From: Natroniella sulfidigena
GTDB taxonomy: Bacteria; Bacillota; Halanaerobiia; Halobacteroidales; Halobacteroidaceae
DNA length: 64,000 nucleotides
NCBI RefSeq assembly: GCF_023223645.1
Contig: NZ_JALKBY010000008.1
Span: 62,001 to 126,000 of the forward strand
Reading direction: 5' to 3'
The notes under the pieces are model-generated. The model was not told the DNA's origin and did no database searches. It was given only the letters and a program-made list of their open reading frames with translations. Each line of letters begins with the position of its first letter. The stretch's first letter is position 1. The translations under genes were made by a program, and so were the position numbers. Below, piece after piece: positions 1 to 64,000 of the stretch.

Positions 1-90
1 TTTATCTTGGTTGATAGCAACATCAGCTCGATATCTTAGTTGGCCAGTTCCATCTACTATCAAACCATTCTTGATCACTAAATCAAATAT
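1..90 (-). CDS. N-acyl-D-amino-acid deacylase family amidohydrolase, N-terminal fragment
   Basis: Only the first 30 codons are inside the window; the rest lies beyond the left edge. The translation reads like the N-terminal beta strand of D-aminoacylase/dihydroorotase-type amidohydrolases (FDLVIKNGLIVDGTG, then RADVAINQDK). Family members are metal-dependent hydrolases that deacylate N-acyl-D-amino acids. The start is odd. Upstream in frame are TAG and TGA, a GAGGTGG ribosome site lies just downstream of them, and the codon aligning with the usual family start (MFDL or MYDL) is ATA at 88-90, preceded by ATT. The first standard start is GTG at 76-78, which would remove the first strand. So this is either an AUA/AUU start or a start-codon mutation. 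The family call is good; the start is uncertain. Confidence 0.6.
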   Translation of the reverse strand, partial: MFDLVIKNGLIVDGTGQLRYRADVAINQDK

Positions 91-206
91 AATACCACCT
101 CACTACATAGAAAACTTCACAAACCACTGCTTTACTAGCCAGTTCTTTTGTGAAACCTTCTAATCTGGTAGTATATCTTTATGCCTTGCTAAGCAAAAAT
201 AAAACC

Positions 207-632
207 TTACTCTTCCTCTTTTTTCTCTTGTTTCTTCTTTCTTTTATCCAATAATTCCAATAATTGTGCCCTATTGGAGACCGGATATAATGAAGTTAAA
301 CCCCGCTGTTCCTTACTAAATTTAGTTAAGGGGCGATCATTATAAATCGGATCAACTTCTTTTTCATCTTTCTTATTCTTCTTTGCTTCCTCCGTAACCG
401 TTCCTAACTTTTCTTTAATCCCAGCTATATTCAATCCTACATCTAATAACTCCTTAATTTCCTTTAGTCTTTCTATATCATCTTGCGAGTAAATCCTTTG
501 ATTCCCTTCAGTTCGAGCAGGTTTAACCAATTCAGATTCTTCATAATAACGAATCTGCCTACCAGTTAACCCAGTCATCTCTTGTACAACACCAATAGAA
601 TATAAAGGAGTACTTGAATCTACATCAGACAT
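207..632 (-). CDS. glnR: MerR-family transcriptional regulator, GlnR-like
   Basis: This is a 141-residue DNA-binding protein. Residues about 10-80 form a MerR-type winged helix (SIGVVQEMTGLTGRQIRYYEES, then ARTEGNQRIYSQDDIERL) that follows B. subtilis GlnR/TnrA closely, including the MSD start and the AGIK segment. GlnR represses glutamine synthetase and other nitrogen genes when glutamine is plentiful. The C-terminal 60 residues are lysine/glutamate-rich and probably form the regulatory tail that contacts glutamine synthetase. The ATG is preceded by a GGGGG site. No glnA is visible; the neighbours are purR upstream and a D-amino-acid deacylase downstream, so control of amino-acid nitrogen scavenging is plausible. 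The family is firm, the GlnR orthology less so. Confidence 0.8.
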   Translation of the reverse strand: MSDVDSSTPLYSIGVVQEMTGLTGRQIRYYEESELVKPARTEGNQRIYSQDDIERLKEIKELLDVGLNIAGIKEKLGTVTEEAKKNKKDEKEVDPIYNDRPLTKFSKEQRGLTSLYPVSNRAQLLELLDKRKKKQEKKEEE

Positions 633-657
633 AGTTATTATTCCCCCTTAATTTAAA

Positions 658-1482
658 TTATTCTAAATTTAAAACCCAGTCACTCGGCTTAACCACTATC
701 TCCTCTTGTTGTTGATCTATTTCCTCTAATACAACTAAAGAGGTATAATCTGCAACCAGTTTATCATCAGGATCAACAGTCTCAACTAAAATTCCCATCC
801 CTAGCACATCAGCCTTAAACTCCTCCATCAAATCCAATATCCCCTTAGCTGTTCCACCAGCTTTCATAAAATCATCAACAATAAGTACTTTAGATCCTTC
901 AGGTAAAGCTTTCCTAGCTAAAGACATCGTCTTGATCCTCCTAGAAGAACCGGTCAGATAATTAATACTGACTGCTGAACCTTCCGTAACCATGCTATCT
1001 TTTCTAATATTAACCAATGGTAGATTTAAGGCTCTAGCAACCATCAAAGCAATCGGAATTCCTTTAGTTTCAATAGTAATTACATAATCAGCATCTAAAT
1101 CAGCAAACTTAGTTGCAAAAATTTTCCCAACTTCATTCATTAAACTAGGATCAAAGATCAGATCAGTCATATAAATATAGCCACCTGGTAAAATCCGTTC
1201 TGGATCAGAAAGTTCATTACATAACTCATCAACTACATCTTTTATATCACTAGTTGCCTTGTTAGGAATAAACCTAACTCCTCCTGCCGCTCCAGGAACA
1301 GTTTCTACCTTACCCATCTTCTCTGCTGCAAAAACTCTTCTAATAATTGATAAATCTTCACTAATAGTTGACTTTGCTGCATCAAATCGCTCAGTAAAAT
1401 AATTTAACGAAATCAATTCATATGGTTCATTAACTAAGATCTTAGTTACAGCTACAATTCGCTCACTTCGCCGCATCTTCAT
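658..1482 (-). CDS. purR: Purine operon repressor PurR
   Basis: The protein has 274 residues, the usual PurR length. An N-terminal winged helix (about residues 1-75, beginning RRSERIVAVTKILVNEP) precedes a phosphoribosyltransferase-like domain with the PRPP-binding loop VLIVDDFMKAGGTAKG near residue 200. In Firmicutes PurR binds PurBox DNA in purine genes and is released by PRPP. It follows ispE in the order known from B. subtilis (veg-ispE-purR), here with one nucleotidyltransferase gene between them. A PurBox-like CCGAACATT lies about 20 bases upstream, suggesting autoregulation. Two possible ATGs (1482 and 1476) are two codons apart and the ribosome site is weak, so the exact start is open. 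Confidence 0.95.
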   Translation of the reverse strand: MKMRRSERIVAVTKILVNEPYELISLNYFTERFDAAKSTISEDLSIIRRVFAAEKMGKVETVPGAAGGVRFIPNKATSDIKDVVDELCNELSDPERILPGGYIYMTDLIFDPSLMNEVGKIFATKFADLDADYVITIETKGIPIALMVARALNLPLVNIRKDSMVTEGSAVSINYLTGSSRRIKTMSLARKALPEGSKVLIVDDFMKAGGTAKGILDLMEEFKADVLGMGILVETVDPDDKLVADYTSLVVLEEIDQQQEEIVVKPSDWVLNLE

Positions 1483-1501
1483 TCTGAAATAATGACACTC
1501 C

Positions 1502-1514
1502 TTCCGAACATTCT
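1502..1514 (+). promoter_or_regulatory. PurBox-like operator upstream of purR
   Basis: The sequence TTCCGAACATT contains the core CCGAAC followed by A/T bases, as in the PurR operator consensus of B. subtilis. It lies 20-30 bases upstream of the purR start. Only one box is obvious; paired boxes are usual in other operons. A role in autoregulation is inference. Confidence 0.4.
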
Positions 1515-1570
1515 ATTTTAAACAAGGATTAATCTTCATTTTATCATTGATTACTTACTTTGTAAATGCT

Positions 1571-2350
1571 TTAGTTAATATTTGAACTTGAATCTTGATA
1601 AAATTCCCGGGCCAACATCAACTGCTTAGGCCGATCAATATCAAAACCAATCTCTGGATAATCAACTATCACTGCTTTAGCTTGATATCCAGTCAACTTA
1701 TAAACCTCTTCTTCAATCAACTCTATCGACAGTCTACCTGTCAATAATTTAACAATAAATTTAAACCCTAATAAGTAAGCTAGCTTCCAAGGCTTCTTTC
1801 GCCACGCCAAAATTTTAGCTAACAGCTTTTCTAACCTCAGAATAATTGGCCCGTTGAGCAAAAATATATTGCCTCCAGTAAAACTGCCATCTACTAATTT
1901 AAAACAAGTCCTGTTAGTATCTGAAAAGAGAAGTTGATTAAACTCTTGTGGGATAATTGGATAATAAGCTACTGCTCTATCTGCTTCACACTTAGCCAGA
2001 AAAGCTTCAATTGCTTCTACTGTAATTAATGGAATATCAGAGCTTAAAACTAAACTATAAGGCTTATCTGTCTGGCTTAAACCCAATTTAATATTCTCTA
2101 ATAACGTATTCTGTCCACTAATAACTAGCTCTACGTTACCTTCTAAGTCTAGATTACCTTGGGCCAACTCAGCAGGGCCAACCAAAATTATTCTATCGAT
2201 CAACTCCACTTGCTGTAATGTATTGACTACATAATCTACCATTGGTTGATCATTAATCTTAATCAATGCTTCATAATCTTGTTCACTTACTTCAGCTAAC
2301 TTTCCATCATTGACTGCTCCTGCTAATACAATAGCATCTAGCCCCATCAT
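1571..2350 (-). CDS. Nucleotidyltransferase family protein (MobA/GlmU-like)
   Basis: This 259-residue protein has the GT-A-like nucleotidyltransferase start DAIVLAGAVNDGKL (residues 5-18), a shortened form of the usual LAGGxSxRMG loop. It is followed by INDQPMVDYVVNTL and a central SSDIPLI segment that resembles the metal-binding aspartate region. Proteins of this type transfer NMP onto a phosphorylated substrate (sugar phosphate, molybdopterin or MEP); the substrate here cannot be read from sequence. It lies 9 bases downstream of ispE. The adjacency to a MEP-pathway kinase is suggestive, but the sequence does not look like IspD. The second ATG (2347) has better spacing from the GGGGG ribosome site than the first. 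Confidence 0.75.
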   Translation of the reverse strand: MMGLDAIVLAGAVNDGKLAEVSEQDYEALIKINDQPMVDYVVNTLQQVELIDRIILVGPAELAQGNLDLEGNVELVISGQNTLLENIKLGLSQTDKPYSLVLSSDIPLITVEAIEAFLAKCEADRAVAYYPIIPQEFNQLLFSDTNRTCFKLVDGSFTGGNIFLLNGPIILRLEKLLAKILAWRKKPWKLAYLLGFKFIVKLLTGRLSIELIEEEVYKLTGYQAKAVIVDYPEIGFDIDRPKQLMLAREFYQDSSSNIN

Positions 2351-2359
2351 ACTTCCCCC

Positions 2360-3241
2360 TTAATTAAATTGGATGGCTTGCTTTACTGTTTTAGCTACCA
2401 CAATTTTATAATCTGTTGCCAACTCTTCTTCTAATTTAACTTTAACCTGCTCTGCTTGAGCCTGATCGACCACAAACCCCAAAACTGTCGGACCACTACC
2501 TGCCATCAAAGCTTTATCAGTCAACTCTTCGATCCTACTTTTTAATTTTGCAACTTCAGGATGGCTATTTAAAGTAACCGTCTCTAATACATTCGCTACA
2601 TTATCAACTATTAGCTCGGTTTTGCCTTCCCTTAACCCTGCTATTACCTTGGCAGTTTGAGGATGATTTGTCACCTGATTTAATTTAAAGTTTTGGTAAA
2701 CCATAGCTGTAGAAACTTCTAACGGTGGATTAACAATTACTAAATATAGTTCTGAATCTGATACTAATTTTTCTAATTCAGTACCGATCCCAGTGGCTAG
2801 TTGGGTACCTCCTGCTATACAAAAAGGCACATCTGCCCCCAATTTGGCCCCTCTACTTATTAATTCAGCCAGTGATAGATTCAATTCCCATAACTGATTA
2901 ATAGCTACTAACGTAGCAGCAGCATTCGTACTGCCACCAGCCAAACCAGCTGCTACAGGAATTCTTTTATCAACCTCAACCCTAACCCCCCCACTCAAAT
3001 CAAATTCACTAAAAAGTAATTGAGCAGCTTGATAGATCAAATTATTCTGATCAGTAGGTACTTGAGGGTGATTTACTTCAATCTCAATTCCTTTATCTAT
3101 TTTCGTAAAGGTTAATCGATCAGCTAGATTAACCGATTGCATAATCATTTCTACTTCATGATAACCATCTTCTCTTTTAGCTAAGACATCTAATGTTAAA
3201 TTTATTTTAGCATTAGCAGTTAAGTCTAATTTGTTGGACAT
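2360..3241 (-). CDS. ispE: 4-diphosphocytidyl-2-C-methyl-D-erythritol kinase IspE
   Basis: IspE phosphorylates the 2-hydroxyl of CDP-methylerythritol with ATP, in the cytosolic MEP pathway to isoprenoids. The protein begins KLDLTANAKINLTLDVLAKREDGYHE, the IspE signature, and carries the GHMP-kinase ATP loop VAAGLAGGSTNAAATL at about residues 90-107 and a C-terminal GSGPTVLGF loop. The length of about 293 residues is standard. I place the start at ATG 3241, because AGAGGTG sits six bases upstream; the in-frame GTG at 3250 overlaps that ribosome site. The veg-ispE-purR neighbourhood of Bacilli is kept, except that the accessory region separates veg from ispE. Confidence 0.95.
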   Translation of the reverse strand: MSNKLDLTANAKINLTLDVLAKREDGYHEVEMIMQSVNLADRLTFTKIDKGIEIEVNHPQVPTDQNNLIYQAAQLLFSEFDLSGGVRVEVDKRIPVAAGLAGGSTNAAATLVAINQLWELNLSLAELISRGAKLGADVPFCIAGGTQLATGIGTELEKLVSDSELYLVIVNPPLEVSTAMVYQNFKLNQVTNHPQTAKVIAGLREGKTELIVDNVANVLETVTLNSHPEVAKLKSRIEELTDKALMAGSGPTVLGFVVDQAQAEQVKVKLEEELATDYKIVVAKTVKQAIQFN

Positions 3242-3431
3242 CTTCTTCACCTCTTGACTATATTCTTCTTATCATTATAATATTTAACCATTAAAAATTA
3301 AATTCCTGCCCTAGCTTAATCAATTAACAATTAAAGAACTTAAACCGTTAAAATCAAAAACTTTGAAACAGACAACCTAAGGCATCAAAACAAATGTAAC
3401 ACCTAACGCTCTACTGTAACTTCTTTCTTAC

Positions 3432-3465
3432 TGATTGCCTTAGACTTAGACTTAAACTCAGACTT
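3432..3465. repeat. Partial AAGTCTAAG-type intergenic repeat
   Basis: This short run of CTTAGACTTAGACTTAAACT units at the 3' end of the cyanophycin-synthetase-like gene has the same unit as the longer repeats near 7.2, 40.1 and 48.9 kb. No gene is seen in the 220-base spacer between here and ispE. Confidence 0.5.
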
Positions 3466-4714
3466 AATAATTGATCTGAAACAAACTCGCTGGGTCCATA
3501 CTCTTATTGATCCTCTTTTTTAATCCAGCCCGAATCATAAAGCTAGGTAACCCATAACTATAAGCTGCAGCTATCGCAAACAAAGCTGACATTATCTTAT
3601 TATCTGTAAAACCTTGATTAGCTATAATAGGTAGTTCATCTTCCCCATCAAATAAGACTAAATTTCTATTTGTTAAGTAAACTGCTGGCTTACCTTGAGC
3701 AATCCTTCGTTGAATAATTAGATTATCCCGCTTCAGACTACAAAACAATAACTTCTTCCCCTCTAGTTGTTCAATCAATCTGACTAACTGACTGTCGTCA
3801 GCATTTAAAATAACCGTTCCTTTTTCTTGAATTTCTGTTAATAATAAAGAATCAGCAGTCAGCTTTTCTGTTATGCCATTAAGTAATACAAGATCACTTG
3901 CTTGATAGATCAAGCCATTCTGCTCAATCTCAGTTGGAGTTCTTGAAAAGAGTGCTACCTCAACCTCTCGATCACTCAATATCCTCTTTACCCCTAGCTT
4001 AAAAAAGTTCGTATTCTTACCTTGACTTAACTTACTGGCTTCAATTCCTGATTCCTGTAAAATTGTAGCTAGAAAATCAATAGTCAGATCCTGTCTGGGT
4101 TGACTTAGTATTGAAAAGATTGGAATCCGGTCAGGGGCCAACAGATCTATTATTTCTTTTCCAATCCGTTCACTATCTTGAGCATAATCACTTAAGTTAA
4201 TCTTAGAAGCAGGATTAACCTCTATAATAACAGGTTCCATCTCTTCTGTTATTAATATACCAACCTCAGCTAGCTGCAACCCTAAAAAATCAGTTGCCTT
4301 AACAGCCAAATCTCTATCCTCTAATGGAACCTTGATTAAAGCTATCTTTTTACTATTAGTCACTCTACCTTCATCTAATTTATATTCTTTTTTAATCCCT
4401 GCTACTACTTTAGAGTCAATTACTAATAAATTATAATAACTATCCCTAATCTCCTCCTCAATCAAACCTTTAGAAGCTGTTTTGAACTCTTGATGAACTG
4501 GAAAACCATGTTGGTCTAATAAGTTTCCAACTTCAACGCTACTATTAAATAAATTTTCAGCTAAATAAGAATTTTTTTCTGTGATTAACCCTTGTATCAA
4601 TTTTGCATACTTACCATATCCCAACTGAAAGAGACTCGACTCTTGATCTAGCTCCAAGATCGGAATATCTTCCTGTGTGGCAGCTTTAACTATTACTTTA
4701 CTAGCAAAATCCAT
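3464..4714 (-). CDS. Degenerate cyanophycin synthetase-like protein (ATP-grasp plus Mur-ligase remnants)
   Basis: The protein has 416 residues, roughly half of a cyanophycin synthetase (CphA). Residues about 25-75 match the CphA linker and ATP-grasp entry (LFQLGYGKYAKLIQG, LLDQHGFPVHQEF). Residues about 130-200 match the end of the ATP-grasp domain (LAVKATDFLGLQLAEVGI, then IIEVNPASKINLSDYA, RIPIFSI). Residues about 255-400 match the Mur-ligase part (TVILNADDSQLVRLIEQ). Two things expected for catalysis are missing: the middle of the ATP-grasp domain, about 100 residues shorter, and the Mur-ligase P-loop GTNGKTT, replaced here by ILSQPRQDLTI. The frame is open with a normal ribosome site (GGGGAAGATAAG-ATG), so it is expressed or only recently lost. 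Function is unknown; a non-catalytic or novel role is possible. Confidence 0.6.
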   Translation of the reverse strand: MDFASKVIVKAATQEDIPILELDQESSLFQLGYGKYAKLIQGLITEKNSYLAENLFNSSVEVGNLLDQHGFPVHQEFKTASKGLIEEEIRDSYYNLLVIDSKVVAGIKKEYKLDEGRVTNSKKIALIKVPLEDRDLAVKATDFLGLQLAEVGILITEEMEPVIIEVNPASKINLSDYAQDSERIGKEIIDLLAPDRIPIFSILSQPRQDLTIDFLATILQESGIEASKLSQGKNTNFFKLGVKRILSDREVEVALFSRTPTEIEQNGLIYQASDLVLLNGITEKLTADSLLLTEIQEKGTVILNADDSQLVRLIEQLEGKKLLFCSLKRDNLIIQRRIAQGKPAVYLTNRNLVLFDGEDELPIIANQGFTDNKIMSALFAIAAAYSYGLPSFMIRAGLKKRINKSMDPASLFQINY

Positions 4715-4884
4715 CTTATCTTCCCCCTCTCCAAAGTATTTTATCCAAGATTTAGAAGTCTATTCTAATATCTTAACCTTTTTCAACTAACTTGAATATA
4801 AATATAGTGAGGTAGTGTCGGTGTCAGTAAAAACTTCTAAAATAATTTATACTCAATCGATTTAGAATGGTTTTGGTTTTAAGC

Positions 4885-4922
4885 TTTTTAACTATTCATT
4901 ATTCACTGTTCACTATTCACTG
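4885..4922. repeat. TTCACTATTCACT-type intergenic repeat
   Basis: Short units ATTCATTATTCACTGTTCACTATTCACTG lie just before the ribosome site of the next gene. The same family occurs near 34.3, 37.9, 58.3, 58.5 and 59.9 kb. Confidence 0.5.
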
Positions 4923-4945
4923 CTTTTCGAAGGGAGGTGATTTTG

Positions 4946-5452
4946 ATGGCAAAAATTTTAATCGTCTTAAACGAACGTAGACTATATTTACTCCAAAACA
5001 ATCAAGTTACTAATAATTTTCCGGTTGCAATTGGTAAGCAAGCTACCCCAACACCTACAGGCAACTACAAAATTATTAATAAGATTAAACATCCTTCTAA
5101 TCCTGCCTTAGGAACTCGCTGGATGCAATTTACCAATCGAATGCATGGAATTCATGGTACCAATAATCCAGCTTCAATTGGAACAGCTGCTTCTTTAGGT
5201 TGTGTTAGAATGTATAATCGCGATGCAGAATACCTCTATGAGCAAGTAGAAGTTGGTACTCCAATTGAAATCAGACAACAGCAAACAAATAGTCCAGATA
5301 ATAACTCTAACTACTACACCGTTCAACCAGGTGATACCCTCTACCAAATTGCTAAAAAATTCAATACAACTGTCCAAGAGCTTGTCCGTCTGAATAATCT
5401 TACTGATCAAAATTTAATCTATCCGGGCCAACGAATAAAAATACCAAACTAA
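4946..5452 (+). CDS. L,D-transpeptidase (YkuD) with C-terminal LysM domain
   Basis: This 168-residue protein has a YkuD catalytic domain (residues 1-115) with His70 in HGIHGT and the catalytic Cys in SLGCVRMY (residues 83-90). A single LysM domain follows (about 123-167, YYTVQPGDTLYQIAKKFN). L,D-transpeptidases make 3-3 peptidoglycan cross-links or act on spore cortex; LysM anchors to glycan strands. In B. subtilis YkuD is a spore-associated protein, with the order reversed (LysM first). No signal peptide is seen, which fits action inside the mother cell. The start is ATG 4946, six bases after AGGGAGGTG; the GTG at 4937 is part of that ribosome site. Confidence 0.88.
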   Translation: MAKILIVLNERRLYLLQNNQVTNNFPVAIGKQATPTPTGNYKIINKIKHPSNPALGTRWMQFTNRMHGIHGTNNPASIGTAASLGCVRMYNRDAEYLYEQVEVGTPIEIRQQQTNSPDNNSNYYTVQPGDTLYQIAKKFNTTVQELVRLNNLTDQNLIYPGQRIKIPN

Positions 5453-5505
5453 TTTAAGAATTATAAATAGAAAAAAAGAGAATAATAAACTAGAGGTGAT
5501 TATAA

Positions 5506-7170
5506 ATGAAACAAAAAGATGAAATTTCTATTATTCCACTCGGCGGTCGAGAAGAAATCGGAAATAATATGATTCTAGTTGAATATAATGACCAAATCCT
5601 AGTCTTAGATTGTGGAGTTATGTTTCCCACTGATCAAACACCAGGTGTAGATTTAATCATCCCTAATATGTCTTATCTGATTGAAAATCAAGAACGGGCC
5701 AAAGCTGCATTGATCAGCCATGCCCATGAAGATCATATCGGCTCTATTCCTTTCTTGTTACAGGAGATTGATTTACCGATTTATGGAACAAAATTCACTA
5801 CTAAGATGATCGAAAAAAAACTAAAGGATAATCATCTTGATAAAACAGATCAACTACAGACTATCAAACCAGGACAAACAATAGAATTAGCTCCCTTTGA
5901 AATAGAATTTATCACACTAACTCACAGTATTCCAGGTTCAGCAGCTATCAGTATCAAGACACCACTAGGAACTATTCTTTATACAGGAGATTTTAAGCTT
6001 GATCATAGTCCAATCAATGAACCCACTGATTTTAATAGCCTAACCAATCTAGGAGAAGAAGGAGTTCTAGCTTTGTTATCAGATAGTACCAATGCTGAAC
6101 AAAAAGGCTATTCACTTTCAGAAAAGGCTGTCCAAGAGACTATTAATGATATCTTCTCTACAGCAAAAGGGCGTATTTTAATCAGCACCTTTTCTTCACA
6201 GTTAGATCGCATCCAACAGATTATTAATGCAGCAGCCCAAACTGAACGAAAGATCGCACTCTTTGGACGAAGTATGCACGAAAATACCAAACTTGCTGTA
6301 GAACTAGGTTATCTTGATCTACCAGAAGAGCAATTGATCAATAGTCGAGAGGTCAATAACTTTGCCGATGATGAACTTGTCTTATTGATGACCGGTAGCC
6401 AAGGTGAACCAATGGCTGCTTTAAGCAGATTAGCTCGTAAGGAACATAGGCAGATAAATATCAAGGCTGGTGATACTGTAATCTTATCTGCTACCCCAAT
6501 CCCAGGTAATGAAATAGCAGTCGGCAGTACGATCAACCAACTCTTCGCCCAAGGGGCTAAGGTGATTTATGGTAGGGACCTAAGCCTTCATGCTTCAGGA
6601 CATGCTTACCAAGAAGAGTTAAAGATGATGCTTGATCTGACCAAGCCTAAATATTTCATCCCTGTCCATGGCGAATATCGCCATCTCTATCACCATGCCC
6701 TGTTGGCCCAAGAGGTCGGTATCCCCAATGATCAGATCTTTATTACTAAAAATGGCTCTAGGTTGAATATCAATTCCGAAAAAGCTTACTTTTCTTCTGA
6801 TTCAGTTCCAGCTGATAGAGTTTATATCGAAGGAGGGGGAGTTGGGGATTTAGATCAGAGCTTACTGACCGAACGTAATAACCTAGCAGAAAATGGACTA
6901 TTAATGATAGCTTTATCCATCTCTAAAAAGTCAGGTGAATTACTAGCTGATCCTAAGATTACTACTCAAGGGTTTAATTACTATCAAGATTCTAAAGTAT
7001 TCTTGACTGAGGTTAAAAAAGAGTTAAAAAAGATTTTTAAGAAGGCATACCAAGAGGATAAAACTCACCTTGCTACCTTAAAAAAGAAAGTTAAAGAGTT
7101 CTTAAGTGCTTATATTTATCAACAGACCAGACGATCTCCGATAATCTTACCACTGATTATGAAAATATAA
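5506..7170 (+). CDS. rnj: Ribonuclease J
   Basis: RNase J is a zinc-dependent endo- and 5'-3' exoribonuclease of the beta-CASP metallo-beta-lactamase family, central to mRNA turnover and rRNA maturation in Firmicutes. The 554 residues are standard. Visible motifs are the HxHxDH site SHAHEDHIG (residues 71-79), TGDFKLDH, LLSDSTNAE, GSQGEP (beta-CASP) and the C-terminal VHGEYRHL. The ATG follows AGAGGTGATTATAA. It lies 53 bases after the L,D-transpeptidase gene, so the two may be cotranscribed. Another RNase J gene may exist elsewhere, so J1 and J2 cannot be told apart. Confidence 0.95.
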   Translation: MKQKDEISIIPLGGREEIGNNMILVEYNDQILVLDCGVMFPTDQTPGVDLIIPNMSYLIENQERAKAALISHAHEDHIGSIPFLLQEIDLPIYGTKFTTKMIEKKLKDNHLDKTDQLQTIKPGQTIELAPFEIEFITLTHSIPGSAAISIKTPLGTILYTGDFKLDHSPINEPTDFNSLTNLGEEGVLALLSDSTNAEQKGYSLSEKAVQETINDIFSTAKGRILISTFSSQLDRIQQIINAAAQTERKIALFGRSMHENTKLAVELGYLDLPEEQLINSREVNNFADDELVLLMTGSQGEPMAALSRLARKEHRQINIKAGDTVILSATPIPGNEIAVGSTINQLFAQGAKVIYGRDLSLHASGHAYQEELKMMLDLTKPKYFIPVHGEYRHLYHHALLAQEVGIPNDQIFITKNGSRLNINSEKAYFSSDSVPADRVYIEGGGVGDLDQSLLTERNNLAENGLLMIALSISKKSGELLADPKITTQGFNYYQDSKVFLTEVKKELKKIFKKAYQEDKTHLATLKKKVKEFLSAYIYQQTRRSPIILPLIMKI

Positions 7171-7175
7171 AAAAC

Positions 7176-7336
7176 AATTGATATAAAGCTTAAGTTTAAG
7201 GCTAAGTCTAAGTTTAAGTAAAACCTAAACCCTTATGCTTTTAACGGTTGACTTAACCTCACCTTCGGGTTTATAAAAACCCTTCGTAATAAAAACCATT
7301 TCCTCAGCCTTAGACTTACGCTATTTTGTAATTAAG
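7176..7336. repeat. Long imperfect inverted repeat, AAGTTTAAG family (copy A)
   Basis: The element runs from TTGATATAAAGCTTAAG to CTTACGCTATTTTGTAATTA. Its left arm is built of TAAGTTTAAGGCTAAGTC units and its right arm of the complementary CTTAGACTTACG type; between them lies an internal ACCTTCGGGTTTATAAAAACCCTTCG stem. Two near-complete relatives occur at 40024-40143 and 48836-48951. No transposase is present, so it could be a non-autonomous or structured intergenic element. Confidence 0.65.
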
Positions 7337-7345
7337 CAAAAAATA

Positions 7346-7386
7346 AATCAAGCAAGGGAGATCTTTGATCTCCTCTACTTGATTCT
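7346..7386 (-). terminator. Terminator after the SPOCS-LysM gene
   Basis: GGAGATC-TTT-GATCTCC sits inside flanking AATCAAG/CTTGATT arms, just past the stop of the minus-strand gene. The minus strand then runs into TTATTTTTTGC. Confidence 0.7.
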
Positions 7387-7415
7387 TAACATTGCTCTCT
7401 ATTTTTAACTCAACC

Positions 7416-9035
7416 TTAACCTAAAGGTGGTTTTGGTGGCTTAGGCGGTTCTTCCGGTTCATCAATAATACACTTTGGAATAACCAACTTCTGACCTACT
7501 TCTAGCTTATCAGGATTGACAATATCATTAGCATCAACAATCGCAGCTACTGTCGATCTATAACGTTTAGCTATCTTATATAAGGTATCTCCAGGTTGAA
7601 CTACATACACAACTCGCGATGGTCTATCACAAACAGGATCATCAACAACTGGAGAAACAACCACTATGTCACTTACAATCGTAAGTTGTCTAAAGTCAGT
7701 TACCTTAGCGAATTTAACTAAGGTAGCAGTCATCTCTACCGTTCTCTGGTTTAGCTGAGTAGCTCTAACTCGCTTGAGTCTAACATCAATATAACTGGAC
7801 ATTCCAACTTCGGCTCCAGGTATCCCAACAAAATTAGTAAAGTCGAAGTCATCACTAAAGAAGTGAACAGGTTGATCCTCTATATCAGCTACATATAAGA
7901 CCTTACCTTGGATTGTTGCTTCAATAGCAACACCTCCATCCTCTACCTGACCCATTGGATCACGCAGCTGAGCATTGACCTCTAAAATCCGCTCTATATC
8001 TGGCTTACCATTAGGAACAATCAATTGCTCTGTCACTGTATCTACAACTGTATCTTCACCAATCACTTCTTCTACTCTAAGTAACTCCTCTTCTATTTCC
8101 ACTCGATCATCTAAAATATCTGTAATAACCTTAACCTGTTTTGGCTGAGTTACCTTAGTAAAGAACTCTACCAGTGCTTCTACTTCCACCACAGTACCTT
8201 CATTCCGTAATCTAAAATCAAATCTTTTCAAGAAAACATCAACAAAGGCTGACATATCGGGCTCAACCCCAGGTAGATCGATAACCTCAGAAAATTCAAT
8301 TATTCCTTCAGCAAAATGGACCGACTGATCTTCTTCTGTAGAGACATAGACAATACCACCCTCAAAAGTCCCATCAACAATAACCCCATCATCTGTTACA
8401 TCAACTTGAATTTCATCTACTAAATCGAGATCAACTTTTAAAACTCGCTCTACTGGTGGTTTCTCAGGAGGGACATCAAGTTCCCCTCTAACGATTACCT
8501 GTTCTAAATCTTCAGCGATTACACTTTCAATCCGTAACAATTCTCGCTCGATTAAGTCTTCTTTGATTCCTTTGACATCAGTAACAATAGTAATCTGACG
8601 AAGGTCCGTCACCTTAGCAAACTTTCTAATTACAACAGTAACCTCTACTGTTCGTTCATCGACAAAGTCATAAGTAGCTCTGATAATATTGACGTCACCA
8701 AAGGCATCCATTCCTTCTTCGGCTTCTGGGATGTCTATAAAGTTAGTAAATTCAAAAGTTCCTGTAAAGTAATGGACCGGTTGCTGAGGTTCTTCTTCAG
8801 GAGCATCTGCAACATAGATCACCCCTACATCGATTACCCCTTCTAAGACAGCTCCTCCATCTTCTGCTTCCGCTGTGACATTTCTAATTGAAGTATCAAC
8901 TTCTAAAACTCGCTCTATATTTGGTTTCTCGTCAACAGGGATCTCTACTTCCCTGGTAATTGACTCTCTGACTGTATCTTCGCCAATCACATAGTCTACT
9001 TTGACCGTTTCCTGCTTAAAATTAATTGCCATCAT
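7416..9035 (-). CDS. SPOCS (DUF3794) triple-repeat protein with LysM, SipL/SpoVID-like coat morphogenetic protein
   Basis: The protein has 539 residues. Three DUF3794/SPOCS repeats (about 1-155, 160-325 and 330-460) each contain a strand pattern such as ERVLEV...VEDGGVAIEATIQGKVLYVAD...PVHFF and end in TKVTQPKQ/AKVTDFRQ. A LysM domain (VVYVVQPGDTLYKIAKRY) and a proline-rich tail follow. In clostridia, SipL (SPOCS plus LysM) binds the coat ATPase SpoIVA and recruits coat to the forespore. This protein has the same domain types, so a role in anchoring material to the spore surface is a reasonable inference. A perfect sigma-K-type promoter match lies 42 bases upstream. ATG 9032 has slightly better spacing than 9035. 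Confidence 0.8.
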   Translation of the reverse strand: MMAINFKQETVKVDYVIGEDTVRESITREVEIPVDEKPNIERVLEVDTSIRNVTAEAEDGGAVLEGVIDVGVIYVADAPEEEPQQPVHYFTGTFEFTNFIDIPEAEEGMDAFGDVNIIRATYDFVDERTVEVTVVIRKFAKVTDLRQITIVTDVKGIKEDLIERELLRIESVIAEDLEQVIVRGELDVPPEKPPVERVLKVDLDLVDEIQVDVTDDGVIVDGTFEGGIVYVSTEEDQSVHFAEGIIEFSEVIDLPGVEPDMSAFVDVFLKRFDFRLRNEGTVVEVEALVEFFTKVTQPKQVKVITDILDDRVEIEEELLRVEEVIGEDTVVDTVTEQLIVPNGKPDIERILEVNAQLRDPMGQVEDGGVAIEATIQGKVLYVADIEDQPVHFFSDDFDFTNFVGIPGAEVGMSSYIDVRLKRVRATQLNQRTVEMTATLVKFAKVTDFRQLTIVSDIVVVSPVVDDPVCDRPSRVVYVVQPGDTLYKIAKRYRSTVAAIVDANDIVNPDKLEVGQKLVIPKCIIDEPEEPPKPPKPPLG

Positions 9036-9472
9036 CTTCCTCCTTTCTGTTAGCTAGCTAGTCTAGCTTTCATATATAATATATGCAACCAAATCCAAAA
9101 TGTGCACACTTTCTTTTTACAATTATTGGATAATCATTTCTTTAAACGTTGCATAAGTATAGATATATAAAGACTAGTCTAAGGTTAAGTCTTAGTTTAA
9201 GTAACCCATTTAACTAATCACCACCATACTTTATATTGATCAATAGCTTAACTTTTAAAGTTACGATTTTAAAGCATAAAACCTAAGTAGAACCCTAAAA
9301 CCAAAACAAACCTAATCTGTAGATATAGCGCTTTTGAGGGGCTCAAATTTTTAAGTTTGTGACCTTTAATTGTTAATTGTACTAACATGGGGATGTAGAG
9401 AAATTTAGTTATCTGTGAAACTTTGTGATAATAGACTTTAATTTAACTAATTATTAGAAAGGAGGAAGTTTG
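9036..9472. other. Divergent intergenic region of 437 bases
   Basis: It holds the sigma-K-like promoter of the SPOCS-LysM gene (9077-9103), a short AAGTCTTAGTTTAAG repeat near 9175-9200, and a TTAATTGTTAATTGTAC stretch near 9365-9385. I see no conserved reading frame and no clear promoter for the plus-strand gene at 9473. Confidence 0.5.
9077..9103 (-). promoter_or_regulatory. Sigma-K-like promoter of the SPOCS-LysM gene
   Basis: Read on the minus strand: AC, 16 bases, CATATATTA, an exact match to the fixed positions of the B. subtilis sigma-K consensus (AC-N16/17-CATANNNTA). The predicted transcript start is about 35 bases before the ATG. Confidence 0.6.
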
Positions 9473-9877
9473 ATGCCATCGAATTACCCTGATAATATCT
9501 TACCTTACCCTTTAGTCCAATATATTCCTTTAAGAGTACGAACCAGAGACTTCACTACAAACTGGGCCAACAATTATAACCAACGGTTATTTATTTTTGA
9601 CAATCAAAAGCAGGCCCAAGAAAGATTGGCTATGTATAATATAAGTTATCCTGATAACTTAAATCTTTCCAATCGACTACTTTTGTTATTTCTCAATGGC
9701 CAAGTCAAAGAAATATTTTACCGTGCCTACAACGCTCAAACAATTGTTGAAGTGATTGAAGGTAGTTATCACTTATTTACCATTCCTAAACAGTACTTTT
9801 ATAGGGACACTATCATCTTTAACCTCTTTTTAGCAGAGGGTACAAAGGTCTTAAGTGAAAGATATCAATTGAGCTAA
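9473..9877 (+). CDS. Conserved-looking hypothetical protein
   Basis: I do not recognise this protein of about 134 residues. It is tyrosine- and asparagine-rich, starting PSNYPDNILPYPLVQYIPL, with no signal peptide, no membrane segment and no cysteine. The sequence looks globular with alternating strands in the second half (LLLLFLNGQVKEIFYRAY). The start is ATG 9473, six bases after AAAGGAGGA; the upstream TTG is less likely. It is convergent with the next gene, and its stop codon lies inside a 15-bp hairpin shared with it. Its place between the SPOCS-LysM gene and gvpA suggests a spore-surface or gas-vesicle-related role, but only by position. Confidence 0.7.
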   Translation: MPSNYPDNILPYPLVQYIPLRVRTRDFTTNWANNYNQRLFIFDNQKQAQERLAMYNISYPDNLNLSNRLLLLFLNGQVKEIFYRAYNAQTIVEVIEGSYHLFTIPKQYFYRDTIIFNLFLAEGTKVLSERYQLS

Positions 9878-9894
9878 ATAGCTCAATTGATATC
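9861..9894. terminator. Bidirectional hairpin between two convergent genes
   Basis: A perfect 15-bp stem (GATATCAATTGAGCT / AGCTCAATTGATATC) with loop AAAT overlaps the stop of the plus gene and lies next to the stop of the minus gene. T-tracts are weak on both sides. Confidence 0.55.
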
Positions 9895-9899
9895 CAATC

Positions 9900-10289
9900 T
9901 TATCCTAAATAAATGCCAGGATTAGTATTGATCTCATCTCGACCTAATTCTTGATTTTCTAGTGTAATTACACCTTCTACTGTATCTTCAGTAAACTGTC
10001 CACTCTGAACCAATTTTTCAATATTAAATAAAGCAATAACCTCTTCCTGATCTTGGTTATCTACCTTTGAAGCAGGAACTCCTAATCCAGATACTGGAGC
10101 TCCTTTCTTAGAAACTCCAAAAAATTTTAGTTCATCCGCTTCTAAATCATAATTATCAATCTTGACCGATAAATAACCTGGTATTTGATCCTTCCTCATC
10201 TCAAATAAATAACCACATTCAATATCACTTTTCCTATTAAGATTTAAGTTTCTTTGAGCTACTGAATTACTCTTCTTTAAAGCCTTCAT
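9900..10289 (-). CDS. Hypothetical protein, 129 residues
   Basis: I do not recognise this protein. It opens with a basic, asparagine-rich stretch (KALKKSNSVAQRNLNLNRK) and continues as an acidic, beta-rich sequence (GYLSVKIDNYDLEADELKFFGV, then EEVIALFNIEKLVQSGQFTEDTVEGVI). There is no signal peptide and a single cysteine. The ATG has a good ribosome site (TTAAGGAGGACTAAA). It is transcribed away from gvpA and convergent with the 9473 gene. A coat- or vesicle-associated role is possible only from its neighbours. Confidence 0.7.
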   Translation of the reverse strand: MKALKKSNSVAQRNLNLNRKSDIECGYLFEMRKDQIPGYLSVKIDNYDLEADELKFFGVSKKGAPVSGLGVPASKVDNQDQEEVIALFNIEKLVQSGQFTEDTVEGVITLENQELGRDEINTNPGIYLG

Positions 10290-10638
10290 TTTAGTCCTCC
10301 TTAATTTATTTGTTCACCTTAAGTTATAATAATATTATTCTTTCAACTAAGGTAAAGTTAAACATTTATAGTGATTTTTTTAACTTTGTCGTATCAACCT
10401 CCTTCTTACTAGTCATTTTATGCAATTACCCAGGCTGATATAATTATAATCTTGAAAAATTTAAATCAAACTCATAAAAATTCAATCTCTACATATAATC
10501 TATTCTATTACTTAGTTTAAAGTTTTTTAGATTTTGCTCTAAAATTTTTTTGTATTTATTCACTAAACCTTTACTAAAACATAATATATACTAAAGATTA
10601 AAAAAATTAATAACTGATTAAAAGAAGGAGGGATAAAA
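10290..10638. other. Intergenic region of 349 bases upstream of gvpA
   Basis: This AT-rich spacer lies between the divergent 9900 gene and gvpA. It holds the sigma-K-like promoter of gvpA at 10562-10588. No open frame or other structure is evident. Confidence 0.5.
10562..10588 (+). promoter_or_regulatory. Sigma-K-like promoter of gvpA
   Basis: AC (10562-10563), 16 bases, CATAATATA (10580-10588): all fixed positions of the sigma-K consensus match. The predicted start is near 10595, about 44 bases before the gvpA ATG. No TTGACA/TATAAT pair with proper spacing is seen here. Confidence 0.6.
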
Positions 10639-10860
10639 ATGGCCATTCAAAAATCCACAGATACTGATAGTTTAGCAGAAGTAGTAGATAGAATTTTAGA
10701 TAAAGGTATCGTCATTGATGCTTTCGTTAAGGTAGCATTAGTAGGAATTGATTTATTATCCATTGAAGCTCGAGTAGTTATCGCTAGTGTTGAAACCTGG
10801 TTAACTTATGCTGAAGCAGTTTCATTAACTGCTAAGAAAAAAGCTTATTCTTCAAGCTAA
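10639..10860 (+). CDS. gvpA: Gas vesicle structural protein GvpA
   Basis: GvpA is the small hydrophobic protein whose polymer forms the gas-permeable vesicle wall. The 73 residues carry the near-invariant core [19 protein letters not shown] and [18 protein letters not shown], with a short basic tail ([10 protein letters not shown]). Length and sequence are fully typical of functional GvpA. The ATG follows AAGAAGGAGGG. It is unusual that gvpA stands alone on the plus strand, convergent with the operon of all other gvp genes, rather than at the head of that operon. It has its own sigma-K-like promoter and a shared palindromic terminator. Confidence 0.97.
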
Positions 10861-10864
10861 ATTA

Positions 10865-10902
10865 AAATAGAAAGGAGCGGAATATTCCGCTCCTTTCTAT
10901 TT
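10865..10902. terminator. Bidirectional terminator palindrome between gvpA and the gvp operon
   Basis: A perfect palindrome of 38 bases is centred on GGAATATTCC, with outer arms AAATAGAAAGGAGC / GCTCCTTTCTATTT. It follows the gvpA stop by four bases and overlaps the stop of the last operon gene, so it should end both transcripts. The arms also contain the ribosome-site-like AAAGGAG. Confidence 0.8.
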
Positions 10903-11689
10903 ATTCTTCTTGATCAAAATCAGGGCAGTAATCATAAGCGGGCCAAGGCCCTGTAAATTCAACATGGATATTTCTATCTAGTGTCTCATTAATCTCCTTT
11001 GTATAAGCACCCAACCTCTCTTTTTGTTCAGCCTCAACTAATAAAGAAAAGTTTAAAAGCATCTCCTCTTGATGCCCGGTTATCTCTTGAGCTAATTTTT
11101 GATTCAACTTATGCTCAATTGAGAGCTCATCTAATTGGTTATAAATACTTTCAATCAATTGATGTAACTCTTCCTCAGCCTTTTGTTGTAACCGCCCCTT
11201 CATCATCTTTCTTTTAAAATAATTTGCCCCCGGGGAAGAATCATTACTGGTTAGACTTCCCTTGCGTTCTACATAATCAGCAACAAATGCTTTTTTATCA
11301 CAATACAGCTTCCAAGACCACTCTTCCTTGCCTTCCAAATAGTCCAATGAACTGAGCAATTGTTCCTGATAAGACTTTAAAAATTTCGTTATATCCTCCT
11401 GCTTATGAAAGATGGTTAAGAATCTGAATGGTATTATCTGAGCACTTTCCATCACCTTAAGCAAGATATCCATATGAGATTTCGCTTTATCCTTTACCCA
11501 ATCTAGATCTTCTACCCTTTGCTGTATCTTTTCTTCACTATATTTTTCTAAAGAGATTGGACTAATAATTGCGTTTAATCCTTCATGTCTAACTCCAGTC
11601 AATCGATAATCAGAATCAATCCCCTTGATTTCAGATTGATCTGCAATATTTTCTGATGTGATACAGTAAAGATAATACCCTAACTCCAA
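10901..11689 (-). CDS. Gas vesicle protein, GvpF/GvpL family (third paralogue)
   Basis: This 262-residue protein of the GvpF/L family comprises minor vesicle proteins thought to nucleate or chaperone GvpA assembly. The family start YYLYCITSE, the central IIPFRFLTIFHKQEDI segment and the C-terminal hallmark FTGPWPAYDY (about residues 243-252) are visible. It is the most divergent of the three paralogues in the operon and the longest, with an acidic PDFDQEE tail. It is the last gene of the operon, 13 bases after gvpJ. Two other family members (13511 and 12411) fill the gvpF and gvpL positions, so this one is extra and may have a specialised partner. Confidence 0.9.
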   Translation of the reverse strand: MELGYYLYCITSENIADQSEIKGIDSDYRLTGVRHEGLNAIISPISLEKYSEEKIQQRVEDLDWVKDKAKSHMDILLKVMESAQIIPFRFLTIFHKQEDITKFLKSYQEQLLSSLDYLEGKEEWSWKLYCDKKAFVADYVERKGSLTSNDSSPGANYFKRKMMKGRLQQKAEEELHQLIESIYNQLDELSIEHKLNQKLAQEITGHQEEMLLNFSLLVEAEQKERLGAYTKEINETLDRNIHVEFTGPWPAYDYCPDFDQEE

Positions 11690-11702
11690 TTAGCTCCCCT
11701 CC

Positions 11703-12047
11703 TTACTCCTTTAATAATTTTTTGTTTATTCCTTCTAATCGCTCCAATCTTTCAAGAATCTCATCTGTCTCTATCTTAGCTTGCTTATTAGTCTCAATAT
11801 CTTTGGCTTCTTCTTTCTCAGCAGCTAAAGATGATAACATTGGATCATGCCTCCACCAGTCAATCCCCATCTCCATTGCCCGCTCAACCGAAGCAACGAC
11901 CAATCTAACTTTGATTGTAAGTAGCTCTACCTCTACTAAGGAAATACTTATATCACCAGCAATCACTACCCCCTTATCCAACACCCGCTCTAAGATCTCC
12001 CCTAAAGATGCTCCTGTCGTAGAATGAGAAATATGATCATAAGCCAT
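11703..12047 (-). CDS. gvpJ: Gas vesicle protein GvpJ
   Basis: The 114 residues contain a GvpA-like core (residues 13-65: SLGEILERVLDKGVVIAGD, then VRLVVASVERAMEMGIDWW) extended by a charged helical tail ending ERLERLEGINKKLLKE. The W-W-R and long tail distinguish GvpJ from GvpA. GvpJ is a minor wall or tip protein required for vesicle formation. It lies 17 bases after gvpK with its own ribosome site (GAGAGGAGGATAAATT), as in the K-J order of Bacillus megaterium. Confidence 0.92.
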   Translation of the reverse strand: MAYDHISHSTTGASLGEILERVLDKGVVIAGDISISLVEVELLTIKVRLVVASVERAMEMGIDWWRHDPMLSSLAAEKEEAKDIETNKQAKIETDEILERLERLEGINKKLLKE

Positions 12048-12064
12048 AATTTATCCTCCTCTCC

Positions 12065-12391
12065 TTACATTAATTTACCTAAAGGGCCTAAGTCAAGATT
12101 GAGATCTTCATCCTCTAATTCAAATACCTCCTGCAACTCCTCCATCTTCTCTTCTAGCCTCATAAAGGTTAGTCCCAATCTCTCTATCTCTTCATCACTC
12201 AAAGAACCACCCTCAATTCTATTGATAGCCTGCTTTTCCAGTAATCTTCTCAATAATTCGATGATAGCTAAAACAAGTTTAGCCAACCCATGTTCTACCT
12301 GCTCAGGGTTAGCTCTAATATTTCTAGGCTTATTCTTTACTCTTTCTTGCTCTTGCTCAATCTCTCTTTTTATTTCATCTAACTCCTCCAC
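12065..12391 (-). CDS. gvpK: Gas vesicle protein GvpK
   Basis: This 108-residue GvpK has the family core NPEQVEHGLAKLVLAIIELLRRLLEKQAINRIEGGSLSDEE (not all shown here as motif) and the diagnostic C-terminus LNLDLGPLGKL. GvpK is essential in vesicle formation but has no defined biochemical activity. The start appears to be GTG at 12391; no ATG is available upstream. Gap to gvpL is 19 bases. Coiled-coil-like charge runs occupy both ends. Confidence 0.92.
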   Translation of the reverse strand: MEELDEIKREIEQEQERVKNKPRNIRANPEQVEHGLAKLVLAIIELLRRLLEKQAINRIEGGSLSDEEIERLGLTFMRLEEKMEELQEVFELEDEDLNLDLGPLGKLM

Positions 12392-12410
12392 CTTTTCGAT
12401 CCCACCTTCC

Positions 12411-13088
12411 TTAAAACTCTACAAAACTATAAGGGGGCCAAGGACCAGAAGATTGATAAATCAGCCTCTCTTCCTCTAAATTTAAATCTGCTAACTGCTC
12501 TTGAATTGATCCCACTTCTCTTTTATTGATTAAGTAAGCTCCATCAAAGATCAATCGCTTCCCAGTTGAAATTTCAAATTCAACTTGATAACTCTCTTCC
12601 TCTAATAACTTAATTATAGGGACCAACTTAGCTTCAACCAACTCCTTGCGCTCCTCACTCTCCTGATGTTTCTGATATAGCTTCATCATATATTCCTTCC
12701 CACTCGAACTACAACTCCTTCGTGGCTTAGCAGAACCTACTAGCTTTTCATCCATCGTAAAGATCTTTAAGCCCATCTCAAATTTTCCCTGATACTCCTG
12801 TAATAACTCTGTGATCTCTTGGTCGTTGGCCCTGATAAATTGATCGATCTTCTCCTTACTCTTAACAACCGTTCCAAAGCTGAATGGTAAGAGAGTAACC
12901 CCTTCCATCAGCTCCTTTAATGCTTGGTCATACTGTTGTAAGTTATTTAAGTCCAAGCTATAATCCTTACCAGTTACCTCTTTATAAAGCAGATAACACC
13001 CATCATAATCAAAGTAATCAAATGACTCTACTGCTCGTTTAGTCAAATTATCGATTATTCCATATAAAAAAATAAAGTTAGAGGTCAT
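12411..13088 (-). CDS. gvpL: Gas vesicle protein GvpL (GvpF/L family)
   Basis: The protein has 225 residues and the GvpF/L layout: N-terminal FIFLYGIIDN, central TLLPFSFGTVVKSKEKIDQFI, and the C-terminal hallmark GPWPPYSF. I start it at ATG 13088, five bases after AAAGGGGTGG; a GTG three codons upstream is possible but sits in that ribosome site. The start overlaps the end of the GvpS-like gene by 11 bases, implying translational coupling. A serine/cysteine-rich loop (RRSCSSSGKEY) in the middle is unusual for the family. Confidence 0.9.
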   Translation of the reverse strand: MTSNFIFLYGIIDNLTKRAVESFDYFDYDGCYLLYKEVTGKDYSLDLNNLQQYDQALKELMEGVTLLPFSFGTVVKSKEKIDQFIRANDQEITELLQEYQGKFEMGLKIFTMDEKLVGSAKPRRSCSSSGKEYMMKLYQKHQESEERKELVEAKLVPIIKLLEEESYQVEFEISTGKRLIFDGAYLINKREVGSIQEQLADLNLEEERLIYQSSGPWPPYSFVEF

Positions 13089-13275
13089 CTTGACCACCCC
13101 TTTGTAATCCTTCTAGATTCTCCACAGAGGTAATTAATACTCTTAAGCCTACATATAATAAATCAATATCAGCCACAGTTAAGACCAGATCACCAGATAA
13201 TACAATCCCTTTATTCAATAAGCGATCTAATAAATCGAGCAAAGTAACTTCCTGTTGTAAGTCAAGTTCACTCAT
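13078..13275 (-). CDS. gvpS: GvpA-family minor protein (GvpS-like)
   Basis: These 65 residues of the GvpA/J/M/S family read TLLDLLDRLLNKGIVLSGDLVLTVADIDLLYVGLRVLITSVENL. The GvpA fold is kept, but the [12 protein letters not shown] signature is altered to VGLRVLITSVEN and an acidic amphipathic N-terminus is present, as in GvpS/GvpM. The position between gvpG and gvpL corresponds to gvpS in the B. megaterium cluster (where the order is G-L-S). It overlaps both neighbours by 8-11 bases. Confidence 0.88.
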   Translation of the reverse strand: MSELDLQQEVTLLDLLDRLLNKGIVLSGDLVLTVADIDLLYVGLRVLITSVENLEGLQRGGQDDL

Positions 13276-13507
13276 CTTCTCTTACCCCTTCATCTTCTAA
13301 TTCTTTTCTATATCTTCTTGCCTCAGCAAGCCTCTCAATTAGCTCTTCTTCTCGCTCTTCATATTCTGCTTCACTTATCTCTCCTCGATCATACTTAAGG
13401 CTTATCCTCAATAACTTTTCTTTAATCTTATCTTCATTATAATATTCATCTACAGCCTGATCATAGACTAGTTTGACCACTTTAATTACACTGTTCAATC
13501 CAAACAC
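13268..13507 (-). CDS. gvpG: Gas vesicle protein GvpG
   Basis: This 79-residue, highly charged, helical protein matches the GvpG pattern: a hydrophobic start (FGLNSVIKVVKLVYDQAV) followed by a helix with KYDRGEISEAEYEEREEELIERL. GvpG is a minor protein that interacts with other accessory Gvp proteins. It lies three bases after gvpF, as in other clusters (F-G pair), and overlaps the GvpS-like gene. Confidence 0.9.
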   Translation of the reverse strand: MFGLNSVIKVVKLVYDQAVDEYYNEDKIKEKLLRISLKYDRGEISEAEYEEREEELIERLAEARRYRKELEDEGVREDE

Positions 13508-13510
13508 TAT

Positions 13511-14215
13511 CTAGACCTCAAACTCTTCTGTTATAAAATTATAAGGGGGCCAAGGCCCAGTATATTTAAAGTCAAGTTTATCTTGGTACTTATTAAAGAT
13601 CTCATCTACAAGCTGATCAAAGTTATCCTCTTCCTCTTTAGCTACCAAAAAGACTGCATTAAGAACCATCTTAGGATCGTAAGGATCCTTTTGGCTACTC
13701 TCAACAGCAATGCTAGCTAATTTATCATAAATCTCTTGATTATAATAATCTCTAAAGGCTTCAGCTCTATCCATCACTAACTTACCAACCTCAGCTATCT
13801 CCATCTGACTAGGGTTTTCTCTCTTTTGCAACTCTTTTTTTCGCTCAGCAATCTCTTGATCCTCCACCTCTTCTGTAAAGGCTTGATCCTTCCAAAAGAT
13901 CTTAAGTCCTAACTCCATCTTATCTGCAAACTTCTCTAATAACTGAACCAACCGCTCATAATTAATCTCTAAAAACCGCTCTATCTTCTCCTGATCATCA
14001 CTCAAATGACCAAAGCTCATTGGAATCAAAGCAGTTTCTTCCATAATTCGATTGATCGTCTCTTCATGCTCAATCACATTATCACGAGTAGGTAATATCT
14101 CATCCTCCACAACCTCTGAGGTTACCATCGCTATATCCTGATATTTAATTAACTCTAAATCTTCAGCAGTCAGTTCATTATTATCCTTAATTACACAAAA
14201 ACAATATCTATTCAT
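13511..14215 (-). CDS. gvpF: Gas vesicle protein GvpF
   Basis: GvpF is the accessory protein that contacts GvpA monomers and keeps them from aggregating before assembly. The protein has 234 residues when started at ATG 14215 (NRYCFCVIKDN), which has GAGGAGGC upstream. Family marks are ALIPMSFGHLSDDQEKIERFL in the centre and YTGPWPPYNF at the C-terminus. It precedes gvpG, the usual F-G order. The start overlaps the preceding 73-residue gene by eight bases. Confidence 0.92.
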   Translation of the reverse strand: MNRYCFCVIKDNNELTAEDLELIKYQDIAMVTSEVVEDEILPTRDNVIEHEETINRIMEETALIPMSFGHLSDDQEKIERFLEINYERLVQLLEKFADKMELGLKIFWKDQAFTEEVEDQEIAERKKELQKRENPSQMEIAEVGKLVMDRAEAFRDYYNQEIYDKLASIAVESSQKDPYDPKMVLNAVFLVAKEEEDNFDQLVDEIFNKYQDKLDFKYTGPWPPYNFITEEFEV

Positions 14216-14429
14216 CGCTTTCAGCCTCCTCGCCATCATCTTGCTCAGCCAAAATACCAACCTTAAGTCCAAATCCATAAGAAATAGTTTCACTGGTTAC
14301 TTCTTGTTTATATTCTCTCATCTGCTCATCATTCTCTTCCATCTCCGTTAAGATATTACCTAACGAAACTAAGGTTGACAATAAATTAGAAGTCTCTTCT
14401 TTTTCGCTATCACTATTAAGTCTATTCAT
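14208..14429 (-). CDS. Small acidic protein in the gas vesicle operon, unknown family
   Basis: The 73 residues are acidic and mostly helical in the first half (LLSTLVSLGNILTEMEEND), with a distinctive SETISYGFGLKVGIL strand motif before an acidic tail. I do not recognise it as a named Gvp protein, though its place between gvpN and gvpF, its good ribosome site (AAAGGAGGGAGCTG) and its overlap with gvpF make it a real gene. It could be a small adaptor or a very divergent GvpT/Q/H-type protein. Confidence 0.75.
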   Translation of the reverse strand: MNRLNSDSEKEETSNLLSTLVSLGNILTEMEENDEQMREYKQEVTSETISYGFGLKVGILAEQDDGEEAESDE

Positions 14430-14442
14430 CAGCTCCCTCCTT

Positions 14443-15348
14443 TCATAACTTATTAAATAATTTTTTGAGCAATTTTTTTGCCTCTTCTGTCTCTTGATTA
14501 CTAATCCTTAAATTAGAACTTTCAGATAGTAATACATCTGTAAATATCTTCTTCACTAACTCCTTATCTTTAGCAAAACTAACATTATTCTCTTCTAATA
14601 TCTGAGCAACCATAATACTTGATCTAATAGTCGGGTTAAACTTTTCAGTCGTTTTATTTCTGAAATACCTAACTATCTTTGCTATATACTCAGCCAATTC
14701 AGTCGAAATCCCTGTATTCTTCTTAATAATCTCAATCTCAGTTTCAAAATCAGGAAAGCCCAACTCCATAGTAATCATCCTACTCTTTAAGGCATCTTGG
14801 GCCTTATAAACACCAGAGTATTCATCAGGATTACTGGTAAATATCACTCTAAAATTTGGATTGACCTTGACCGAATTTACGCTATCCTCATTTAAGGGCA
14901 GCTCAACTACTCCCTCCTCTAAGATCGATAATAAAATATTGTTAGTTTCAGCTCTCGAACGAGTAAATTCATCATAAATCAAAGTTAAACCCCGCTCACA
15001 AGCATCCAGTAATTTCCCATCAACCCAATTTTCACTATACTTTTCTTTCCGCTTAGTTACTGAGTGGATAAAATTATCATGGACTACTTCTCTATTCAAA
15101 CCAAAATAACCACCGAGCAAATCCTTTCGATCAAACTCTTCATTCCCGAAGATGATTTGGAATGGTTGATCCAATAAATTTGCCAAATACAGAGCAAGAG
15201 TCGTCTTTCCTGTTCCAGCTGGCCCTCTAAAGTGAACTGGATAGCCTGCTTTTAAATACATTAATGACCTATCTGTTAGATCGTGAATGTAGTCTGTCTC
15301 TACAAACCCCTGTTCAGCCTTTATCCCTTGCTCTCCATCTAATTTCAT
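14443..15348 (-). CDS. gvpN: Gas vesicle AAA+ ATPase GvpN
   Basis: GvpN is a MoxR-type AAA+ ATPase that promotes growth of vesicles to full width. In these 301 residues Walker A is GPAGTGKTT (42-50), Walker B is LTLIYDEFTR near 125-134, and sensor-like FRVIFTSNPDEY lies near 170. The length is typical. It follows gvpO by one base and begins the gvp-F-G block after a small unknown gene. Mechanism in spores is unknown; the presence of a full ATPase argues that the cluster is functional. Confidence 0.94.
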   Translation of the reverse strand: MKLDGEQGIKAEQGFVETDYIHDLTDRSLMYLKAGYPVHFRGPAGTGKTTLALYLANLLDQPFQIIFGNEEFDRKDLLGGYFGLNREVVHDNFIHSVTKRKEKYSENWVDGKLLDACERGLTLIYDEFTRSRAETNNILLSILEEGVVELPLNEDSVNSVKVNPNFRVIFTSNPDEYSGVYKAQDALKSRMITMELGFPDFETEIEIIKKNTGISTELAEYIAKIVRYFRNKTTEKFNPTIRSSIMVAQILEENNVSFAKDKELVKKIFTDVLLSESSNLRISNQETEEAKKLLKKLFNKL

Positions 15349-15349
15349 A

Positions 15350-15622
15350 TTATTCTCCCCTCTCGTTATATTCTAACGCTCCTCTCTCCTTAAGTTCTAT
15401 TCTATTGTATGCCACAATCTCCAGCTTATTATTTAACTGCACCTGATACCTAGCAACAATATCCTTCCTAGCTCTCTTTCTCATATACTCATCCTCAACT
15501 ATCACCTCAAACTCTACTTTCCACCCTCCTTCACCTGGTATAACTGAGATAACTTCTATCTCTTCACCCAATAATTCTGCAAAGAATTGTTTTACACTCT
15601 TTAAAACTCGATTAATAGACAT
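15350..15622 (-). CDS. gvpO: Gas vesicle protein GvpO (GvpR-like)
   Basis: The 90 residues match the GvpO family: an amphipathic N-terminal helix, then GEGGWKVEFEVIVEDEY and DIVARYQVQLNNKLEIVAYNRIE, the conserved strand pattern near the end. GvpO is an accessory protein reported to affect gvp gene expression or assembly in haloarchaea; B. megaterium GvpR occupies this place. It is the first gene of the minor gvp operon. The upstream -10-like CATATTATT (15659-15667) lacks the AC element, so the operon promoter is only weakly supported. Confidence 0.85.
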   Translation of the reverse strand: MSINRVLKSVKQFFAELLGEEIEVISVIPGEGGWKVEFEVIVEDEYMRKRARKDIVARYQVQLNNKLEIVAYNRIELKERGALEYNERGE

Positions 15623-15658
15623 CCATTATTCCTCCTTCATTAGATAATAAGTCTTTAT

Positions 15659-15686
15659 AATAATATGCTCTAAAATTATTAAACAG
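15659..15686 (-). promoter_or_regulatory. Weak sigma-K-like -10 upstream of the gvp operon
   Basis: On the minus strand CATATTATT (one mismatch to CATANNNTA, identical to that before the 27328 gene) lies 37 bases before the gvpO start, but no AC occurs at the right distance (TG or CT instead). Confidence 0.25.
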
Positions 15687-15788
15687 AAGGAGAATAGTCT
15701 TAAAAACTTTACAATTATAATAGTAGATCTTAGTTTACTATACAACATATGTAAAAATATTAATTTTAGTGAGGAGAAACCAAAATAA

Positions 15789-15815
15789 AGTTTCGCTACC
15801 AGTGGCAGCGAAACT
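15789..15815 (-). terminator. Terminator after the Pro-rich vicinal-Cys protein gene
   Basis: A nine-bp stem AGTTTCGCT / AGCGAAACT is followed on the minus strand by TTTATTTTGGTTT. Confidence 0.75.
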
Positions 15816-15825
15816 CTACATCTCT

Positions 15826-16485
15826 CTAACACTCTATGATATTGATTGACTGCCCCAATAGATCTACTACACCACTGTCATGCACCTCTATCCCATCGCA
15901 AATTATTAACATTCTCAGAGTATCTGGTGTAGGTGGAGGAGTATCGGTCACTTCCAAAATAAATTCACAGATTCCTTGATTGACTCCACCAATTGTAACC
16001 TGTGCTGTACCTTCAATTATTGCCGCTTGATCATCAACACAACTCACAGAAGTAATCTCCCCTGGCCCAGGTGGTAATAGCATCAGTTCTACATCTTCTT
16101 CTCCACGAGTATCTTCATATAATACTTGATCAGGCTCAGGAGTACAGCCTGGACAAGCTACAACTGTTAATCTTACTACATCTGGTGAACATGGAGGATC
16201 AGGAAAAGGTATATTGGCAGCTCCAGTAACCTGACATTCACATACCGGTGGCGGTGGTGGCGGCGGAGGCGGTTCAATTCGCTCACTTACTGCACAGATA
16301 CAATCGAGTGCAATATAGGTTCGATTACAAGCATTATCAGGAGTTAATAATGTTAGATAGTCATCAGCTACCTCACCGACACAGCCAGTAAGTTCACAGC
16401 AGTTGGCCCCAGAGGTAATGATGATAGTAACTATCTTATTATCATCAACCAACCTCTCCAGTACCTTCCTCTTGAATTTTGACAT
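15826..16485 (-). CDS. Vicinal-cysteine Sm-like domain protein with polyproline linker and Cys-rich C-terminal domain
   Basis: The 219 residues fall into three parts. Residues 1-70 are the vicinal-Cys domain shared with five other genes in this window (VTIIITSGANCCELTGC, then RTYIALDCICAV). Residues 71-80 are a polyproline linker (nine prolines). Residues 81-219 form a beta-rich, Cys-containing domain with threonine/proline joints (TPPPTPDTLRML). There is no signal peptide. Many cysteines suggest disulfide cross-linking of a spore coat layer. Upstream is AC-N18-CATACAATA, sigma-K-like. Function is not recognised; a structural coat or exosporium protein is the best inference. Confidence 0.75.
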   Translation of the reverse strand: MSKFKRKVLERLVDDNKIVTIIITSGANCCELTGCVGEVADDYLTLLTPDNACNRTYIALDCICAVSERIEPPPPPPPPPVCECQVTGAANIPFPDPPCSPDVVRLTVVACPGCTPEPDQVLYEDTRGEEDVELMLLPPGPGEITSVSCVDDQAAIIEGTAQVTIGGVNQGICEFILEVTDTPPPTPDTLRMLIICDGIEVHDSGVVDLLGQSINIIEC

Positions 16486-16515
16486 TTCTTCCCTCCTTTC
16501 TGACTAAGATTATTA

Positions 16516-16544
16516 TATTGTATGAGAGGTTAGTATGTCTCTGT
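16516..16544 (-). promoter_or_regulatory. Sigma-K-like promoter of the Pro-rich vicinal-Cys protein gene
   Basis: On the minus strand AC, 18 bases, CATACAATA: all fixed bases match, though the spacer is one longer than usual. CATACAAT also fits the sigma-E -10. The start would be about 24 bases before the ATG. Confidence 0.45.
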
Positions 16545-16600
16545 GACTATAATAAAATCTCCTTATCAAGAAATAAGCCGAACTGTAAACAATATTAAGT

Positions 16601-16691
16601 AGTGTCAGTTTTGTGTGAGAGTGTGAGTAAGATCAAAAACATAAGGGCTAAGGTTTTGCTTTTACTCACACACACTACTCACACTGACACT
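16601..16691. repeat. Imperfect inverted repeat of about 90 bases
   Basis: The ends AGTGTCAG and CTGACACT are exact complements. Inside are GTGTGAGAGTGTGAGTAA and TTACTCACACACACTACTCAC, with ACATAAGGGCTAAGG in the loop. It sits between two coat-like genes and may also end the minus-strand transcript of the upstream gene. Confidence 0.6.
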
Positions 16692-16751
16692 TTTATCAAC
16701 AAACATAAAATTAACTATCATTAAGAAACCCTATGAAGAAAACCTATACCT

Positions 16752-18143
16752 TCACGGCTGGCAAGGATCCTCACAGTCAAGCTCTCCAACAACTGCTATT
16801 CGAGCAGTTACAGGTAAATTATCTATTCCTAATAAGATCTGCTGATCTTGATTTAAGAAGATAATATCCTGCAGACTATTAATTATTCTAACCGGCTCTA
16901 CAAAAGCTCTTGTTGCTACTACATTAAACTGAATATCCTTGATCACAGTTCCCCCTTGAGCAACTGTTAACTCCTCACAGATTATATTAATAGCTCTACC
17001 AGAGATATCAGTATTCAACGGTACTGGATTACCATCATCAACAAAGAACGCATCACAACCATCAAAGCTGGTAAATTGAACAGTAACCTCTTGGGGCACG
17101 ACCAGTGTATCGATTATAGTTATATCTGTCTGAGGAGAATGGCCTACATTATCAACTATAATCCGGAATATATTGGCATCAACTGTTGGCCCTTGTAAAC
17201 AACACTTATCGGCTGCCAATTGAACAGCATCAAGAAATAAAATACAGCTATCTGTAGCTTCTATACCTTGCGCTGAAGCAGTTACCATATTTCTGATCAG
17301 ATATCTATTAGGATCAACAATACTGACCACTGGAATCTCTACTGTAACTGTCGTTATCTCCCCACGAGCCAACGGGCCAAGGCTACCACTAATCACTATT
17401 ACTCCTGGTTCAACCTCTTCGATATCCAAATCAGGATCTACAATTATCTCTCCAAAGGTTATATTGGCAGCATCATACGTTATCTGATCCCTAAATTGAA
17501 CATTAGCAAAATTAGTATCGCCAACATTACTGACAGTGGCAGTATAATTTAGAGTAGCCTGATTATCATCGATAACTACTTCACAATCCTTCTCAATAAA
17601 TAACCGAGGCATCGGTGGACAGGCTGGAACTTGATAGCAACTACAGTCAAAGAGTAAGACTGGTGGACCTGCCTTAACTGCTAGTGGTTGAATCGCTGTT
17701 GGATAGTTACCAGTTATCTCTATTCGATAAAGAACAGCCACCCCTGTATCATATCGATCATCAGTCTCAATCTTTAAGAATTGAAACCCCTCAGGTGCTT
17801 CTCCAAAGATAGGATCTGTCTTTCTTAACTCAAAGGTATCGATCTCCTTAAACTCATCACAACCATCAATCTTCTCCTCAACTCTAATGTGAGCTTCATG
17901 GATCACCTCACAGATTGGAATTGCAATACTGCTGATCCCTCTAGTAGCTGGATCACAGTTGGTCACTACCTTATAACTCCAAAAGCTACTATTTTCTTCC
18001 TGAACAAAACAGGGGTTATTAACCACCCTACCATCAGGCAACCTCTGGCACTTAGGCTGGGCTATAAAGATTCCATTCTGCTCAGGACAACAACATTTGT
18101 TCTCGTAAGGTTTACAATCACACGGTTGGCACTCATCAAGCAT
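16752..18143 (-). CDS. Cys-rich DUF11-like surface protein without signal peptide
   Basis: The protein has 463 residues. A very cysteine-rich N-terminus (DECQPCDCKPYENKCCCPEQ) is followed by a beta domain with more Cys (to about 185). Two DUF11/CARDB-type Ig-like repeats follow: residues about 190-320 (LNYTATVSNVGDTNFANVQF, GSLGPLARGEITTVTVEI) and about 325-455 (FRIIVDNVGHSPQTDITI). DUF11 repeats are common in extracellular structural proteins. Here no signal sequence exists, which fits deposition on the forespore from the mother cell. The ribosome site is strong (AAAAGGAGGTGATTAATCA) and a sigma-K-like promoter lies upstream. It is inferred to be an outer coat/exosporium protein. Confidence 0.75.
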   Translation of the reverse strand: MLDECQPCDCKPYENKCCCPEQNGIFIAQPKCQRLPDGRVVNNPCFVQEENSSFWSYKVVTNCDPATRGISSIAIPICEVIHEAHIRVEEKIDGCDEFKEIDTFELRKTDPIFGEAPEGFQFLKIETDDRYDTGVAVLYRIEITGNYPTAIQPLAVKAGPPVLLFDCSCYQVPACPPMPRLFIEKDCEVVIDDNQATLNYTATVSNVGDTNFANVQFRDQITYDAANITFGEIIVDPDLDIEEVEPGVIVISGSLGPLARGEITTVTVEIPVVSIVDPNRYLIRNMVTASAQGIEATDSCILFLDAVQLAADKCCLQGPTVDANIFRIIVDNVGHSPQTDITIIDTLVVPQEVTVQFTSFDGCDAFFVDDGNPVPLNTDISGRAINIICEELTVAQGGTVIKDIQFNVVATRAFVEPVRIINSLQDIIFLNQDQQILLGIDNLPVTARIAVVGELDCEDPCQP

Positions 18144-18172
18144 TGATTAATCACCTCCTTTTAAAATTAATA

Positions 18173-18200
18173 CATAATATGTAAAATATTTCTTTTATGT
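18173..18200 (-). promoter_or_regulatory. Sigma-K-like promoter of the DUF11-like gene
   Basis: AC, 17 bases, CATATTATG on the minus strand: one mismatch (final A is G) to CATANNNTA. The start would be about 23 bases before the ATG. Confidence 0.5.
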
Positions 18201-18203
18201 GCA

Positions 18204-18312
18204 TAAAAAAATAACCGCAGGCCATAGTCTAAGGCTGAATTTAAGGTTAAGTAAACCATTAAAAAAAGAGAATTCTCCACAACCTTTAAAAAGCATAATT
18301 TCTTAAACCAAA
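18204..18312. repeat. Intergenic repeat with TCCACAACC element (copy 1)
   Basis: It contains AGTCTAAGGCTGAATTTAAGG, then TTCTCCACAACCTTTAAAAAGCATAATTTCTT. The second half is shared with 27701-27824 and 32313-32436. This copy has TTCTCCACA instead of the DnaA-box TTATCCACA. Confidence 0.6.
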
Positions 18313-18317
18313 ATAAA

Positions 18318-18344
18318 AACCTAGAGGAATTATTCCTCTAGGTT
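18318..18344 (-). terminator. Terminator of the 18353 gene
   Basis: A twelve-bp stem AACCTAGAGGAA / TTCCTCTAGGTT with a three-base loop is followed on the minus strand by TTTATTTTGG. Confidence 0.85.
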
Positions 18345-18352
18345 CATAAATA

Positions 18353-19315
18353 TTATACAGGCTCATCTTCTACAGCTGGCTCGAGGTCAAATTCTCCTTT
18401 AATGAAAATTCTAGTCACATTAGGGCATACCTCATCTAGCTCTATAACTTCTATCTTAGTAATCTTACCTTCAACATCCTCTAATGAAACATCATCACAA
18501 GGATTCTCTTCACACTCCTCACTGAGGGTAAGATATACAATATTATCTAAACAAACAGTCTCCAAACAACAGGCTGAAGCTTCATTCTCTAAGGTAACAG
18601 GCTCCGTCTCCTCAAAATCAAGTTGACCACCTTTATCTCCTTCCACTCCAGAAAGACTGATGATATATTCAATACTACCTACTATCTTGACTACAAATGC
18701 ATTTGCTGTTAGTTGAATTGTTTGCTCATTCCATGTCACATCACAACAAACTTCTTTTTTCTCCAAACAACAGCTTAACTTATCAGTAGTAAAGGTAAAT
18801 TCAACATTATCCTGATTAAAGTCCTCTGGTAAATCAAAATTTGTTGGCACCTGAATAAAACAACAGAAATCAACTTCATAATCTGTATCAACATGATCCA
18901 CACAATCCTCTTCATTTTCTTCTTGGGTAATTAATCCATCTTTAGCTATCTTTTCAAGTTCTTGTTCGCTTATTCCAATTCCATCTGCCATCTTCTCACC
19001 TCCTTTCGTAATGTTTTCATCCTCACTAGCTGTACTGCTCTCCTGCGGGATAACAGCTTCCTCATCCACTTCATTCTTATCAACCATTACATCACCCCCT
19101 TTTATAGAGCTTTGCTCAGGGCAATTATGTAAATTTATGAAAAACTGATTATAGACAATCTGTTTAGCCTCTGCTTGAGGTTGGCTATCCTTTTTGGTTG
19201 TCTGTTCTCCATTCTCAGTAATTATCTCTTCTAAAAAATCTCTTAATTCTATTAGATCTTCCTGCTCTAGCTTAAATAATTCATCGATCATAGTGAACAA
19301 GCTGACAAGATTCAT
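18353..19315 (-). CDS. Acidic Cys-rich protein with three in-frame Shine-Dalgarno/ATG starts
   Basis: I do not recognise this 320-residue protein. The N-terminal 76 residues are helical and acidic (LFKLEQEDLIELRDFLEEI). A short middle piece (VDKNEVDEEAV) follows, then a beta-rich domain of about 210 residues with many Cys pairs (DFCCFIQV, LSCCLEKKEVCCDVTW, ASACCLETVC). I start at ATG 19315, seven bases after AAAGGAG; ATG 19363 has no ribosome site. Inside the same frame, ATG 19087 (after AAAGGGGGTGATGTA) and ATG 18991 (after AAAGGAGGTGAGAAG) have strong ribosome sites, both encoding KGG before Met. The gene may yield nested products or be a fusion of small genes. A coat protein is inferred. 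Confidence 0.7.
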   Translation of the reverse strand: MNLVSLFTMIDELFKLEQEDLIELRDFLEEIITENGEQTTKKDSQPQAEAKQIVYNQFFINLHNCPEQSSIKGGDVMVDKNEVDEEAVIPQESSTASEDENITKGGEKMADGIGISEQELEKIAKDGLITQEENEEDCVDHVDTDYEVDFCCFIQVPTNFDLPEDFNQDNVEFTFTTDKLSCCLEKKEVCCDVTWNEQTIQLTANAFVVKIVGSIEYIISLSGVEGDKGGQLDFEETEPVTLENEASACCLETVCLDNIVYLTLSEECEENPCDDVSLEDVEGKITKIEVIELDEVCPNVTRIFIKGEFDLEPAVEDEPV

Positions 19316-19380
19316 CAACCTACTCCTTTCGAGTGGAGTTAAGTCAGTAGTTAAAGGCATCATTTAAGCTCATTTGCTAA

Positions 19381-19407
19381 CATACTATGTCATTGAGAAG
19401 AAATTGT
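19381..19407 (-). promoter_or_regulatory. Sigma-K-like promoter of the acidic Cys-rich gene
   Basis: AC, 16 bases, CATAGTATG on the minus strand, one mismatch at the last base. The predicted start is about 59 bases before ATG 19315. Confidence 0.45.
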
Positions 19408-19638
19408 GATTCTTTTTAATTACTCTACTGCTAGTAAAAACCAACTAAAGATAGGTTATAAAAATAGTACTAAAATCTGCTTGAATAAAGAATACCTAAA
19501 GCCTATTGCTAATAAAGTTTAATGTAACCCATACTTCCTTAACTACATATAATGGATTGAACTTGCTTTCATTGTCTGATTGGAAATAATTTTTATCATC
19601 CACACAATGAAAGTACTATATACATTATAAAAGGGGGG
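19408..19638. other. Rest of the 329-base divergent spacer
   Basis: This AT-rich spacer has no reading frame that I can support. It must hold the promoter of the plus-strand TasA-like gene; a sequence ACAATG...CATTATAAA was considered but would place the start on the ribosome site. Confidence 0.4.
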
Positions 19639-19644
19639 ATGAAG

Positions 19645-20097
19645 ATGTCCTTTACAGCTCAATCATCTAGTGATGATAGCTCCACCACCAATGCCTCGGT
19701 AGATATAAACGTGTCACCAGATACTATTATTACAGAAACTAATCTAACACCTGGCGATGATGTTACTGGTAGGGTCAATGCTGATAATACAGGCTCAATT
19801 GATCATTACTACTTTGTTTCTGCAGACTGGGCTCCAGAAAATTTTAATGCTAGTCGAACTGCAGTCCTTGCTAATACCTTAACTGCCAGTGTAATATCTG
19901 ATCCAGATGGAACACCAGAAACATTATTTACAGGTATCTTAAGTGATCTAATCGATAGACCAGATAGTCCTGGTAGAGAATTATTAGAGGGAACAGATGA
20001 AGATGTTGAATTTACTGTTGGTTTACCTGATGATGCAGGAAACTTAGTTCAAGCACTGGATATAAGTGTAGATTTTGTCTTTGTAGCAGTTGATTAA
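19645..20097 (+). CDS. TasA/camelysin-like protein without signal peptide (copy 1)
   Basis: The protein has about 150 residues. The layout follows TasA/CalY: an early strand ending ITETNLTPGDDVTGRV, an NTGSIDHYYFVSADW segment, a LFTGILSDLID segment, EDVEFTVGLPDDAGN, and a final strand LDISVDFVFVAV. TasA-family proteins form extracellular fibres in Bacillus biofilms and are normally exported through SipW. Here there is no signal peptide; the protein begins SFTAQSSSDDSS. Start ATG 19645 is six bases after GGGGGG; ATG 19639 touches that site. Paralogues lie at 24836 and 26807. A fibre or appendage protein assembled on the spore is inferred. Confidence 0.7.
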   Translation: MSFTAQSSSDDSSTTNASVDINVSPDTIITETNLTPGDDVTGRVNADNTGSIDHYYFVSADWAPENFNASRTAVLANTLTASVISDPDGTPETLFTGILSDLIDRPDSPGRELLEGTDEDVEFTVGLPDDAGNLVQALDISVDFVFVAVD

Positions 20098-20108
20098 AAT
20101 CTTTTATC

Positions 20109-20136
20109 TTCTCTGGTAGCTTAAACTGCCAGAGAA
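20109..20136 (+). terminator. Hairpin between the TasA-like gene and the glycosyltransferase operon
   Basis: TTCTCTGG ... CCAGAGAA stem with an inner AG/CT pair; no T-run follows, so it may be an attenuator or processing site rather than a full terminator. Confidence 0.45.
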
Positions 20137-20163
20137 GCTTACATAATGGGAGGTTCAACATAG

Positions 20164-20916
20164 ATGAAAAAGAATAAATTAGTGGCAATGATGCCTGTTT
20201 ACAATGAAGCTGATAGATACTTAGAACAGACATTAGAACAATTAACTCGTTGGGTAGATGAGATTGTGATTCTTGATGATGCCTCAACCGATGAAACAGC
20301 GAACATATGTCAGCAATATCCTAAAGTACATCTATTCAAAAATGAAACTCGCTTATTTAATCAAGACGAAACTATTGTTAGATCAAAGTTATGGGAGTTA
20401 GCAGTCCAACGTAATCCAGACTGGCTTCTAGCTATTGATGCCGATGAAATCTTTAGTGATAGGATCATTGATGAAGTGGGTTACTATATCAACCAAGAGA
20501 CTTATCAAGCAATCAGTTTTCGTCTCTTTGACTTTTGGAAATCTGAAGAGTTTTATCGGGTCGATGGAGCTTGGAATCCTTGGCATCGTCCCGGAAGTGT
20601 TTTTTTAGCCCGATACCATCCCGAATGGGATGCCAGTTGGCCTGACAATGTTATTCACACTGGACGTTGGCCATTAGAATATAGAAATTTAAAGCAGATC
20701 TATCATTCAGACATTAGAATCAAACATTTCGGCTGGGCCAACGCTGAAGATCATCATCAGAAATTCTTATTTTATTCTCAGAAAGACTTAGAACAATATG
20801 GAAAAGTCCAACCACATACTAAAAGTGTCATGGCTTTACCTAATAAGGTTAAATTAGAAGAATGGTTTGAACGGAAAAGATCATTGAAGGATGGTGAGCT
20901 AGTAAATGAAAGATAA
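20164..20916 (+). CDS. Family 2 glycosyltransferase
   Basis: This 250-residue GT-A glycosyltransferase has the nucleotide-sugar start VAMMPVYNEADRYLEQTLEQL, EIVILDDASTDET, and the metal-binding DAD motif in LLAIDADEIF (about residues 96-105). The family transfers sugars from NDP-sugars to acceptors in the cytoplasm. There is no membrane segment, so the acceptor is soluble, possibly a coat protein. It overlaps the next gene by 11 bases; the three glycosyltransferase genes form one coupled operon downstream of the TasA-like gene. The substrate cannot be read from sequence. Confidence 0.9.
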   Translation: MKKNKLVAMMPVYNEADRYLEQTLEQLTRWVDEIVILDDASTDETANICQQYPKVHLFKNETRLFNQDETIVRSKLWELAVQRNPDWLLAIDADEIFSDRIIDEVGYYINQETYQAISFRLFDFWKSEEFYRVDGAWNPWHRPGSVFLARYHPEWDASWPDNVIHTGRWPLEYRNLKQIYHSDIRIKHFGWANAEDHHQKFLFYSQKDLEQYGKVQPHTKSVMALPNKVKLEEWFERKRSLKDGELVNER

Positions 20917-22027
20917 AGTAGGCATCTTAACCAGTAACTTTTATGATCCTAGTGGTGAGAGATTGATCTATGGAGGAGCAGAGCGTTATGGTTATCAATT
21001 GACTAAATTACTTTTAGATTTAGATTATGAGGTTGAATGGTGGCAAGTAGGTAGTGGTTGGGAACAGGAGTTGATGGATGGAGTAATGGTCAAGAGTATC
21101 CCAGTTACAAAATCACCTTATGAAACTATGCCCGATTTAAATTATGCCTTTTTAGAACGAGCAGCTGATATTGATTACGCAATCTATTTCATTACCTTTT
21201 TAGCCTATCCCCAAGTTAAAGAAAAGAGTATCTCTCTGTCCCATGGAATCTATTGGGATTATCCGACCTTTGATAATTTAATCAATGGTCAGCAGGGGCG
21301 AGAAGAGTGGTTAAGAAGATTAAAGATTGCTTTAACTGGCCCAGAAAAAATTGTCTCGGTCGACACAGCTTTCATTCAGTGGGTCAAGGCTACTTGGACT
21401 GGACTTGATCATAAATTCAATTACATACCTAACTTTGTTGATCTAGAGAAGTTTAACCCTCAAAATCGAAGAGAAGTTCTAAAAGAAAAACCGATTAGGA
21501 TTATTTATCCCCGCCGTTTAACTACTGTGCGAGGAATTAATGAAACGATCAGAGTAGCTGAAGTAATGACTTCTGAAAATAAGGACTTGGAATTTCATAT
21601 CGTCGGCAGAGGCCATAAAGATGGGACAGAGAAGGAATTAATGAAGTGGGCTTCAAAACATGAGAGAATCTATTACTATTGGCAGTCACCAGAAAGGATG
21701 GCACAGCTTTATAAGCAGATGGATATCGCTTTGATTCCTACCAAGGCTGCAGAAGGAACCTCACTTTCTTGTTTAGAAGCCATGGCCTCTGGTTGTGTAG
21801 TAATCTCAAGTCATGTAGGGGGCTTATCAGATCTAATCTTTAATGAATATAATGGTCTCTTAGTTAAACCAACTGCTAAAAACTTGATTGAAGCTATCTC
21901 TTCTTTACTTGCAGATCCCAAACAAGCCCGACTTTTGAGTCAGAGAGGAATTGAAGTGGCTAAAACCTTCTCTATGAAACAATGGAGAAAGAACTGGGAA
22001 GCTATTCTAAAGGAGGTCTTTAACTAA
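20906..22027 (+). CDS. Family 4 glycosyltransferase (CotSA-like) 1
   Basis: The 373 residues have a GT-B fold. The N-terminal half includes GGAERYGYQLTKLLLDL; the C-terminal GT4 domain (from about residue 195) includes RIIYPRRLTTVRGI and the donor-site EGTSLSCLEAMASGCVVISSHVGGLSDLI. Relatives in Bacilli include spore coat protein CotSA. Start and stop overlap the neighbours (11 bases and 1 base), so translation is coupled. It is about one-third identical by eye to the next gene, a likely tandem duplication. Sugar and acceptor are unknown. Confidence 0.9.
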   Translation: MKDKVGILTSNFYDPSGERLIYGGAERYGYQLTKLLLDLDYEVEWWQVGSGWEQELMDGVMVKSIPVTKSPYETMPDLNYAFLERAADIDYAIYFITFLAYPQVKEKSISLSHGIYWDYPTFDNLINGQQGREEWLRRLKIALTGPEKIVSVDTAFIQWVKATWTGLDHKFNYIPNFVDLEKFNPQNRREVLKEKPIRIIYPRRLTTVRGINETIRVAEVMTSENKDLEFHIVGRGHKDGTEKELMKWASKHERIYYYWQSPERMAQLYKQMDIALIPTKAAEGTSLSCLEAMASGCVVISSHVGGLSDLIFNEYNGLLVKPTAKNLIEAISSLLADPKQARLLSQRGIEVAKTFSMKQWRKNWEAILKEVFN

Positions 22028-23103
22028 TGAAGCTAGGCTTTTTTGTACCTAATTTACTATCCTGGTCAGGAGATGAATTGGTGATCGGAGGACTTGAACG
22101 TTATGCCTGGGCGTTAATTGATTTAATCAATGATCTGGGCTGGGAGGTTGAAGTCCATCAAAATGGAAATTCAAACTGGGAACGGGAAGTTAATGGAGTT
22201 AAAGTAATTGGTCATGGTGTTGCTCAATTTTCCCCAGAAGCTGTTGTAGAAGAGGCGAATAGTTGTTGTGATAAAATATTATATGGTTCTATTTTACAAA
22301 GTCCAATGTATTATAAACAGAATTCGATTGTTATCTCCCATGGGGTGTGGTGGGATAGTAATAATTTTAAGCAACAAAGAAAAGAAAAAATGATTAAACT
22401 GTGTGGCAATGTATTGAATGAAGTAGATTTAGTAATCAGCTGTGACTATAATTTTTTAAATGTCATGCGTTCGATCTGGCCTGGAACCACCGATAAAATC
22501 AGGGTTATTCCTAACTTTGTCGATCTAGAAGAATTTAAACCAAGTAAAAATCCAACTACTGATTCTAAAATCAGAATCCTCTACCCTCGCCGTCTTGATA
22601 ATTGTCGGGGAACAGATATCTTTATTGAATTAGCAAATCAATTAATAAGTACAGTTGATAATATTGAAATTCTAATGGCTATAGACCGCAATAACCCCGA
22701 CAAAAATAAAGAAATCAAATCATTTTTGGCCCAAGATCAGGTCAAAAATTTCAATTTACAATTCAGTGAAATGCCAGCAATCTACCAACAGGCAGATATT
22801 GTTATTATTCCTAGTAAGTATAGTGAAGGTACTTCATTTTCCTGTTTAGAGGCGATGGCCAGTGGTAAGGCTATTATAGCAACTGATGTGGGTGGCTTGA
22901 CTAACTTAATTATAGATGGTTATAATGGTATTTTAGTTCCTCCTCGCCTAAAGACTATAAACAAAGCGGTTAACCTTTTAATTAATAATCAAGAGATGAG
23001 GCAAGTACTAGGCCAAAGAGCCAGAGAAACTGCTAAAGCCTTTACTATAGATAGATGGAGACAGTACTGGGCAGAATATCTAAAAGCAATTTATTTAAAA
23101 TAA
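22027..23103 (+). CDS. Family 4 glycosyltransferase (CotSA-like) 2
   Basis: The 358 residues have the same GT-B/GT4 architecture as the preceding gene: GGLERYAWALIDLIND near the start, RIRVIPNFVDLEEFKP-type linker, RILYPRRLDNCRGT and the donor motif EGTSFSCLEAMASGKAIIATDVGGL. Its ATG overlaps the stop of the first GT4 (TAATGA). It is the last gene of the operon; a perfect palindromic terminator follows. Together with the GT2 and the two sulfotransferases opposite, it suggests synthesis of a sulfated glycan. Confidence 0.9.
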   Translation: MKLGFFVPNLLSWSGDELVIGGLERYAWALIDLINDLGWEVEVHQNGNSNWEREVNGVKVIGHGVAQFSPEAVVEEANSCCDKILYGSILQSPMYYKQNSIVISHGVWWDSNNFKQQRKEKMIKLCGNVLNEVDLVISCDYNFLNVMRSIWPGTTDKIRVIPNFVDLEEFKPSKNPTTDSKIRILYPRRLDNCRGTDIFIELANQLISTVDNIEILMAIDRNNPDKNKEIKSFLAQDQVKNFNLQFSEMPAIYQQADIVIIPSKYSEGTSFSCLEAMASGKAIIATDVGGLTNLIIDGYNGILVPPRLKTINKAVNLLINNQEMRQVLGQRARETAKAFTIDRWRQYWAEYLKAIYLK

Positions 23104-23107
23104 AGTT

Positions 23108-23135
23108 AAGAATACTAGCTTAAGCTAGTATTCTT
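23108..23135. terminator. Bidirectional terminator between the glycosyltransferase operon and the sulfotransferases
   Basis: A perfect 28-base palindrome AAGAATACTAGCTT / AAGCTAGTATTCTT with T-rich flank on the plus side. Confidence 0.85.
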
Positions 23136-23151
23136 ATTTATTAACTTGCTA

Positions 23152-23901
23152 TCAGACCTGATAACCAATTAATTCCATGATTTCTTGGCAATTTTTTAGG
23201 ATAAATGCTTCATCTTTAGCAGATATCATTTTATTCTTTGTACTTCCAATCTTATGCCTTAATACATCATTAATTTGTGCTTTAGATAGTTGGGCCAATC
23301 TTGAGATCAAATTTACTGTCTGACTATCTTTAGCAACTAGATCTTCAAAACGAATCAAATAAGCTCTTTTATCCTCTTGGTCCATCTTGATATAAAATTT
23401 AGAATTTTCAATCCAAGTAGTTATATATTTTTCTATATGATTAGATATAGGCCAGTTATCAGGTATACTTTTCCATATTTCTACTGGGTTTCGAATTAAA
23501 AGAAAGATTATCGCTTCTGGATAGCACTTTCTCAATAACTCCAGTTCTTGTTGTCCATATCTAACTTCTTTAAATCCAATAATGTCATGTGAATTCTGAT
23601 ATTGAGAATAAAGATTAGCCAAAAAAGACTTAACAGAAGCTACTATTGCTTGATCAACATATTCATTGGTTGGAGTTAGATTAGCAATCCATTGGTTTGG
23701 GTCTTCGTTATTACCGAAATAATCGTTTCTCTCATGCTGGCAATAATCAGAACAATGCTTTGTGTCATCATAAATCTCTCTAAATAATTTTAATATCCCT
23801 TGATGTTCACCCCAGATTAAAGTCTTCTTTCTAGCATTACAAATTCGTTGTAACAGTGTAGAACCGGTTCGGTGGGTAGCAGCTGATATTATAAGATCAA
23901 T
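23152..23901 (-). CDS. Sulfotransferase family protein, apparent AUU start
   Basis: The protein has about 249 residues. The N-terminal PAPS-binding loop is AATHRTGSTLLQRI (residues 8-20) and the 3'-phosphate segment is FLLIRNPVEIWKSI near residue 135. Sulfotransferases move sulfate from PAPS to hydroxyls of sugars or proteins. Standard start codons would give only a 156-residue fragment (TTG at 23622) lacking the PAPS loop. The frame continues upstream in full family register to a TAG, and the only well-placed initiator is ATT at 23899-23901, eight bases after AAGGAGG. It lies 30 bases after the second sulfotransferase gene, in one operon. Confidence 0.8.
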   Translation of the reverse strand: MDLIISAATHRTGSTLLQRICNARKKTLIWGEHQGILKLFREIYDDTKHCSDYCQHERNDYFGNNEDPNQWIANLTPTNEYVDQAIVASVKSFLANLYSQYQNSHDIIGFKEVRYGQQELELLRKCYPEAIIFLLIRNPVEIWKSIPDNWPISNHIEKYITTWIENSKFYIKMDQEDKRAYLIRFEDLVAKDSQTVNLISRLAQLSKAQINDVLRHKIGSTKNKMISAKDEAFILKNCQEIMELIGYQV

Positions 23902-23931
23902 TTTGAATCCCTCCTTTTTAGTAAATGTTTT

Positions 23932-24690
23932 CTATTCCTTGCTATTCAACCTTACTGATCCTTTAACTCCCCCTTTATTGAGTATTATTTCCCGTTTCAA
24001 TCTCTGTTTGGCCCAGTGATATAATTCTAGATCAAGTTTATTCTTATCTTCAATCTTCTTAATTATATGCTGAGGAATCTCATCCAAAGAAGGACGTCTC
24101 TTATTTACTAACTTTTTAGAATAAGAAATATTATCCCAGTTTAATTTTTCTTTTATCAGTTGTAATGACCGATCAAACATCTCTGTGATCCCTACTACAG
24201 AAAAATAGTTATTCAAATTCTCTTTGGCCTGTTTTAGATCATTAGTTTTACCCGCAGCATAATATGTCTGGGTATTGGTATGATGTAATTGGTATAGCTC
24301 AGTTTGAGACTGAATTAAGTCTAGATCTAAATCAATAAATTCTTCTAAGCTCAGCTCTTTAATCATTTGATAATTGGGGTGGGCAGGTTCATCTTTCAAA
24401 TAATAGTACAAAGAAATAACCCTTTCTATTGGATTCCGCAAAAATATTATATAGGTGAAATCTCGCTCAAAAAATTTATGAATTCCATAAGAATAATGAC
24501 CAGTAATACACTTGACCTTTTCAACCTGCTTAACCGACATAGTCTTAAATAATTCAGCAAAAGTAGGCATCTGATTAGGATGGCTTAAAATCTCATCTGC
24601 TTGATATTGGTTTTGAATAATAGTCCGTAATGTAGTTCCAGCAGTCTTGGGCACGTGCATAAAGATTAAAAGTGAAAGTTCTTGATTCAT
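23932..24690 (-). CDS. Sulfotransferase family 2-like protein
   Basis: The 252 residues include the PAPS loop MHVPKTAGTTLRTII (residues 11-25), typical of the heparan/chondroitin 2-O-sulfotransferase group, and the 3'-phosphate motif YIIFLRNPIERVISLYYYL near residue 85. ITGHYSYGIHKFF is another family mark. The acceptor is probably a polysaccharide or glycoprotein glycan. A near-consensus sigma-K-like promoter lies upstream. Opposite in direction to the glycosyltransferases but adjacent to them, it supports a sulfated surface glycan. Confidence 0.88.
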   Translation of the reverse strand: MNQELSLLIFMHVPKTAGTTLRTIIQNQYQADEILSHPNQMPTFAELFKTMSVKQVEKVKCITGHYSYGIHKFFERDFTYIIFLRNPIERVISLYYYLKDEPAHPNYQMIKELSLEEFIDLDLDLIQSQTELYQLHHTNTQTYYAAGKTNDLKQAKENLNNYFSVVGITEMFDRSLQLIKEKLNWDNISYSKKLVNKRRPSLDEIPQHIIKKIEDKNKLDLELYHWAKQRLKREIILNKGGVKGSVRLNSKE

Positions 24691-24723
24691 TTAGGCAACA
24701 CTTCCTTAAATATATTTTTATTC

Positions 24724-24751
24724 TATCTTATTCTCTTTTTAATAAATCTGT
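24724..24751 (-). promoter_or_regulatory. Sigma-K-like promoter of the sulfotransferase operon
   Basis: AC, 17 bases, AATAAGATA on the minus strand: one mismatch (A for C) to CATANNNTA. The start would be about 27 bases before the ATG. Confidence 0.4.
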
Positions 24752-24835
24752 GCTTCAAATCAAACCTAGATAATATAAGCTTATTATTAAGCATATAATC
24801 TAATTAATAATAGTTATTAACGGGTGATGAAGATT

Positions 24836-25285
24836 ATGGGATTTACTTTTCAAGCACAAAGTAGTAGTTCTGATGTCAGTGATAGTGTTTCCTTAGAGTT
24901 GACTGTCTCTCCAGAAAAAGAAGCAATTACAAAAGAAAATATGACTCCAGGTGATTCAGTCAGTGCTACCATCAATGTCGCCAATACAGGGACAGTTGAT
25001 ACCTTTTATTTTATCTCAGTAGATTGGTCTGCTGCTGAGTCAACTACCCCAGCCCAAGCAACTCGCTTAGCAAATGAGTTGGAGATAACGGTCACAGTAC
25101 CTGATCCTGCTACATTGTACTCGGGCAAGATGGTTGATCTGATCAATCAACCTCCAGATGGTCGCTTACTTACCTTAGAAATAATAGAGGAAGATGTAAC
25201 ATTTACTATTACTTTACCCGAAACAGCAGGTACATCATTAGCCGGAATTGGGATCATCTTTGATTTGATCTTTATCGCAACCTAA
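24836..25285 (+). CDS. TasA/camelysin-like protein without signal peptide (copy 2)
   Basis: About 150 residues closely resemble the 19645 protein: GFTFQAQSSSSDVSDS, ITKENMTPGDSVSATINV, NTGTVDTFYFISVDW, LYSGKMVDLINQPPDGR, EDVTFTITLPETAG, and a last strand GIIFDLIFIAT. No signal peptide. By analogy with copy 1, the start is taken at ATG 24836, nine bases after GGGTG; ATG 24827 is possible. It is followed at 20 bases by the large structural protein gene, so the two are probably made together. A fibre subunit or adaptor role is inferred. Confidence 0.7.
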   Translation: MGFTFQAQSSSSDVSDSVSLELTVSPEKEAITKENMTPGDSVSATINVANTGTVDTFYFISVDWSAAESTTPAQATRLANELEITVTVPDPATLYSGKMVDLINQPPDGRLLTLEIIEEDVTFTITLPETAGTSLAGIGIIFDLIFIAT

Positions 25286-25305
25286 AAGAGGAGGTATAAA
25301 AATAA

Positions 25306-26805
25306 ATGCCAGGTTATATTAGCGGTACTATCCGTGATGCCCATGATAACGACCCGTTAGAGAATGTAATTGTCAATATCTTTCAGGGAATTATGGATAC
25401 CCAGATCACTGATGAGAATGGCGAATTTACCTCTATTGAACTAGATCCAGGAATCTACTTTGTCCAGGCCTCTTTGCAAGGCCATCAAACCTCACCTCGC
25501 TTATCTATCAGAGTCCGTGACGGTGAAACAACGAATATCGATATCAACCTAACCCCCTTGGAGACTGCTGGCCGTTTTTTTGCTGATCGAGATCAGATAA
25601 CCACCCTCTCTACAGATAAGATTGGCAATCTAAACATCCGCTCTGAAGCCGGCCAATTCGATGAATTAATTAGCAATGAAAAGACCCCTTTAATTGAACT
25701 AGATACCCCTTATGGGGTTTCAGAATTACGTGACATAACTACTGAAGAAACTGGTGGCTCAGTAACTAATAATGGGGTTGAGTTTGTTCTTAAAACGGCT
25801 GCTCAAGCTGATAGTAAAGCAACCTTAGATAGTGCTGAGCGAGGGCGTTATCAACCAGGAAATGCTGGAGAAACTGGCATAGCAGTTAGATTGCCTGAAA
25901 ACCCTACAGGAGAACAAGAAGCACGCTGGGGTTACTTTGATGATGATAATGGTGCTTATTTGGGCATAGATGACAATGGGCTCTTCGTGGCTATTAGACG
26001 GGAAGGAGTCGATAATAAAGTCCATCGTGCTAATTGGAATGGCGATCCAGCAGATGGCACAGGGCCAAGCGGATTGAACCTTGATCTAAGCCGAGGTAAT
26101 ATATTTCAGATACTCTATACCTGTTATGGTTATGGAGTTACCCTCTTTCGAGTATTATTAGTCGATCAAAATAATGTTCAACAGACAGTAACTCTTCATC
26201 GTTTTAAACCTGATCAAGAGACGACTTTTGGTGATCCTAACCTCCCCATTAGAGGTGAGATAGTCAATGGAGCTACCGCTGAAGAGTTTACCATGTTCGT
26301 TGCCGGTCGTCAATACCATGTCATCGGACGTTATGTACCCAATCGACGCATTACCTCAGAGCGTAGGCTTAATATTTCAGTAAATGAAACCTTAATCCCC
26401 ACCGTAAGCTTCAGACGTGAAGAAGACTTTCCTGTAGCAAATCGTAGTAACTCTGTCAGTGTTAAATTACAGAGTTTTGATATTATCAGTGATGCCAATT
26501 TAATCTATGAAATCCGCTTTGCTCCTACTTTAACTAATGCAAACTTTGGAGTGCCTACCAATACATCGACTGATGAGACAGCAGTCGAGAGTGATACTGA
26601 AGCTACAGATTTGACAGGAGGAGAATTAATCTTTTCTGGCTTAGTAAGTGGGGATGTAGATGGACCATTTGCCAGAATAGAGTTAGCAACGATTGAGCTG
26701 TTAGATCTTGACTTCAGTGGCCTTCAACCTGTTACCCTAGCTTTAAGAACTGTTTCTGGGACAGGAGAAGCAAGTGTAGTCTTTTGGGTTAGAGAGGAAT
26801 GGTAG
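25306..26805 (+). CDS. Carboxypeptidase-regulatory-like domain plus large beta-rich structural protein
   Basis: The 499 residues begin with a CarboxypepD_reg-like fold (about 1-82: GTIRDAHDNDPLENVIVNIF, TDENGEFTSIELDPGIYFV). A long beta-rich part follows with GVRLPENPTGEQEARWGYFDD-type, DGTGPSGLNLDL and TVTLHRFKPD stretches that recall virion or tail structural proteins. There is no signal peptide and only one Cys. The ribosome site is strong (GAGGAGGTATAAAAATAA). It is cotranscribed with TasA-like copy 2 and its stop is one base from the stop of TasA-like copy 3 on the other strand. It could be the tip or collar of a spore appendage; this is inference. Confidence 0.65.
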   Translation: MPGYISGTIRDAHDNDPLENVIVNIFQGIMDTQITDENGEFTSIELDPGIYFVQASLQGHQTSPRLSIRVRDGETTNIDINLTPLETAGRFFADRDQITTLSTDKIGNLNIRSEAGQFDELISNEKTPLIELDTPYGVSELRDITTEETGGSVTNNGVEFVLKTAAQADSKATLDSAERGRYQPGNAGETGIAVRLPENPTGEQEARWGYFDDDNGAYLGIDDNGLFVAIRREGVDNKVHRANWNGDPADGTGPSGLNLDLSRGNIFQILYTCYGYGVTLFRVLLVDQNNVQQTVTLHRFKPDQETTFGDPNLPIRGEIVNGATAEEFTMFVAGRQYHVIGRYVPNRRITSERRLNISVNETLIPTVSFRREEDFPVANRSNSVSVKLQSFDIISDANLIYEIRFAPTLTNANFGVPTNTSTDETAVESDTEATDLTGGELIFSGLVSGDVDGPFARIELATIELLDLDFSGLQPVTLALRTVSGTGEASVVFWVREEW

Positions 26806-26806
26806 G

Positions 26807-27292
26807 TTAATCATTTGCTTTAACAGCTATAAATAAGAGTTCAACTTCTAGATCCAGTTGTTGAATGAACCTGTTGGCCCTTTTATCGAGTGTTACTCTT
26901 ACCCTAATCTTCTGTTTCTCATCTACCTCAATCAAAACCCCCTCCTCAGATTGATTGATCAATTCAAGAAGCGGGCCAACAAAGATCTTCTCCTTTAGCT
27001 CTTCTTTATCTTCTTTCTCTTCAACAACTTTAAGATCCATCTTCAAGCTCTCAGCAATCAAGGCTACTTCTTGAGGTGGCTTATCTTGTGGGCTAAACCA
27101 CTCTGCAGAAATAAAGTAGTTAGCAACGACTGTTCCTATATTCTCAACCACAAGCATCCCTTCTACCGTATCCCCAGGAAGCATATTTTTAACATCAATT
27201 ATTTCTTCCTCGCTAACTAACAGATCCACCTTGCCAGCCTCTGCTCTATTATCTTTACTTTTATTTAAGGCATTAAAGAGTTTCTTTTTCAT
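26807..27292 (-). CDS. TasA/camelysin-like protein, charged variant (copy 3)
   Basis: The 161 residues keep the same core as the other two (IIDVKNMLPGDTVEGMLVV, NIGTVVANYFISAEW, FVGPLLELINQSEEGVL, LDLEVELLFIAVK), but with a basic N-terminus (KKKLFNALNKSKDNR) and a highly charged central loop (EEKEDKEELKEK). No signal peptide. It is transcribed with the vicinal-Cys gene 27328 upstream (35-base gap). The divergence suggests a distinct position in a common assembly, for example an anchor rather than a repeating subunit. Confidence 0.65.
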   Translation of the reverse strand: MKKKLFNALNKSKDNRAEAGKVDLLVSEEEIIDVKNMLPGDTVEGMLVVENIGTVVANYFISAEWFSPQDKPPQEVALIAESLKMDLKVVEEKEDKEELKEKIFVGPLLELINQSEEGVLIEVDEKQKIRVRVTLDKRANRFIQQLDLEVELLFIAVKAND

Positions 27293-27327
27293 CTTCTAAC
27301 CCCCTTTTTTAGATCATACCAAACTAC

Positions 27328-27606
27328 TTACCACACCCCAGTAACCACCCTACTACTGACCTTGAGATTGATCCCTTCTTCAGGAGGAAAAGGCTTATCT
27401 GGACTGAAGACAGCCACTATCTTGTTGGTCGGAATAAAGACCTTATTCTTCTTCTTAGTCAGTAATACAACAAATTCATCATTGACTACCATACAGACCA
27501 TTCCTGTCTGTCTGCAACATTCATCACCTGCTTGAATCGCTATAGTAACCATCTCGCCTAAAATCAAACTGTTTAACTTTTCTATCAGAAATTTCTGCTC
27601 ATCCAA
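27328..27606 (-). CDS. Vicinal-cysteine Sm-like protein (divergent copy)
   Basis: The 92 residues carry the family pattern VTIAIQAGDECCRQTGM, DEFVVLL and VFIPTNKIVAVF, but the second and third Cys positions (TGC, C-R-TYI, DCIC) are lost. Strand-turn-strand spacing resembles Sm/Hfq-like or DUF2642-like barrels; this is inference. A very G-rich ribosome site (AAAGGGGGGGGAGG) precedes the ATG. It has a sigma-K-like promoter and is followed by TasA-like copy 3. Confidence 0.65.
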   Translation of the reverse strand: MDEQKFLIEKLNSLILGEMVTIAIQAGDECCRQTGMVCMVVNDEFVVLLTKKKNKVFIPTNKIVAVFSPDKPFPPEEGINLKVSSRVVTGVW

Positions 27607-27656
27607 ACCTCCCCCCCCTTTCTATTAAAAACAGCTTACAAAGCCTCTCTTATTTT

Positions 27657-27684
27657 AATAATATGTTGCTTAAATAACTACCGT
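27657..27684 (-). promoter_or_regulatory. Sigma-K-like promoter of the 27328 gene
   Basis: AC, 17 bases, CATATTATT on the minus strand, one mismatch at the last base. The start would be about 44 bases before the ATG. Confidence 0.45.
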
Positions 27685-27700
27685 TACAAGCAGTTCCAAT

Positions 27701-27824
27701 AAAAAAGTTGCCTCCGGCAACTCAGTTTAAGTCTAAGATTGAGTTTAAGTAAAACCAACAAATACAAACTAGTAAAAATTATCCACAACCTCTAAAAAGC
27801 ATAATTCCCTTAATGAAAATAAAA
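27701..27824. repeat. Intergenic repeat with DnaA-box-like TTATCCACA (copy 2)
   Basis: It begins AAAAAAGTTGCCTCCGGCAACT (a short stem), continues AGTTTAAGTCTAAGATTGAG, and contains TTATCCACAACCTCTAAAAAGC (TTATCCACA at 27779-27787). Most of its length is shared with 32313-32436. Confidence 0.75.
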
Positions 27825-27844
27825 ATCCCTCCTTACGGAGAGAT
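27825..27844 (-). terminator. Terminator of the coiled-coil Sm-like gene
   Basis: ATCTCTCC-GTAA-GGAGGGAT on the minus strand, followed by TTTTTATTTTC. Confidence 0.8.
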
Positions 27845-27858
27845 CTTTAAAATAGAAC

Positions 27859-28776
27859 CTAGATTACTTCTAAATTACCACCAGAAGTTTTCTGTTCTTC
27901 AGCTTCAACTTTTTCTAATTCATCATCATCATCTTGCTCTTCTTGCTTAGCAGCAGTATCAGCTTCTTCTTGATAGTCCTCCATTGTTTGAGAAGTCTGC
28001 TCCTGTGTAGATGACTGATCATCTGAGTCTGACTTATCATCCTTCTTTCTCTTCTTCTTCGTCTTAATCTTCTCTAAAGCTGCTATCTTCTTAATTGGAA
28101 CCTTGATCAGCCGATTACCATTAGCAAGTACGATTACAAAATCACTATAAATCTCAAATAAGGCCCCAATAATTTCACAACAGCTATCCCCAGTTATGAT
28201 GATCAACTTAACAAAATCAAAGTTTTTGACATGCTTTTTTAATTCTGCTTTAAAATCATGCCTATCTCTAGAGCTTGAACTCTCTGCTTTCTCCTCTTTA
28301 ACTGCAATCAATTCATCCCTTAATTCTTTAAGCTCTTCTTGTAGTTCCTTAAAATCACCTAGCTGATCATCTTCTTTAGTAATCACTTGCTGCTTATCTT
28401 GTTTAACCTCTTCTAACTCTTTTTCTAACCTATGTATTTTATCTTTTAAGCTGTTTAACTCCCCTAACTTCCTAATTTTAATTGCTTCATCTTCCATCTC
28501 CTGCCCCCCTTTCTCTGCTTCAAATTCATCAGCAAACTCCTCTTCCTCCTCAGTTAAAGCCTCTTCTTTAAAATCTACCCTTTTAAGTGCTTGAGTAAGA
28601 AACTTCAATAATTGATCTGCATCCTTAGCACTAAGGTCAATATCTTCACTATCTACTTCAGAGAAATCATTCAATGAAGGAGTAGGAGGATTTCTCGTTG
28701 GTTGGCCCTTAGACTCCAATAACTCGATCATCAGCTTTTCTAACAACTCCTCTAAAAAATCTGCATCTTCCTCCAT
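27859..28776 (-). CDS. Acidic coiled-coil protein with C-terminal vicinal-Cys Sm-like domain
   Basis: The 305 residues are very acidic. Residues 1-90 are helical; residues about 100-180 form a long coiled coil (LKDKIHRLEKELEEVKQDKQ). The vicinal-Cys domain lies at about 190-240 (VKLIIITGDSCCEIIGAL, DFVIVLANGN, IKKIAAL), followed by a lysine cluster and an acidic glutamine-rich tail. An internal in-frame ATG at 28497 has a strong site (AAAGGGGGGCAGGAG), again encoding KGG just before the Met, so a shorter product of about 212 residues is possible. There is no signal peptide. A spacer or linker role in the coat is inferred from the coiled coil. Confidence 0.65.
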   Translation of the reverse strand: MEEDADFLEELLEKLMIELLESKGQPTRNPPTPSLNDFSEVDSEDIDLSAKDADQLLKFLTQALKRVDFKEEALTEEEEEFADEFEAEKGGQEMEDEAIKIRKLGELNSLKDKIHRLEKELEEVKQDKQQVITKEDDQLGDFKELQEELKELRDELIAVKEEKAESSSSRDRHDFKAELKKHVKNFDFVKLIIITGDSCCEIIGALFEIYSDFVIVLANGNRLIKVPIKKIAALEKIKTKKKRKKDDKSDSDDQSSTQEQTSQTMEDYQEEADTAAKQEEQDDDDELEKVEAEEQKTSGGNLEVI

Positions 28777-28829
28777 CCACTCTCCCCCCTTCCTAATTCA
28801 ATTTAAACTAGCTCACTCTAATCTTGAAT

Positions 28830-29153
28830 TTACATATCATGCCACCATTCATCCTTCTCGTCTTCAACATCTTCAACATCTTCAATATCTTTAAATCCTT
28901 TAAAATCTTTAACTTCTTCAACTTCATCCTTCACAGCACAGATACAATCTATCCTAATATAAGTTCTAACACAGACACCATTACTAGTAATTAAGGTAAT
29001 ATATTCAACTCCTACTATCTCTCCGATACATCCAGTAAATCTACAACAATTCTGCCCTGATTTAATTATAATAGTGATTGGTTTGTTCTTCTTAGCAAAA
29101 CCCCGCAACACCTTTACAAAATCTTTTCTTTTACTATGCTCAATCTCAGCCAT
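28830..29153 (-). CDS. Vicinal-cysteine Sm-like protein
   Basis: The 107 residues have the full family pattern: KRKDFVKVLRGFAKKNKP, ITIIIKSGQNCCRFTGC, EYITLI, CVRTYIRIDCICAV. An acidic tail with repeated EDVED units follows (EDVEDVEDEKDEWWHDM). The ribosome site is AAAGGGGGGAG. It has a perfect sigma-K-like promoter. Cys pairs suggest disulfide bonds or metal binding; function is not known. It has the most acidic tail of the set, which may bind calcium or basic partners. Confidence 0.7.
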   Translation of the reverse strand: MAEIEHSKRKDFVKVLRGFAKKNKPITIIIKSGQNCCRFTGCIGEIVGVEYITLITSNGVCVRTYIRIDCICAVKDEVEEVKDFKGFKDIEDVEDVEDEKDEWWHDM

Positions 29154-29185
29154 ATTGCTCCCCCCTTTCTTTATTTTGGCTAATT

Positions 29186-29213
29186 TATAATATGCCTCAA
29201 CTTTCCAAATTGT
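29186..29213 (-). promoter_or_regulatory. Sigma-K-like promoter of the 28830 gene
   Basis: AC, 17 bases, CATATTATA on the minus strand: exact match at all fixed positions. The start would be about 26 bases before the ATG. Confidence 0.6.
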
Positions 29214-29316
29214 TAAACCATAAACTTGTTATGTAATTCCCAATAGACTCAATTTAGAATAGTTATTGGCTGGAGCAAGCCCCAACCAATAACTATTGAT
29301 TTGATTTATTAACTAC

Positions 29317-29562
29317 TTAGCAACCACAGGTTTCATCAATCACAGCACAGATGCAGTCAATTCTGATAAAGGTTCTATCACAAACATCATTAGGATTGAT
29401 CAAAGTGATATATTCATCTCCTACTATTTCTCCTATACACCCAGTTAATTCGCAGCAATTTGCTCCTGAAGTAATTATAATTGTAACTGGTTTATTTTTC
29501 TTAGCTAAACGTCTTAACACACCTACAAAAGTCTTTCTTTTATGGCCTTGAGCTTCCGCCAT
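29317..29562 (-). CDS. Vicinal-cysteine Sm-like protein, minimal form
   Basis: With the start at ATG 29562 (six bases after GGGGGG; the ATG at 29568 abuts that site) this is an 81-residue protein consisting of almost nothing but the domain: KRKTFVGVLRRLAKKNKP, VTIIITSGANCCELTGC, DEYITLI, CDRTFIRIDCICAV and a final CGC. It is therefore the best definition of the family boundaries. Closest by eye to the N-terminus of the 15826 protein and to the 28830 protein. Function unknown; coat component inferred. Confidence 0.72.
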   Translation of the reverse strand: MAEAQGHKRKTFVGVLRRLAKKNKPVTIIITSGANCCELTGCIGEIVGDEYITLINPNDVCDRTFIRIDCICAVIDETCGC

Positions 29563-29593
29563 GTTCATCCCCCCTTTCTTACTTTTGATATTA

Positions 29594-29620
29594 CATTATA
29601 TGAGTTCTCTGTCATCCTGT
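29594..29620 (-). promoter_or_regulatory. Sigma-K-like promoter of the 29317 gene
   Basis: AC, 16 bases, CATATAATG on the minus strand, one mismatch at the last base. The start would be about 20-25 bases before the ATG. Confidence 0.45.
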
Positions 29621-29673
29621 TAATAAAATCGAAAAAAAGACGGCCGGAAATCTCCAACCGTCCCTTTGTCAAA

Positions 29674-29991
29674 TTAATCATCATCTTCTATAGTTGTTGG
29701 TCTCTTTCTTCTTCTTCGTCTTCTTTTACGTTTATCAACTTCAGCTGGCTCAATCACTGCACAAATAAATTCTGTTCTGATATACTTTCTGATGCAGACA
29801 TTATTGCTAGCAATTAAGACAACAAACTCATCTGTTACTTCTCCTACACAACCTGTCAATTCACAACAGTTTGCTCCTGACTTAACTATGATAGTTACTG
29901 GTTTATTACATTTAGCTAAACGTCTCAATACTTTCACAAAGTCTTTTTTCTTAGGAGGTCTACGTCTTTGCTTTTCAGTCTCTTCAGCCAT
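29674..29991 (-). CDS. Vicinal-cysteine Sm-like protein with basic tail
   Basis: The 105 residues read PPKKKDFVKVLRRLAKCNKP, VTIIVKSGANCCELTGC, FVVLIASNN, CIRKYIRTEFICAV. The tail is strongly basic (DKRKRRRRRRKRP), the opposite of the acidic tail of the 28830 protein. Oppositely charged tails on otherwise similar domains suggest the two could pair or bind different partners (DNA, polyanionic glycan, acidic coat). The ribosome site is AAAGGAGGG. A perfect sigma-K-like promoter lies upstream. Confidence 0.7.
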   Translation of the reverse strand: MAEETEKQRRRPPKKKDFVKVLRRLAKCNKPVTIIVKSGANCCELTGCVGEVTDEFVVLIASNNVCIRKYIRTEFICAVIEPAEVDKRKRRRRRRKRPTTIEDDD

Positions 29992-30020
29992 CTTTATCCC
30001 TCCTTTCTAACTTGATACTA

Positions 30021-30047
30021 TATCATATGCCCTAGTTTTATTTTCGT
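30021..30047 (-). promoter_or_regulatory. Sigma-K-like promoter of the 29674 gene
   Basis: AC, 16 bases, CATATGATA on the minus strand: exact match at all fixed positions. The start would be about 23 bases before the ATG. Confidence 0.6.
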
Positions 30048-30071
30048 TAATTTGAACTAGTGATCATTATT

Positions 30072-30281
30072 TCAAACCCAGTTCTCTGCTGAAAATAGAT
30101 TGATATAAGAACGCTTAATATCTTCTTTATCGATATCTCTATCTCTAAGTTGATCTCTTTGTTCTATTTCTTTAGTCTTTTTTTGCTGAATAATTAAATA
30201 GTAACCAATAATTTGATATATAAAAATAATTCTATTCAATACCACCAATAAAAGAAATAGTTGAATAATATAATTGTTCAT
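30072..30281 (-). CDS. Small membrane protein, hypothetical
   Basis: These 69 residues consist of one long hydrophobic segment (about 5-30: IIQLFLLLVVLNRIIFIYQI) followed by a charged tail rich in K, E, R and D (KTKEIEQRDQLRDRDIDKED). The ribosome site is modest (GAGAGGATG, 11 bases from the ATG). No family is recognised. It might be a small inner-membrane or outer-forespore-membrane protein; it might also be a chance frame. Confidence 0.45.
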   Translation of the reverse strand: MNNYIIQLFLLLVVLNRIIFIYQIIGYYLIIQQKKTKEIEQRDQLRDRDIDKEDIKRSYINLFSAENWV

Positions 30282-30372
30282 TAATTACAATCATCCTCTC
30301 TACTAACTTTAATATATCTTATTAGAAATCATGTAAAATTGTTCCTTTAAAAAGTTAATCCTCAATCAAAAA

Positions 30373-30397
30373 AGGAGCTGATTTTTAATCAGCTCCT
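30373..30397 (-). terminator. Terminator of the CAP-domain gene
   Basis: AGGAGCTGATT / AATCAGCTCCT stem with three-base loop; the minus strand continues TTTTTGATTG. Confidence 0.88.
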
Positions 30398-30414
30398 CTC
30401 GATAAAGATATTTA

Positions 30415-31152
30415 CTATTTTAAATTTGCAAAGATTTGAGTATACATCTTACCATAACTTCCACCTTCAATAACTCCAATCCCTACATGGGTATAATCAG
30501 AATGTAAGATATTCTCCTTATGCCCAGGACTATTCATCAACTCCTGATGGGCCAACTCCACTCGTGATGCCCCTGCTAGATTCTCCCCAGCTATGTTATA
30601 ACTAACATTTATTCTCCTCAGCATATCAAAAGGAGAACCATAATTAGGAGATTGATGGGTAAAATAATCCTCATCGATCATATCTTGACTTTTGGCCCTA
30701 GCTACCTTAACCAATTGATAATCGGTCTTTAGTTCATTCAATCCTCTCTCTTTTCGTTCTTGATTGACCAACTCCAACATCTCTCTTTCTGTAGTAGTCA
30801 AGCTCGTTACTTGCATTTCAGTCCAGTCAAACTCTTGGGCTACTTCATCTTGCTGATCTTTTTCATTCTCCTCTTCAACAATCTCCTCACCAGATTTCTG
30901 CTCTGAACTATTCTGTTCGGTCTGATCCGACTCATCTACTTCAGGCTCACTAGCTTCTGTATCATCTTGACCTACAAACCGCTCAAGAAAAAAGAAACCT
31001 AGTAACCCTTGCAAAAAATTTAAAAAACCACTTCCCGAAGATAAACCTAAACTACCAGTAGCTGCATAAGAAGTCTCCATTGTTATCATAAGTACTGTCG
31101 GCATAATTAAAGCGAATATAAGTACCAAACTTATTAACTTTGTTGCTTTCAT
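30415..31152 (-). CDS. CAP-domain (SCP/PR-1, YkwD-like) secreted protein
   Basis: The 245 residues begin with a signal peptide (residues 1-31, ISLVLIFALIMPTVLM...SYAATG). An acidic, glutamate/glutamine-rich linker follows (about 60-115), then a CAP domain (about 120-245: MLELVNQERKERGLNEL, SQDMIDEDYFTHQSPNYG, GENLAGASRVELAHQELMNSPGHKENIL, HVGIGV). The His and Glu residues of the CAP cleft are present. In spore formers YkwD-type CAP proteins are often in the spore or germination context. It is one of the few exported proteins in the region, so it probably belongs to the envelope of the diderm cell or spore. No sigma-K motif is seen; a TATAAT-like -10 exists upstream. Confidence 0.85.
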   Translation of the reverse strand: MKATKLISLVLIFALIMPTVLMITMETSYAATGSLGLSSGSGFLNFLQGLLGFFFLERFVGQDDTEASEPEVDESDQTEQNSSEQKSGEEIVEEENEKDQQDEVAQEFDWTEMQVTSLTTTEREMLELVNQERKERGLNELKTDYQLVKVARAKSQDMIDEDYFTHQSPNYGSPFDMLRRINVSYNIAGENLAGASRVELAHQELMNSPGHKENILHSDYTHVGIGVIEGGSYGKMYTQIFANLK

Positions 31153-31232
31153 CTAGTAGTCAGCCTCCTATTTTCTTAGTTAGTTTAATTATACCATGAC
31201 AACTTTTTAAAGATTAAGGTAACTTTTGGTAG

Positions 31233-32246
31233 TTAGTTTGGTTCAATAGTTATATCTAAAGCTTCTAAAACATTATCAATTCTATTACAGATCGTACTCT
31301 TATCTGAACCAGCAAATAATAAACCTACAACTTCATTATCATCATTAATCACTATAGAACCACTATCACCAGGCATAGAAAATGGATCAGTTACTATTTG
31401 ATCTGTAAATACTGCTGATTCTGTATCTGATAATTGAACATTAATTGTCACACCAATCGCCTTAATTCTTGATTCGGTAATCCCAGTTGTTCTACCACTC
31501 TTTTTGACTCTCATATTTACTACAGGTTCAGCTATCCCCTCTATTTCACCTAAACCCATAATCTCTGTTTTAATCAAATCAGGTGATTTAGGTTTAGCTA
31601 CTGCTGCATCAACCTTGTTCTCTGCGCTCATAGGTTCCATTTGATACGGGAAGTTTAATAATCTACCAAATCCATTCAACACCCTAGTAAGTCCTCGCAA
31701 CAAAGGACAAGTTGAAGCCTGTTCATTGTGAATTGGTACAAACCGTTCTAAATGGCCAATTACATCCTGCTCATCATCTCCACCATCATAACTGCCTGGT
31801 TGTAGAATAATATCTCCCTTTTCAGCTCGACCATCACGGCCATCTGTAATATTTGCTAAAACATGATTATTAGATAAGATCAACGGCTCGTTTGTCTTTT
31901 TATCTTTAACAACTGTTCCAAAGGTTCCAGCTGTAATTTTATAATGTCCAATACTTGCTCCAGGTTGCGCAGGTCTTAATTTCGTTGTTCTAACCTTATC
32001 AGAACTCAATAATTCCACCTTACCAACTTCAATCACATCAGTCTTATGTTGTTCAATCGTCTGTGGTACAATATGATTCTTATCTAGTTGATCTTGATCC
32101 AGCTTATTCTCCACCAAAATTACGATACATTCCTCATTAATTTTTCTACCATTAACCTCTTTATAACCACAGCCAACCCCTACTACATTTTCCAAAGCAA
32201 AAAGTTGAGACTTATATTTATCGATTACATCCTTAATCCTCTTCAT
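31233..32246 (-). CDS. Trypsin-like serine peptidase family protein, no signal peptide
   Basis: The 337 residues (starting at ATG 32246, six bases after AAAGGAGG; TTG 32282 is upstream of the ribosome site) begin with a domain reading LFALENVVGVGCGYKEVNGR. A chymotrypsin-fold peptidase follows, with the His motif LSNNHVLA, Asp in NKVDAAVAKP and the Ser motif PGDSGSIVI. It lacks a signal peptide, so it would act inside the cell or in the mother cell. Cleavage of coat precursors is a possible role, inferred only from position at the edge of the coat-like genes. Confidence 0.8.
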   Translation of the reverse strand: MKRIKDVIDKYKSQLFALENVVGVGCGYKEVNGRKINEECIVILVENKLDQDQLDKNHIVPQTIEQHKTDVIEVGKVELLSSDKVRTTKLRPAQPGASIGHYKITAGTFGTVVKDKKTNEPLILSNNHVLANITDGRDGRAEKGDIILQPGSYDGGDDEQDVIGHLERFVPIHNEQASTCPLLRGLTRVLNGFGRLLNFPYQMEPMSAENKVDAAVAKPKSPDLIKTEIMGLGEIEGIAEPVVNMRVKKSGRTTGITESRIKAIGVTINVQLSDTESAVFTDQIVTDPFSMPGDSGSIVINDDNEVVGLLFAGSDKSTICNRIDNVLEALDITIEPN

Positions 32247-32312
32247 CATCTCCCTCCTTTCAGTTAATATCAGTTTATTCAACTAACTGATTTTTGTGAA
32301 AGGAAGGGAAAT

Positions 32313-32436
32313 AAAAAAGTTGCCTTCGGCAACTCAGTTTAAGTCTAAGATTAAGTTTGAGTAAAACCAATAAATAAAAACTTATAAAAGTTATCCACAA
32401 CCTCTAAAAAACATAATTTCTTTAAATAATAAAAAA
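32313..32436. repeat. Intergenic repeat with DnaA-box-like TTATCCACA (copy 3)
   Basis: It is very similar to 27701-27824: AAAAAAGTTGCCTTCGGCAACT, AGTTTAAGTCTAAGATTAAG, and TTATCCACAACCTCTAAAAAAC (TTATCCACA at 32391-32399). It lies exactly at the border between the accessory region and the conserved veg gene. Confidence 0.75.
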
Positions 32437-32454
32437 ACCCCTCAAATGAGGAGT
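32437..32454 (-). terminator. Terminator of veg
   Basis: AACTCCTC-ATTT-GAGGGGT on the minus strand (one mismatch), followed by seven T. Confidence 0.75.
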
Positions 32455-32455
32455 T

Positions 32456-32722
32456 TTAAATACTGATACATCCAATCTTCATATTATTTTCTTTGATCTT
32501 AATTTCAACAGTTTCAGTCAATACATCAGCATAGCTATATGAAATACGGCGTGGAGTTTGATTATCGTCAACTTTGACAACAAATACATTAGAGTATGTT
32601 TCTTCTAAAATGCCCTCTTTCTCCATAATCTTACGTCGCCCTTGATTAGCTTTTAAGTGAACCTCTTTACCTACAAAAGAGTCTAAGTCACTCTTAATTT
32701 GATTTAAAATATTATTTGACAT
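32456..32722 (-). CDS. veg: Veg protein
   Basis: The 88 residues match Veg of B. subtilis: LNQIKSDLDSFVGKEVHLKA, GRRKIMEKEGILEETYSNVFVV, and ISYSYADVLTETVEI. Veg is a small Sm-fold-like protein linked to biofilm control and spore outgrowth. It keeps its place next to ksgA (the yabG gene that lies between them in Bacillus is missing). In B. subtilis the next conserved genes are sspF and ispE; here the accessory region begins instead. Confidence 0.93.
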   Translation of the reverse strand: MSNNILNQIKSDLDSFVGKEVHLKANQGRRKIMEKEGILEETYSNVFVVKVDDNQTPRRISYSYADVLTETVEIKIKENNMKIGCISI

Positions 32723-32824
32723 CTCTACCCACCCTTCTCAGTTTCTCTTACTAATTATACCAAAAATATAATAACAAGTCAAATAATTAATTATAACAAA
32801 CTAAGACATAATTATCAACTATTT

Positions 32825-33688
32825 CTAATCTACTTTCTTACTTCCCCTATATAACTGATTACTCAACTTAGCAAACTCCTCTAAGTTCAATTTTTCCCCT
32901 CTAACTCGTGAATCAATCCCTACCTCTTCTAAGGCCTGCTCAACTACCTCTTTGCTCAAATTAATATTAGCTGCTTTACTCAATGAATTTCTAATCATCT
33001 TCCTGCGCTGTTGGAAAGAAGCTCGAATTACTTTAAAGAAGAACTCTTCATCTATTACCTCTACTCGAGGCTGCTCTAATAACCTTAATCCAATAACAGC
33101 TGATTGAACCTTAGGTTGCGGAATAAAGACAGAAGAAGGAACTATAAATTCAATCTCAGCTTCAGTATAATATTGCACCCCAAAAGATAAAACACCATAG
33201 CTTTTATCTCCAGGTTCAGCTGCCATCCTCTCTGCTACTTCCTTTTGTACCATTACAAAGATCTCTGTTACACTAAAATCTTCCTCTAATAACCTTCTCA
33301 AAATTGGAGTCGTAATATAATATGGCAGATTAGCAACTACCTTATAATCTCCCCCTGCTAATTGATCAAAATCAACCTCTAAAGCATCCCCTTCAACAAT
33401 CTCTACATTGTTATAAGCACTTAAATTCTCTTCTAAAACCGGAATCAATCGCTGATCTAGCTCAACAGCAATCACCTTGCCAGCAGATTGGGCCAACTTC
33501 TCCGTCAAAGCACCAATCCCCGGGCCAATCTCAACCACCGTCTCATCTTCACTTAAATCAGCTGCTTCTACTATTTGATCCAAAACACTCGTATCAACTA
33601 AAAAGTTCTGTCCTAGCCCCTTCTTTAATCTTAAATCATGCTTCCTTAATATCTCACGCGTCTGCTTTGCAATTTCCATTAATTTCAC
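32825..33688 (-). CDS. ksgA: 16S rRNA (adenine1518/1519-N6)-dimethyltransferase KsgA
   Basis: KsgA/RsmA dimethylates two adenines near the 3' end of 16S rRNA during 30S maturation. The 287 residues show GQNFLVDTSVLDQIV, the SAM motif VVEIGPGIGALTEKL (about residues 49-63) and the catalytic NLPYYITTPIL. Standard length. It lies one base after rnmV, which also acts on rRNA (5S), and before veg, the Bacillus order. Confidence 0.96.
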   Translation of the reverse strand: MKLMEIAKQTREILRKHDLRLKKGLGQNFLVDTSVLDQIVEAADLSEDETVVEIGPGIGALTEKLAQSAGKVIAVELDQRLIPVLEENLSAYNNVEIVEGDALEVDFDQLAGGDYKVVANLPYYITTPILRRLLEEDFSVTEIFVMVQKEVAERMAAEPGDKSYGVLSFGVQYYTEAEIEFIVPSSVFIPQPKVQSAVIGLRLLEQPRVEVIDEEFFFKVIRASFQQRRKMIRNSLSKAANINLSKEVVEQALEEVGIDSRVRGEKLNLEEFAKLSNQLYRGSKKVD

Positions 33689-33689
33689 C

Positions 33690-34223
33690 TCAATTAAACT
33701 TTTCTACCGCAGCGATAAACTCTTCTCGACTGATCTGATAGTTATTCAAACGCTGTACAAACTGCTTACCATTAGCATACCCAATTCCTAACTCCTTACC
33801 GACCTTAGTTCGCAATTCTCTTGCTCCCGCTTGACCGATCAGACCTGTCATTACTAGATCCTCTTTGCTGAATCGAGTTTCATCTTCTACATGTGTCACT
33901 TTAGCCTTAGCCAAAGCCTCTCTAATTACCTCTGGATTAGCATTCTCAATCCCAATATCTCCTGCCTGCAACGCATCAGCTTGGCTTAGATAAGCATCCT
34001 TACAACCAGCTACTTCTGCTTTAATCCTCTTCCGAATCAAATTCCCAGCATGATCTGGATCAGTAAAGATAATCACCCCTGTCCTCTGCTGGGCCAACTT
34101 AATCCTCTCCAACACCTCATCTGACAATGAAAAACCTTGCGTCACTATCACTTCTGCATCAACCGCTGCCTTAACCGCCGCCAAATCATCCCTACCTTCA
34201 ACTACAATCACTTCTTTAATCAT
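33690..34223 (-). CDS. rnmV: Ribonuclease M5
   Basis: RNase M5 matures 5S rRNA. The 177 residues form a Toprim domain (IKEVIVVEGRDDLAAVKAA, then GVIIFTDPDHAGNLIRKRI, the DxD metal motif) and a C-terminal region (DLVMTGLIG...). I start at ATG 34223, with AAAGGAG upstream; an in-frame ATG 14 codons upstream lies before the ribosome site. The tatD-rnmV-ksgA order of Bacilli is kept, with one radical-SAM gene between tatD and rnmV. Confidence 0.95.
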   Translation of the reverse strand: MIKEVIVVEGRDDLAAVKAAVDAEVIVTQGFSLSDEVLERIKLAQQRTGVIIFTDPDHAGNLIRKRIKAEVAGCKDAYLSQADALQAGDIGIENANPEVIREALAKAKVTHVEDETRFSKEDLVMTGLIGQAGARELRTKVGKELGIGYANGKQFVQRLNNYQISREEFIAAVEKFN

Positions 34224-34261
34224 CTTTTTCTCCTTTAACCGCTTTGAATTGATATAAAGCT

Positions 34262-34436
34262 TCACTTTATATCAGTTGACAGTGAACAGTTGACGGTTGA
34301 CAGTAGATAGAAAAAATCTAAATTCAAAACCACTCTAACCATTTAAGTATAAGGCTTTTCAAAGGTCTTAATCTCTTAAGGTTTTGACCTTTAACTGTAA
34401 ACTGTAAACCGTAAACTGTCAACTCAATATTGTGGT
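34262..34436. repeat. TTTACAGTTTACAG/GTTGACAGT-type intergenic inverted repeat
   Basis: The left part is CAGTTGACAGTGAACAGTTGACGG; the right part is AACTGTAAACTGTAAACCGTAAACTG. Between them, the arms AAGG-TTTTGACC pair loosely. The same units occur at 37880-37990 and in short form at 4885-4922. It fills the spacer between rnmV and the radical-SAM gene. Confidence 0.65.
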
Positions 34437-34463
34437 ACGAAAGTATCACAATATTGTCAATTA

Positions 34464-35066
34464 TTATTCATCTTCAGAAAAGCTCCTCACTCGAAACTCA
34501 ACCTCTAACTCCTCTGCTATCTTTCTTGCAGCAGCAACATCTACCCCTGCCTGATCAACCACCGAAACGATAACTTTAGGAATAAACTTTTTCGACTCCT
34601 TGATAAACTCAATTATCCCTACAAATGCCTCTTCTCCAAATTCTGATTCACACAACTCTTGATAAGATCTAGCATCAGCAGTATTTAAACTGATCGAGAT
34701 AATATCAATCAACCCTTCTAATCTAGGGGCTATATTTTCTTGATGGATCAAGTTAGCTTGACCATTAGTATTCAATCTGATTTTAACTTCCGGGTAATTC
34801 TCCTTTAAAAATTTACTCGTTTCCACTAACACATCTACTCTGATCAAAGGTTCACCATAACCACAATAGACTACCTCTTGATAATGATCAATATCTTCCT
34901 TATTTAGCTCAGCAATAATCTCCTCAACTGTCGGCTCCTGATCAAACCATAATTCATAGCCCCCAACCCCTGCCTGAAATCTTCTAATACAGAACTTACA
35001 ATCATTACTACATTGATTGGTCAAATTAAGATATAATCTATCCCCTATTTGATACGCTATCGTCAT
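34464..35066 (-). CDS. TatD-linked radical SAM protein
   Basis: The 200 residues start YQIGDRLYLNLTNQCSNDCKFCIRR, with the radical SAM CxxxCxxC cluster motif in CSNDCKFC (about residues 18-25). YCGYGEPLIRVDVL is the SAM-binding GEP segment. Proteins of this size and sequence are known as a radical SAM family found next to tatD in anaerobes, and the tatD gene is indeed upstream here. It is compact; no second cluster is visible. The reaction is unknown. Confidence 0.88.
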   Translation of the reverse strand: MTIAYQIGDRLYLNLTNQCSNDCKFCIRRFQAGVGGYELWFDQEPTVEEIIAELNKEDIDHYQEVVYCGYGEPLIRVDVLVETSKFLKENYPEVKIRLNTNGQANLIHQENIAPRLEGLIDIISISLNTADARSYQELCESEFGEEAFVGIIEFIKESKKFIPKVIVSVVDQAGVDVAAARKIAEELEVEFRVRSFSEDE

Positions 35067-35116
35067 CTATACCACTCCTATTTAAATTGACAATTTACAA
35101 TGCACAATTATTAAAT

Positions 35117-35150
35117 TAAGGTACTGGTCACTTAAGTAGCCAGTACCTTA
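35117..35150 (-). terminator. Terminator or attenuator between tatD and the radical SAM gene
   Basis: An eleven-bp stem TAAGGTACTGG / CCAGTACCTTA, with the minus strand continuing ATTTAATAATT. Confidence 0.75.
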
Positions 35151-35158
35151 ATTAGCTA

Positions 35159-35923
35159 TTAGTAAATATTAAATAACTTCCTTGCATTAGCAGTTGTCTG
35201 TTGAGCAACCTCTTCTAGGCTAACCCCTTTTATCTCGGCTATCTTCTCTGCTACATGCTTAACATAGCTTGGTTCGTTGCGTTGGCCCCGATGAGGATCC
35301 GGAGTCAAATAAGGAGCATCAGTCTCTAATAAGATCTTATTTAAAGAGACCTTATCAACCACCGTTCGTAACTTACTAGCATTATTAAAGGTGATTACTC
35401 CCCCAAAAGCAATATGGAAACCAAGTCGTAACACCTTACGTGCTACATTAAAATCATAAGCATAACAATGCATCACACCTTCTAAACCACTTGCTTCCTC
35501 CTCTAAAATCTTCAACGTATCATCCTTAGCATCCCTACTATGAATTGCAACCGGTAATCCAACCTCTTTAGCCACCCGTAACTGCTCTTTGAAGACTTGC
35601 TGTTGTACCTCACGAGGAGAATTATCATAATGATAATCAAGCCCTATCTCCCCAATAGCAATTACTTTCTCGTGCCGGGCCAACTCCTTCAACCTCTGAT
35701 AATCCTCTTTAGTTACCGACTTAGCTTCATGAGGATGAACACCAACACTAGCATAGATAAAATCATATTCTTTAGCCAACTCAACCGAATTCTCACTCGA
35801 TTGCATATCAGCCCCGACATTAATAATCGTACTGATTCCTTCTTCTTTCGCTCTAGCAATCACTTCTTGACGGTCTTGCTCAAAACGATCAAAATCCAAA
35901 TGGGCATGAGTATCTGTTAACAT
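35159..35923 (-). CDS. tatD: TatD-family metal-dependent hydrolase (DNase)
   Basis: The 254 residues form a TIM-barrel amidohydrolase fold: DTHAHLDFDRF, GEIGLDYHYD, VAIHSRDA, VMHCYAYD and LLETDAPYL, giving the metal ligands. TatD proteins have 3'-5' DNase/RNase activity with roles in repair. Start ATG 35923 uses AGTAGGTG, which overlaps the metG stop; the GTG at 35932 is part of that site. The metG-tatD pair is conserved with Bacillus. Confidence 0.95.
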   Translation of the reverse strand: MLTDTHAHLDFDRFEQDRQEVIARAKEEGISTIINVGADMQSSENSVELAKEYDFIYASVGVHPHEAKSVTKEDYQRLKELARHEKVIAIGEIGLDYHYDNSPREVQQQVFKEQLRVAKEVGLPVAIHSRDAKDDTLKILEEEASGLEGVMHCYAYDFNVARKVLRLGFHIAFGGVITFNNASKLRTVVDKVSLNKILLETDAPYLTPDPHRGQRNEPSYVKHVAEKIAEIKGVSLEEVAQQTTANARKLFNIY

Positions 35924-35932
35924 ATTTTTCAC

Positions 35933-37858
35933 CTACTTTACTTGAGCTCCAGCAGCAATATCACGATCAACTGTTGTTATTGTTAGATCGTCCTCATCAT
36001 TAGAAGCTGCCAGGATCATTCCATTAGATTTAACCCCAAAGATAGTCGCTGGTTCAAGATTAGCAACCATTACAACCTTCTTACCAACTAGCTCTTCTGG
36101 ATCATAATACTTAGATATTCCTGCTACCAATTGTCGCTCTTCACTACCTAGATCAACCTGCACCTTAAGTAATTTATCACTACCTTCAATCTTTTCTGCT
36201 TCTAATACCTCTGCTACCCTCAAATCTAACTTACCAAATTGATCAAAATTAATATAATCTTCTTCTGCCATTTTATCTTCCTCCTCTTGTGCTTCTTCTT
36301 CTAATTGTTCATAATACTGTTCTAGATCAATTCTAGGAAAGATTGGATCACCACTATTAACTTCAATCCCTGCTTCTAATTGACCTTTAGCTAAAGCATC
36401 ATCCCAGCTTTGCTCTGTTAAATCTGCTGTAATTCCTAACTGCTCCCAGATCTTAGCTGGTGCTTGAGGCATGAAAGGTACTAATGCAATAGCAATCCTT
36501 CTTAGATTATCTAATAAATTATATAAAACCGTTCCTAATTTGTCACGTTCAGTCTCATCTTTAGCCAAAATCCACGGCTCTGTCTGATCAATATACTTAT
36601 TAGTCCGCCTAATTAAGAGCCATAACTCTTCTAAAGCAGTACTGAACTGTAACTGTTCAATATTCTCTGCCATCGCTGCCAAAGACTCTTGAGCTACCTC
36701 TTCTAAATCTTGATCAAAATCTGTCTCTACAGTTGCTTCAGGAATCTGACTATCAAAATACTTATCGACCATTGCTACCGTTCGGTTCAATAAATTACCT
36801 AAATCATTGGCCAAGTCAGCATTGCTTCGCTGAATAAATGATTCGGTAGAATAAGAACCATCAGATCCAAAAGCAATCTCACGTAATAAGTAATAACGGA
36901 CAGCATCAACCCCAAAATCATCGATCAACTTAACTGGATCAATTACATTTCCCTTTGATTTAGACATCTTACCCCCTTCTACTAACAAAAAGCCATGTCC
37001 AAATACCTGTTTAGGTAAAGGTAGGTCAGCTGCCATCAAGATAGCGGGCCAAATCACTGTATGAAACCGTAAAATATCCTTACCAACTATGTGAATATCA
37101 GCCGGCCAAAATTGATTAAACTTCTCCTCATCACGCCTAAAATCAATCCCAGTTAAATAACTAGTTAAAGCATCAAACCAGACATAAATTACATGATCAT
37201 CATCAACGGGAACAGGAATCCCCCAATCAAAGGTTGTTCGAGAGACACATAAATCCTCTAAACCATCCTCAATAAAATTGATCATCTCATTTCTGCGCTT
37301 AGCAGGTTGGATAAAGTCAGGGTTCTCTTCGATAAAGTCTAATAGTTGATCTTCATACTTTGACATCTTAAAGAAGTAACTCTCTTCCTCCATCCATTCA
37401 ACTTCTCGGTTACAGTCAGGACAATTATTATCCTCATCTAACTGCCTTTCCTTCCAGAAAGTCTCACATGGAGTACAATAATAACCTTGGTACTTATCCT
37501 TATAAATATCCTCCTGATCATAAACCTTCTTAAAGATCTGTTGCACATCCAACTTATGCTCTTTACTTGTAGTTCTAACAAACTCTGTATAATCTACTTC
37601 AAGCTTATCCCACAGTTGTTTGAATGAATCTACAATCTCATCTACATATTCAAGTGGCTCTTGATCATGTTTAGCCGCTGTTTGAGCAATCTTCTGTCCA
37701 TGCTCATCAGAACCTGTAATCAACTCTGTTTGATAGCCTTGTAGTTCTTTAAACTTAACGATTGTGTCAGCTGCAGTAGTAGTATAAGTATGACCAATAT
37801 GCAACTTATCATTCGGATAATAAATCGGTGTTGTAACATAAAAAGTCTTATCACTCAT
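35933..37858 (-). CDS. metG: Methionyl-tRNA synthetase
   Basis: The 641 residues comprise a class I catalytic domain with HIGH as LHIGHTYT, a zinc knuckle (CTPCETFW, CPDC), the KMSKS loop GGKMSKSKGN near residue 300, an anticodon domain, and a C-terminal tRNA-binding OB domain (about 530-641: FGKLDLRVAEVLEAEKI). The length is that of the long MetRS with its dimerising OB domain. It is preceded by a long T-box leader with AUG specifiers, so expression should rise when tRNA-Met is uncharged. An acidic linker (EQLEEEAQEEEDKMAEED) joins the last domain. Confidence 0.97.
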   Translation of the reverse strand: MSDKTFYVTTPIYYPNDKLHIGHTYTTTAADTIVKFKELQGYQTELITGSDEHGQKIAQTAAKHDQEPLEYVDEIVDSFKQLWDKLEVDYTEFVRTTSKEHKLDVQQIFKKVYDQEDIYKDKYQGYYCTPCETFWKERQLDEDNNCPDCNREVEWMEEESYFFKMSKYEDQLLDFIEENPDFIQPAKRRNEMINFIEDGLEDLCVSRTTFDWGIPVPVDDDHVIYVWFDALTSYLTGIDFRRDEEKFNQFWPADIHIVGKDILRFHTVIWPAILMAADLPLPKQVFGHGFLLVEGGKMSKSKGNVIDPVKLIDDFGVDAVRYYLLREIAFGSDGSYSTESFIQRSNADLANDLGNLLNRTVAMVDKYFDSQIPEATVETDFDQDLEEVAQESLAAMAENIEQLQFSTALEELWLLIRRTNKYIDQTEPWILAKDETERDKLGTVLYNLLDNLRRIAIALVPFMPQAPAKIWEQLGITADLTEQSWDDALAKGQLEAGIEVNSGDPIFPRIDLEQYYEQLEEEAQEEEDKMAEEDYINFDQFGKLDLRVAEVLEAEKIEGSDKLLKVQVDLGSEERQLVAGISKYYDPEELVGKKVVMVANLEPATIFGVKSNGMILAASNDEDDLTITTVDRDIAAGAQVK

Positions 37859-37879
37859 CTTCTATCCTCAACTCCTTTT

Positions 37880-37990
37880 TATTTAGTGTACAGTTTACGG
37901 TTTACAGTTTACAGTTAAAGAACCAACAATTAAAACCATATTTTTAAAGGTTTTAACTGTACACTATCCACTGTAAACTGTAAACTACAA
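37880..37990. repeat. TTTACAGTTTACAG-type inverted repeat between T-box and metG
   Basis: CAGTTTACGGTTTACAGTTTACAG on one side and CTGTAAACTGTAAACT on the other; they can form a stem in the metG leader downstream of the T-box terminator. Same family as 34262-34436. Confidence 0.6.
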
Positions 37991-38560
37991 AAACCCCCCA
38001 TCCCTAAAGTTAGGGACGAGAGGTTTCATCGCGGTACCACCCTAATTGCTATCACCATAGCCACTCTCTAGCTCAATAACGGTAGCTAACCGTTCTAGCC
38101 TACTGAACTTCAGCTAGTCAGCTTCAAGGCCATCTTCAGTACTCCCCTCATCCTGGTTCTCAGCTTCCTCCAGTTCTCTGTAAATAAGGTGGTGGTACTT
38201 ACTCTCCCCTTCATTGCTTTTAGTTTAATATTAATTTTTCTATCAAGTGAAGAAGTCCCTCCAGGTTCTTTGAACCTTTCGTGATCGATAAGTGCCCCAA
38301 AAAGCTTGGGCACTTATCTTTTCCGCTCCAGGGCCATCTTCAGTACTCCCCTCATTCTGGTTCTCAGCTTCCCCCAGTTCTCTGTAAATAAGGTGGTGGT
38401 ACTTACTCTCCCCTTCATTGCTTTTGTTTAATATTAATTTTTCTATCAAGTGAAGAAGTCCCTTCGGGTTCTTTGAACCCTTCGTGATCGATAAGTGCTC
38501 TAAAGACCTTGAGCACTTATCTTTTCTACTCTCCCTTTATTGCTTTTGGTTTGCTATTAA
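37989..38560 (-). promoter_or_regulatory. T-box leader of metG with duplicated Stem I
   Basis: On the minus strand the T-box core AGGGTGGTACCGCG is at 38030-38043, followed by the terminator CGTCCCTAACTTTAGGGA and a T-run at about 37989-38022. Upstream lie two copies of a Stem I, about 204 bases apart, with AGAGTAAGTA, CAGAGAACTGG, GCTGAGAACCAG and a specifier region GAAGATGGCC. The methionine codon ATG is the specifier in each (38131-38133 and 38335-38337). Each copy is preceded by a hairpin GATAAGTGC...GCACTTATC and a GGTTCAAAGAACC stem. Only one antiterminator/terminator is present. The doubled Stem I is unusual. Confidence 0.88.
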
Positions 38561-38638
38561 TTTTATTGCTTTTTATCTTTGGTTTTAACTATCAATTATA
38601 AACTGCCCTTATGTATTATCTTCCCAACCTACTTAAAA

Positions 38639-38667
38639 AATATACATCATTAGACTAGATTTGTCAA
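38639..38667 (-). promoter_or_regulatory. Sigma-A promoter of the metG T-box transcript
   Basis: TTGACA, 17 bases, TATATT on the minus strand, directly after the chemotaxis gene. The transcript would start near 38632 and carry a leader of more than 750 bases. Confidence 0.8.
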
Positions 38668-38677
38668 GGGATTAGCT

Positions 38678-39931
38678 TTATTGATCATATAATTCAAGTT
38701 TATCCGTTAACCCATTCAAATCACTGATCATCTGATCTAGTTGATCGGCAATAGCAGATGTCTGTTGAGCTTCAGCAGACTGTTCTTCACTGATTGCAGC
38801 AACCTGCTCTGCCGAAGCAGCAACCTCTTCAGTAAAGCTAGCCACTTCATCTACATTAGAAACAAGTCGCTCCAACGTTGAATCCATACCATTAACCCGT
38901 CCTTTAATATCTATGAAGACATCATCTGCTTGGTTGATAATCTCCATTCCAGCTTCAGCTTTACTACGTCCGCCCTTCATTGCTTTAACAGTATTTTCGG
39001 AACGCTCTTTCATCTCCCTAATTAAATCAACAATATCTTCAGCTGCCGTATTCGACTCGACTGCTAATTGCCTAATCTCCTCTGCTACTACTGCAAAACC
39101 TTGCCCGTGTTCTCCAGCTCGTGCTGCTTCTATACTAGCATTTAAAGCCAATAAATTCGTCTGCTCTGCTATATTAGTAATCACATCAACAAACTGACTG
39201 ATTTCTTGAGTATAGTCATTCAATTGATCTACTGTAGTAGCTGATTGATTAATCGTTTGATTGACCTCTTGCATTGAATTGACAGCATTATTAATGATTT
39301 CAGTCCCTTCATTAGCAGCCTGAGAAATATCTTTGATCGAAACTTGCTCTTCATCAGTCGTTGCTCCACCTATATTTTGCAGATCAGCAGCCAAATTTTG
39401 AACCAAGCTAACTTGACGTTCTGAACTACTTGCTACCTGCTGAATAGCTGCCGAAGCTTGTTCAGCCATCTCACCTGATTCATCAGATGCTTTAGATAAA
39501 TCATCACTGATTTGATTGACCTTTTCCGTTGCCTGATCAATTCGTTCCATCATTTGAGTCATATTAATCATCATCTGATTCAACTCTCGTTGCAAAAATC
39601 CAATCTCATCATTTCGCTTAACATCCAAAGTCTCAAGATCAAGATCTCCTTCCCCCATCGCCTCTAGCATACACCCGATCTTTTTAACAGGACCAATGAT
39701 CAATCGATTAGTCAAGTATAAGATTACAGCTGTTATTGTTATCGTATTCACTGCTGTAGCAATATAAACAGAGAATTCACCTTGATAGATATGTTGATTA
39801 ATCAGATTGTTCAACCACTCTCCGATTACCGGGCCAACTAATAAAGCTAAAATTGTCCAAAATAAAAACTTAACCCGTAGACTGACCTTCAAATTCTTTA
39901 AATTAATTAACTGATTTATATTCTTACTCAA
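38678..39931 (-). CDS. Methyl-accepting chemotaxis protein with no extracellular sensor domain
   Basis: The 417 residues contain two membrane segments close together (about 22-43 and 58-80), a HAMP domain (about 80-135), and a cytoplasmic signalling domain with the highly conserved tip [20 protein letters not shown]. The C-terminus ends in ...[12 protein letters not shown] with no pentapeptide tether. Only about 15 residues lie between the membrane segments, so it must sense from the membrane or inside (energy taxis, for example) or through partners. It is located between herA and the metG leader; no other chemotaxis gene is in the window. Confidence 0.92.
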
Positions 39932-40023
39932 TTTAATCCTCCTTTAGTTAATTTCCTCATTGATAATTATTCTTCAGAAAAGTGATAATCCCTTGTGAAA
40001 GTTCTGTGAATTTAATTTGAACT

Positions 40024-40143
40024 TTCTTGATAAATAGCTTAAGTTTAAGTACAAGTCTAAGTTTAAGTAAGAACTAAAAGCCCTTATGTTTTTAACGGTT
40101 GACTCAGACTTAACCTCAACCTTAAACTTAAGCTATTTTGTAA
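40024..40143. repeat. Long imperfect inverted repeat, AAGTTTAAG family (copy B)
   Basis: Runs from TTGATAAATAGCTTAAG to CTTAAGCTATTTTGTAATTA, with TAAGTCTAAGTTTAAG units on the left, CAGACTTAACCTCAACC on the right and CCTTATGTTTTTAACGGTTGAC between them, as in copy A. It ends at the stop of the herA gene. Confidence 0.7.
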
Positions 40144-41988
40144 TTAATCCTTAACTCGATAAGTTTCATCATTCATAAATGAATCTTCCGTAGTTATCAA
40201 TCCTTCCTCTACCAATAGATCCAATTTATCTCGTAATTGCTCAACATCTAATGTCTCTTCTAAATTCTTATTAACCTGCTCTAATTTAAAGGCTATATCA
40301 GTACTAGCAATTGGTAACTCATCAACAACTGCTTCATATAACCGCTCAATCTCAACATTACTCTGCTCTTCTAATTCTTCAAAAGGATTTTTAGTATGGG
40401 GACTGGTCGTCTTAGCCACCCTCACCCTAATTGCTAAAGTTCTTCCAAAGATTGCTGAAGATACAAAAGCATCCCCAGAACGCAAATAAGGCAATCGCTT
40501 AGCTTCATCAGCAGTTAAATCCGTTTCTTGCTTGATCGTTTCAATATCAGTTGCCCTTACCGTTCTAAAGACAAATTTAGTATTCAATTGAGCTGTCACT
40601 GTCTCATCAAGTAATGTTGGTCGTTGAGTCGCTAAGATTAAGAAGGTTCCATACTTTCGCCCCTCTTGTGCAATCTCTTTTATAATCTTATTAGCTGGTG
40701 ATTGATAACCTTTCGGAGCAAAGTTATGAGCCTCATCAGTAGCCACTACAAATGGAGGAAAATAGTCAGCCTCTTGACGTCGATATTGAGCATCCTTATA
40801 ATCACGCCGTTTCCGATATAAAGTGCCTAAGGCATATGTAGCAAAGACCTGTAATAGCCAGATTGGCCCTTGAATCACAACTAATTTTCTGGCCCTAACA
40901 CCTTCTTCGATCTGATCGATACTATGGCTAAATAATCCTTCCCTCTTTAACCTACCAAGTCTCCAAGCTAGGCCACTGATTGAACTAGCTGGCAAATCAC
41001 CAAACTCTCTTAATAAACCTAAGTAGTTATTATATTCCTCTTTTTTGTTTCCAGTAACGGCTCCATTTTTGAGATCACGTTCAATTCTATTTTGACCCAA
41101 TCTCTGTGCTTCTTGTAAATCGCCTAATCTTTGATCAAAAGTCAATAAGCTATCTCTTTTTTGGTGTAACTTCTGAACAGCATTGATCATTGAATCACTC
41201 AAGTCACTAGCAGCTGCCAATAAATCGGTCAAATCCTTACTAGATAGCTCAGCAAAATTAACCCCTACATCTTGACCGATCTGATACACTGCAAAATTAT
41301 CATTAAAATTAACCTGCTTCTCCTCTGCTAAATTAGGAAATGGAGTAGCAAAATCCATTTCAAAGTGAGGGTCAAAGACAATCGTTGGAATCTCTAACTT
41401 CATTAACTCCTCTAAAATAACCCTCATTCCAAATGACTTACCTGATCCAGAACCACCAATAATCCCGATGTGAGGATATTTATGCATTGCCTTTAATTTA
41501 AAATTAAATGGAATCCCTTCCTGAGCAATTACCTTATCATCCTCCAATAACGGAGCAATCCCCTTTAAGTGATCATCCATTCCAGAAGCCATCTCTTCCG
41601 TTCCTTTAATTACTCCTAAAACCAAGCCCTCTTCGGGTTCCTCTTTGACCAGTAAATCCTTAACTTCATCAAAACTAGGTATATCAACATCGACTCCAGT
41701 CTGAATCGGGTAAGGTGCTTCTTCTAGCAACCTCACTTTAGCAATATTTATTTCATCCTCTGCTAAATTATACCCTATACTCTTTAAAGATTCAATAACA
41801 CCTTGATCAACAAAGCTATTATCTATTGCTAGTGGAATATATCGGTTATAAGATTGGGTTTCAATTACCTCACCTAATGGATAATTCAACTCAGAATCAA
41901 TTATTTTTAACATTTCATTAATCCTAAACTTACGCTCTTTAGAAGCAACATAGACCTGTTGTTGAGTCGTCAAACCTACTACCTGCAT
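40144..41988 (-). CDS. herA: HerA-type DNA translocase/ATPase
   Basis: HerA is a hexameric DNA-pumping ATPase that works with the nuclease NurA in DNA end resection, best known from archaea. The 614 residues have a HAS-barrel-like N-terminus, Walker A GIIGGSGSGKSFG near residue 178, Walker B FVVATDEAHNFAP near 420, and the arginine-containing ATQRPTLLDE segment. The nurA gene lies 12 bases upstream in the same operon, the standard partnership. It sits between abrB and metG, genes that adjoin in Bacillus, so this is an insertion in the conserved order. Confidence 0.9.
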   Translation of the reverse strand: MQVVGLTTQQQVYVASKERKFRINEMLKIIDSELNYPLGEVIETQSYNRYIPLAIDNSFVDQGVIESLKSIGYNLAEDEINIAKVRLLEEAPYPIQTGVDVDIPSFDEVKDLLVKEEPEEGLVLGVIKGTEEMASGMDDHLKGIAPLLEDDKVIAQEGIPFNFKLKAMHKYPHIGIIGGSGSGKSFGMRVILEELMKLEIPTIVFDPHFEMDFATPFPNLAEEKQVNFNDNFAVYQIGQDVGVNFAELSSKDLTDLLAAASDLSDSMINAVQKLHQKRDSLLTFDQRLGDLQEAQRLGQNRIERDLKNGAVTGNKKEEYNNYLGLLREFGDLPASSISGLAWRLGRLKREGLFSHSIDQIEEGVRARKLVVIQGPIWLLQVFATYALGTLYRKRRDYKDAQYRRQEADYFPPFVVATDEAHNFAPKGYQSPANKIIKEIAQEGRKYGTFLILATQRPTLLDETVTAQLNTKFVFRTVRATDIETIKQETDLTADEAKRLPYLRSGDAFVSSAIFGRTLAIRVRVAKTTSPHTKNPFEELEEQSNVEIERLYEAVVDELPIASTDIAFKLEQVNKNLEETLDVEQLRDKLDLLVEEGLITTEDSFMNDETYRVKD

Positions 41989-42000
41989 CTAATCACCACC

Positions 42001-43035
42001 TTAATATATTCGATCTAAAGATTTAGCATGAAATAATTTCTGCTTTAAACCAGGCTCTAAATAATTATCAATCAATAATTCCATCATCTTATCCGTAATC
42101 CTTACCTCTTCATCAACAATATCTAACCAAATTGGAATCCCTCTACCACCTGCAGGAGTTAAAGACTGAACCAAAGCAGCAATCAAATCTAACTCCTGTT
42201 CTTGCTCCTTTAAGATATCAAGCCCAATTACTCCTGGATCACGGGTTGTCCTTAAAAAGACAGAACTTAATGTCTCCCCCTTAAAACTATCAATCTCTTC
42301 TAATTTTATCATCTCTCCCATCTCTAGTAAACCAAATAATAACTCTCGATCATACATTTCTATCATCTTAGCAGGCAAATCATCTGCTAGATTTTTACTT
42401 AGATCATTCGTTCCAATCTCTTCTATAACCCCTACTAGGATAACATCATTTTCTAAAGCCAACTCCACTAGCCTTTTCCACTCCTCTTCAGCCTGCATCT
42501 GATACCTAATCAGTGAACCATCCATCATAATTAATTTAGGATTCCACTCTAAGATACTATCTTTAGCTACTAAGATTTCTAATGCCGCTAATAAAGAACT
42601 TTTAATCTTTCCTGCTGCTTCTTGAGGATAAACTATAACATCTTTATTCTCTTGGGCCAAATTATCCTTATAAGTCTTTTTTCGGATCTTATCTCGATCT
42701 TCATCAATTAAAGGGCTAAAAGCTTCATGCTTGACAATACCTTCTTTATTTTTATCTGTACTCTTTGCCAAAGCTTGTAATAAAGTAATGTAATGAGGAT
42801 AATTCTTCCCTAATGTATTAATTGAACCATCTACCCCCACAACATCCTGCTCAGCTAACCATTCTTCGATCTCTTGCTGATCTATTTCATTTAAAGTTAC
42901 AATTTTACCTACCTTTTGACTAATCAAATTTCTCAGCTCTTTTTGAGCTAAATTAGCTTGATTTTGATACTTCTCTTTCAACTTTTGATTACATTCTTGT
43001 AATAATGATTTTAAACCAGTTGTTATCTCATTCAT
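42001..43035 (-). CDS. nurA: NurA nuclease
   Basis: NurA is a Mn-dependent 5'-3' nuclease with an RNase H-like fold that works with HerA. The 344 residues include the first catalytic Asp in VVGVDGSINTL (about residues 72-82), LIMMDGSLIRYQM (second Asp, about 170) and a C-terminal HAKSLDRIY. It is first in the operon with herA. No promoter stands out in the 237-base spacer on its side, though the opposite side has two for abrB. Confidence 0.87.
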   Translation of the reverse strand: MNEITTGLKSLLQECNQKLKEKYQNQANLAQKELRNLISQKVGKIVTLNEIDQQEIEEWLAEQDVVGVDGSINTLGKNYPHYITLLQALAKSTDKNKEGIVKHEAFSPLIDEDRDKIRKKTYKDNLAQENKDVIVYPQEAAGKIKSSLLAALEILVAKDSILEWNPKLIMMDGSLIRYQMQAEEEWKRLVELALENDVILVGVIEEIGTNDLSKNLADDLPAKMIEMYDRELLFGLLEMGEMIKLEEIDSFKGETLSSVFLRTTRDPGVIGLDILKEQEQELDLIAALVQSLTPAGGRGIPIWLDIVDEEVRITDKMMELLIDNYLEPGLKQKLFHAKSLDRIY

Positions 43036-43106
43036 AATATCACCAACCTTTATTCTTTCTTCAAGATTAAAAACTCATTCCCTTCTTTTGTAAAAAAGAT
43101 TTTTTA

Positions 43107-43238
43107 TTGACTTTTAAAATAAATTTTAGTATAATTTGTTAGGTTGTTTTGTCGAAAAAGGGTTTTATAACTAAAATTTTATTATAACTATTGACTTAGC
43201 TTGAAAAATATGTTATTATTTAGATAGATAATGTCGAA
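43107..43238 (+). promoter_or_regulatory. Tandem sigma-A promoters with Spo0A boxes upstream of abrB
   Basis: P1: TTGACT (43107), 17 bases, TATAAT (43130-43135). P2: TTGACT (43191), 17 bases, TATTAT (43214-43219). Each is followed at the expected position +6 to +14 by an exact Spo0A box TGTCGAA (43150-43156 and 43232-43238). In B. subtilis abrB also has two promoters and is repressed by Spo0A binding downstream of them. Confidence 0.82.
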
Positions 43239-43272
43239 TAACCAAACATAAGAAATTAAAGGAGGATTATAC

Positions 43273-43518
43273 ATGAAATCAACAGGAATTGTAAGGAAAG
43301 TAGATGAATTAGGACGAGTTGTGATTCCAATTGAATTAAGAAGGACTTTGAATATTGAAAATAAGGATGCTTTAGAGATTTATGTCGATAAGGAAAAGAT
43401 CATCTTGAAAAAATATCAACCGGCTTGTATCTTCTGTAATAATGCTGATAACATCACTAACTTCAAGGGGAAGAATATTTGTCCTGAATGCTTAGAAGAA
43501 ATGTCACATTCTGCTTAG
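43273..43518 (+). CDS. abrB: AbrB-family transition-state regulator with Cys4 C-terminus
   Basis: The 81 residues contain the swapped-hairpin AbrB DNA-binding domain (1-48: GIVRKVDELGRVVIPIELRR, ALEIYVDKEKIILKKYQ), followed by a C-terminal CxxC...CxxC zinc-like segment (CIFCNN, ICPECLEE). AbrB represses stationary-phase and sporulation genes until Spo0A switches it off. It is in the same place and in opposite orientation to its neighbours, as in B. subtilis (between rsmI and metS). The Cys4 tail is common in clostridial AbrB/SpoVT-type proteins. Two promoters and two Spo0A boxes precede it. Confidence 0.93.
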   Translation: MKSTGIVRKVDELGRVVIPIELRRTLNIENKDALEIYVDKEKIILKKYQPACIFCNNADNITNFKGKNICPECLEEMSHSA

Positions 43519-43534
43519 GTTTTTAATAACATAT

Positions 43535-43581
43535 ATAAGTAATAGAGGTGCATTGATCATCAATGCACCTCTATTACTTAT
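43535..43581. terminator. Bidirectional terminator between abrB and rsmI
   Basis: A perfect 22-bp stem ATAAGTAATAGAGGTGCATT.. / ..AATGCACCTCTATTACTTAT with a three-base loop. It overlaps the rsmI stop. Confidence 0.88.
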
Positions 43582-44428
43582 CAACCTTAATCTTAATTCC
43601 AATCTGATAAACCTCACTTTTAGGTAGATCACGCTCTTGAGCTACCTTCTTAATCGCTTGCTTCTTAGTTAACCCTTCTTTCATTCTCTGCTTAAGATGT
43701 TCTAGAATAGAAAGACCTTCCCACTTTGGACCTTCTAGCTCTTGATCTTTACCTTGATTACCCTCTAAGACAAAAGCAATCTCTCCTTTTGGAGCTTGCT
43801 CTTCAAATCTTTCTAATACTTCACTGACTAAACCATCGACCTTTTCTTCAAACTTCTTTGTCAACTCCCTACAGACTACTATCTGTCTATCCCCTAAAAT
43901 TTCTAAGATATCCTTTAAAGTAGCTACTAAACGATGAGGAGCTTCATAGCAGACAATCGTCCTCTCCTCCGTTTTTAATCGTTCTAAATAGCTCGTTCGC
44001 TCTTTATTTTTGCGTGGTAAGAATCCTTCAAAGACAAATCTATCGGTTGGTAAACCAGAAACGACCAAACTGCTTGTCACAGCCGTTGGCCCGGGAACAG
44101 GAATTATCTGTATACTTTGTTTACGCAATAGTTTAATCAATTCATACCCTGGATCAGAGATACCTGGCATTCCTGCATCAGAAACTAAGGCTATATCCAC
44201 CCCATCCTTGATCTTACTCAATAATTGCTTACTTTTACTAGTCGCATTATGTTCATGATAACTGGTCAATTTAGTCTTAATTTGGTAGTAATTTAATAAC
44301 TTTTGAGTTCGTCTTGTATCCTCAGCAGCAATCAAGTCAACATCTTTTAATGTATCTAAAGCTCGCAAAGTAATATCAGCTAAATTGCCAATTGGAGTAC
44401 CACAAACATATAAAGCTCCATCACTCAT
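43574..44428 (-). CDS. rsmI: 16S rRNA (cytidine1402-2'-O)-methyltransferase RsmI
   Basis: The 284 residues belong to the tetrapyrrole-methylase-type SAM family: LYVCGTPIGNLADITLRAL, LIAAEDTRRTQKLLNYY, ALVSDAGMPGISDPGYEL and PGPTAVTSSLVVSGLPTDRF are diagnostic. RsmI methylates the 2'-O of C1402 in the ribosomal P site. Its start overlaps yazA by eight bases, giving a coupled operon. Confidence 0.96.
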   Translation of the reverse strand: MSDGALYVCGTPIGNLADITLRALDTLKDVDLIAAEDTRRTQKLLNYYQIKTKLTSYHEHNATSKSKQLLSKIKDGVDIALVSDAGMPGISDPGYELIKLLRKQSIQIIPVPGPTAVTSSLVVSGLPTDRFVFEGFLPRKNKERTSYLERLKTEERTIVCYEAPHRLVATLKDILEILGDRQIVVCRELTKKFEEKVDGLVSEVLERFEEQAPKGEIAFVLEGNQGKDQELEGPKWEGLSILEHLKQRMKEGLTKKQAIKKVAQERDLPKSEVYQIGIKIKVDK

Positions 44429-44675
44429 CTAATTCCCCCTTAATCAATTTCAACTTCTGTTGCCGTGTCAACTGTTTAATAGCGTATTCCCTTTTTTGAG
44501 CCTGACTACGCGTTGTATACTCTTCTGTATAACGCACCTTAACTGGACTTCTACCCCGAGTATATTTGGCCCCTTTCCCTTGATTATGCTCTTTAATCCT
44601 TCTTTTTATATCTGTTGTATACCCTGTATACAATGTATCGTCACTACATTGTACAATATAAACATAGTGTCCCAT
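44421..44675 (-). CDS. yazA: GIY-YIG domain protein YazA
   Basis: The 84 residues form a single GIY-YIG nuclease domain: HYVYIVQCSDDTLYTGYTTDIKRRIKEHNQGKGAKYT. Proteins of this type (UPF0213, YhbQ/YazA) are related to SLX1. The exact role is unknown, perhaps in repair. It overlaps rsmI and follows the tRNA methyltransferase gene by eight bases, as in Bacillus. Confidence 0.93.
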   Translation of the reverse strand: MGHYVYIVQCSDDTLYTGYTTDIKRRIKEHNQGKGAKYTRGRSPVKVRYTEEYTTRSQAQKREYAIKQLTRQQKLKLIKGELDE

Positions 44676-44683
44676 AAAATACT

Positions 44684-45436
44684 TTATCCATTCCCCTCCG
44701 GATAATAAATTTCTTTTATTTGTTCAGTATAATTTCCTTGATTATTATAAATAATAAATGGAGGTAATACTTCAAGACCAACCCCTCCACCTTTACTAGC
44801 TTCTAGCAAAAATAAATTAGCATTACTATCTTTTCGAGAATAGACCAATCTCATTCTTTTAGCTGCCAGATTATAGTCAGCCAATAATGCTAATAACTCA
44901 GCTAAACGCTGAGTTCGATATACATAAGCTACTTTCCCCCCATATTTAACTAACTGACTACTCACTCTTATTACATCTTCTAAATCACATTTCAACTCAT
45001 GACGAGCCATAGCCACACTGTCCTCAGGATTTATTCTGCCACTACCTTTCTTTAAATATGGTGGGTTACTAACAATGTAATCAAAACTTTCCCTTCCAAA
45101 AGATTCGACAGCTTCTTTTAGATCAACTTCCCTAAACTCTACTCTATCTTCTAGATTATTATACTCAGCACTACGCTTAGCCATATCAATTAATTCAGCT
45201 TGAATATCGATTCCATAGACTTGTTTAGTTTTAAACTTAGCTTGAATCAAATGAGGGATAATCCCATTTCCCGTTCCTAGGTCTAATACTAAATCAGCTT
45301 CTTTAGGATTAACAAAATTAGCTAATAAAACAGCATCTAGAGAAAAACAAAAGTAATTTGGGTTTTGAATTAGCTCTAAATCATCAATTAATAGTTTATC
45401 TAATCGCTCATCTTCCTTAAGTTTAAGATCTGTCAT
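44684..45436 (-). CDS. yabB: tRNA1(Val) (adenine37-N6)-methyltransferase-like protein (YabB/TrmN6 family)
   Basis: This 250-residue SAM-dependent methyltransferase has the motif LVLDLGTGNGIIPHLIQAK (about residues 47-65) and the catalytic NPPY in DYIVSNPPYLK (about 125-135). N6-adenine methylation of tRNA is inferred from family. Position between yabA and yazA is conserved with Bacillus. Gap to yabA is four bases. Confidence 0.92.
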   Translation of the reverse strand: MTDLKLKEDERLDKLLIDDLELIQNPNYFCFSLDAVLLANFVNPKEADLVLDLGTGNGIIPHLIQAKFKTKQVYGIDIQAELIDMAKRSAEYNNLEDRVEFREVDLKEAVESFGRESFDYIVSNPPYLKKGSGRINPEDSVAMARHELKCDLEDVIRVSSQLVKYGGKVAYVYRTQRLAELLALLADYNLAAKRMRLVYSRKDSNANLFLLEASKGGGVGLEVLPPFIIYNNQGNYTEQIKEIYYPEGNG

Positions 45437-45440
45437 CCCC

Positions 45441-45779
45441 TCAATCTACCTCCACTTCTTCATCCGCTTCAAATAAACCCATACAAAACAAACAATCTCC
45501 TTCTCTAGCCTCACCAAAGTTAAGATGGCAGATATGAAAACCTTCCGTGTACAACCGTTCTAAATTATCTTGACTGGTCTCAGCTGTCTTTCCTTCTTCC
45601 TCCTCTTCCTTTTCCTTTTCAAACAATAATCTCTTTAAATTTTCATTCTCCTCTTTAAGTGTTTCATTCTCCTTATAAATATCATAAACTGTATTTTTGA
45701 CCTTTTGAAAATCATTAACTAATACCTGTAACTGTTCTTGAAAATGCGCTAATAAACTAATAATCTCTTTCACTACCAA
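45441..45779 (-). CDS. yabA: DNA replication initiation control protein YabA
   Basis: YabA inhibits DnaA and binds the beta clamp DnaN, preventing over-initiation. The 112 residues have an N-terminal leucine-rich coiled coil ([20 protein letters not shown], tetramer region) and a C-terminal zinc segment ([23 protein letters not shown]). An acidic glutamate run joins them. It retains its place between ricT and yabB. Confidence 0.94.
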
Positions 45780-45835
45780 CCCCCCAAACCAAATTTTGCT
45801 ATATTTACTATATTTATATTAAATAGTAAGTAACA

Positions 45836-46654
45836 TTATTTATCCTTTTTGCTGCTCTTTACTTCAACCTCCGCAGCATCAACCTCAAACTCCTCATTAT
45901 TTTTTAGTTCTACTCTTACTGTTTCCTTAACAACATTTCGATCTTTAACTCTACCTACTCCCATTTTAGTCTTAACTTGTTGACCTATATTAGGCAATTC
46001 TTTTTTAGTATTTAAGTAATTTTTAGCCTCATATCTCAAACAACACATTAATCTACCACAAACTCCTGATATCTTACTAGGATTTAATGATAAGTCCTGT
46101 TTTTTAGCCATTTTTATTGAGATGGGCTCAAAATTCCTCAAGAATGTTTTACAACATAACTGCCTACCACAAGGGCCAAGTCCTCCTAACATCTTGGCTT
46201 CATCTCTAACCCCAATCTGCCTTAACTCTATTCTTGTTCTAAAGACCGATGCTAAATCTTTAACCAATTCCCTAAAATCAACCCTTCCATCTGCCGTAAA
46301 GTAAAATAATAACTTCTTTTTATCAAGAGTATATTCAGCATCAATCAACTTCATTGGCAATCCATGTTCTTCAATCTTTTTTAAGCAGATATCAAAAGCT
46401 CGCTCTGCTTCTTCTTCATTCTCTTTAGCTTTTTGAATATCACTCAAAGTAGCCTTCCGTATAATCGGCTTTAAAGGAGATTTTAAGTTAGATTCATCTA
46501 TCTCCTTAACATCGGTTACAACCTCTCCTAACTCGACCCCTCGAACCGTCTTTACAACTACTTGTTGACCAACATTTAATTCAGTTTGATCATCATCCTT
46601 AAAGTAATAAATTTTACCAGCTTTTTTGAAGATTACTCCAATTGCTTCTGCCAT
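45836..46654 (-). CDS. ricT: RicT (YaaT), PSP1 domain protein
   Basis: RicT forms a complex with RicA and RicF that carries 4Fe-4S clusters and affects RNase Y action, sporulation and competence in B. subtilis. The 272 residues have a PSP1 domain with the diagnostic cysteines GPCGRQLCCKTFL and GVCGRLMCCLRYEAKNYL (about 160-215). The start overlaps holB by 22 bases. It is involved in phosphorelay/sporulation timing in Bacillus, so it may matter for the sporulation genes here. Confidence 0.95.
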   Translation of the reverse strand: MAEAIGVIFKKAGKIYYFKDDDQTELNVGQQVVVKTVRGVELGEVVTDVKEIDESNLKSPLKPIIRKATLSDIQKAKENEEEAERAFDICLKKIEEHGLPMKLIDAEYTLDKKKLLFYFTADGRVDFRELVKDLASVFRTRIELRQIGVRDEAKMLGGLGPCGRQLCCKTFLRNFEPISIKMAKKQDLSLNPSKISGVCGRLMCCLRYEAKNYLNTKKELPNIGQQVKTKMGVGRVKDRNVVKETVRVELKNNEEFEVDAAEVEVKSSKKDK

Positions 46655-47646
46655 CTATTTTGCCTCCCTAACCTACTTAGTTTTAACAACATTACTTCTA
46701 TTGTCAACTGTAAATTAACATTATACTTCTTAATTACATTATTTGTGTTTTGAATTATTTTTATTATTTCCTCTATCTCCTCTACCTTATAACCTTTCGC
46801 TTCTTTGATTAATTGCTCTTTATAATCAGCATTTACCAAACCTTCAATTTGAGTTAATTTAACTAATAATAGATCTCGATACCATAATAAAAATAGATCT
46901 AAAACCTGATTTATCTGCTCTTTATACTCTAATAATTTTTCTGCAACCTCAAAGACAGTTACCTGATCTAACTCCTTGATAGCTAAAACCAACTTTAAAA
47001 TATCTTCTCGCTCTGCTAACTTTTCCTCATCCTCTATTAGTTGTACAGCATCTTTATAACGACCAGCTGCCAAAGATGTAATCAACTGACTTTTTTCTGG
47101 AGATAATTCATAATCAGAATTCAATTGCTCTTTAATTAATTGATCAGGTAATAATCTAAATCTAATCAACTGGCACCTAGAAAGAATAGTTGGTAATATA
47201 TTTTCCGCATTATTAATGGTCAAGATTATTATAGCATACTGCGGTGGCTCTTCTAATATTTTCAGCAAGCTATTAGCAGCTTCCAAATTTAGTTGCTCAG
47301 CTTGATAAATAATATAGATTTTCCATCTGCTTTCATAAGGCTTATACAATATTTCCCGTTGTAAAGCTCGGATTTGATCTATTTTTATCCACTTACCATC
47401 CGGCTTGATCTCTATAATATCTGGATGGTTTTGATTATCAGCCTTGCGGCATGAGATACATTGCTCACAAGCATCTGCACTCTCTTCTTGACAATTAATT
47501 GCTTTAGCAAATTCAAAAGCAGCTATATCTTTACCAACCCCTTGTTCTCCTAAAAAAAGATAAGCATGGCTTAATCTATCACCTTTTAACTGCTTCTTTA
47601 AAATTGTAATAGCTAAATCCTGTCCTATTACCTTATCAAAAGACAT
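46633..47646 (-). CDS. holB: DNA polymerase III delta' subunit
   Basis: The 337 residues form an AAA+ clamp-loader subunit: FLGEQGVGKDIAA (about 31-43, Walker A-like with D in place of T/S), a Cys4 zinc module (CQEESADACEQCISCRK), ENILPTILSRCQLIRF (SRC motif). Delta' is normally a non-hydrolysing member of the clamp loader with tau/gamma (dnaX, present at 55.5 kb). It overlaps ricT by 22 bases. Confidence 0.94.
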   Translation of the reverse strand: MSFDKVIGQDLAITILKKQLKGDRLSHAYLFLGEQGVGKDIAAFEFAKAINCQEESADACEQCISCRKADNQNHPDIIEIKPDGKWIKIDQIRALQREILYKPYESRWKIYIIYQAEQLNLEAANSLLKILEEPPQYAIIILTINNAENILPTILSRCQLIRFRLLPDQLIKEQLNSDYELSPEKSQLITSLAAGRYKDAVQLIEDEEKLAEREDILKLVLAIKELDQVTVFEVAEKLLEYKEQINQVLDLFLLWYRDLLLVKLTQIEGLVNADYKEQLIKEAKGYKVEEIEEIIKIIQNTNNVIKKYNVNLQLTIEVMLLKLSRLGRQNRWQKQLE

Positions 47647-47661
47647 CTATATTACTCCCCT

Positions 47662-48105
47662 TTATCTATACAAATCGACCAGTAAGCCTCTCATCTCATC
47701 TAATTTATCTAAAATCTCTAATTGGGCTGATTGGTCATCAACAATCATCTCAGTCAATTCTTCTAAGGATTGGTCAACCTTATTAACCAGGTTATAAACC
47801 TTTCCTTGTATTGGACTATAATCTTCCTTAACCTGATACATTTTATCTACTACTTCCTCAACAAAACTACTGACCATCTTTTTATACTTTACAAACTCTT
47901 TGAATGTTCTATGCTTTGCTAACTTCTCTCCTTGCTGATCAATTAAATCTAATAATTGATCAAGCCTAGCTTTAGTCTCTTCTCCATGAACCTGCTTCAG
48001 CTCTTCTAAAAAAGTTTTCTTTACAGTTGTAGACTTTATCTTTTGATTGCCTTGCGTTGACAAAACCGTATTCAAGTCATGCTTTAGTTTGTTCTGAATC
48101 TTCAT
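47662..48105 (-). CDS. yaaR: YaaR (DUF327) protein
   Basis: The 147 residues are helical: FLEELKQVHGEETKARLDQLLDLIDQQGEKLAK, then FVKYKKMVSSFVEEVVDKMYQV and VYNLVNKVDQSLEELTEMI. The family is found in spore formers, always between tmk and holB. Function is unknown. It lies one base after tmk and 15 before holB. Confidence 0.9.
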   Translation of the reverse strand: MKIQNKLKHDLNTVLSTQGNQKIKSTTVKKTFLEELKQVHGEETKARLDQLLDLIDQQGEKLAKHRTFKEFVKYKKMVSSFVEEVVDKMYQVKEDYSPIQGKVYNLVNKVDQSLEELTEMIVDDQSAQLEILDKLDEMRGLLVDLYR

Positions 48106-48106
48106 T

Positions 48107-48739
48107 TTATATCACCATCTTGTTAAGCAAAGATTTAATTTGATTAAATACTTCAACTACAGAACAACTAGCATTAATCAGCTCAATCCTTGCTTCAGAA
48201 TCAGCTAAGGTTAGATATCCTTCTCTAACCAAATTATGAAAAGAAATTCTTTCCGCTTCCATTTTATCCCCTTTTAGATTAGCTTCTTCAGTTACCTTTT
48301 TGGCCCGTTCTAAAGAATGCAGAGGATCAATATCTAATAGCAAAGTCAAATTAGGCTCCAAACCATCTGTAGCTATCCAATTTAACCTCTTAATCAGTTC
48401 AACATCAAAGCCACGACCATAACCTTGATAAGCTACAGTAGCATCTATATAACGATCACTAATTACAATCTTTCCTTCTTCCAAAGCTGGTTTAATTACT
48501 TCAGCTATATGCTGAGCCCGCTCAGCACAGTATAATAATAATTCAGCCTTAGAGACTAATTGATCATAATCAGGATTTAATAAAAGCTCTCTAATCTCTT
48601 TTCCAATCTCTGTATCACCAGGTTCATATGTTGTAATAACTTGATAACCTAATCCTGTTAAATATTCTTCAATTAAATTCATTTGGGTTGATTTTCCAGA
48701 ACCTTCTACACCCTCTAAAGTTATAAAATATCCCTTCAT
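48107..48739 (-). CDS. tmk: Thymidylate kinase
   Basis: Thymidylate kinase phosphorylates dTMP to dTDP. The 210 residues have the P-loop TLEGVEGSGKSTQ (residues 7-19), DRYIDATVAYQGYGRG (dTMP site), and a LID region with ERAKK. Standard length. The ATG follows GGAGGAAAAAAG. It heads the yaaR-holB-ricT block in the Bacillus order. Confidence 0.96.
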   Translation of the reverse strand: MKGYFITLEGVEGSGKSTQMNLIEEYLTGLGYQVITTYEPGDTEIGKEIRELLLNPDYDQLVSKAELLLYCAERAQHIAEVIKPALEEGKIVISDRYIDATVAYQGYGRGFDVELIKRLNWIATDGLEPNLTLLLDIDPLHSLERAKKVTEEANLKGDKMEAERISFHNLVREGYLTLADSEARIELINASCSVVEVFNQIKSLLNKMVI

Positions 48740-48835
48740 CTTTTTTCCTCCAACTAATTCAGGCTATTCTTATTATTCTTGACAAAAGAATAAATTCCTC
48801 TATCTAGATATTTTTAAATCTTTATCTTAAACTTT

Positions 48836-48951
48836 ATTGATATAAAGCTTAAGTTTAAGGCTGAGGTTAAGTTTAAGTCAACCACTAGAAACATAAGGGC
48901 TTAGCTCTTACTTAGACTTAGACTCAAACTTAAACTGAATTGTAATTAATA
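48836..48951. repeat. Long imperfect inverted repeat, AAGTTTAAG family (copy C)
   Basis: Runs from TTGATATAAAGCTTAAG to AAACTGAATTGTAATTA, with TTAAGGCTGAGGTTAAG on the left, CTTAGACTTAGACTCAAAC on the right and AACATAAGGGCTTAG between. It lies between guaB and tmk, the border of a syntenic block. Confidence 0.7.
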
Positions 48952-48960
48952 AATAAAACA

Positions 48961-48977
48961 GCCCTCTGCTTGAGGGC
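48961..48977 (-). terminator. Terminator of guaB
   Basis: GCCCTC / GAGGGC stem with a five-base loop; the minus strand continues TGTTTTATTTATT. Confidence 0.85.
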
Positions 48978-48988
48978 CGTTTTATTTA

Positions 48989-50479
<1,491 letters not shown>

Positions 50480-50510
50480 TCAGAAATAATATTAAGCTAT
50501 TAGATATTTA

Positions 50511-50643
50511 AAAACCTAAGCATAGTTTGACACAAACTACACTTAGGCTCATAAGTAATAAAATACCACTATGATTCGTAGTCAAGTAGTTTACGGCTAC
50601 TTGGTAGAAACTTTCGAGCCCTATTCTCGAAGATATACGAATT
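50511..50643 (-). promoter_or_regulatory. Guanine-type purine riboswitch of guaB with terminator
   Basis: On the minus strand the aptamer (50573-50643) contains TTCGTATA, GGGCTCGAAAGTTTCTACC, GCCGTAAACT and TTGACTACGAA: the conserved purine aptamer with the J3-1 base C (GACTACG), which selects guanine. Downstream, CCTAAGTGTAGTTTG / CAAACTATGCTTAGG then TTTTT (50511-50547) is the expression-platform terminator. Confidence 0.93.
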
Positions 50644-50683
50644 AATCTATAATTACATAAATAAATTCGTTTAATTTTTTATA

Positions 50684-50712
50684 AGTGTATCAGACTTAAT
50701 TATAACTGTCAA
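50684..50712 (-). promoter_or_regulatory. Sigma-A promoter upstream of the guanine riboswitch
   Basis: TTGACA, 17 bases, TACACT on the minus strand; the start would be about 34 bases before the aptamer. Confidence 0.72.
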
Positions 50713-50778
50713 GTATTGACTCAACTTTTCAAATAACAAAGTTAAAGCTAAATAGAAACTTATAATAAAACAATAAAA

Positions 50779-50798
50779 GGTAGCCTCGAAAGGCTACC
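50779..50798 (-). terminator. Terminator of the por operon
   Basis: GGTAGCCT-TTCG-AGGCTACC on the minus strand, followed by TTTTATTGTTTTATT. Confidence 0.9.
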
Positions 50799-50815
50799 CT
50801 TTTATTATTAATTTA

Positions 50816-51736
50816 TTATTCCTCACCGCAACGGTGTAAGATTGTTTCCCATCTTTCATCTACATGTTCTTGAATCTCTTCAATTAAACCTTCATTCTCA
50901 GGTTTGAACAGATGCTTAAACCTTCCTTGTGGCTCTAACCAATCTGTAATCGGCTTCTTAGCTTTAGGATTATAGTTTAATTTCCATTCTCCATTCTCAA
51001 CCTCAAATAATGGCCAGAAACAAGTATCCGCAGCAATTTTAGTCAACTCAATTCCCTCTTCAGCTTTACTTCTCCAACCACGAGGACATGGAGCTAAAAC
51101 ATTAAGGAATGCTGGTCCCTCAGTTTCAAAAGCTTTCTTAGCTTTCTTCATTAAATCCTGCGGTTTAAAAGGAGAAGCCTGAGCAACATATGGAATATTG
51201 TGTGCAGCCATAATATCTGTTAGCTCTTTTCTATACTGCTGCTTACCAGGAATTACTTCCCCAGCAGGTGAAGTCGTTGTATTTGCTCCTTTTGGTGTAG
51301 CACTAGAACGCTGAATTCCAGTATTCATGTAAGCTCCATTATCATAACATAGATAAACCATATCATGACCACGTTCCATAGCTCCAGATAATGATTGGAA
51401 TCCAATATCATAACTACCACCATCACCACCAATGGCAATAAAATCAAAGTCCTCATCCATCTTGCCTTGATTTCGTAAAGAACGATAAGCAGATTCTACC
51501 CCACTGATAGTTGCTGCAACGTTCTCAAATGCGTTATGAATGAAAGAATCTTCCCATGCAGTATAAGGATAAATAGTAGTAGAAACTTCTAAACAACCTG
51601 TTGAGCATCCTACAACAGCTGGATTATCGCTTGCTCTCATCACTAAGCGAACTACCGTTCCAGCTCCACAACCTGAACATAATCTATGCCCACCAGTTAA
51701 TCTCTCTTCTTTCTTAGCAGCTTCTTTTAATTTCAT
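50816..51736 (-). CDS. porB: Pyruvate (2-oxoacid):ferredoxin oxidoreductase subunit beta
   Basis: The 306 residues make up the thiamine-diphosphate-binding subunit: HRLCSGCGAGTVVRLV, GCSTGCLEVSTTIYPYTAW (cluster Cys), IGGDGGSYDIGFQSLSGAMERG (GDG...ThDP-binding) and YDNGAYMNTGIQRSSATPKGA. The four-subunit enzyme oxidises pyruvate to acetyl-CoA and CO2 and reduces ferredoxin, the key step of anaerobic fermentation. It is last in a porC-D-A-B operon (12 bases after porA). Confidence 0.94.
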   Translation of the reverse strand: MKLKEAAKKEERLTGGHRLCSGCGAGTVVRLVMRASDNPAVVGCSTGCLEVSTTIYPYTAWEDSFIHNAFENVAATISGVESAYRSLRNQGKMDEDFDFIAIGGDGGSYDIGFQSLSGAMERGHDMVYLCYDNGAYMNTGIQRSSATPKGANTTTSPAGEVIPGKQQYRKELTDIMAAHNIPYVAQASPFKPQDLMKKAKKAFETEGPAFLNVLAPCPRGWRSKAEEGIELTKIAADTCFWPLFEVENGEWKLNYNPKAKKPITDWLEPQGRFKHLFKPENEGLIEEIQEHVDERWETILHRCGEE

Positions 51737-51748
51737 TACTCACACCTC

Positions 51749-52930
51749 CTATTCTCTTACACCAAGATAATTAATTTTTTGTTCTACATTACCAGTTTCA
51801 GCAATTTGTTGTAAGTCTTCAAAGACACTTTCTATCTCTTCAACTTTAATATCTCTTCCACCTAGACCATATACGTAATTAACTACTTCTAAGTCAGCAT
51901 CACTATCATATAAAGCTGCTCTAGTATCAATATAGACTGGTCCACCAGTAGTAGAGAATGTATCAGCTCGATCTAAAATTGCAACAGCATCAAGATCTTT
52001 TAATGCATTAGCAATCTCTTCAGCAGGGAATGGTCTATATAACCTGATCTTTAATAACCCAGCTTTAACTCCTTGCTCTCTTAAGTTATCCACTGCAGCT
52101 TTAGCTGTACCAGTAGTAGAACCTAGCGCAACTACCGCTACTTCTGCATCGTCTAACTTATACTCTTCAAATAGGCCATACTCACGACCAGAAATCTCTT
52201 CATATTCCTTAGCTACTTCTAAAACAACATCTTTTACATTTGAAGCAGCTACAGCTTGTTGCATTTTATGTTCGAAGTAGAAATCTTGTAGATCTAAAGG
52301 TCCTACAGCAATTGGATCTTCAGAGTTTAATAAGTAATTATCTGCTTGATAGTCACCTACAAATTCTTCTACATCCTCATCAGCTAATATCTCTAAATTT
52401 TCTACTGCATGACTGATGATAAATCCATCTAAGTTAACTATACTAGGCAATCTTACATCTTCATGCTCAGAAATACGAACTGCTTGAATAGCATTATCAT
52501 AAGCTTCCTGACCATTTTCTGCAAAAAACTGAATCCACCCAGAATCACGAGCACCCATAGCATCACTATGGTCACAGTGAATATTAATCGGTCCACTTAA
52601 AGCACGATTTACTACTGGCATTACAATTGGTAATCTAGTACCAGAAGCAATATATAAAACCTCCCACATCAAAGCCAAACCATTAGCAGCTGTTGCTGTC
52701 ATAGCTCGAGAGCCTGCAGCAGAAGCTCCAACAGTAGCACTCATTGCACTATGTTCACTTTCAACAGTAACATATTCAGTATCCACTTTACCATCAGCTA
52801 CAAATTGAGAAAAAAGCTGTACCATTGCAGTCTGTGGAGTAATTGGATATGCCGCAACAACATCAGGATTGATCTGTCGCATTGCTTGGGCCATAACTTC
52901 ATTACCAGTTAAGGCTACTTGATTAGACAT
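51749..52930 (-). CDS. porA: Pyruvate (2-oxoacid):ferredoxin oxidoreductase subunit alpha
   Basis: The 393 residues show the alpha subunit pattern: LTGNEVMAQAMRQINPDVVAAYPITPQTAMV (pyrimidine-binding), TVESEHSAMSATVGASAAGSRAMTATAANGLALMWEVL, VNRALSGPINIHCDHSDAMGARDSGWIQFF. The substrate is most likely pyruvate, judged by the standard PorA pattern. Operon order C-D-A-B, 20 bases after porD. Confidence 0.94.
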   Translation of the reverse strand: MSNQVALTGNEVMAQAMRQINPDVVAAYPITPQTAMVQLFSQFVADGKVDTEYVTVESEHSAMSATVGASAAGSRAMTATAANGLALMWEVLYIASGTRLPIVMPVVNRALSGPINIHCDHSDAMGARDSGWIQFFAENGQEAYDNAIQAVRISEHEDVRLPSIVNLDGFIISHAVENLEILADEDVEEFVGDYQADNYLLNSEDPIAVGPLDLQDFYFEHKMQQAVAASNVKDVVLEVAKEYEEISGREYGLFEEYKLDDAEVAVVALGSTTGTAKAAVDNLREQGVKAGLLKIRLYRPFPAEEIANALKDLDAVAILDRADTFSTTGGPVYIDTRAALYDSDADLEVVNYVYGLGGRDIKVEEIESVFEDLQQIAETGNVEQKINYLGVRE

Positions 52931-52950
52931 TTTAATTTCCCCCTTTCAAA

Positions 52951-53235
52951 TTACTCTTTCTCCATTTCGATAGCATTTACTGGACATTCATGAGCACAAA
53001 TTCCACAACCTTTACAGTGATCGTAATCAATTTCTGCTTTCACATCACCATCTTCTGATAAGACAGAAGAGTCAGGACAAAAAGCCCAACATCTATGACA
53101 ATTAATACATGTTTCTTTATCTAAAATTGGTTTTTTAGTTCTCCAGCCACCTGTCTTATAGTTTTTAGCATTACCAGCTTCAAGAATTAATCCACCTTTA
53201 GGAATATCCTTGTATCCATCACCTGGTTTAACCAT
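52951..53235 (-). CDS. porD: Pyruvate:ferredoxin oxidoreductase subunit delta (2[4Fe-4S])
   Basis: The 94 residues hold two ferredoxin-type cluster motifs: [16 protein letters not shown] and [16 protein letters not shown]. It relays electrons from the ThDP site to ferredoxin. Its ATG overlaps the porC stop by one base. Confidence 0.95.
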
Positions 53236-53807
53236 TACTTTTTCACCTCCTGATAAGCCCTTTCAATTGAAGCTAAGTTACCTTCAATAACTTCAGGCTT
53301 ATGAGCAAACTTCTTTTCAAACTCTTTTTTAACCTGTTCTAAAAACCCTTCATAAGGAACTATTCCTGTTGCCTTGACTAAAGCACCTAACATTGGTGTA
53401 TTAGGAAATGGAGCACCAATCTCTTCAGTAGAGATCCCATAAGCATCAACTGTCCATACTTCTCCATCAAATCCTAATTTCTCTTTTAAGGCTGTTGGAT
53501 CTTCTGTAGTATTAACAATAATCTTCCCCTCTGCAGGAACACCTTGCGTTACATCTACTACATCTAGCAACGTCGGATCCAAGACTGCTACAGTACCAGG
53601 TTCAGTTACTTGACAATGAACAGTAATCTTATCTTCACTGATCCTATTATAGGCTAATACTGGAGCACCCATCCTTTCAGGACCATATTCAGGAAATGCT
53701 TGAATATTCCTTCCTGTTTTAGCAGCAACCTTACCCAATAGAATAGATGCTGTCTTTCCACCTTGTCCACCTCTACCATGCCAACGAATTTCTGTTAAGC
53801 TTGCCAT
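53235..53807 (-). CDS. porC: Pyruvate:ferredoxin oxidoreductase subunit gamma
   Basis: The 190 residues start [27 protein letters not shown], the gamma signature, with [20 protein letters not shown] following. First gene of the por operon with a good ribosome site (AAAGGAGGAATATAG). The 217-base spacer upstream is AT-rich with a ATTAGATAATTATATTATTACC/GGATTATCTAAT inverted sequence near 53870-53915, possibly an operator. Confidence 0.94.
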
Positions 53808-54024
53808 CTATATTCCTCCTTTCATATTAAAAAATCAATAAATTAGATAATCCAATTCCTTTTACTCTAAATAAAATATTAGATAATTATATTATTACCT
53901 TGGATTATCTAATTGTTTCTCTTCTTTAGATAATATTCTGTAAGATTAATTTTAACTCCTTCTTAAACAGGTTAAGTTTAAATTTTCAGATTATTTGTAA
54001 TACCTTGTGATAAATTTTAATTTT

Positions 54025-54249
54025 TTATTGTTTTTTCTTCTTTTTTAGTAAGTACGTATATTTTTTTTGAGCTGCTTCTAATAAATAAATAGCATGATCG
54101 ATCAGATCAGGGTCTGAAACAGAGTTAAAATATCTTCTTGCTCTATTAAGTTCCTTTTGAGTCTCTTCTAAATCTTGGCTTAATTTATCCTTCGAATCAG
54201 AATGCTTATCTGAACAACCAATATTTAGCAACTCTGCTAACTTGTTAAT
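54025..54249 (-). CDS. yaaL: YaaL-like DUF2508 protein, apparent AUU start
   Basis: The protein has about 74 residues. The DUF2508 core is VSDPDLIDHAIYLLEAAQKK near residues 45-64, with a basic tail (YLLKKKKKQ). In B. subtilis yaaL follows recR, as here. Function is unknown; the family is linked to sporulating Firmicutes. No ATG or GTG is available. A TTG at 54231 is 24 bases from the GGGGGG ribosome site, while ATT at 54247-54249 is six bases from it and would add NKLAEL. A separate sigma-A promoter lies 260 bases upstream. Confidence 0.7.
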   Translation of the reverse strand: MNKLAELLNIGCSDKHSDSKDKLSQDLEETQKELNRARRYFNSVSDPDLIDHAIYLLEAAQKKYTYLLKKKKKQ

Positions 54250-54510
54250 TGCTAGCCCCCCTTTTAGATTAGTTCTATACTAGGATAACCAAGTTAATAA
54301 AAAAAATTCATCACTAGTACAGATCAATCGTGATTATGAGGGCCTTAATAATAAAAATACCTGCGAAAATCATCAGCAAGATTTTCACAAGATATTTTAG
54401 GAACTTCTAAATTAAATTTTAGTGCTATCACCAAATCTAATTGATATAACTTTTTATTGTTATACCTTACAGAATATGACCTTAGTGAAAAAAATATTTT
54501 GACTTAGAAA
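54250..54510 (-). other. Long 5' leader of the DUF2508 gene
   Basis: This untranslated stretch between the sigma-A promoter and the start holds two small hairpins (TATAAC..GTTATA near 54465; GTGAAAATC..GATTTTCGC near 54370-54395, followed by GGTATTTTTATTATT) and a possible 19-codon frame. I recognise no riboswitch. Confidence 0.45.
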
Positions 54511-54512
54511 TT

Positions 54513-54541
54513 ATTATACCAATTATTTTATGAGGTGTCAA
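54513..54541 (-). promoter_or_regulatory. Sigma-A promoter of the DUF2508 gene
   Basis: TTGACA, 17 bases, TATAAT on the minus strand, a perfect consensus, lying between the recR terminator and the DUF2508 leader. Confidence 0.85.
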
Positions 54542-54569
54542 GAAAATTCTGAATTTTGATAATAAAAAT

Positions 54570-54591
54570 ATAGTCACCGCACAGTGACTAT
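54570..54591 (-). terminator. Terminator of recR
   Basis: ATAGTCAC / GTGACTAT stem at the recR stop, followed on the minus strand by ATTTTTATT. Confidence 0.82.
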
Positions 54592-55187
54592 ATTTCCTGC
54601 CTACCTTCTAAAGCTTTGGACAATGTAACCTCATCAGCATACTCCAAATCTCCACCAACTGGTAATCCATGAGCTATTCTAGTTACTTTAATCTCTAACG
54701 GCTTCAATAACTTAGAAATATACATCGCTGTCGCTTGCCCTTCTACATTAGGGTCAGTAGCTATTATAACTTCTTCTACAACTCCCTCTTCGATCCTAGT
54801 CAATAAATCACTAATCTTGATATCATCAGGACCTAAACCATCTATTGGTGAAATAGCACCATGCAATACATGATAAACACCATTATATTCACCAGTCTTC
54901 TCCATAGCAATAATATCTTTTACATTTTCAACTACACAAATCATAGCTTTATCTCTTTTAGTATCTCCACAGATATAGCAGGGATCATTTTGAGTCAAGT
55001 TATGACAACTTGAACAATAGGTTAATTTGCCCTTAATCTCTAAAATTGACTCTCCTAATTGATTAACTTCATTCTTTTTCATATCTAATATGTAAAAAGC
55101 TAATCTTTGTGCAGTCTTAGGGCCAACACCAGGCAATTTACTCAATTGTCCAATTAGCTCCGCTAAAGGCTTTGGATAATATTTCAT
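54588..55187 (-). CDS. recR: Recombination protein RecR
   Basis: RecR works with RecF and RecO to load RecA at gaps. The 199 residues have [17 protein letters not shown] (helix-hairpin-helix), a Cys4 zinc finger [16 protein letters not shown], and a Toprim domain ([17 protein letters not shown]). Standard length. It follows ebfC by 12 bases in the conserved dnaX-ebfC-recR order. Confidence 0.97.
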
Positions 55188-55199
55188 AAATTAAACTCC

Positions 55200-55508
55200 T
55201 TAGAATAATCCAGGGATATTCATACCACCAGTTAATTTATTCATTTCTTTAGAAGCTAACTCTTGAGCTTCTCTAGTTGCCTCATTAGCAGCAGCTAAAA
55301 TTAAATCTTCTAACATTTCTGTGTCATCTGGATCTACTACATCAGGATCAATACTGATATCAACAATCTCTTGTTTACCATTAGCAACTACAGTTACAAC
55401 TCCTCCTCCAGCAGAAGCTTCAATTGTTTTATCAGCTAATTCATCCTGCATCTTAGTCATCTGCCCTTGCATCTTCTGAACTTGTTTCATCATTTTATTC
55501 ATATCCAT
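55200..55508 (-). CDS. ebfC: Nucleoid-associated protein, YbaB/EbfC family
   Basis: The 102 residues (starting at ATG 55508, nine bases after AAGGAG) read [22 protein letters not shown], then [25 protein letters not shown]. This DNA-binding protein forms dimers with a tweezers-like fold. Function in Firmicutes is poorly defined; always between dnaX and recR. Confidence 0.95.
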
Positions 55509-55543
55509 AAATATCAACTCCTTAAAAATATTTAATCAAGTTA

Positions 55544-57196
55544 TTAATCTACAGATTCAACCTGAACAACATCTCCATTAAAAATCTCAACTGCTTGTTG
55601 CACCAGTTGATGCTGAAGCACTTTTTCTTTATTATTTTTTTTAGTACCGTTAGGTTTATTTCTAGAAAAGATGCAGTTCACCTGCAAATCTACTCCAAAA
55701 ATTTTCTTGATAACTTTAGTTAAAACCTCTTTTTCCTGTTCTACAGAATCCTTGTGGAATTCATGCTCAAAAGCAATTGTTAGTTTATTATTTTCTAATT
55801 TACTAGGCGTTGCATCACGTAATAATGCTTGCAACCTCATTCTTTTTTTATTCTTTAGATAATCTAAGATATCTTCCCAATTATCTTTAAACTCACTTAA
55901 TGTCAATGAAGTGGTAGTTGATTTTTTCTCTTCTTCTGGGTTGGATTTATTATCATTATTAGGTTGCTTATTAGTAGCTGAGGTTTCTGTTAAATTAGAT
56001 ACTTGAGGCTGATCTGTTTTTTTAGATGTTACTTCACGTTTTGATTTGTTATCTATCTGTTCTTCTAATCGTGAAATTCTATCTAAAATTCCAATCAATG
56101 ACTTATTTTCTTCAAACTTGATTAATTTAATAACTCCCATTTCTAATATAATCCGTGGTTGAGTCGTCTGTTTTAAATCAGCTTCTATTTCATTTGCAAT
56201 CTCAATTAACTGTAATAACTGAGATGCTTCTATTTCATTAGCTTGTTCTATTAATACTTCTCGTTGCTCAGTAGTTATATCTAACAGTCGTTCATTCTCT
56301 TTACACTCTTTAACTAACAATAAATTACGAAAATGGTAAACCAAATCACTGATAAACCTCTTTATATCTTTACCTTGATTTACTATTTGATTGACTAAAT
56401 CAAGTGCCTTTTCTATTTCTCCAGCAAAAATTATTTCAGTCAGCTTAAATAATACTTGATTACTTACTAATCCTAGCACTGCTTCTAGATCACTCGCAGT
56501 AATCTTATTTCCACTATAAGAAATCGATTGATCTAAAATACTAATTGCATCCCTCATACCCCCATCAGCATTACGAGCAATTAAGGATATAGCTTCATTA
56601 TCAGCTTTAATTCCTTCTTGCTTGCAGATATAATCTAATCTATCTTTTATATCAGCAATTGAAAGCCTAGTAAAATCAAATCTTTGACACCTTGATAAAA
56701 TAGTTGGTAATAGCTTATGTGGCTCTGTTGTAGCCAAGATAAAGATTACATAATCAGGCGGTTCTTCTAGAGTCTTCAATAAAGCATTAAAAGCCTCTGT
56801 TGTTAACATATGTACTTCATCAATAATATATACTTTATAATTACCTTTTAAAGGGGCTGATCTTATCTTTTCCCTTATTTCTCTAATCTTATCAATCCCC
56901 CGGTTAGAGGCAGCATCAATTTCTATCATATCAACTGGGTTATTCCCCTTTATATTCAAGCATGGTTCGCACTGATTACAAGGGGTAACTGTTGGCCCAT
57001 CATGGCAATTTAAGGCTTTTGTCAATATTTTAGCTGTACTAGTCTTTCCTGTTCCTCTTGGCCCGCAAAAAAGATAAGCATGAGCTATTCTATCTAATTG
57101 GATAGCATTTTTTAAGGTTTTTACGACAGTTTGTTGACCAGCAATATCAGCAAAATTATCAGGACGCCATTTACGATAAAGTGATACGTAGGTCAT
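55544..57196 (-). CDS. dnaX: DNA polymerase III subunits gamma/tau
   Basis: The 550 residues start TYVSLYRKWRPDNFADIAGQ. Walker A is FCGPRGTGKTSTAKIL, a zinc module CNQCEPCLNIKG is present, and EAFNALLKTLEEPP and PTILSRCQRFDF (sensor 1/SRC) follow. A low-complexity linker (about 395-450, rich in S, T, N, K) leads to a C-terminal tau domain. I start at ATG 57196 (after GGAGG); an upstream in-frame codon at 57262 would overlap the SRP RNA gene. The conserved tadA-SRP RNA-dnaX order is present. Confidence 0.96.
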   Translation of the reverse strand: MTYVSLYRKWRPDNFADIAGQQTVVKTLKNAIQLDRIAHAYLFCGPRGTGKTSTAKILTKALNCHDGPTVTPCNQCEPCLNIKGNNPVDMIEIDAASNRGIDKIREIREKIRSAPLKGNYKVYIIDEVHMLTTEAFNALLKTLEEPPDYVIFILATTEPHKLLPTILSRCQRFDFTRLSIADIKDRLDYICKQEGIKADNEAISLIARNADGGMRDAISILDQSISYSGNKITASDLEAVLGLVSNQVLFKLTEIIFAGEIEKALDLVNQIVNQGKDIKRFISDLVYHFRNLLLVKECKENERLLDITTEQREVLIEQANEIEASQLLQLIEIANEIEADLKQTTQPRIILEMGVIKLIKFEENKSLIGILDRISRLEEQIDNKSKREVTSKKTDQPQVSNLTETSATNKQPNNDNKSNPEEEKKSTTTSLTLSEFKDNWEDILDYLKNKKRMRLQALLRDATPSKLENNKLTIAFEHEFHKDSVEQEKEVLTKVIKKIFGVDLQVNCIFSRNKPNGTKKNNKEKVLQHQLVQQAVEIFNGDVVQVESVD

Positions 57197-57242
57197 CTTA
57201 TAATAACCTCCACTAAAATATTCTAAGTATAATAATATAAAT

Positions 57243-57511
57243 GGCCGTGCATCCATTCTCACTTACCCCTCCCAAGCGTTACTTAGACAGTTAGCTCGAA
57301 CCAGGTACCCCTACGGCACACAAGGACATTTACTTACCGCTGCTTCCTTCCGGATCTGACGGAATTTATAAAGCCTTATTGCGTAGGACCCAATCGTCAA
57401 CACCACTTATCTAAGCCAGACCTTAACAAAGGTAAGCTTAAACAGACTTCAACCCCGCTATAGCGGATTGCGGGTTACAGGGCACCGCTACCACCCCGTT
57501 TAGCACGACCA
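57243..57511 (-). ncRNA. ffs: Signal recognition particle RNA, long Bacillus-type (scRNA)
   Basis: On the minus strand the RNA starts GGTCGTGCTAAACGGGG, includes GGTGCCCTGTAACCCGCAATCC, TGTTGACGATTGGGTCCT, the diagnostic apical CAGATCCGGAAGGAAGCAGC, and TGAGAATGGATGCACGGCC at the 3' end, which pairs with the 5' end. The size of about 269 bases and the Alu domain (GTAACGCTTGGG) match the long form of sporulating Firmicutes. Ends are approximate. It lies between tadA and dnaX as in B. subtilis. Confidence 0.93.
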
Positions 57512-57600
57512 AAATCTATATAAAGGCATTAAGCCTTTATTACTATTTTATTTTCACTAATTTAAATTATATCAGAAAACAAAACTAAAATCAAATTTTT

Positions 57601-57693
<93 letters not shown>

Positions 57694-57703
57694 ATAAGCT
57701 TAA

Positions 57704-58156
57704 TTATGATCTTAATTTTTTAAAGAAATCTTTCATAATCTGGCTACATCGCTCTTCTAAAGTGCCAGAATTGACTTCTAATCTATGATTTAATCTATCA
57801 TCATTGACCAAATTAAATAACGTTCCAGCAGCTCCAGCTTTAAGATCATTGGCCCCATAAACTAAAGTATTGATCCGAGCTTGAACTATTGCTCCAGCAC
57901 ACATAGGGCATGGTTCAATAGTAACATATAAACTAGATCCAGAAAGTCGCCAACCACCTAACTTATTAGTAGCTTGACGAATAGCAAGTACTTCAGCATG
58001 TGCTGTTGGATCCTGTAAGCTCTCTTTTAGATTATGAGCTTGAGCTATAATCCTATCATCCTTCACAATTACAGCACCAATAGGAACTTCATCCTTTTTA
58101 AAAGCTTTTTGAGCCTCTTGCAACGCTAATTCCATATAATAATTATCTCTATTCAT
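57704..58156 (-). CDS. tadA: tRNA adenosine(34) deaminase TadA
   Basis: TadA converts A34 to inosine in tRNA-Arg(ACG). The 150 residues carry the deaminase motifs HAEVLAIRQA and PCPMCAGAIVQARI with zinc ligands His and two Cys. I start at ATG 58156 (NRDNYYMELALQEAQ); a longer frame would overlap the tRNA-Arg gene. The ribosome site is weak. The substrate tRNA, tRNA-Arg with anticodon ACG, is encoded 25 bases upstream: a neat pairing. Confidence 0.95.
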   Translation of the reverse strand: MNRDNYYMELALQEAQKAFKKDEVPIGAVIVKDDRIIAQAHNLKESLQDPTAHAEVLAIRQATNKLGGWRLSGSSLYVTIEPCPMCAGAIVQARINTLVYGANDLKAGAAGTLFNLVNDDRLNHRLEVNSGTLEERCSQIMKDFFKKLRS

Positions 58157-58180
58157 AATTATCACTATTCTTAAATTTAA

Positions 58181-58257
58181 TGGCGCGCCCGGGAGGAGTC
58201 GAACCTCCAACCTCCTGATTCGTAGTCAGTTACTCTATCCAATTGAGCTACGGGCGC
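58181..58257 (-). tRNA. tRNA-Arg (ACG)
   Basis: GCGCCCGTAGCTCAATTGG at the 5' end, anticodon loop CTACGAA (ACG), GGTTCGACTCC in the T arm, and CCA encoded. A34 is the substrate of TadA, whose gene lies directly downstream. Confidence 0.96.
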
Positions 58258-58361
58258 ATAATATTAGTTAACAACTCAAAATTTATGATTAAAAGTTTCA
58301 AAAGCCCTTAATAGCTTTGAACTTTAATTTTCAATTCTTAATTGTCAATTGTATTCTTTAT

Positions 58362-58455
58362 TGGCGGAGAGAGAGGGATTCGAACCCTCGCTAGAGCAAT
58401 ATGCCCTACTACAGGTTTAGCAAACCCGCCCCTTCAGCCACTTGGGTATCTCTCC
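58362..58455 (-). tRNA. tRNA-Ser (GCT), copy 1
   Basis: GGAGAGATACCCAAGTGGC at the 5' end, anticodon loop TTGCTAA (GCT), long variable arm, GGTTCGAATCC and encoded CCA. An identical copy is at 59734-59827. Confidence 0.96.
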
Positions 58456-58573
58456 ACATTAATTCACTTAATAGAGAATAACTAATAATAGTTTAAAAAC
58501 CTTAAAATCAATTTTTTAAGTTCTTGGTCTTAACTATTCATTGTTCTCTATTAAACTATTCACTGTTTTTTAT

Positions 58574-58665
58574 TGGCGGAGGGGGTGGGATTCGAACCCA
58601 CGGTACGCGTGAACGCACAGCAGATTTCAAGTCTGCCACCATAAGCCGGACTCGGACACCCCTCC
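58574..58665 (-). tRNA. tRNA-Ser (TGA), copy 1
   Basis: GGAGGGGTGTCCGAGTCCGG at the 5' end, anticodon loop CTTGAAA (TGA), long variable arm, GGTTCGAATCC and encoded CCA. A second copy lies at 59932-60023. Confidence 0.96.
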
Positions 58666-58827
58666 TTAACAACTTGCTTGGTCATTATACATCATAAATA
58701 AAGACTTGTCAAGAGAAAATTTAATTAACTCTTGGCCACACACCGCCTATTATACTAGCATAAAAAACAATCCAAGTCAAATTCTATTTTTTTCCTTTCA
58801 TCATTGTTTAATATCATTCATAAAAAA

Positions 58828-58859
58828 ACTCTCCCATCTTTAGTTCTCAATAGGAGAGT
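58828..58859 (-). terminator. Terminator of the FMN-binding protein gene
   Basis: ACTCTCC / GGAGAGT stem with long loop; on the minus strand the 3' arm is followed by seven T. Confidence 0.8.
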
Positions 58860-58873
58860 CTTCTTTCTACCTT

Positions 58874-59458
58874 TTAATTAGCCTTATCTAAAGCTGCTTC
58901 AACTGCCTCAATAATCGCTTCACTTGTTACAGTAGCTCCACTTGCTACATCTACATCTGTTGATTGTGCATTCTTAATTTCTGCTGGTACATGATCAAAA
59001 GCAATATCTGCTATACCAGCAGTTTCACTGTGATCCAAAACCTCTATATTCACAATGTCTCCTTCAGAAATTTCTACTTCTACCTCTATATCTCCATTAC
59101 GACCTTCAGCAACTCCTACATATGTTTCTGAACCTATAGCATTCTCAACCGCCTCAATAATTGCTTCACTCGTTACAGTAGCTCCACTTGCTACATCTAC
59201 ATCTGTTGATTGTGCTTCTTTAATATTTGCTGGTACTTCTTCAAACGCAGCATCTGCTATACCAGGAGTTTCATTGTGATCCAGAACCTCTATACTCACA
59301 ATATCTCCTTCAGAAATTTCTACTTCTACTTCTACTTCTCCTCCATTACCAGAGCCAACTCCTACATATGTTCCATCATCAGCTAATACAGTCCCTTGAC
59401 CCATAAAAGTAACCATTAAAATTAAACTTAAACAGACTAACAAAGAAATCTTTTTCAT
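58874..59458 (-). CDS. Secreted protein with two tandem FMN-binding domains
   Basis: The 194 residues start with a signal peptide (1-26, LLVCLSLILMVTFMGQG...LADD). Two FMN_bind domains of about 80 residues follow (30-110 and 112-192), nearly identical: TYVGVGSGNGGEVEVEVEIS / TYVGVAEGRNGDIEVEVEIS, EVLDHNETPGIADAAFE / EVLDHSETAGIADIAFD, each ending STDVDVASGATVTSEAIIEAVE. The threonine in SGAT is where FMN can be attached covalently (as in RnfG/NqrC). The repeat is close also at DNA level, so it is a recent duplication. It could be an extracellular electron carrier; the acceptor is not known. It is flanked by duplicated tRNA-Ser pairs. Confidence 0.88.
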   Translation of the reverse strand: MKKISLLVCLSLILMVTFMGQGTVLADDGTYVGVGSGNGGEVEVEVEISEGDIVSIEVLDHNETPGIADAAFEEVPANIKEAQSTDVDVASGATVTSEAIIEAVENAIGSETYVGVAEGRNGDIEVEVEISEGDIVNIEVLDHSETAGIADIAFDHVPAEIKNAQSTDVDVASGATVTSEAIIEAVEAALDKAN

Positions 59459-59733
59459 TTTTTCACCCCATTTAAATTTATATTGTAATTTAATTAAGCC
59501 TTATTTTACTAATCTATTATATTACCCTTTAAACTTAGTCATATTTTTCACAAAAAATATCAAAATTTTTAAATCTAAACTGGTCTGCTCTTTTTATTAT
59601 ACTCAAAAAAAATTTTTATGTCAAATTAATCTTTATTTGAAATTTTATTCCCTTTGAATGAAAACTTTCTTATTCTAAATATAAAAAAACATCCTTTTTA
59701 GGATGCTTGAAAATATCTATAATTTAATTGTTA

Positions 59734-59827
59734 TGGCGGAGAGAGAGGGATTCGAACCCTCGCTAGAGCAATATGCCCTACTACAGGTTTAGCAAACCCG
59801 CCCCTTCAGCCACTTGGGTATCTCTCC
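59734..59827 (-). tRNA. tRNA-Ser (GCT), copy 2
   Basis: Same sequence as 58362-58455: anticodon GCT, long variable arm, encoded CCA. Confidence 0.96.
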
Positions 59828-59931
59828 ATATTAATTCAATTAATAGAGAATAGTTTAAAAACCTTACAATCAATTTCTTTTAAGTTCTTAGTCTTAACTA
59901 TTTATTGTTCTCTATTAACTATTCTTTTTAT

Positions 59932-60023
59932 TGGCGGAGGGGGTGGGATTCGAACCCACGGTACGCGTGAACGCACAGCAGATTTCAAGTCTGCCACCAT
60001 AAGCCGGACTCGGACACCCCTCC
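59932..60023 (-). tRNA. tRNA-Ser (TGA), copy 2
   Basis: Same sequence as 58574-58665: anticodon TGA, long variable arm, encoded CCA. Confidence 0.96.
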
Positions 60024-60086
60024 TTTTTAACACAATTACAATTATAATTGATTAATTATTATTTGTCAAGAGATTCCCCAAAAAAA

Positions 60087-60118
60087 TTCAAGGCCAATCT
60101 AATTAGATTGGCCTTGAA
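60087..60118 (-). terminator. Terminator of the serine operon
   Basis: A perfect 32-base palindrome TTCAAGGCCAATCTAA / TTAGATTGGCCTTGAA; the minus strand continues TTTTTTGGGG. Confidence 0.9.
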
Positions 60119-60125
60119 TAATTAC

Positions 60126-61409
60126 TTAATTGTTTTCAATTTTTTCTATTCCATCCATATACGGTCTTAAAGCTTCAGGAATAGTTATGCTACCATCTTC
60201 ATTTTGATAATTTTCAATAATAGCAGCCATTGTCCTACCAATCGCCAGACCAGAACCATTTAAAGTATGTACATAACGAGCATTTGCTTCTGGCTCCGGG
60301 CGATACCTAATTTCTGCTCTTCTAGCTTGGAAATCTTCAAAATTACTACAAGAAGAAATCTCCCGATAAGTATTATAACTTGGTAGCCAGACTTCAAGAT
60401 CATATTTTCTAGCAGCAGTAAAACCTAAATCACCGGTACACATATTCATAACTCGATAAGGCAACTCCAACCTTTTTAAAATAGTTTCCGCATTATTCAC
60501 TAACTTATCAAACTCTTCATAAGAACTTTCTGGTTCTACAAACTTAACCATTTCAACCTTATTAAATTGATGCTGTCTGATAATCCCTCTTGTATCACGT
60601 CCGTGAGCCCCTGCCTCCGCTCTAAAGCAAGCACTATATGCTACATGATAAATAGGTAGATCATCAGCTGATAGAATCTCTTCTCGATACATGTTAGTTA
60701 CAGGAACTTCAGCAGTTGGAATTAAATAATAATCTGCCCCTTCAATTTTAAAAGCATCTTCTTCAAATTTAGGGAGCTGACCTGTCCCTAACATACTATC
60801 TTTATGAACCATAAAAGGAGGAAAAACTTCTCTATACCCATGCTCGTTTAAATGAATATCCAGCATAAAATTAACCAATGCTCTTTCAAGTTTTGCTCCT
60901 AATCCTTTTAAAAAAGTAAATCTGGCTCCTGATACTTTAGCGCCTTTTTCAAAATCTAATATGTCTAACTCAACGCCTAAATCCCAATGAGCTTTAGGTT
61001 CAAAGTTAAATTTTTTTACTTCTCCCCATTTGCGAGCACAAACATTATCAGCTTCATCTAATCCAATTGGAACATCTTGATGAGGAATATTCGGAATCTG
61101 CAACATAATTTCTTTCAAACGTTCTTTATGTTCTTTTAATTCATTGTCCAACTCTTTAATTTCATCGGCTACTTTCCCCATTTTATGGATAATTTCTTCA
61201 GCCGCTTCATCTTTTCCTTCTCTTTTTAGCTGGCCTATTTTAGCAGACTCCTGGTTACGAAGTTGTTTTAGTTTTTCTACTTCTTGAATTAGCTTTCTTC
61301 TTTTTTGATCTACCTCTGTAAATTCATCAATTGGAGCTTCTGTTCCACGATCCTTTAAAACTTTCTTGATTAAATCAATATTCTCTCTAACAAATCCTAA
61401 GTCTAGCAT
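60126..61409 (-). CDS. serS: Seryl-tRNA synthetase
   Basis: The 427 residues comprise an N-terminal tRNA-binding coiled coil (about 30-105: [21 protein letters not shown]) and a class II core with [10 protein letters not shown], motif 2 [31 protein letters not shown] and motif 3 [20 protein letters not shown]. It charges all three tRNA-Ser types encoded just downstream. It lies 17 bases after serA: biosynthesis and use of serine are in one operon. No T-box is seen before serS; if one exists it would be upstream of the aminotransferase, beyond the right edge. Confidence 0.97.
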
Positions 61410-61426
61410 TAAGTTCCCTCCTTAAA

Positions 61427-63010
61427 CTACAGAGTAAAAATACTAACATCTAACATTCCATCAATTTCAAGTATCTTTTCTTGTAATTTTTCTTCACCTT
61501 CTTGATCTATATTAAGTACCATTACTGCATCACCACCGGCTCTATTACGTCCTAATTGCATACTGGCAATATTAATTCCATTCTCACCTAGCAAAGTCCC
61601 TAATTCTCCTACTATTCCTGGTTGATCTTGATGGTCAGTAATTAGTAATGATCCTTCTGGTATTAAGTCAATACCATAATTATCAATATTAACGATTCTT
61701 ATATCTTGCTCATCAAAAACAGTTCCTGAAATTGTTTTAGTTGATCCATTATTTTTTATTTTTACAGTTATTAAACTTGAATATTTATCACTAGTCTCAC
61801 TTTTAGTCTCTATAATTTCAATTCCTCTTTCTCGGGCAACCAAACTTGCATTTACTAGGTTAATATTCTCATCTAAAATAGGTTTTAATAGCCCTTTTAA
61901 TAATGATGTAGTCACTGGTTCAACATCCTGCTTAGCTATATCTCCTTGATAAATTACCTCAACCTGTTCAATTCTGCCACCTATCCAACCTGAATAAAAA
62001 CCACCTAGCTTTTCTCCTAGTTTAATATATGGCTTAATTAAATTCATCTCTGCCGGTTTAATTATAGGAACATTTAAAGGTGTACGAGGTAATTGCTCGT
62101 CTAATAAAACATTTAATAACTGCCTAGCGGCATCAATAGAAACATTATCCATTGCTTCTACTGTTGTACCTCCTAAATGAGGTGCTAAAATTACTTCTTC
62201 TAAATCTAATAAAGAATAATCTTCATTGATTGGTTCTTCTTCATGAACATCTAATGCTGCACCAACTACTTTTCCAGCTTTTATTGCTTTATATAAAGCG
62301 ACATGATCTACATTTTTTCCACGTGCTACATTAATAACCCTAACTCCATCCTTCATTTTAGAGAATTCTTCTGTACTTAAAATATGTTCTGTTTCTTCAG
62401 TTAGCGGAGTATGTAAAGAAATAAAATCTGATCTTTCTAATATTTCTTCAAGATCAACTAGCTCCACTCCCAATTTTCTACCTCGCTTGGCTGGAATATA
62501 AGGGTCATTAGCGATTACTTCCATATTGAATGACTTAGCTCTTTTAGCTACATTGCCACCTACTCGACCCAAACCAATAATACCTAGTGTTTTATTATTC
62601 AATTCAACACCCATATATTTATTCCTATCCCAAACAAGATCTTGTAAAGCATTATGAGCTTGAGGAACATTACGAGCTACAGCCAGCATTAGTGCCATAG
62701 TCTGTTCTGCAGCAGAAATAGTATTTTGACCCGGAGTATTCAAAACTATAATTCCTTGTTTAGAGGCAGCGTCAACATCAATATTATCATATCCAGAACC
62801 TGCCCGAGCAATTACTTTTAATTTAGTTGCCTGCTCTAAAACTTCTTCATTTAAAGGTGTCATACTCCTTAAAATAATCCCATCATAATCACCAATTTGA
62901 TCTAATAATTCTTGATAGCTTAATTCTGTATTATAAGTAACATCAACACCTTTTTCTTCTAAAGTATCAATTCCAGCTTGTGAAATTCTATCACTTACTA
63001 GTACTTTCAT
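61427..63010 (-). CDS. serA: D-3-phosphoglycerate dehydrogenase
   Basis: The 527 residues give the long bacterial form: substrate and NAD domains (LGIIGLGRVGGNVAKRAKSF, DVHEEEPIN, LAPHLGGTT), an intervening domain (about 320-450), and a C-terminal ACT domain (LLITDHQDQPGIVGELGTLL). It oxidises 3-phosphoglycerate, the first step of serine synthesis; ACT suggests serine feedback. It overlaps the aminotransferase gene by one base (TAATG). Confidence 0.96.
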   Translation of the reverse strand: MKVLVSDRISQAGIDTLEEKGVDVTYNTELSYQELLDQIGDYDGIILRSMTPLNEEVLEQATKLKVIARAGSGYDNIDVDAASKQGIIVLNTPGQNTISAAEQTMALMLAVARNVPQAHNALQDLVWDRNKYMGVELNNKTLGIIGLGRVGGNVAKRAKSFNMEVIANDPYIPAKRGRKLGVELVDLEEILERSDFISLHTPLTEETEHILSTEEFSKMKDGVRVINVARGKNVDHVALYKAIKAGKVVGAALDVHEEEPINEDYSLLDLEEVILAPHLGGTTVEAMDNVSIDAARQLLNVLLDEQLPRTPLNVPIIKPAEMNLIKPYIKLGEKLGGFYSGWIGGRIEQVEVIYQGDIAKQDVEPVTTSLLKGLLKPILDENINLVNASLVARERGIEIIETKSETSDKYSSLITVKIKNNGSTKTISGTVFDEQDIRIVNIDNYGIDLIPEGSLLITDHQDQPGIVGELGTLLGENGINIASMQLGRNRAGGDAVMVLNIDQEGEEKLQEKILEIDGMLDVSIFTL

Positions 63011-64000
63011 TAATTACTCCCCTCCTTATAAAATACCTGTTGTGCCGCTTTTACTCCACTACCTAATTCAATATCTAAGCCTTCATTCTTTAAAACCAAC
63101 TCTAAAGCCGAAATAGTAGATAAAATATCATCTCTACTTACATTACCCATATGTCCTACTCTAAATACTCTCCCTTTTAATTTTCCTTTACTTCCAGTAA
63201 TATAAACATTATATTCTTTTAACAATCGCTCTTTTAATCGCTCAAATTTAACTTTAGATGGTAACTTTACAGCAGTTACTGTCTTAGAAGCTACTTTATC
63301 ATTTACTAATAATTCTAAACCTAACTCTTCCATAGCTTGTCTAAAGGCCATAGTCATAACCTCATGCCTTTTAAATACATTTTCCAATCCTTCATTCCTA
63401 ATCTCTCTTAGTGCCTCTTGTAAAGCCCTCAAGGTACTAATAGCAGGAGTTGCAGGAGTTTGATTAGGCCTTTCTACTAAAAATTTCTTGGCCCTCCTAA
63501 AATCCCAATAAAATTTAGGTAAATCTGAACTCTCTATTGCTTCAAATGCTTTTGGACTTACACTCACTAGTGATACCCCTGGTGGAGACATTAAAGCTTT
63601 TTGAGAGGATGTAACAACAATGTCCGCCTTCCAATCATCTACTTTTAATTCAATACCACCCAAAGAACTTACTGCATCAACTAATAATAATAAATTATGC
63701 TCTTGAGCTAACCTTCCTATTGGTTTAGGATGGTTAATTACCCCTGTAGAAGTTTCATTATGAGTCATTAAGATAGCTTTGAATTGATCAGTTCCTTCTA
63801 ATTTCTCTTCTACTTTACTGATATCTACTGCTTCTCCCCACTCAAAATTTATCCTTTCTACTTCAATTCCATATCTCTCAGCAATAGTTGCATACCTTTC
63901 CCCAAATGCACCGGTACATAAAGATAGTACTTTATCGCCTCTTGATAAGGTATTGGCTATAGAAGCTTCTAAACCTCCGGTGCCTGAACAAGTTAAAGTT
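63010..64000 (-). CDS. Class V aminotransferase (serine-pathway type), 5' end beyond window
   Basis: The frame is open to the right edge, so the true start is outside. The visible 330 residues include SGTGGLEASIANTL, GDKVLSLCTGAFGERYATIAERYGIEVERI, the PLP-binding VVTSSQKALMSPPGVSLV (Lys in SSQKAL) and LLVDAVSSLGGIEL. This matches the alanine-glyoxylate/serine-pyruvate aminotransferase group, which in many anaerobes lies with serA and replaces SerC. So it probably makes phosphoserine from 3-phosphohydroxypyruvate, inferred from its operon with serA. Stop and serA start overlap. Confidence 0.88.
   Translation of the reverse strand, partial: TLTCSGTGGLEASIANTLSRGDKVLSLCTGAFGERYATIAERYGIEVERINFEWGEAVDISKVEEKLEGTDQFKAILMTHNETSTGVINHPKPIGRLAQEHNLLLLVDAVSSLGGIELKVDDWKADIVVTSSQKALMSPPGVSLVSVSPKAFEAIESSDLPKFYWDFRRAKKFLVERPNQTPATPAISTLRALQEALREIRNEGLENVFKRHEVMTMAFRQAMEELGLELLVNDKVASKTVTAVKLPSKVKFERLKERLLKEYNVYITGSKGKLKGRVFRVGHMGNVSRDDILSTISALELVLKNEGLDIELGSGVKAAQQVFYKEGSN

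Follow-up and report, generated by a model that had tools for sequence, protein, structure and literature searches.

The window, i.e. the whole stretch of 64,000 nucleotides analysed here from Natroniella sulfidigena, a spore-forming bacterium of soda lakes, encodes six proteins that share a small domain with two neighbouring cysteines, which raises the question of what these proteins are for. A preliminary description had taken them for a modular, disulfide-linked spore-coat scaffold with an Sm/Hfq-like fold. Below we examine the copies, their predicted fold, their relation to known proteins, their promoters, distribution and neighbourhood, and the role that these may suggest.

Six copies of a cysteine-rich domain

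All six copies are found where they had been placed and lie on the minus strand (Table 1), each protein containing one domain of ~65 residues with a vicinal Cys-Cys pair. Searched against the whole 2.6-Mb genome, the family profile hits exactly six places, which are the window copies (E 8e-39 to 8e-30); as this profile was built from those six copies, independent support comes from the relatives and from a search of the genome with a single copy, which returns the same six (E 1.1e-33 to 1.8e-4). Moreover, the six genes can be regarded as real because dN/dS values of 0.09-0.28, i.e. purifying selection, were obtained for the four clear orthologue pairs between the window and Natroniella acetigena.

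The Cys-Cys pair is present in 6/6 window copies, as claimed beforehand, whereas the full motif strings given for all six occur in four, the copies at 27328 (TIAIQAGDECCRQTGM) and 27859 (LIIITGDSCCEIIGA) being divergent with 21-29% identity to the minimal copy, whose length is 83 and not 81 residues. Copy 2 has the pair and lacks the additional cysteines of the main group. Family-wide there are two main cysteine patterns, namely CC plus positions 44, 63, 72 and 74, and CC plus position 46, and the CC pair is missing in 10 of the 60 aligned members. Of the domain residues 6.5% are cysteine, as compared to 0.85% in the window genes beyond 32.5 kb.

Table 1. Features of the window and of loci in related genomes (L numbers)
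Feature	Position	Strand	Sigma-K-like promoter	Remarks
SipL/SPOCS (three stretches) + LysM protein	7419..9035	(-)	9078-9103	coat-assembly type
gvp-associated sigma-K-like site	10562-10587	(+)
gvp-associated sigma-K-like site	15744-15770	(-)
Copy 1	15826..16485	(-)		219 aa; N-terminal barrel domain, polyproline linker, Cys-containing C-terminal region
DUF11-like protein	16752..18143	(-)	18174-18200 (own)	463 aa; coat-island neighbour
CryBP1-domain protein	18353..19363	(-)	19382-19407	coat-island neighbour
Camelysin-like protein	19639-20094		present
Glycosyltransferase-like and sulfotransferase genes	20164-24690			sulfotransferase 23932-24690
Camelysin-like protein	24824-25282
Camelysin-like protein	26807-27292
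Copy 2	27328..27606	(-)	27658..27684 (-)	92 aa, TTG start; most divergent of the six; barrel fold predicted as for copy 5
Copy 3	27859..28776	(-)		305 aa; acidic/coiled-coil N-terminal part, barrel domain ~28042-28266 (C-terminal half), charged tail
Copy 4	28830..29153	(-)	29187..29213 (-)	107 aa, acidic tail
Copy 5	29317..29568	(-)	29595..29620 (-), ACAGGATGACAGAGAACTCATATAAT	83 aa, minimal copy
Copy 6	29674..29991	(-)	30022..30047 (-), ACGAAAATAAAACTAGGGCATATGAT	105 aa, basic tail
Conserved flank	30415..34265	(-)		CAP protein, trypsin-like protease, Veg, KsgA, RNase M5
SIALEETALAHFMNAEAEKVQA-like paralogue array	L037:18883-19826, L038:53-1389, L048:10709-12778, L052:11201-17489
Small protein-kinase-like gene pairs	L039:13901-15452, L045:14368-15895
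gvp-associated sigma-K-like sites/loci	L151:11248-11463, L152:13204-13479

The domain is predicted to form an Sm-type barrel

Structure prediction of the minimal copy had been set beforehand as a check on the proposed Sm/Hfq-like fold, and AlphaFold (23 sequences) indeed models the 83-aa copy as an Sm-type barrel with a mean pLDDT of 83.4, comprising a helix (3-24), strands 27-34, 37-49, 53-57, 65-69 and 73-78, and a short turn (70-72). The model of copy 2 (mean pLDDT 74.7; 79-90 over the domain) has the same topology, so that a helix and a five-strand barrel with a short turn before strand 5 are present in both predicted models. The top solved match of the 83-aa model is Hfq, with a Z of 9.9 and an rmsd of 2.0 over 66 (Foldseek E 8.3e-3). 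Two solved spore proteins, GerQ (Z 9.2) and CgeA (Z 8.8, rmsd 1.6 over 64), are among the best matches of the copy 2 model, as are Hfq and a designed barrel; matches less than 1 Z unit apart are counted as ties. The Foldseek E-values, at best 6.7e-4 for copy 2, are modest to weak and small barrels are common, so these matches support the fold and say nothing about function.

With Hfq as nearest fold of the 83-aa copy, and with one weak match (E 0.0036) in the PDB between A4, a wider profile of 60 family members, and the archaeal Sm protein 1m5q, the proteins might be RNA-binding riboregulators specific to sporulation. Fold and strand order are indeed those of Hfq/Sm proteins, but the Lys-His pair of the Hfq Sm2 motif is found in 0 of 60 members, Hfq (PF17209) does not score above its cut-off (best E 0.085), and a canonical hfq gene is located elsewhere in the genome (E 1.6e-30). 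Since the pair is absent from all members and a separate canonical hfq exists, the family is not Hfq. Cysteine richness and the link to sporulation also set it apart from Hfq. The many paralogues per genome, the acidic or basic tails and the high cysteine content likewise speak against a riboregulatory role, which we regard as very unlikely.

Sequence profiles lead to CotB-type coat proteins

Scanned against Pfam and NCBIfam, the window copies yielded no match above cut-off. Copy 1 reaches 16.9 bits with DUF6897 (PF21838; cut-off 23.9), the other five copies having no listed match. DUF2642 (PF10842) is not among the listed matches of any window copy, and two aligned family members match it with a best E of 0.025. 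When the PDB was searched by sequence, neither the 83-aa copy nor A3 brought up a useful match. The profile comparison, in contrast, was productive: hhalign aligns the family profile with 108 CotB-type domains, taken from natural Bacilli proteins, one of them encoded beside a CotH gene (E 4.7e-96), at 96.2% (E 2.7e-9, 59 columns), as compared to a maximum of 6.3% for column-shuffled and 0.7% for reversed controls. The C-terminal barrels of RimP reach 92% against the same family profile, and the CotB link may therefore be one at superfamily level only. The f42 set, which was compared as well, shares two sequences with A4 and is thus no independent test.

Sample sets of DUF6897 and DUF2642 score 0.8% and 14.6%, respectively, when aligned directly to the family, and both link to the CotB domains; additionally, three CotB-type proteins score above the cut-offs of both. 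The suggested resemblance to DUF2642-type coat proteins hence came close, applying as it does to the linked CotB-type proteins, whereas the window copies themselves reach neither cut-off. The evidence on CotB and GerQ reported here comprises only the natural homologues and the PDB chain to which probes for the two proteins led.

The likeness to CotB of Bacillus, a protein of the outer spore coat, spans the entire domain (96%). In CotB three domains stand in tandem, those seen having no CC pair, and CotH phosphorylates a tail rich in Ser, Lys and Arg, whereas each window protein has a single cysteine-rich domain, extended by acidic, basic, coiled-coil or Cys-containing parts; three tandem domains and a Ser/Lys/Arg-rich tail, the marks of CotB proper, were found in none of the window copies. 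In CotB, the N-terminal half interacts with itself and the N-terminal domain adds to the thickness of the outer coat (PMC7821199). GerQ (PF09671; PDB 8zra), the top solved match of copy 2, is a coat protein as well and forms C9 rings via a continuous antiparallel sheet (PMC11405398); it is not among the Pfam matches of the family, and hhalign with a single GerQ sequence gives an insignificant 1.4%. The spore crust protein CgeA (PDB 9l9d) matches in fold at 9% identity. Hfq, Sm-like proteins, CotB and CgeA go unmentioned in the text on the GerQ structure (PMC11405398), and a search of the literature for Sm-like proteins in spore coats brought up nothing relevant. Taken together, the preliminary description is largely upheld, and the family looks like a cysteine-rich version of a kind already known.

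Sigma-K-like promoters and occurrence in genomes with spoIVA

The sequence AC-N16/17-CATANNNT, which we take to be the sigma-K consensus established in Bacillus, is found within 120 bp upstream of 31 of the 66 family genes (shuffle mean 0.94). Of 314 other genes only 18 have it, and of the 27 window genes beyond 32.5 kb none (Fisher p 3e-15). Family genes with such a site come from 12 of 14 genomes, the distance to the start codon being 12-79 bp, and the genome has a sigma-K gene (335 bits, cut-off 299). The strict motif is missing in the 120 bp upstream of 35 of the 66 family genes, some of which are probably operon-internal. Copy 3 lies close downstream of copy 4, with which it is probably co-transcribed.

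The closest named match of the 83-aa copy is from N. acetigena (95% identity), a sister species of the same genus that also has six copies, followed by Halonatronum saccharophilum and Orenia metallireducens. Among 101 genomes searched with the profile 17 have a match, the one in G014 being a GGDEF-type protein that was dropped, so that the true positives are the genome itself and 15 related genomes, which contribute about 70 further copies. The long coiled-coil form and the form combining the domain with a Cys-rich region both recur in these relatives, and the retention of long and short architectures supports the term modular. With A4, more distant relatives come up in 33 out of 398 genomes from the phylum, some marginal matches being other proteins, e.g. 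RimP and the DNA clamp; in this search a protein with a SafA-type LysM domain was found to carry a related domain.

spoIVA is present in 29 of 61 genomes tested, including all 16 family-positive genomes (own genome counted), and the family is absent from 32 of 32 spoIVA-negative ones (Fisher p 3e-7, uncorrected for phylogeny apart from the contrast within family f3). In family f3 the sole spoIVA-positive genome is the sole family-positive genome.

The coat island and its gas-vesicle genes

The array adjoins the genes for RNase M5 (rnmV), KsgA, Veg, a trypsin-like protease and a CAP protein. Relatives of the same family share this gene order, and the middle part of the island differs between the window and N. 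acetigena. Veg was considered as a relative of the family and dismissed, hhalign giving an insignificant 3.5%.

The island also encodes the SipL/SPOCS-LysM, CryBP1 and DUF11-like proteins of Table 1 and three camelysin-like proteins, one of which (26807) matches Peptidase_M73 over the cut-off and clusters with the other two. Three glycosyltransferase-like genes, classified by sequence only, and a sulfotransferase gene (PF03567) lie between coat genes and may serve the decoration of a spore surface glycoprotein. In N. acetigena, G011 and G004 the family is adjoined by a separate array of paralogues of ~72-193 aa, most with a motif like SIALEETALAHFMNAEAEKVQA, and in Halonatronum (G003) and G025 by pairs of small protein-kinase-like genes, similar single genes being found in G004 and G011.

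A gvp cluster (about 10.6-15.6 kb) lies within the island, adjoins copy 1 and has sigma-K-like sites, which might make the six proteins gas-vesicle accessory proteins. Among the family-positive genomes, however, gvpA is found only in the genome itself and in G009, and N. acetigena has six copies but no gvpA. On this distribution we consider such a role largely refuted and the least probable of the readings discussed here. As to the gas vesicles themselves, gvpA has a sigma-K-like site ahead of it both in the window and in G009, as does the first gvp gene of G017 and, at -148, that of the window, but none was seen in the spoIVA-negative G054 or in G060. These sites hint at spore-specific gas vesicles, which are known in Sporohalobacter lortetii (PMC4187190).

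Proposed role in the spore coat

The coat role put forward in the preliminary description has been borne out by the sigma-K promoters, the co-occurrence with spoIVA, the coat-gene neighbourhood and the CotB-type profile link. We consider it likely that the six genes encode structural proteins that belong to the spore coat or exosporium and are made, assembled and locked as outlined here, the location in the coat being suggested by sequence and gene context. Synthesis would be driven by sigma-K in the mother cell, late in sporulation, and each protein would contribute one Sm/Hfq-type beta-barrel devoid of the RNA-binding Lys-His pair. By analogy with GerQ, the barrels would most likely join by strand-to-strand contacts, resulting in rings or stacks. 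The vicinal cysteines, together with the further cysteines of the main subgroup, may then lock adjacent subunits covalently, as suggested by the cysteine content and by cysteine-rich coat proteins of other spore-formers, which form disulfide-locked arrays (PMC7333573). The self-assembling spore-surface proteins CotY, ExsY, CsxA and CdeC are high in cysteine in this way; the analogy concerns how they work, no sequence relation to them having been found. Finally, the differing tails and the coiled-coil form might link the layer to other coat proteins.

GerQ, to which the fold matches, is reported to recruit CwlJ (PMC11405398). The window proteins could accordingly be located in the coat and recruit another activity instead of forming bulk scaffold, and the extra regions of the long forms would suit such a task, but multiple cysteine-rich paralogues in an array resemble bulk structure, and we hold recruitment to be improbable. 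With a structural role as the favoured reading, we tentatively suggest, as a generalization that is quite possible but by no means assured, that endospore coats across Bacillota make repeated use of the Sm/Hfq barrel as a building block (CotB, DUF2642/DUF6897-type proteins, GerQ, CgeA, LysM-SafA-type proteins and the present family), with ring-forming strand contacts and a disulfide-locked version in Halanaerobiales-type bacteria. CotB, GerQ and CgeA, which are usually held to be unrelated, would then share one barrel that is best known from RNA-binding rings.

Literature searches turned up no characterised coat protein of halophilic or alkaliphilic spore-formers, and the family provides likely coat proteins of these organisms with a name and with a fold that can be tested. 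Should the strand contacts and the cysteines work as proposed, both the self-assembly of a coat and its covalent locking would be open to study on a protein of 83 residues.
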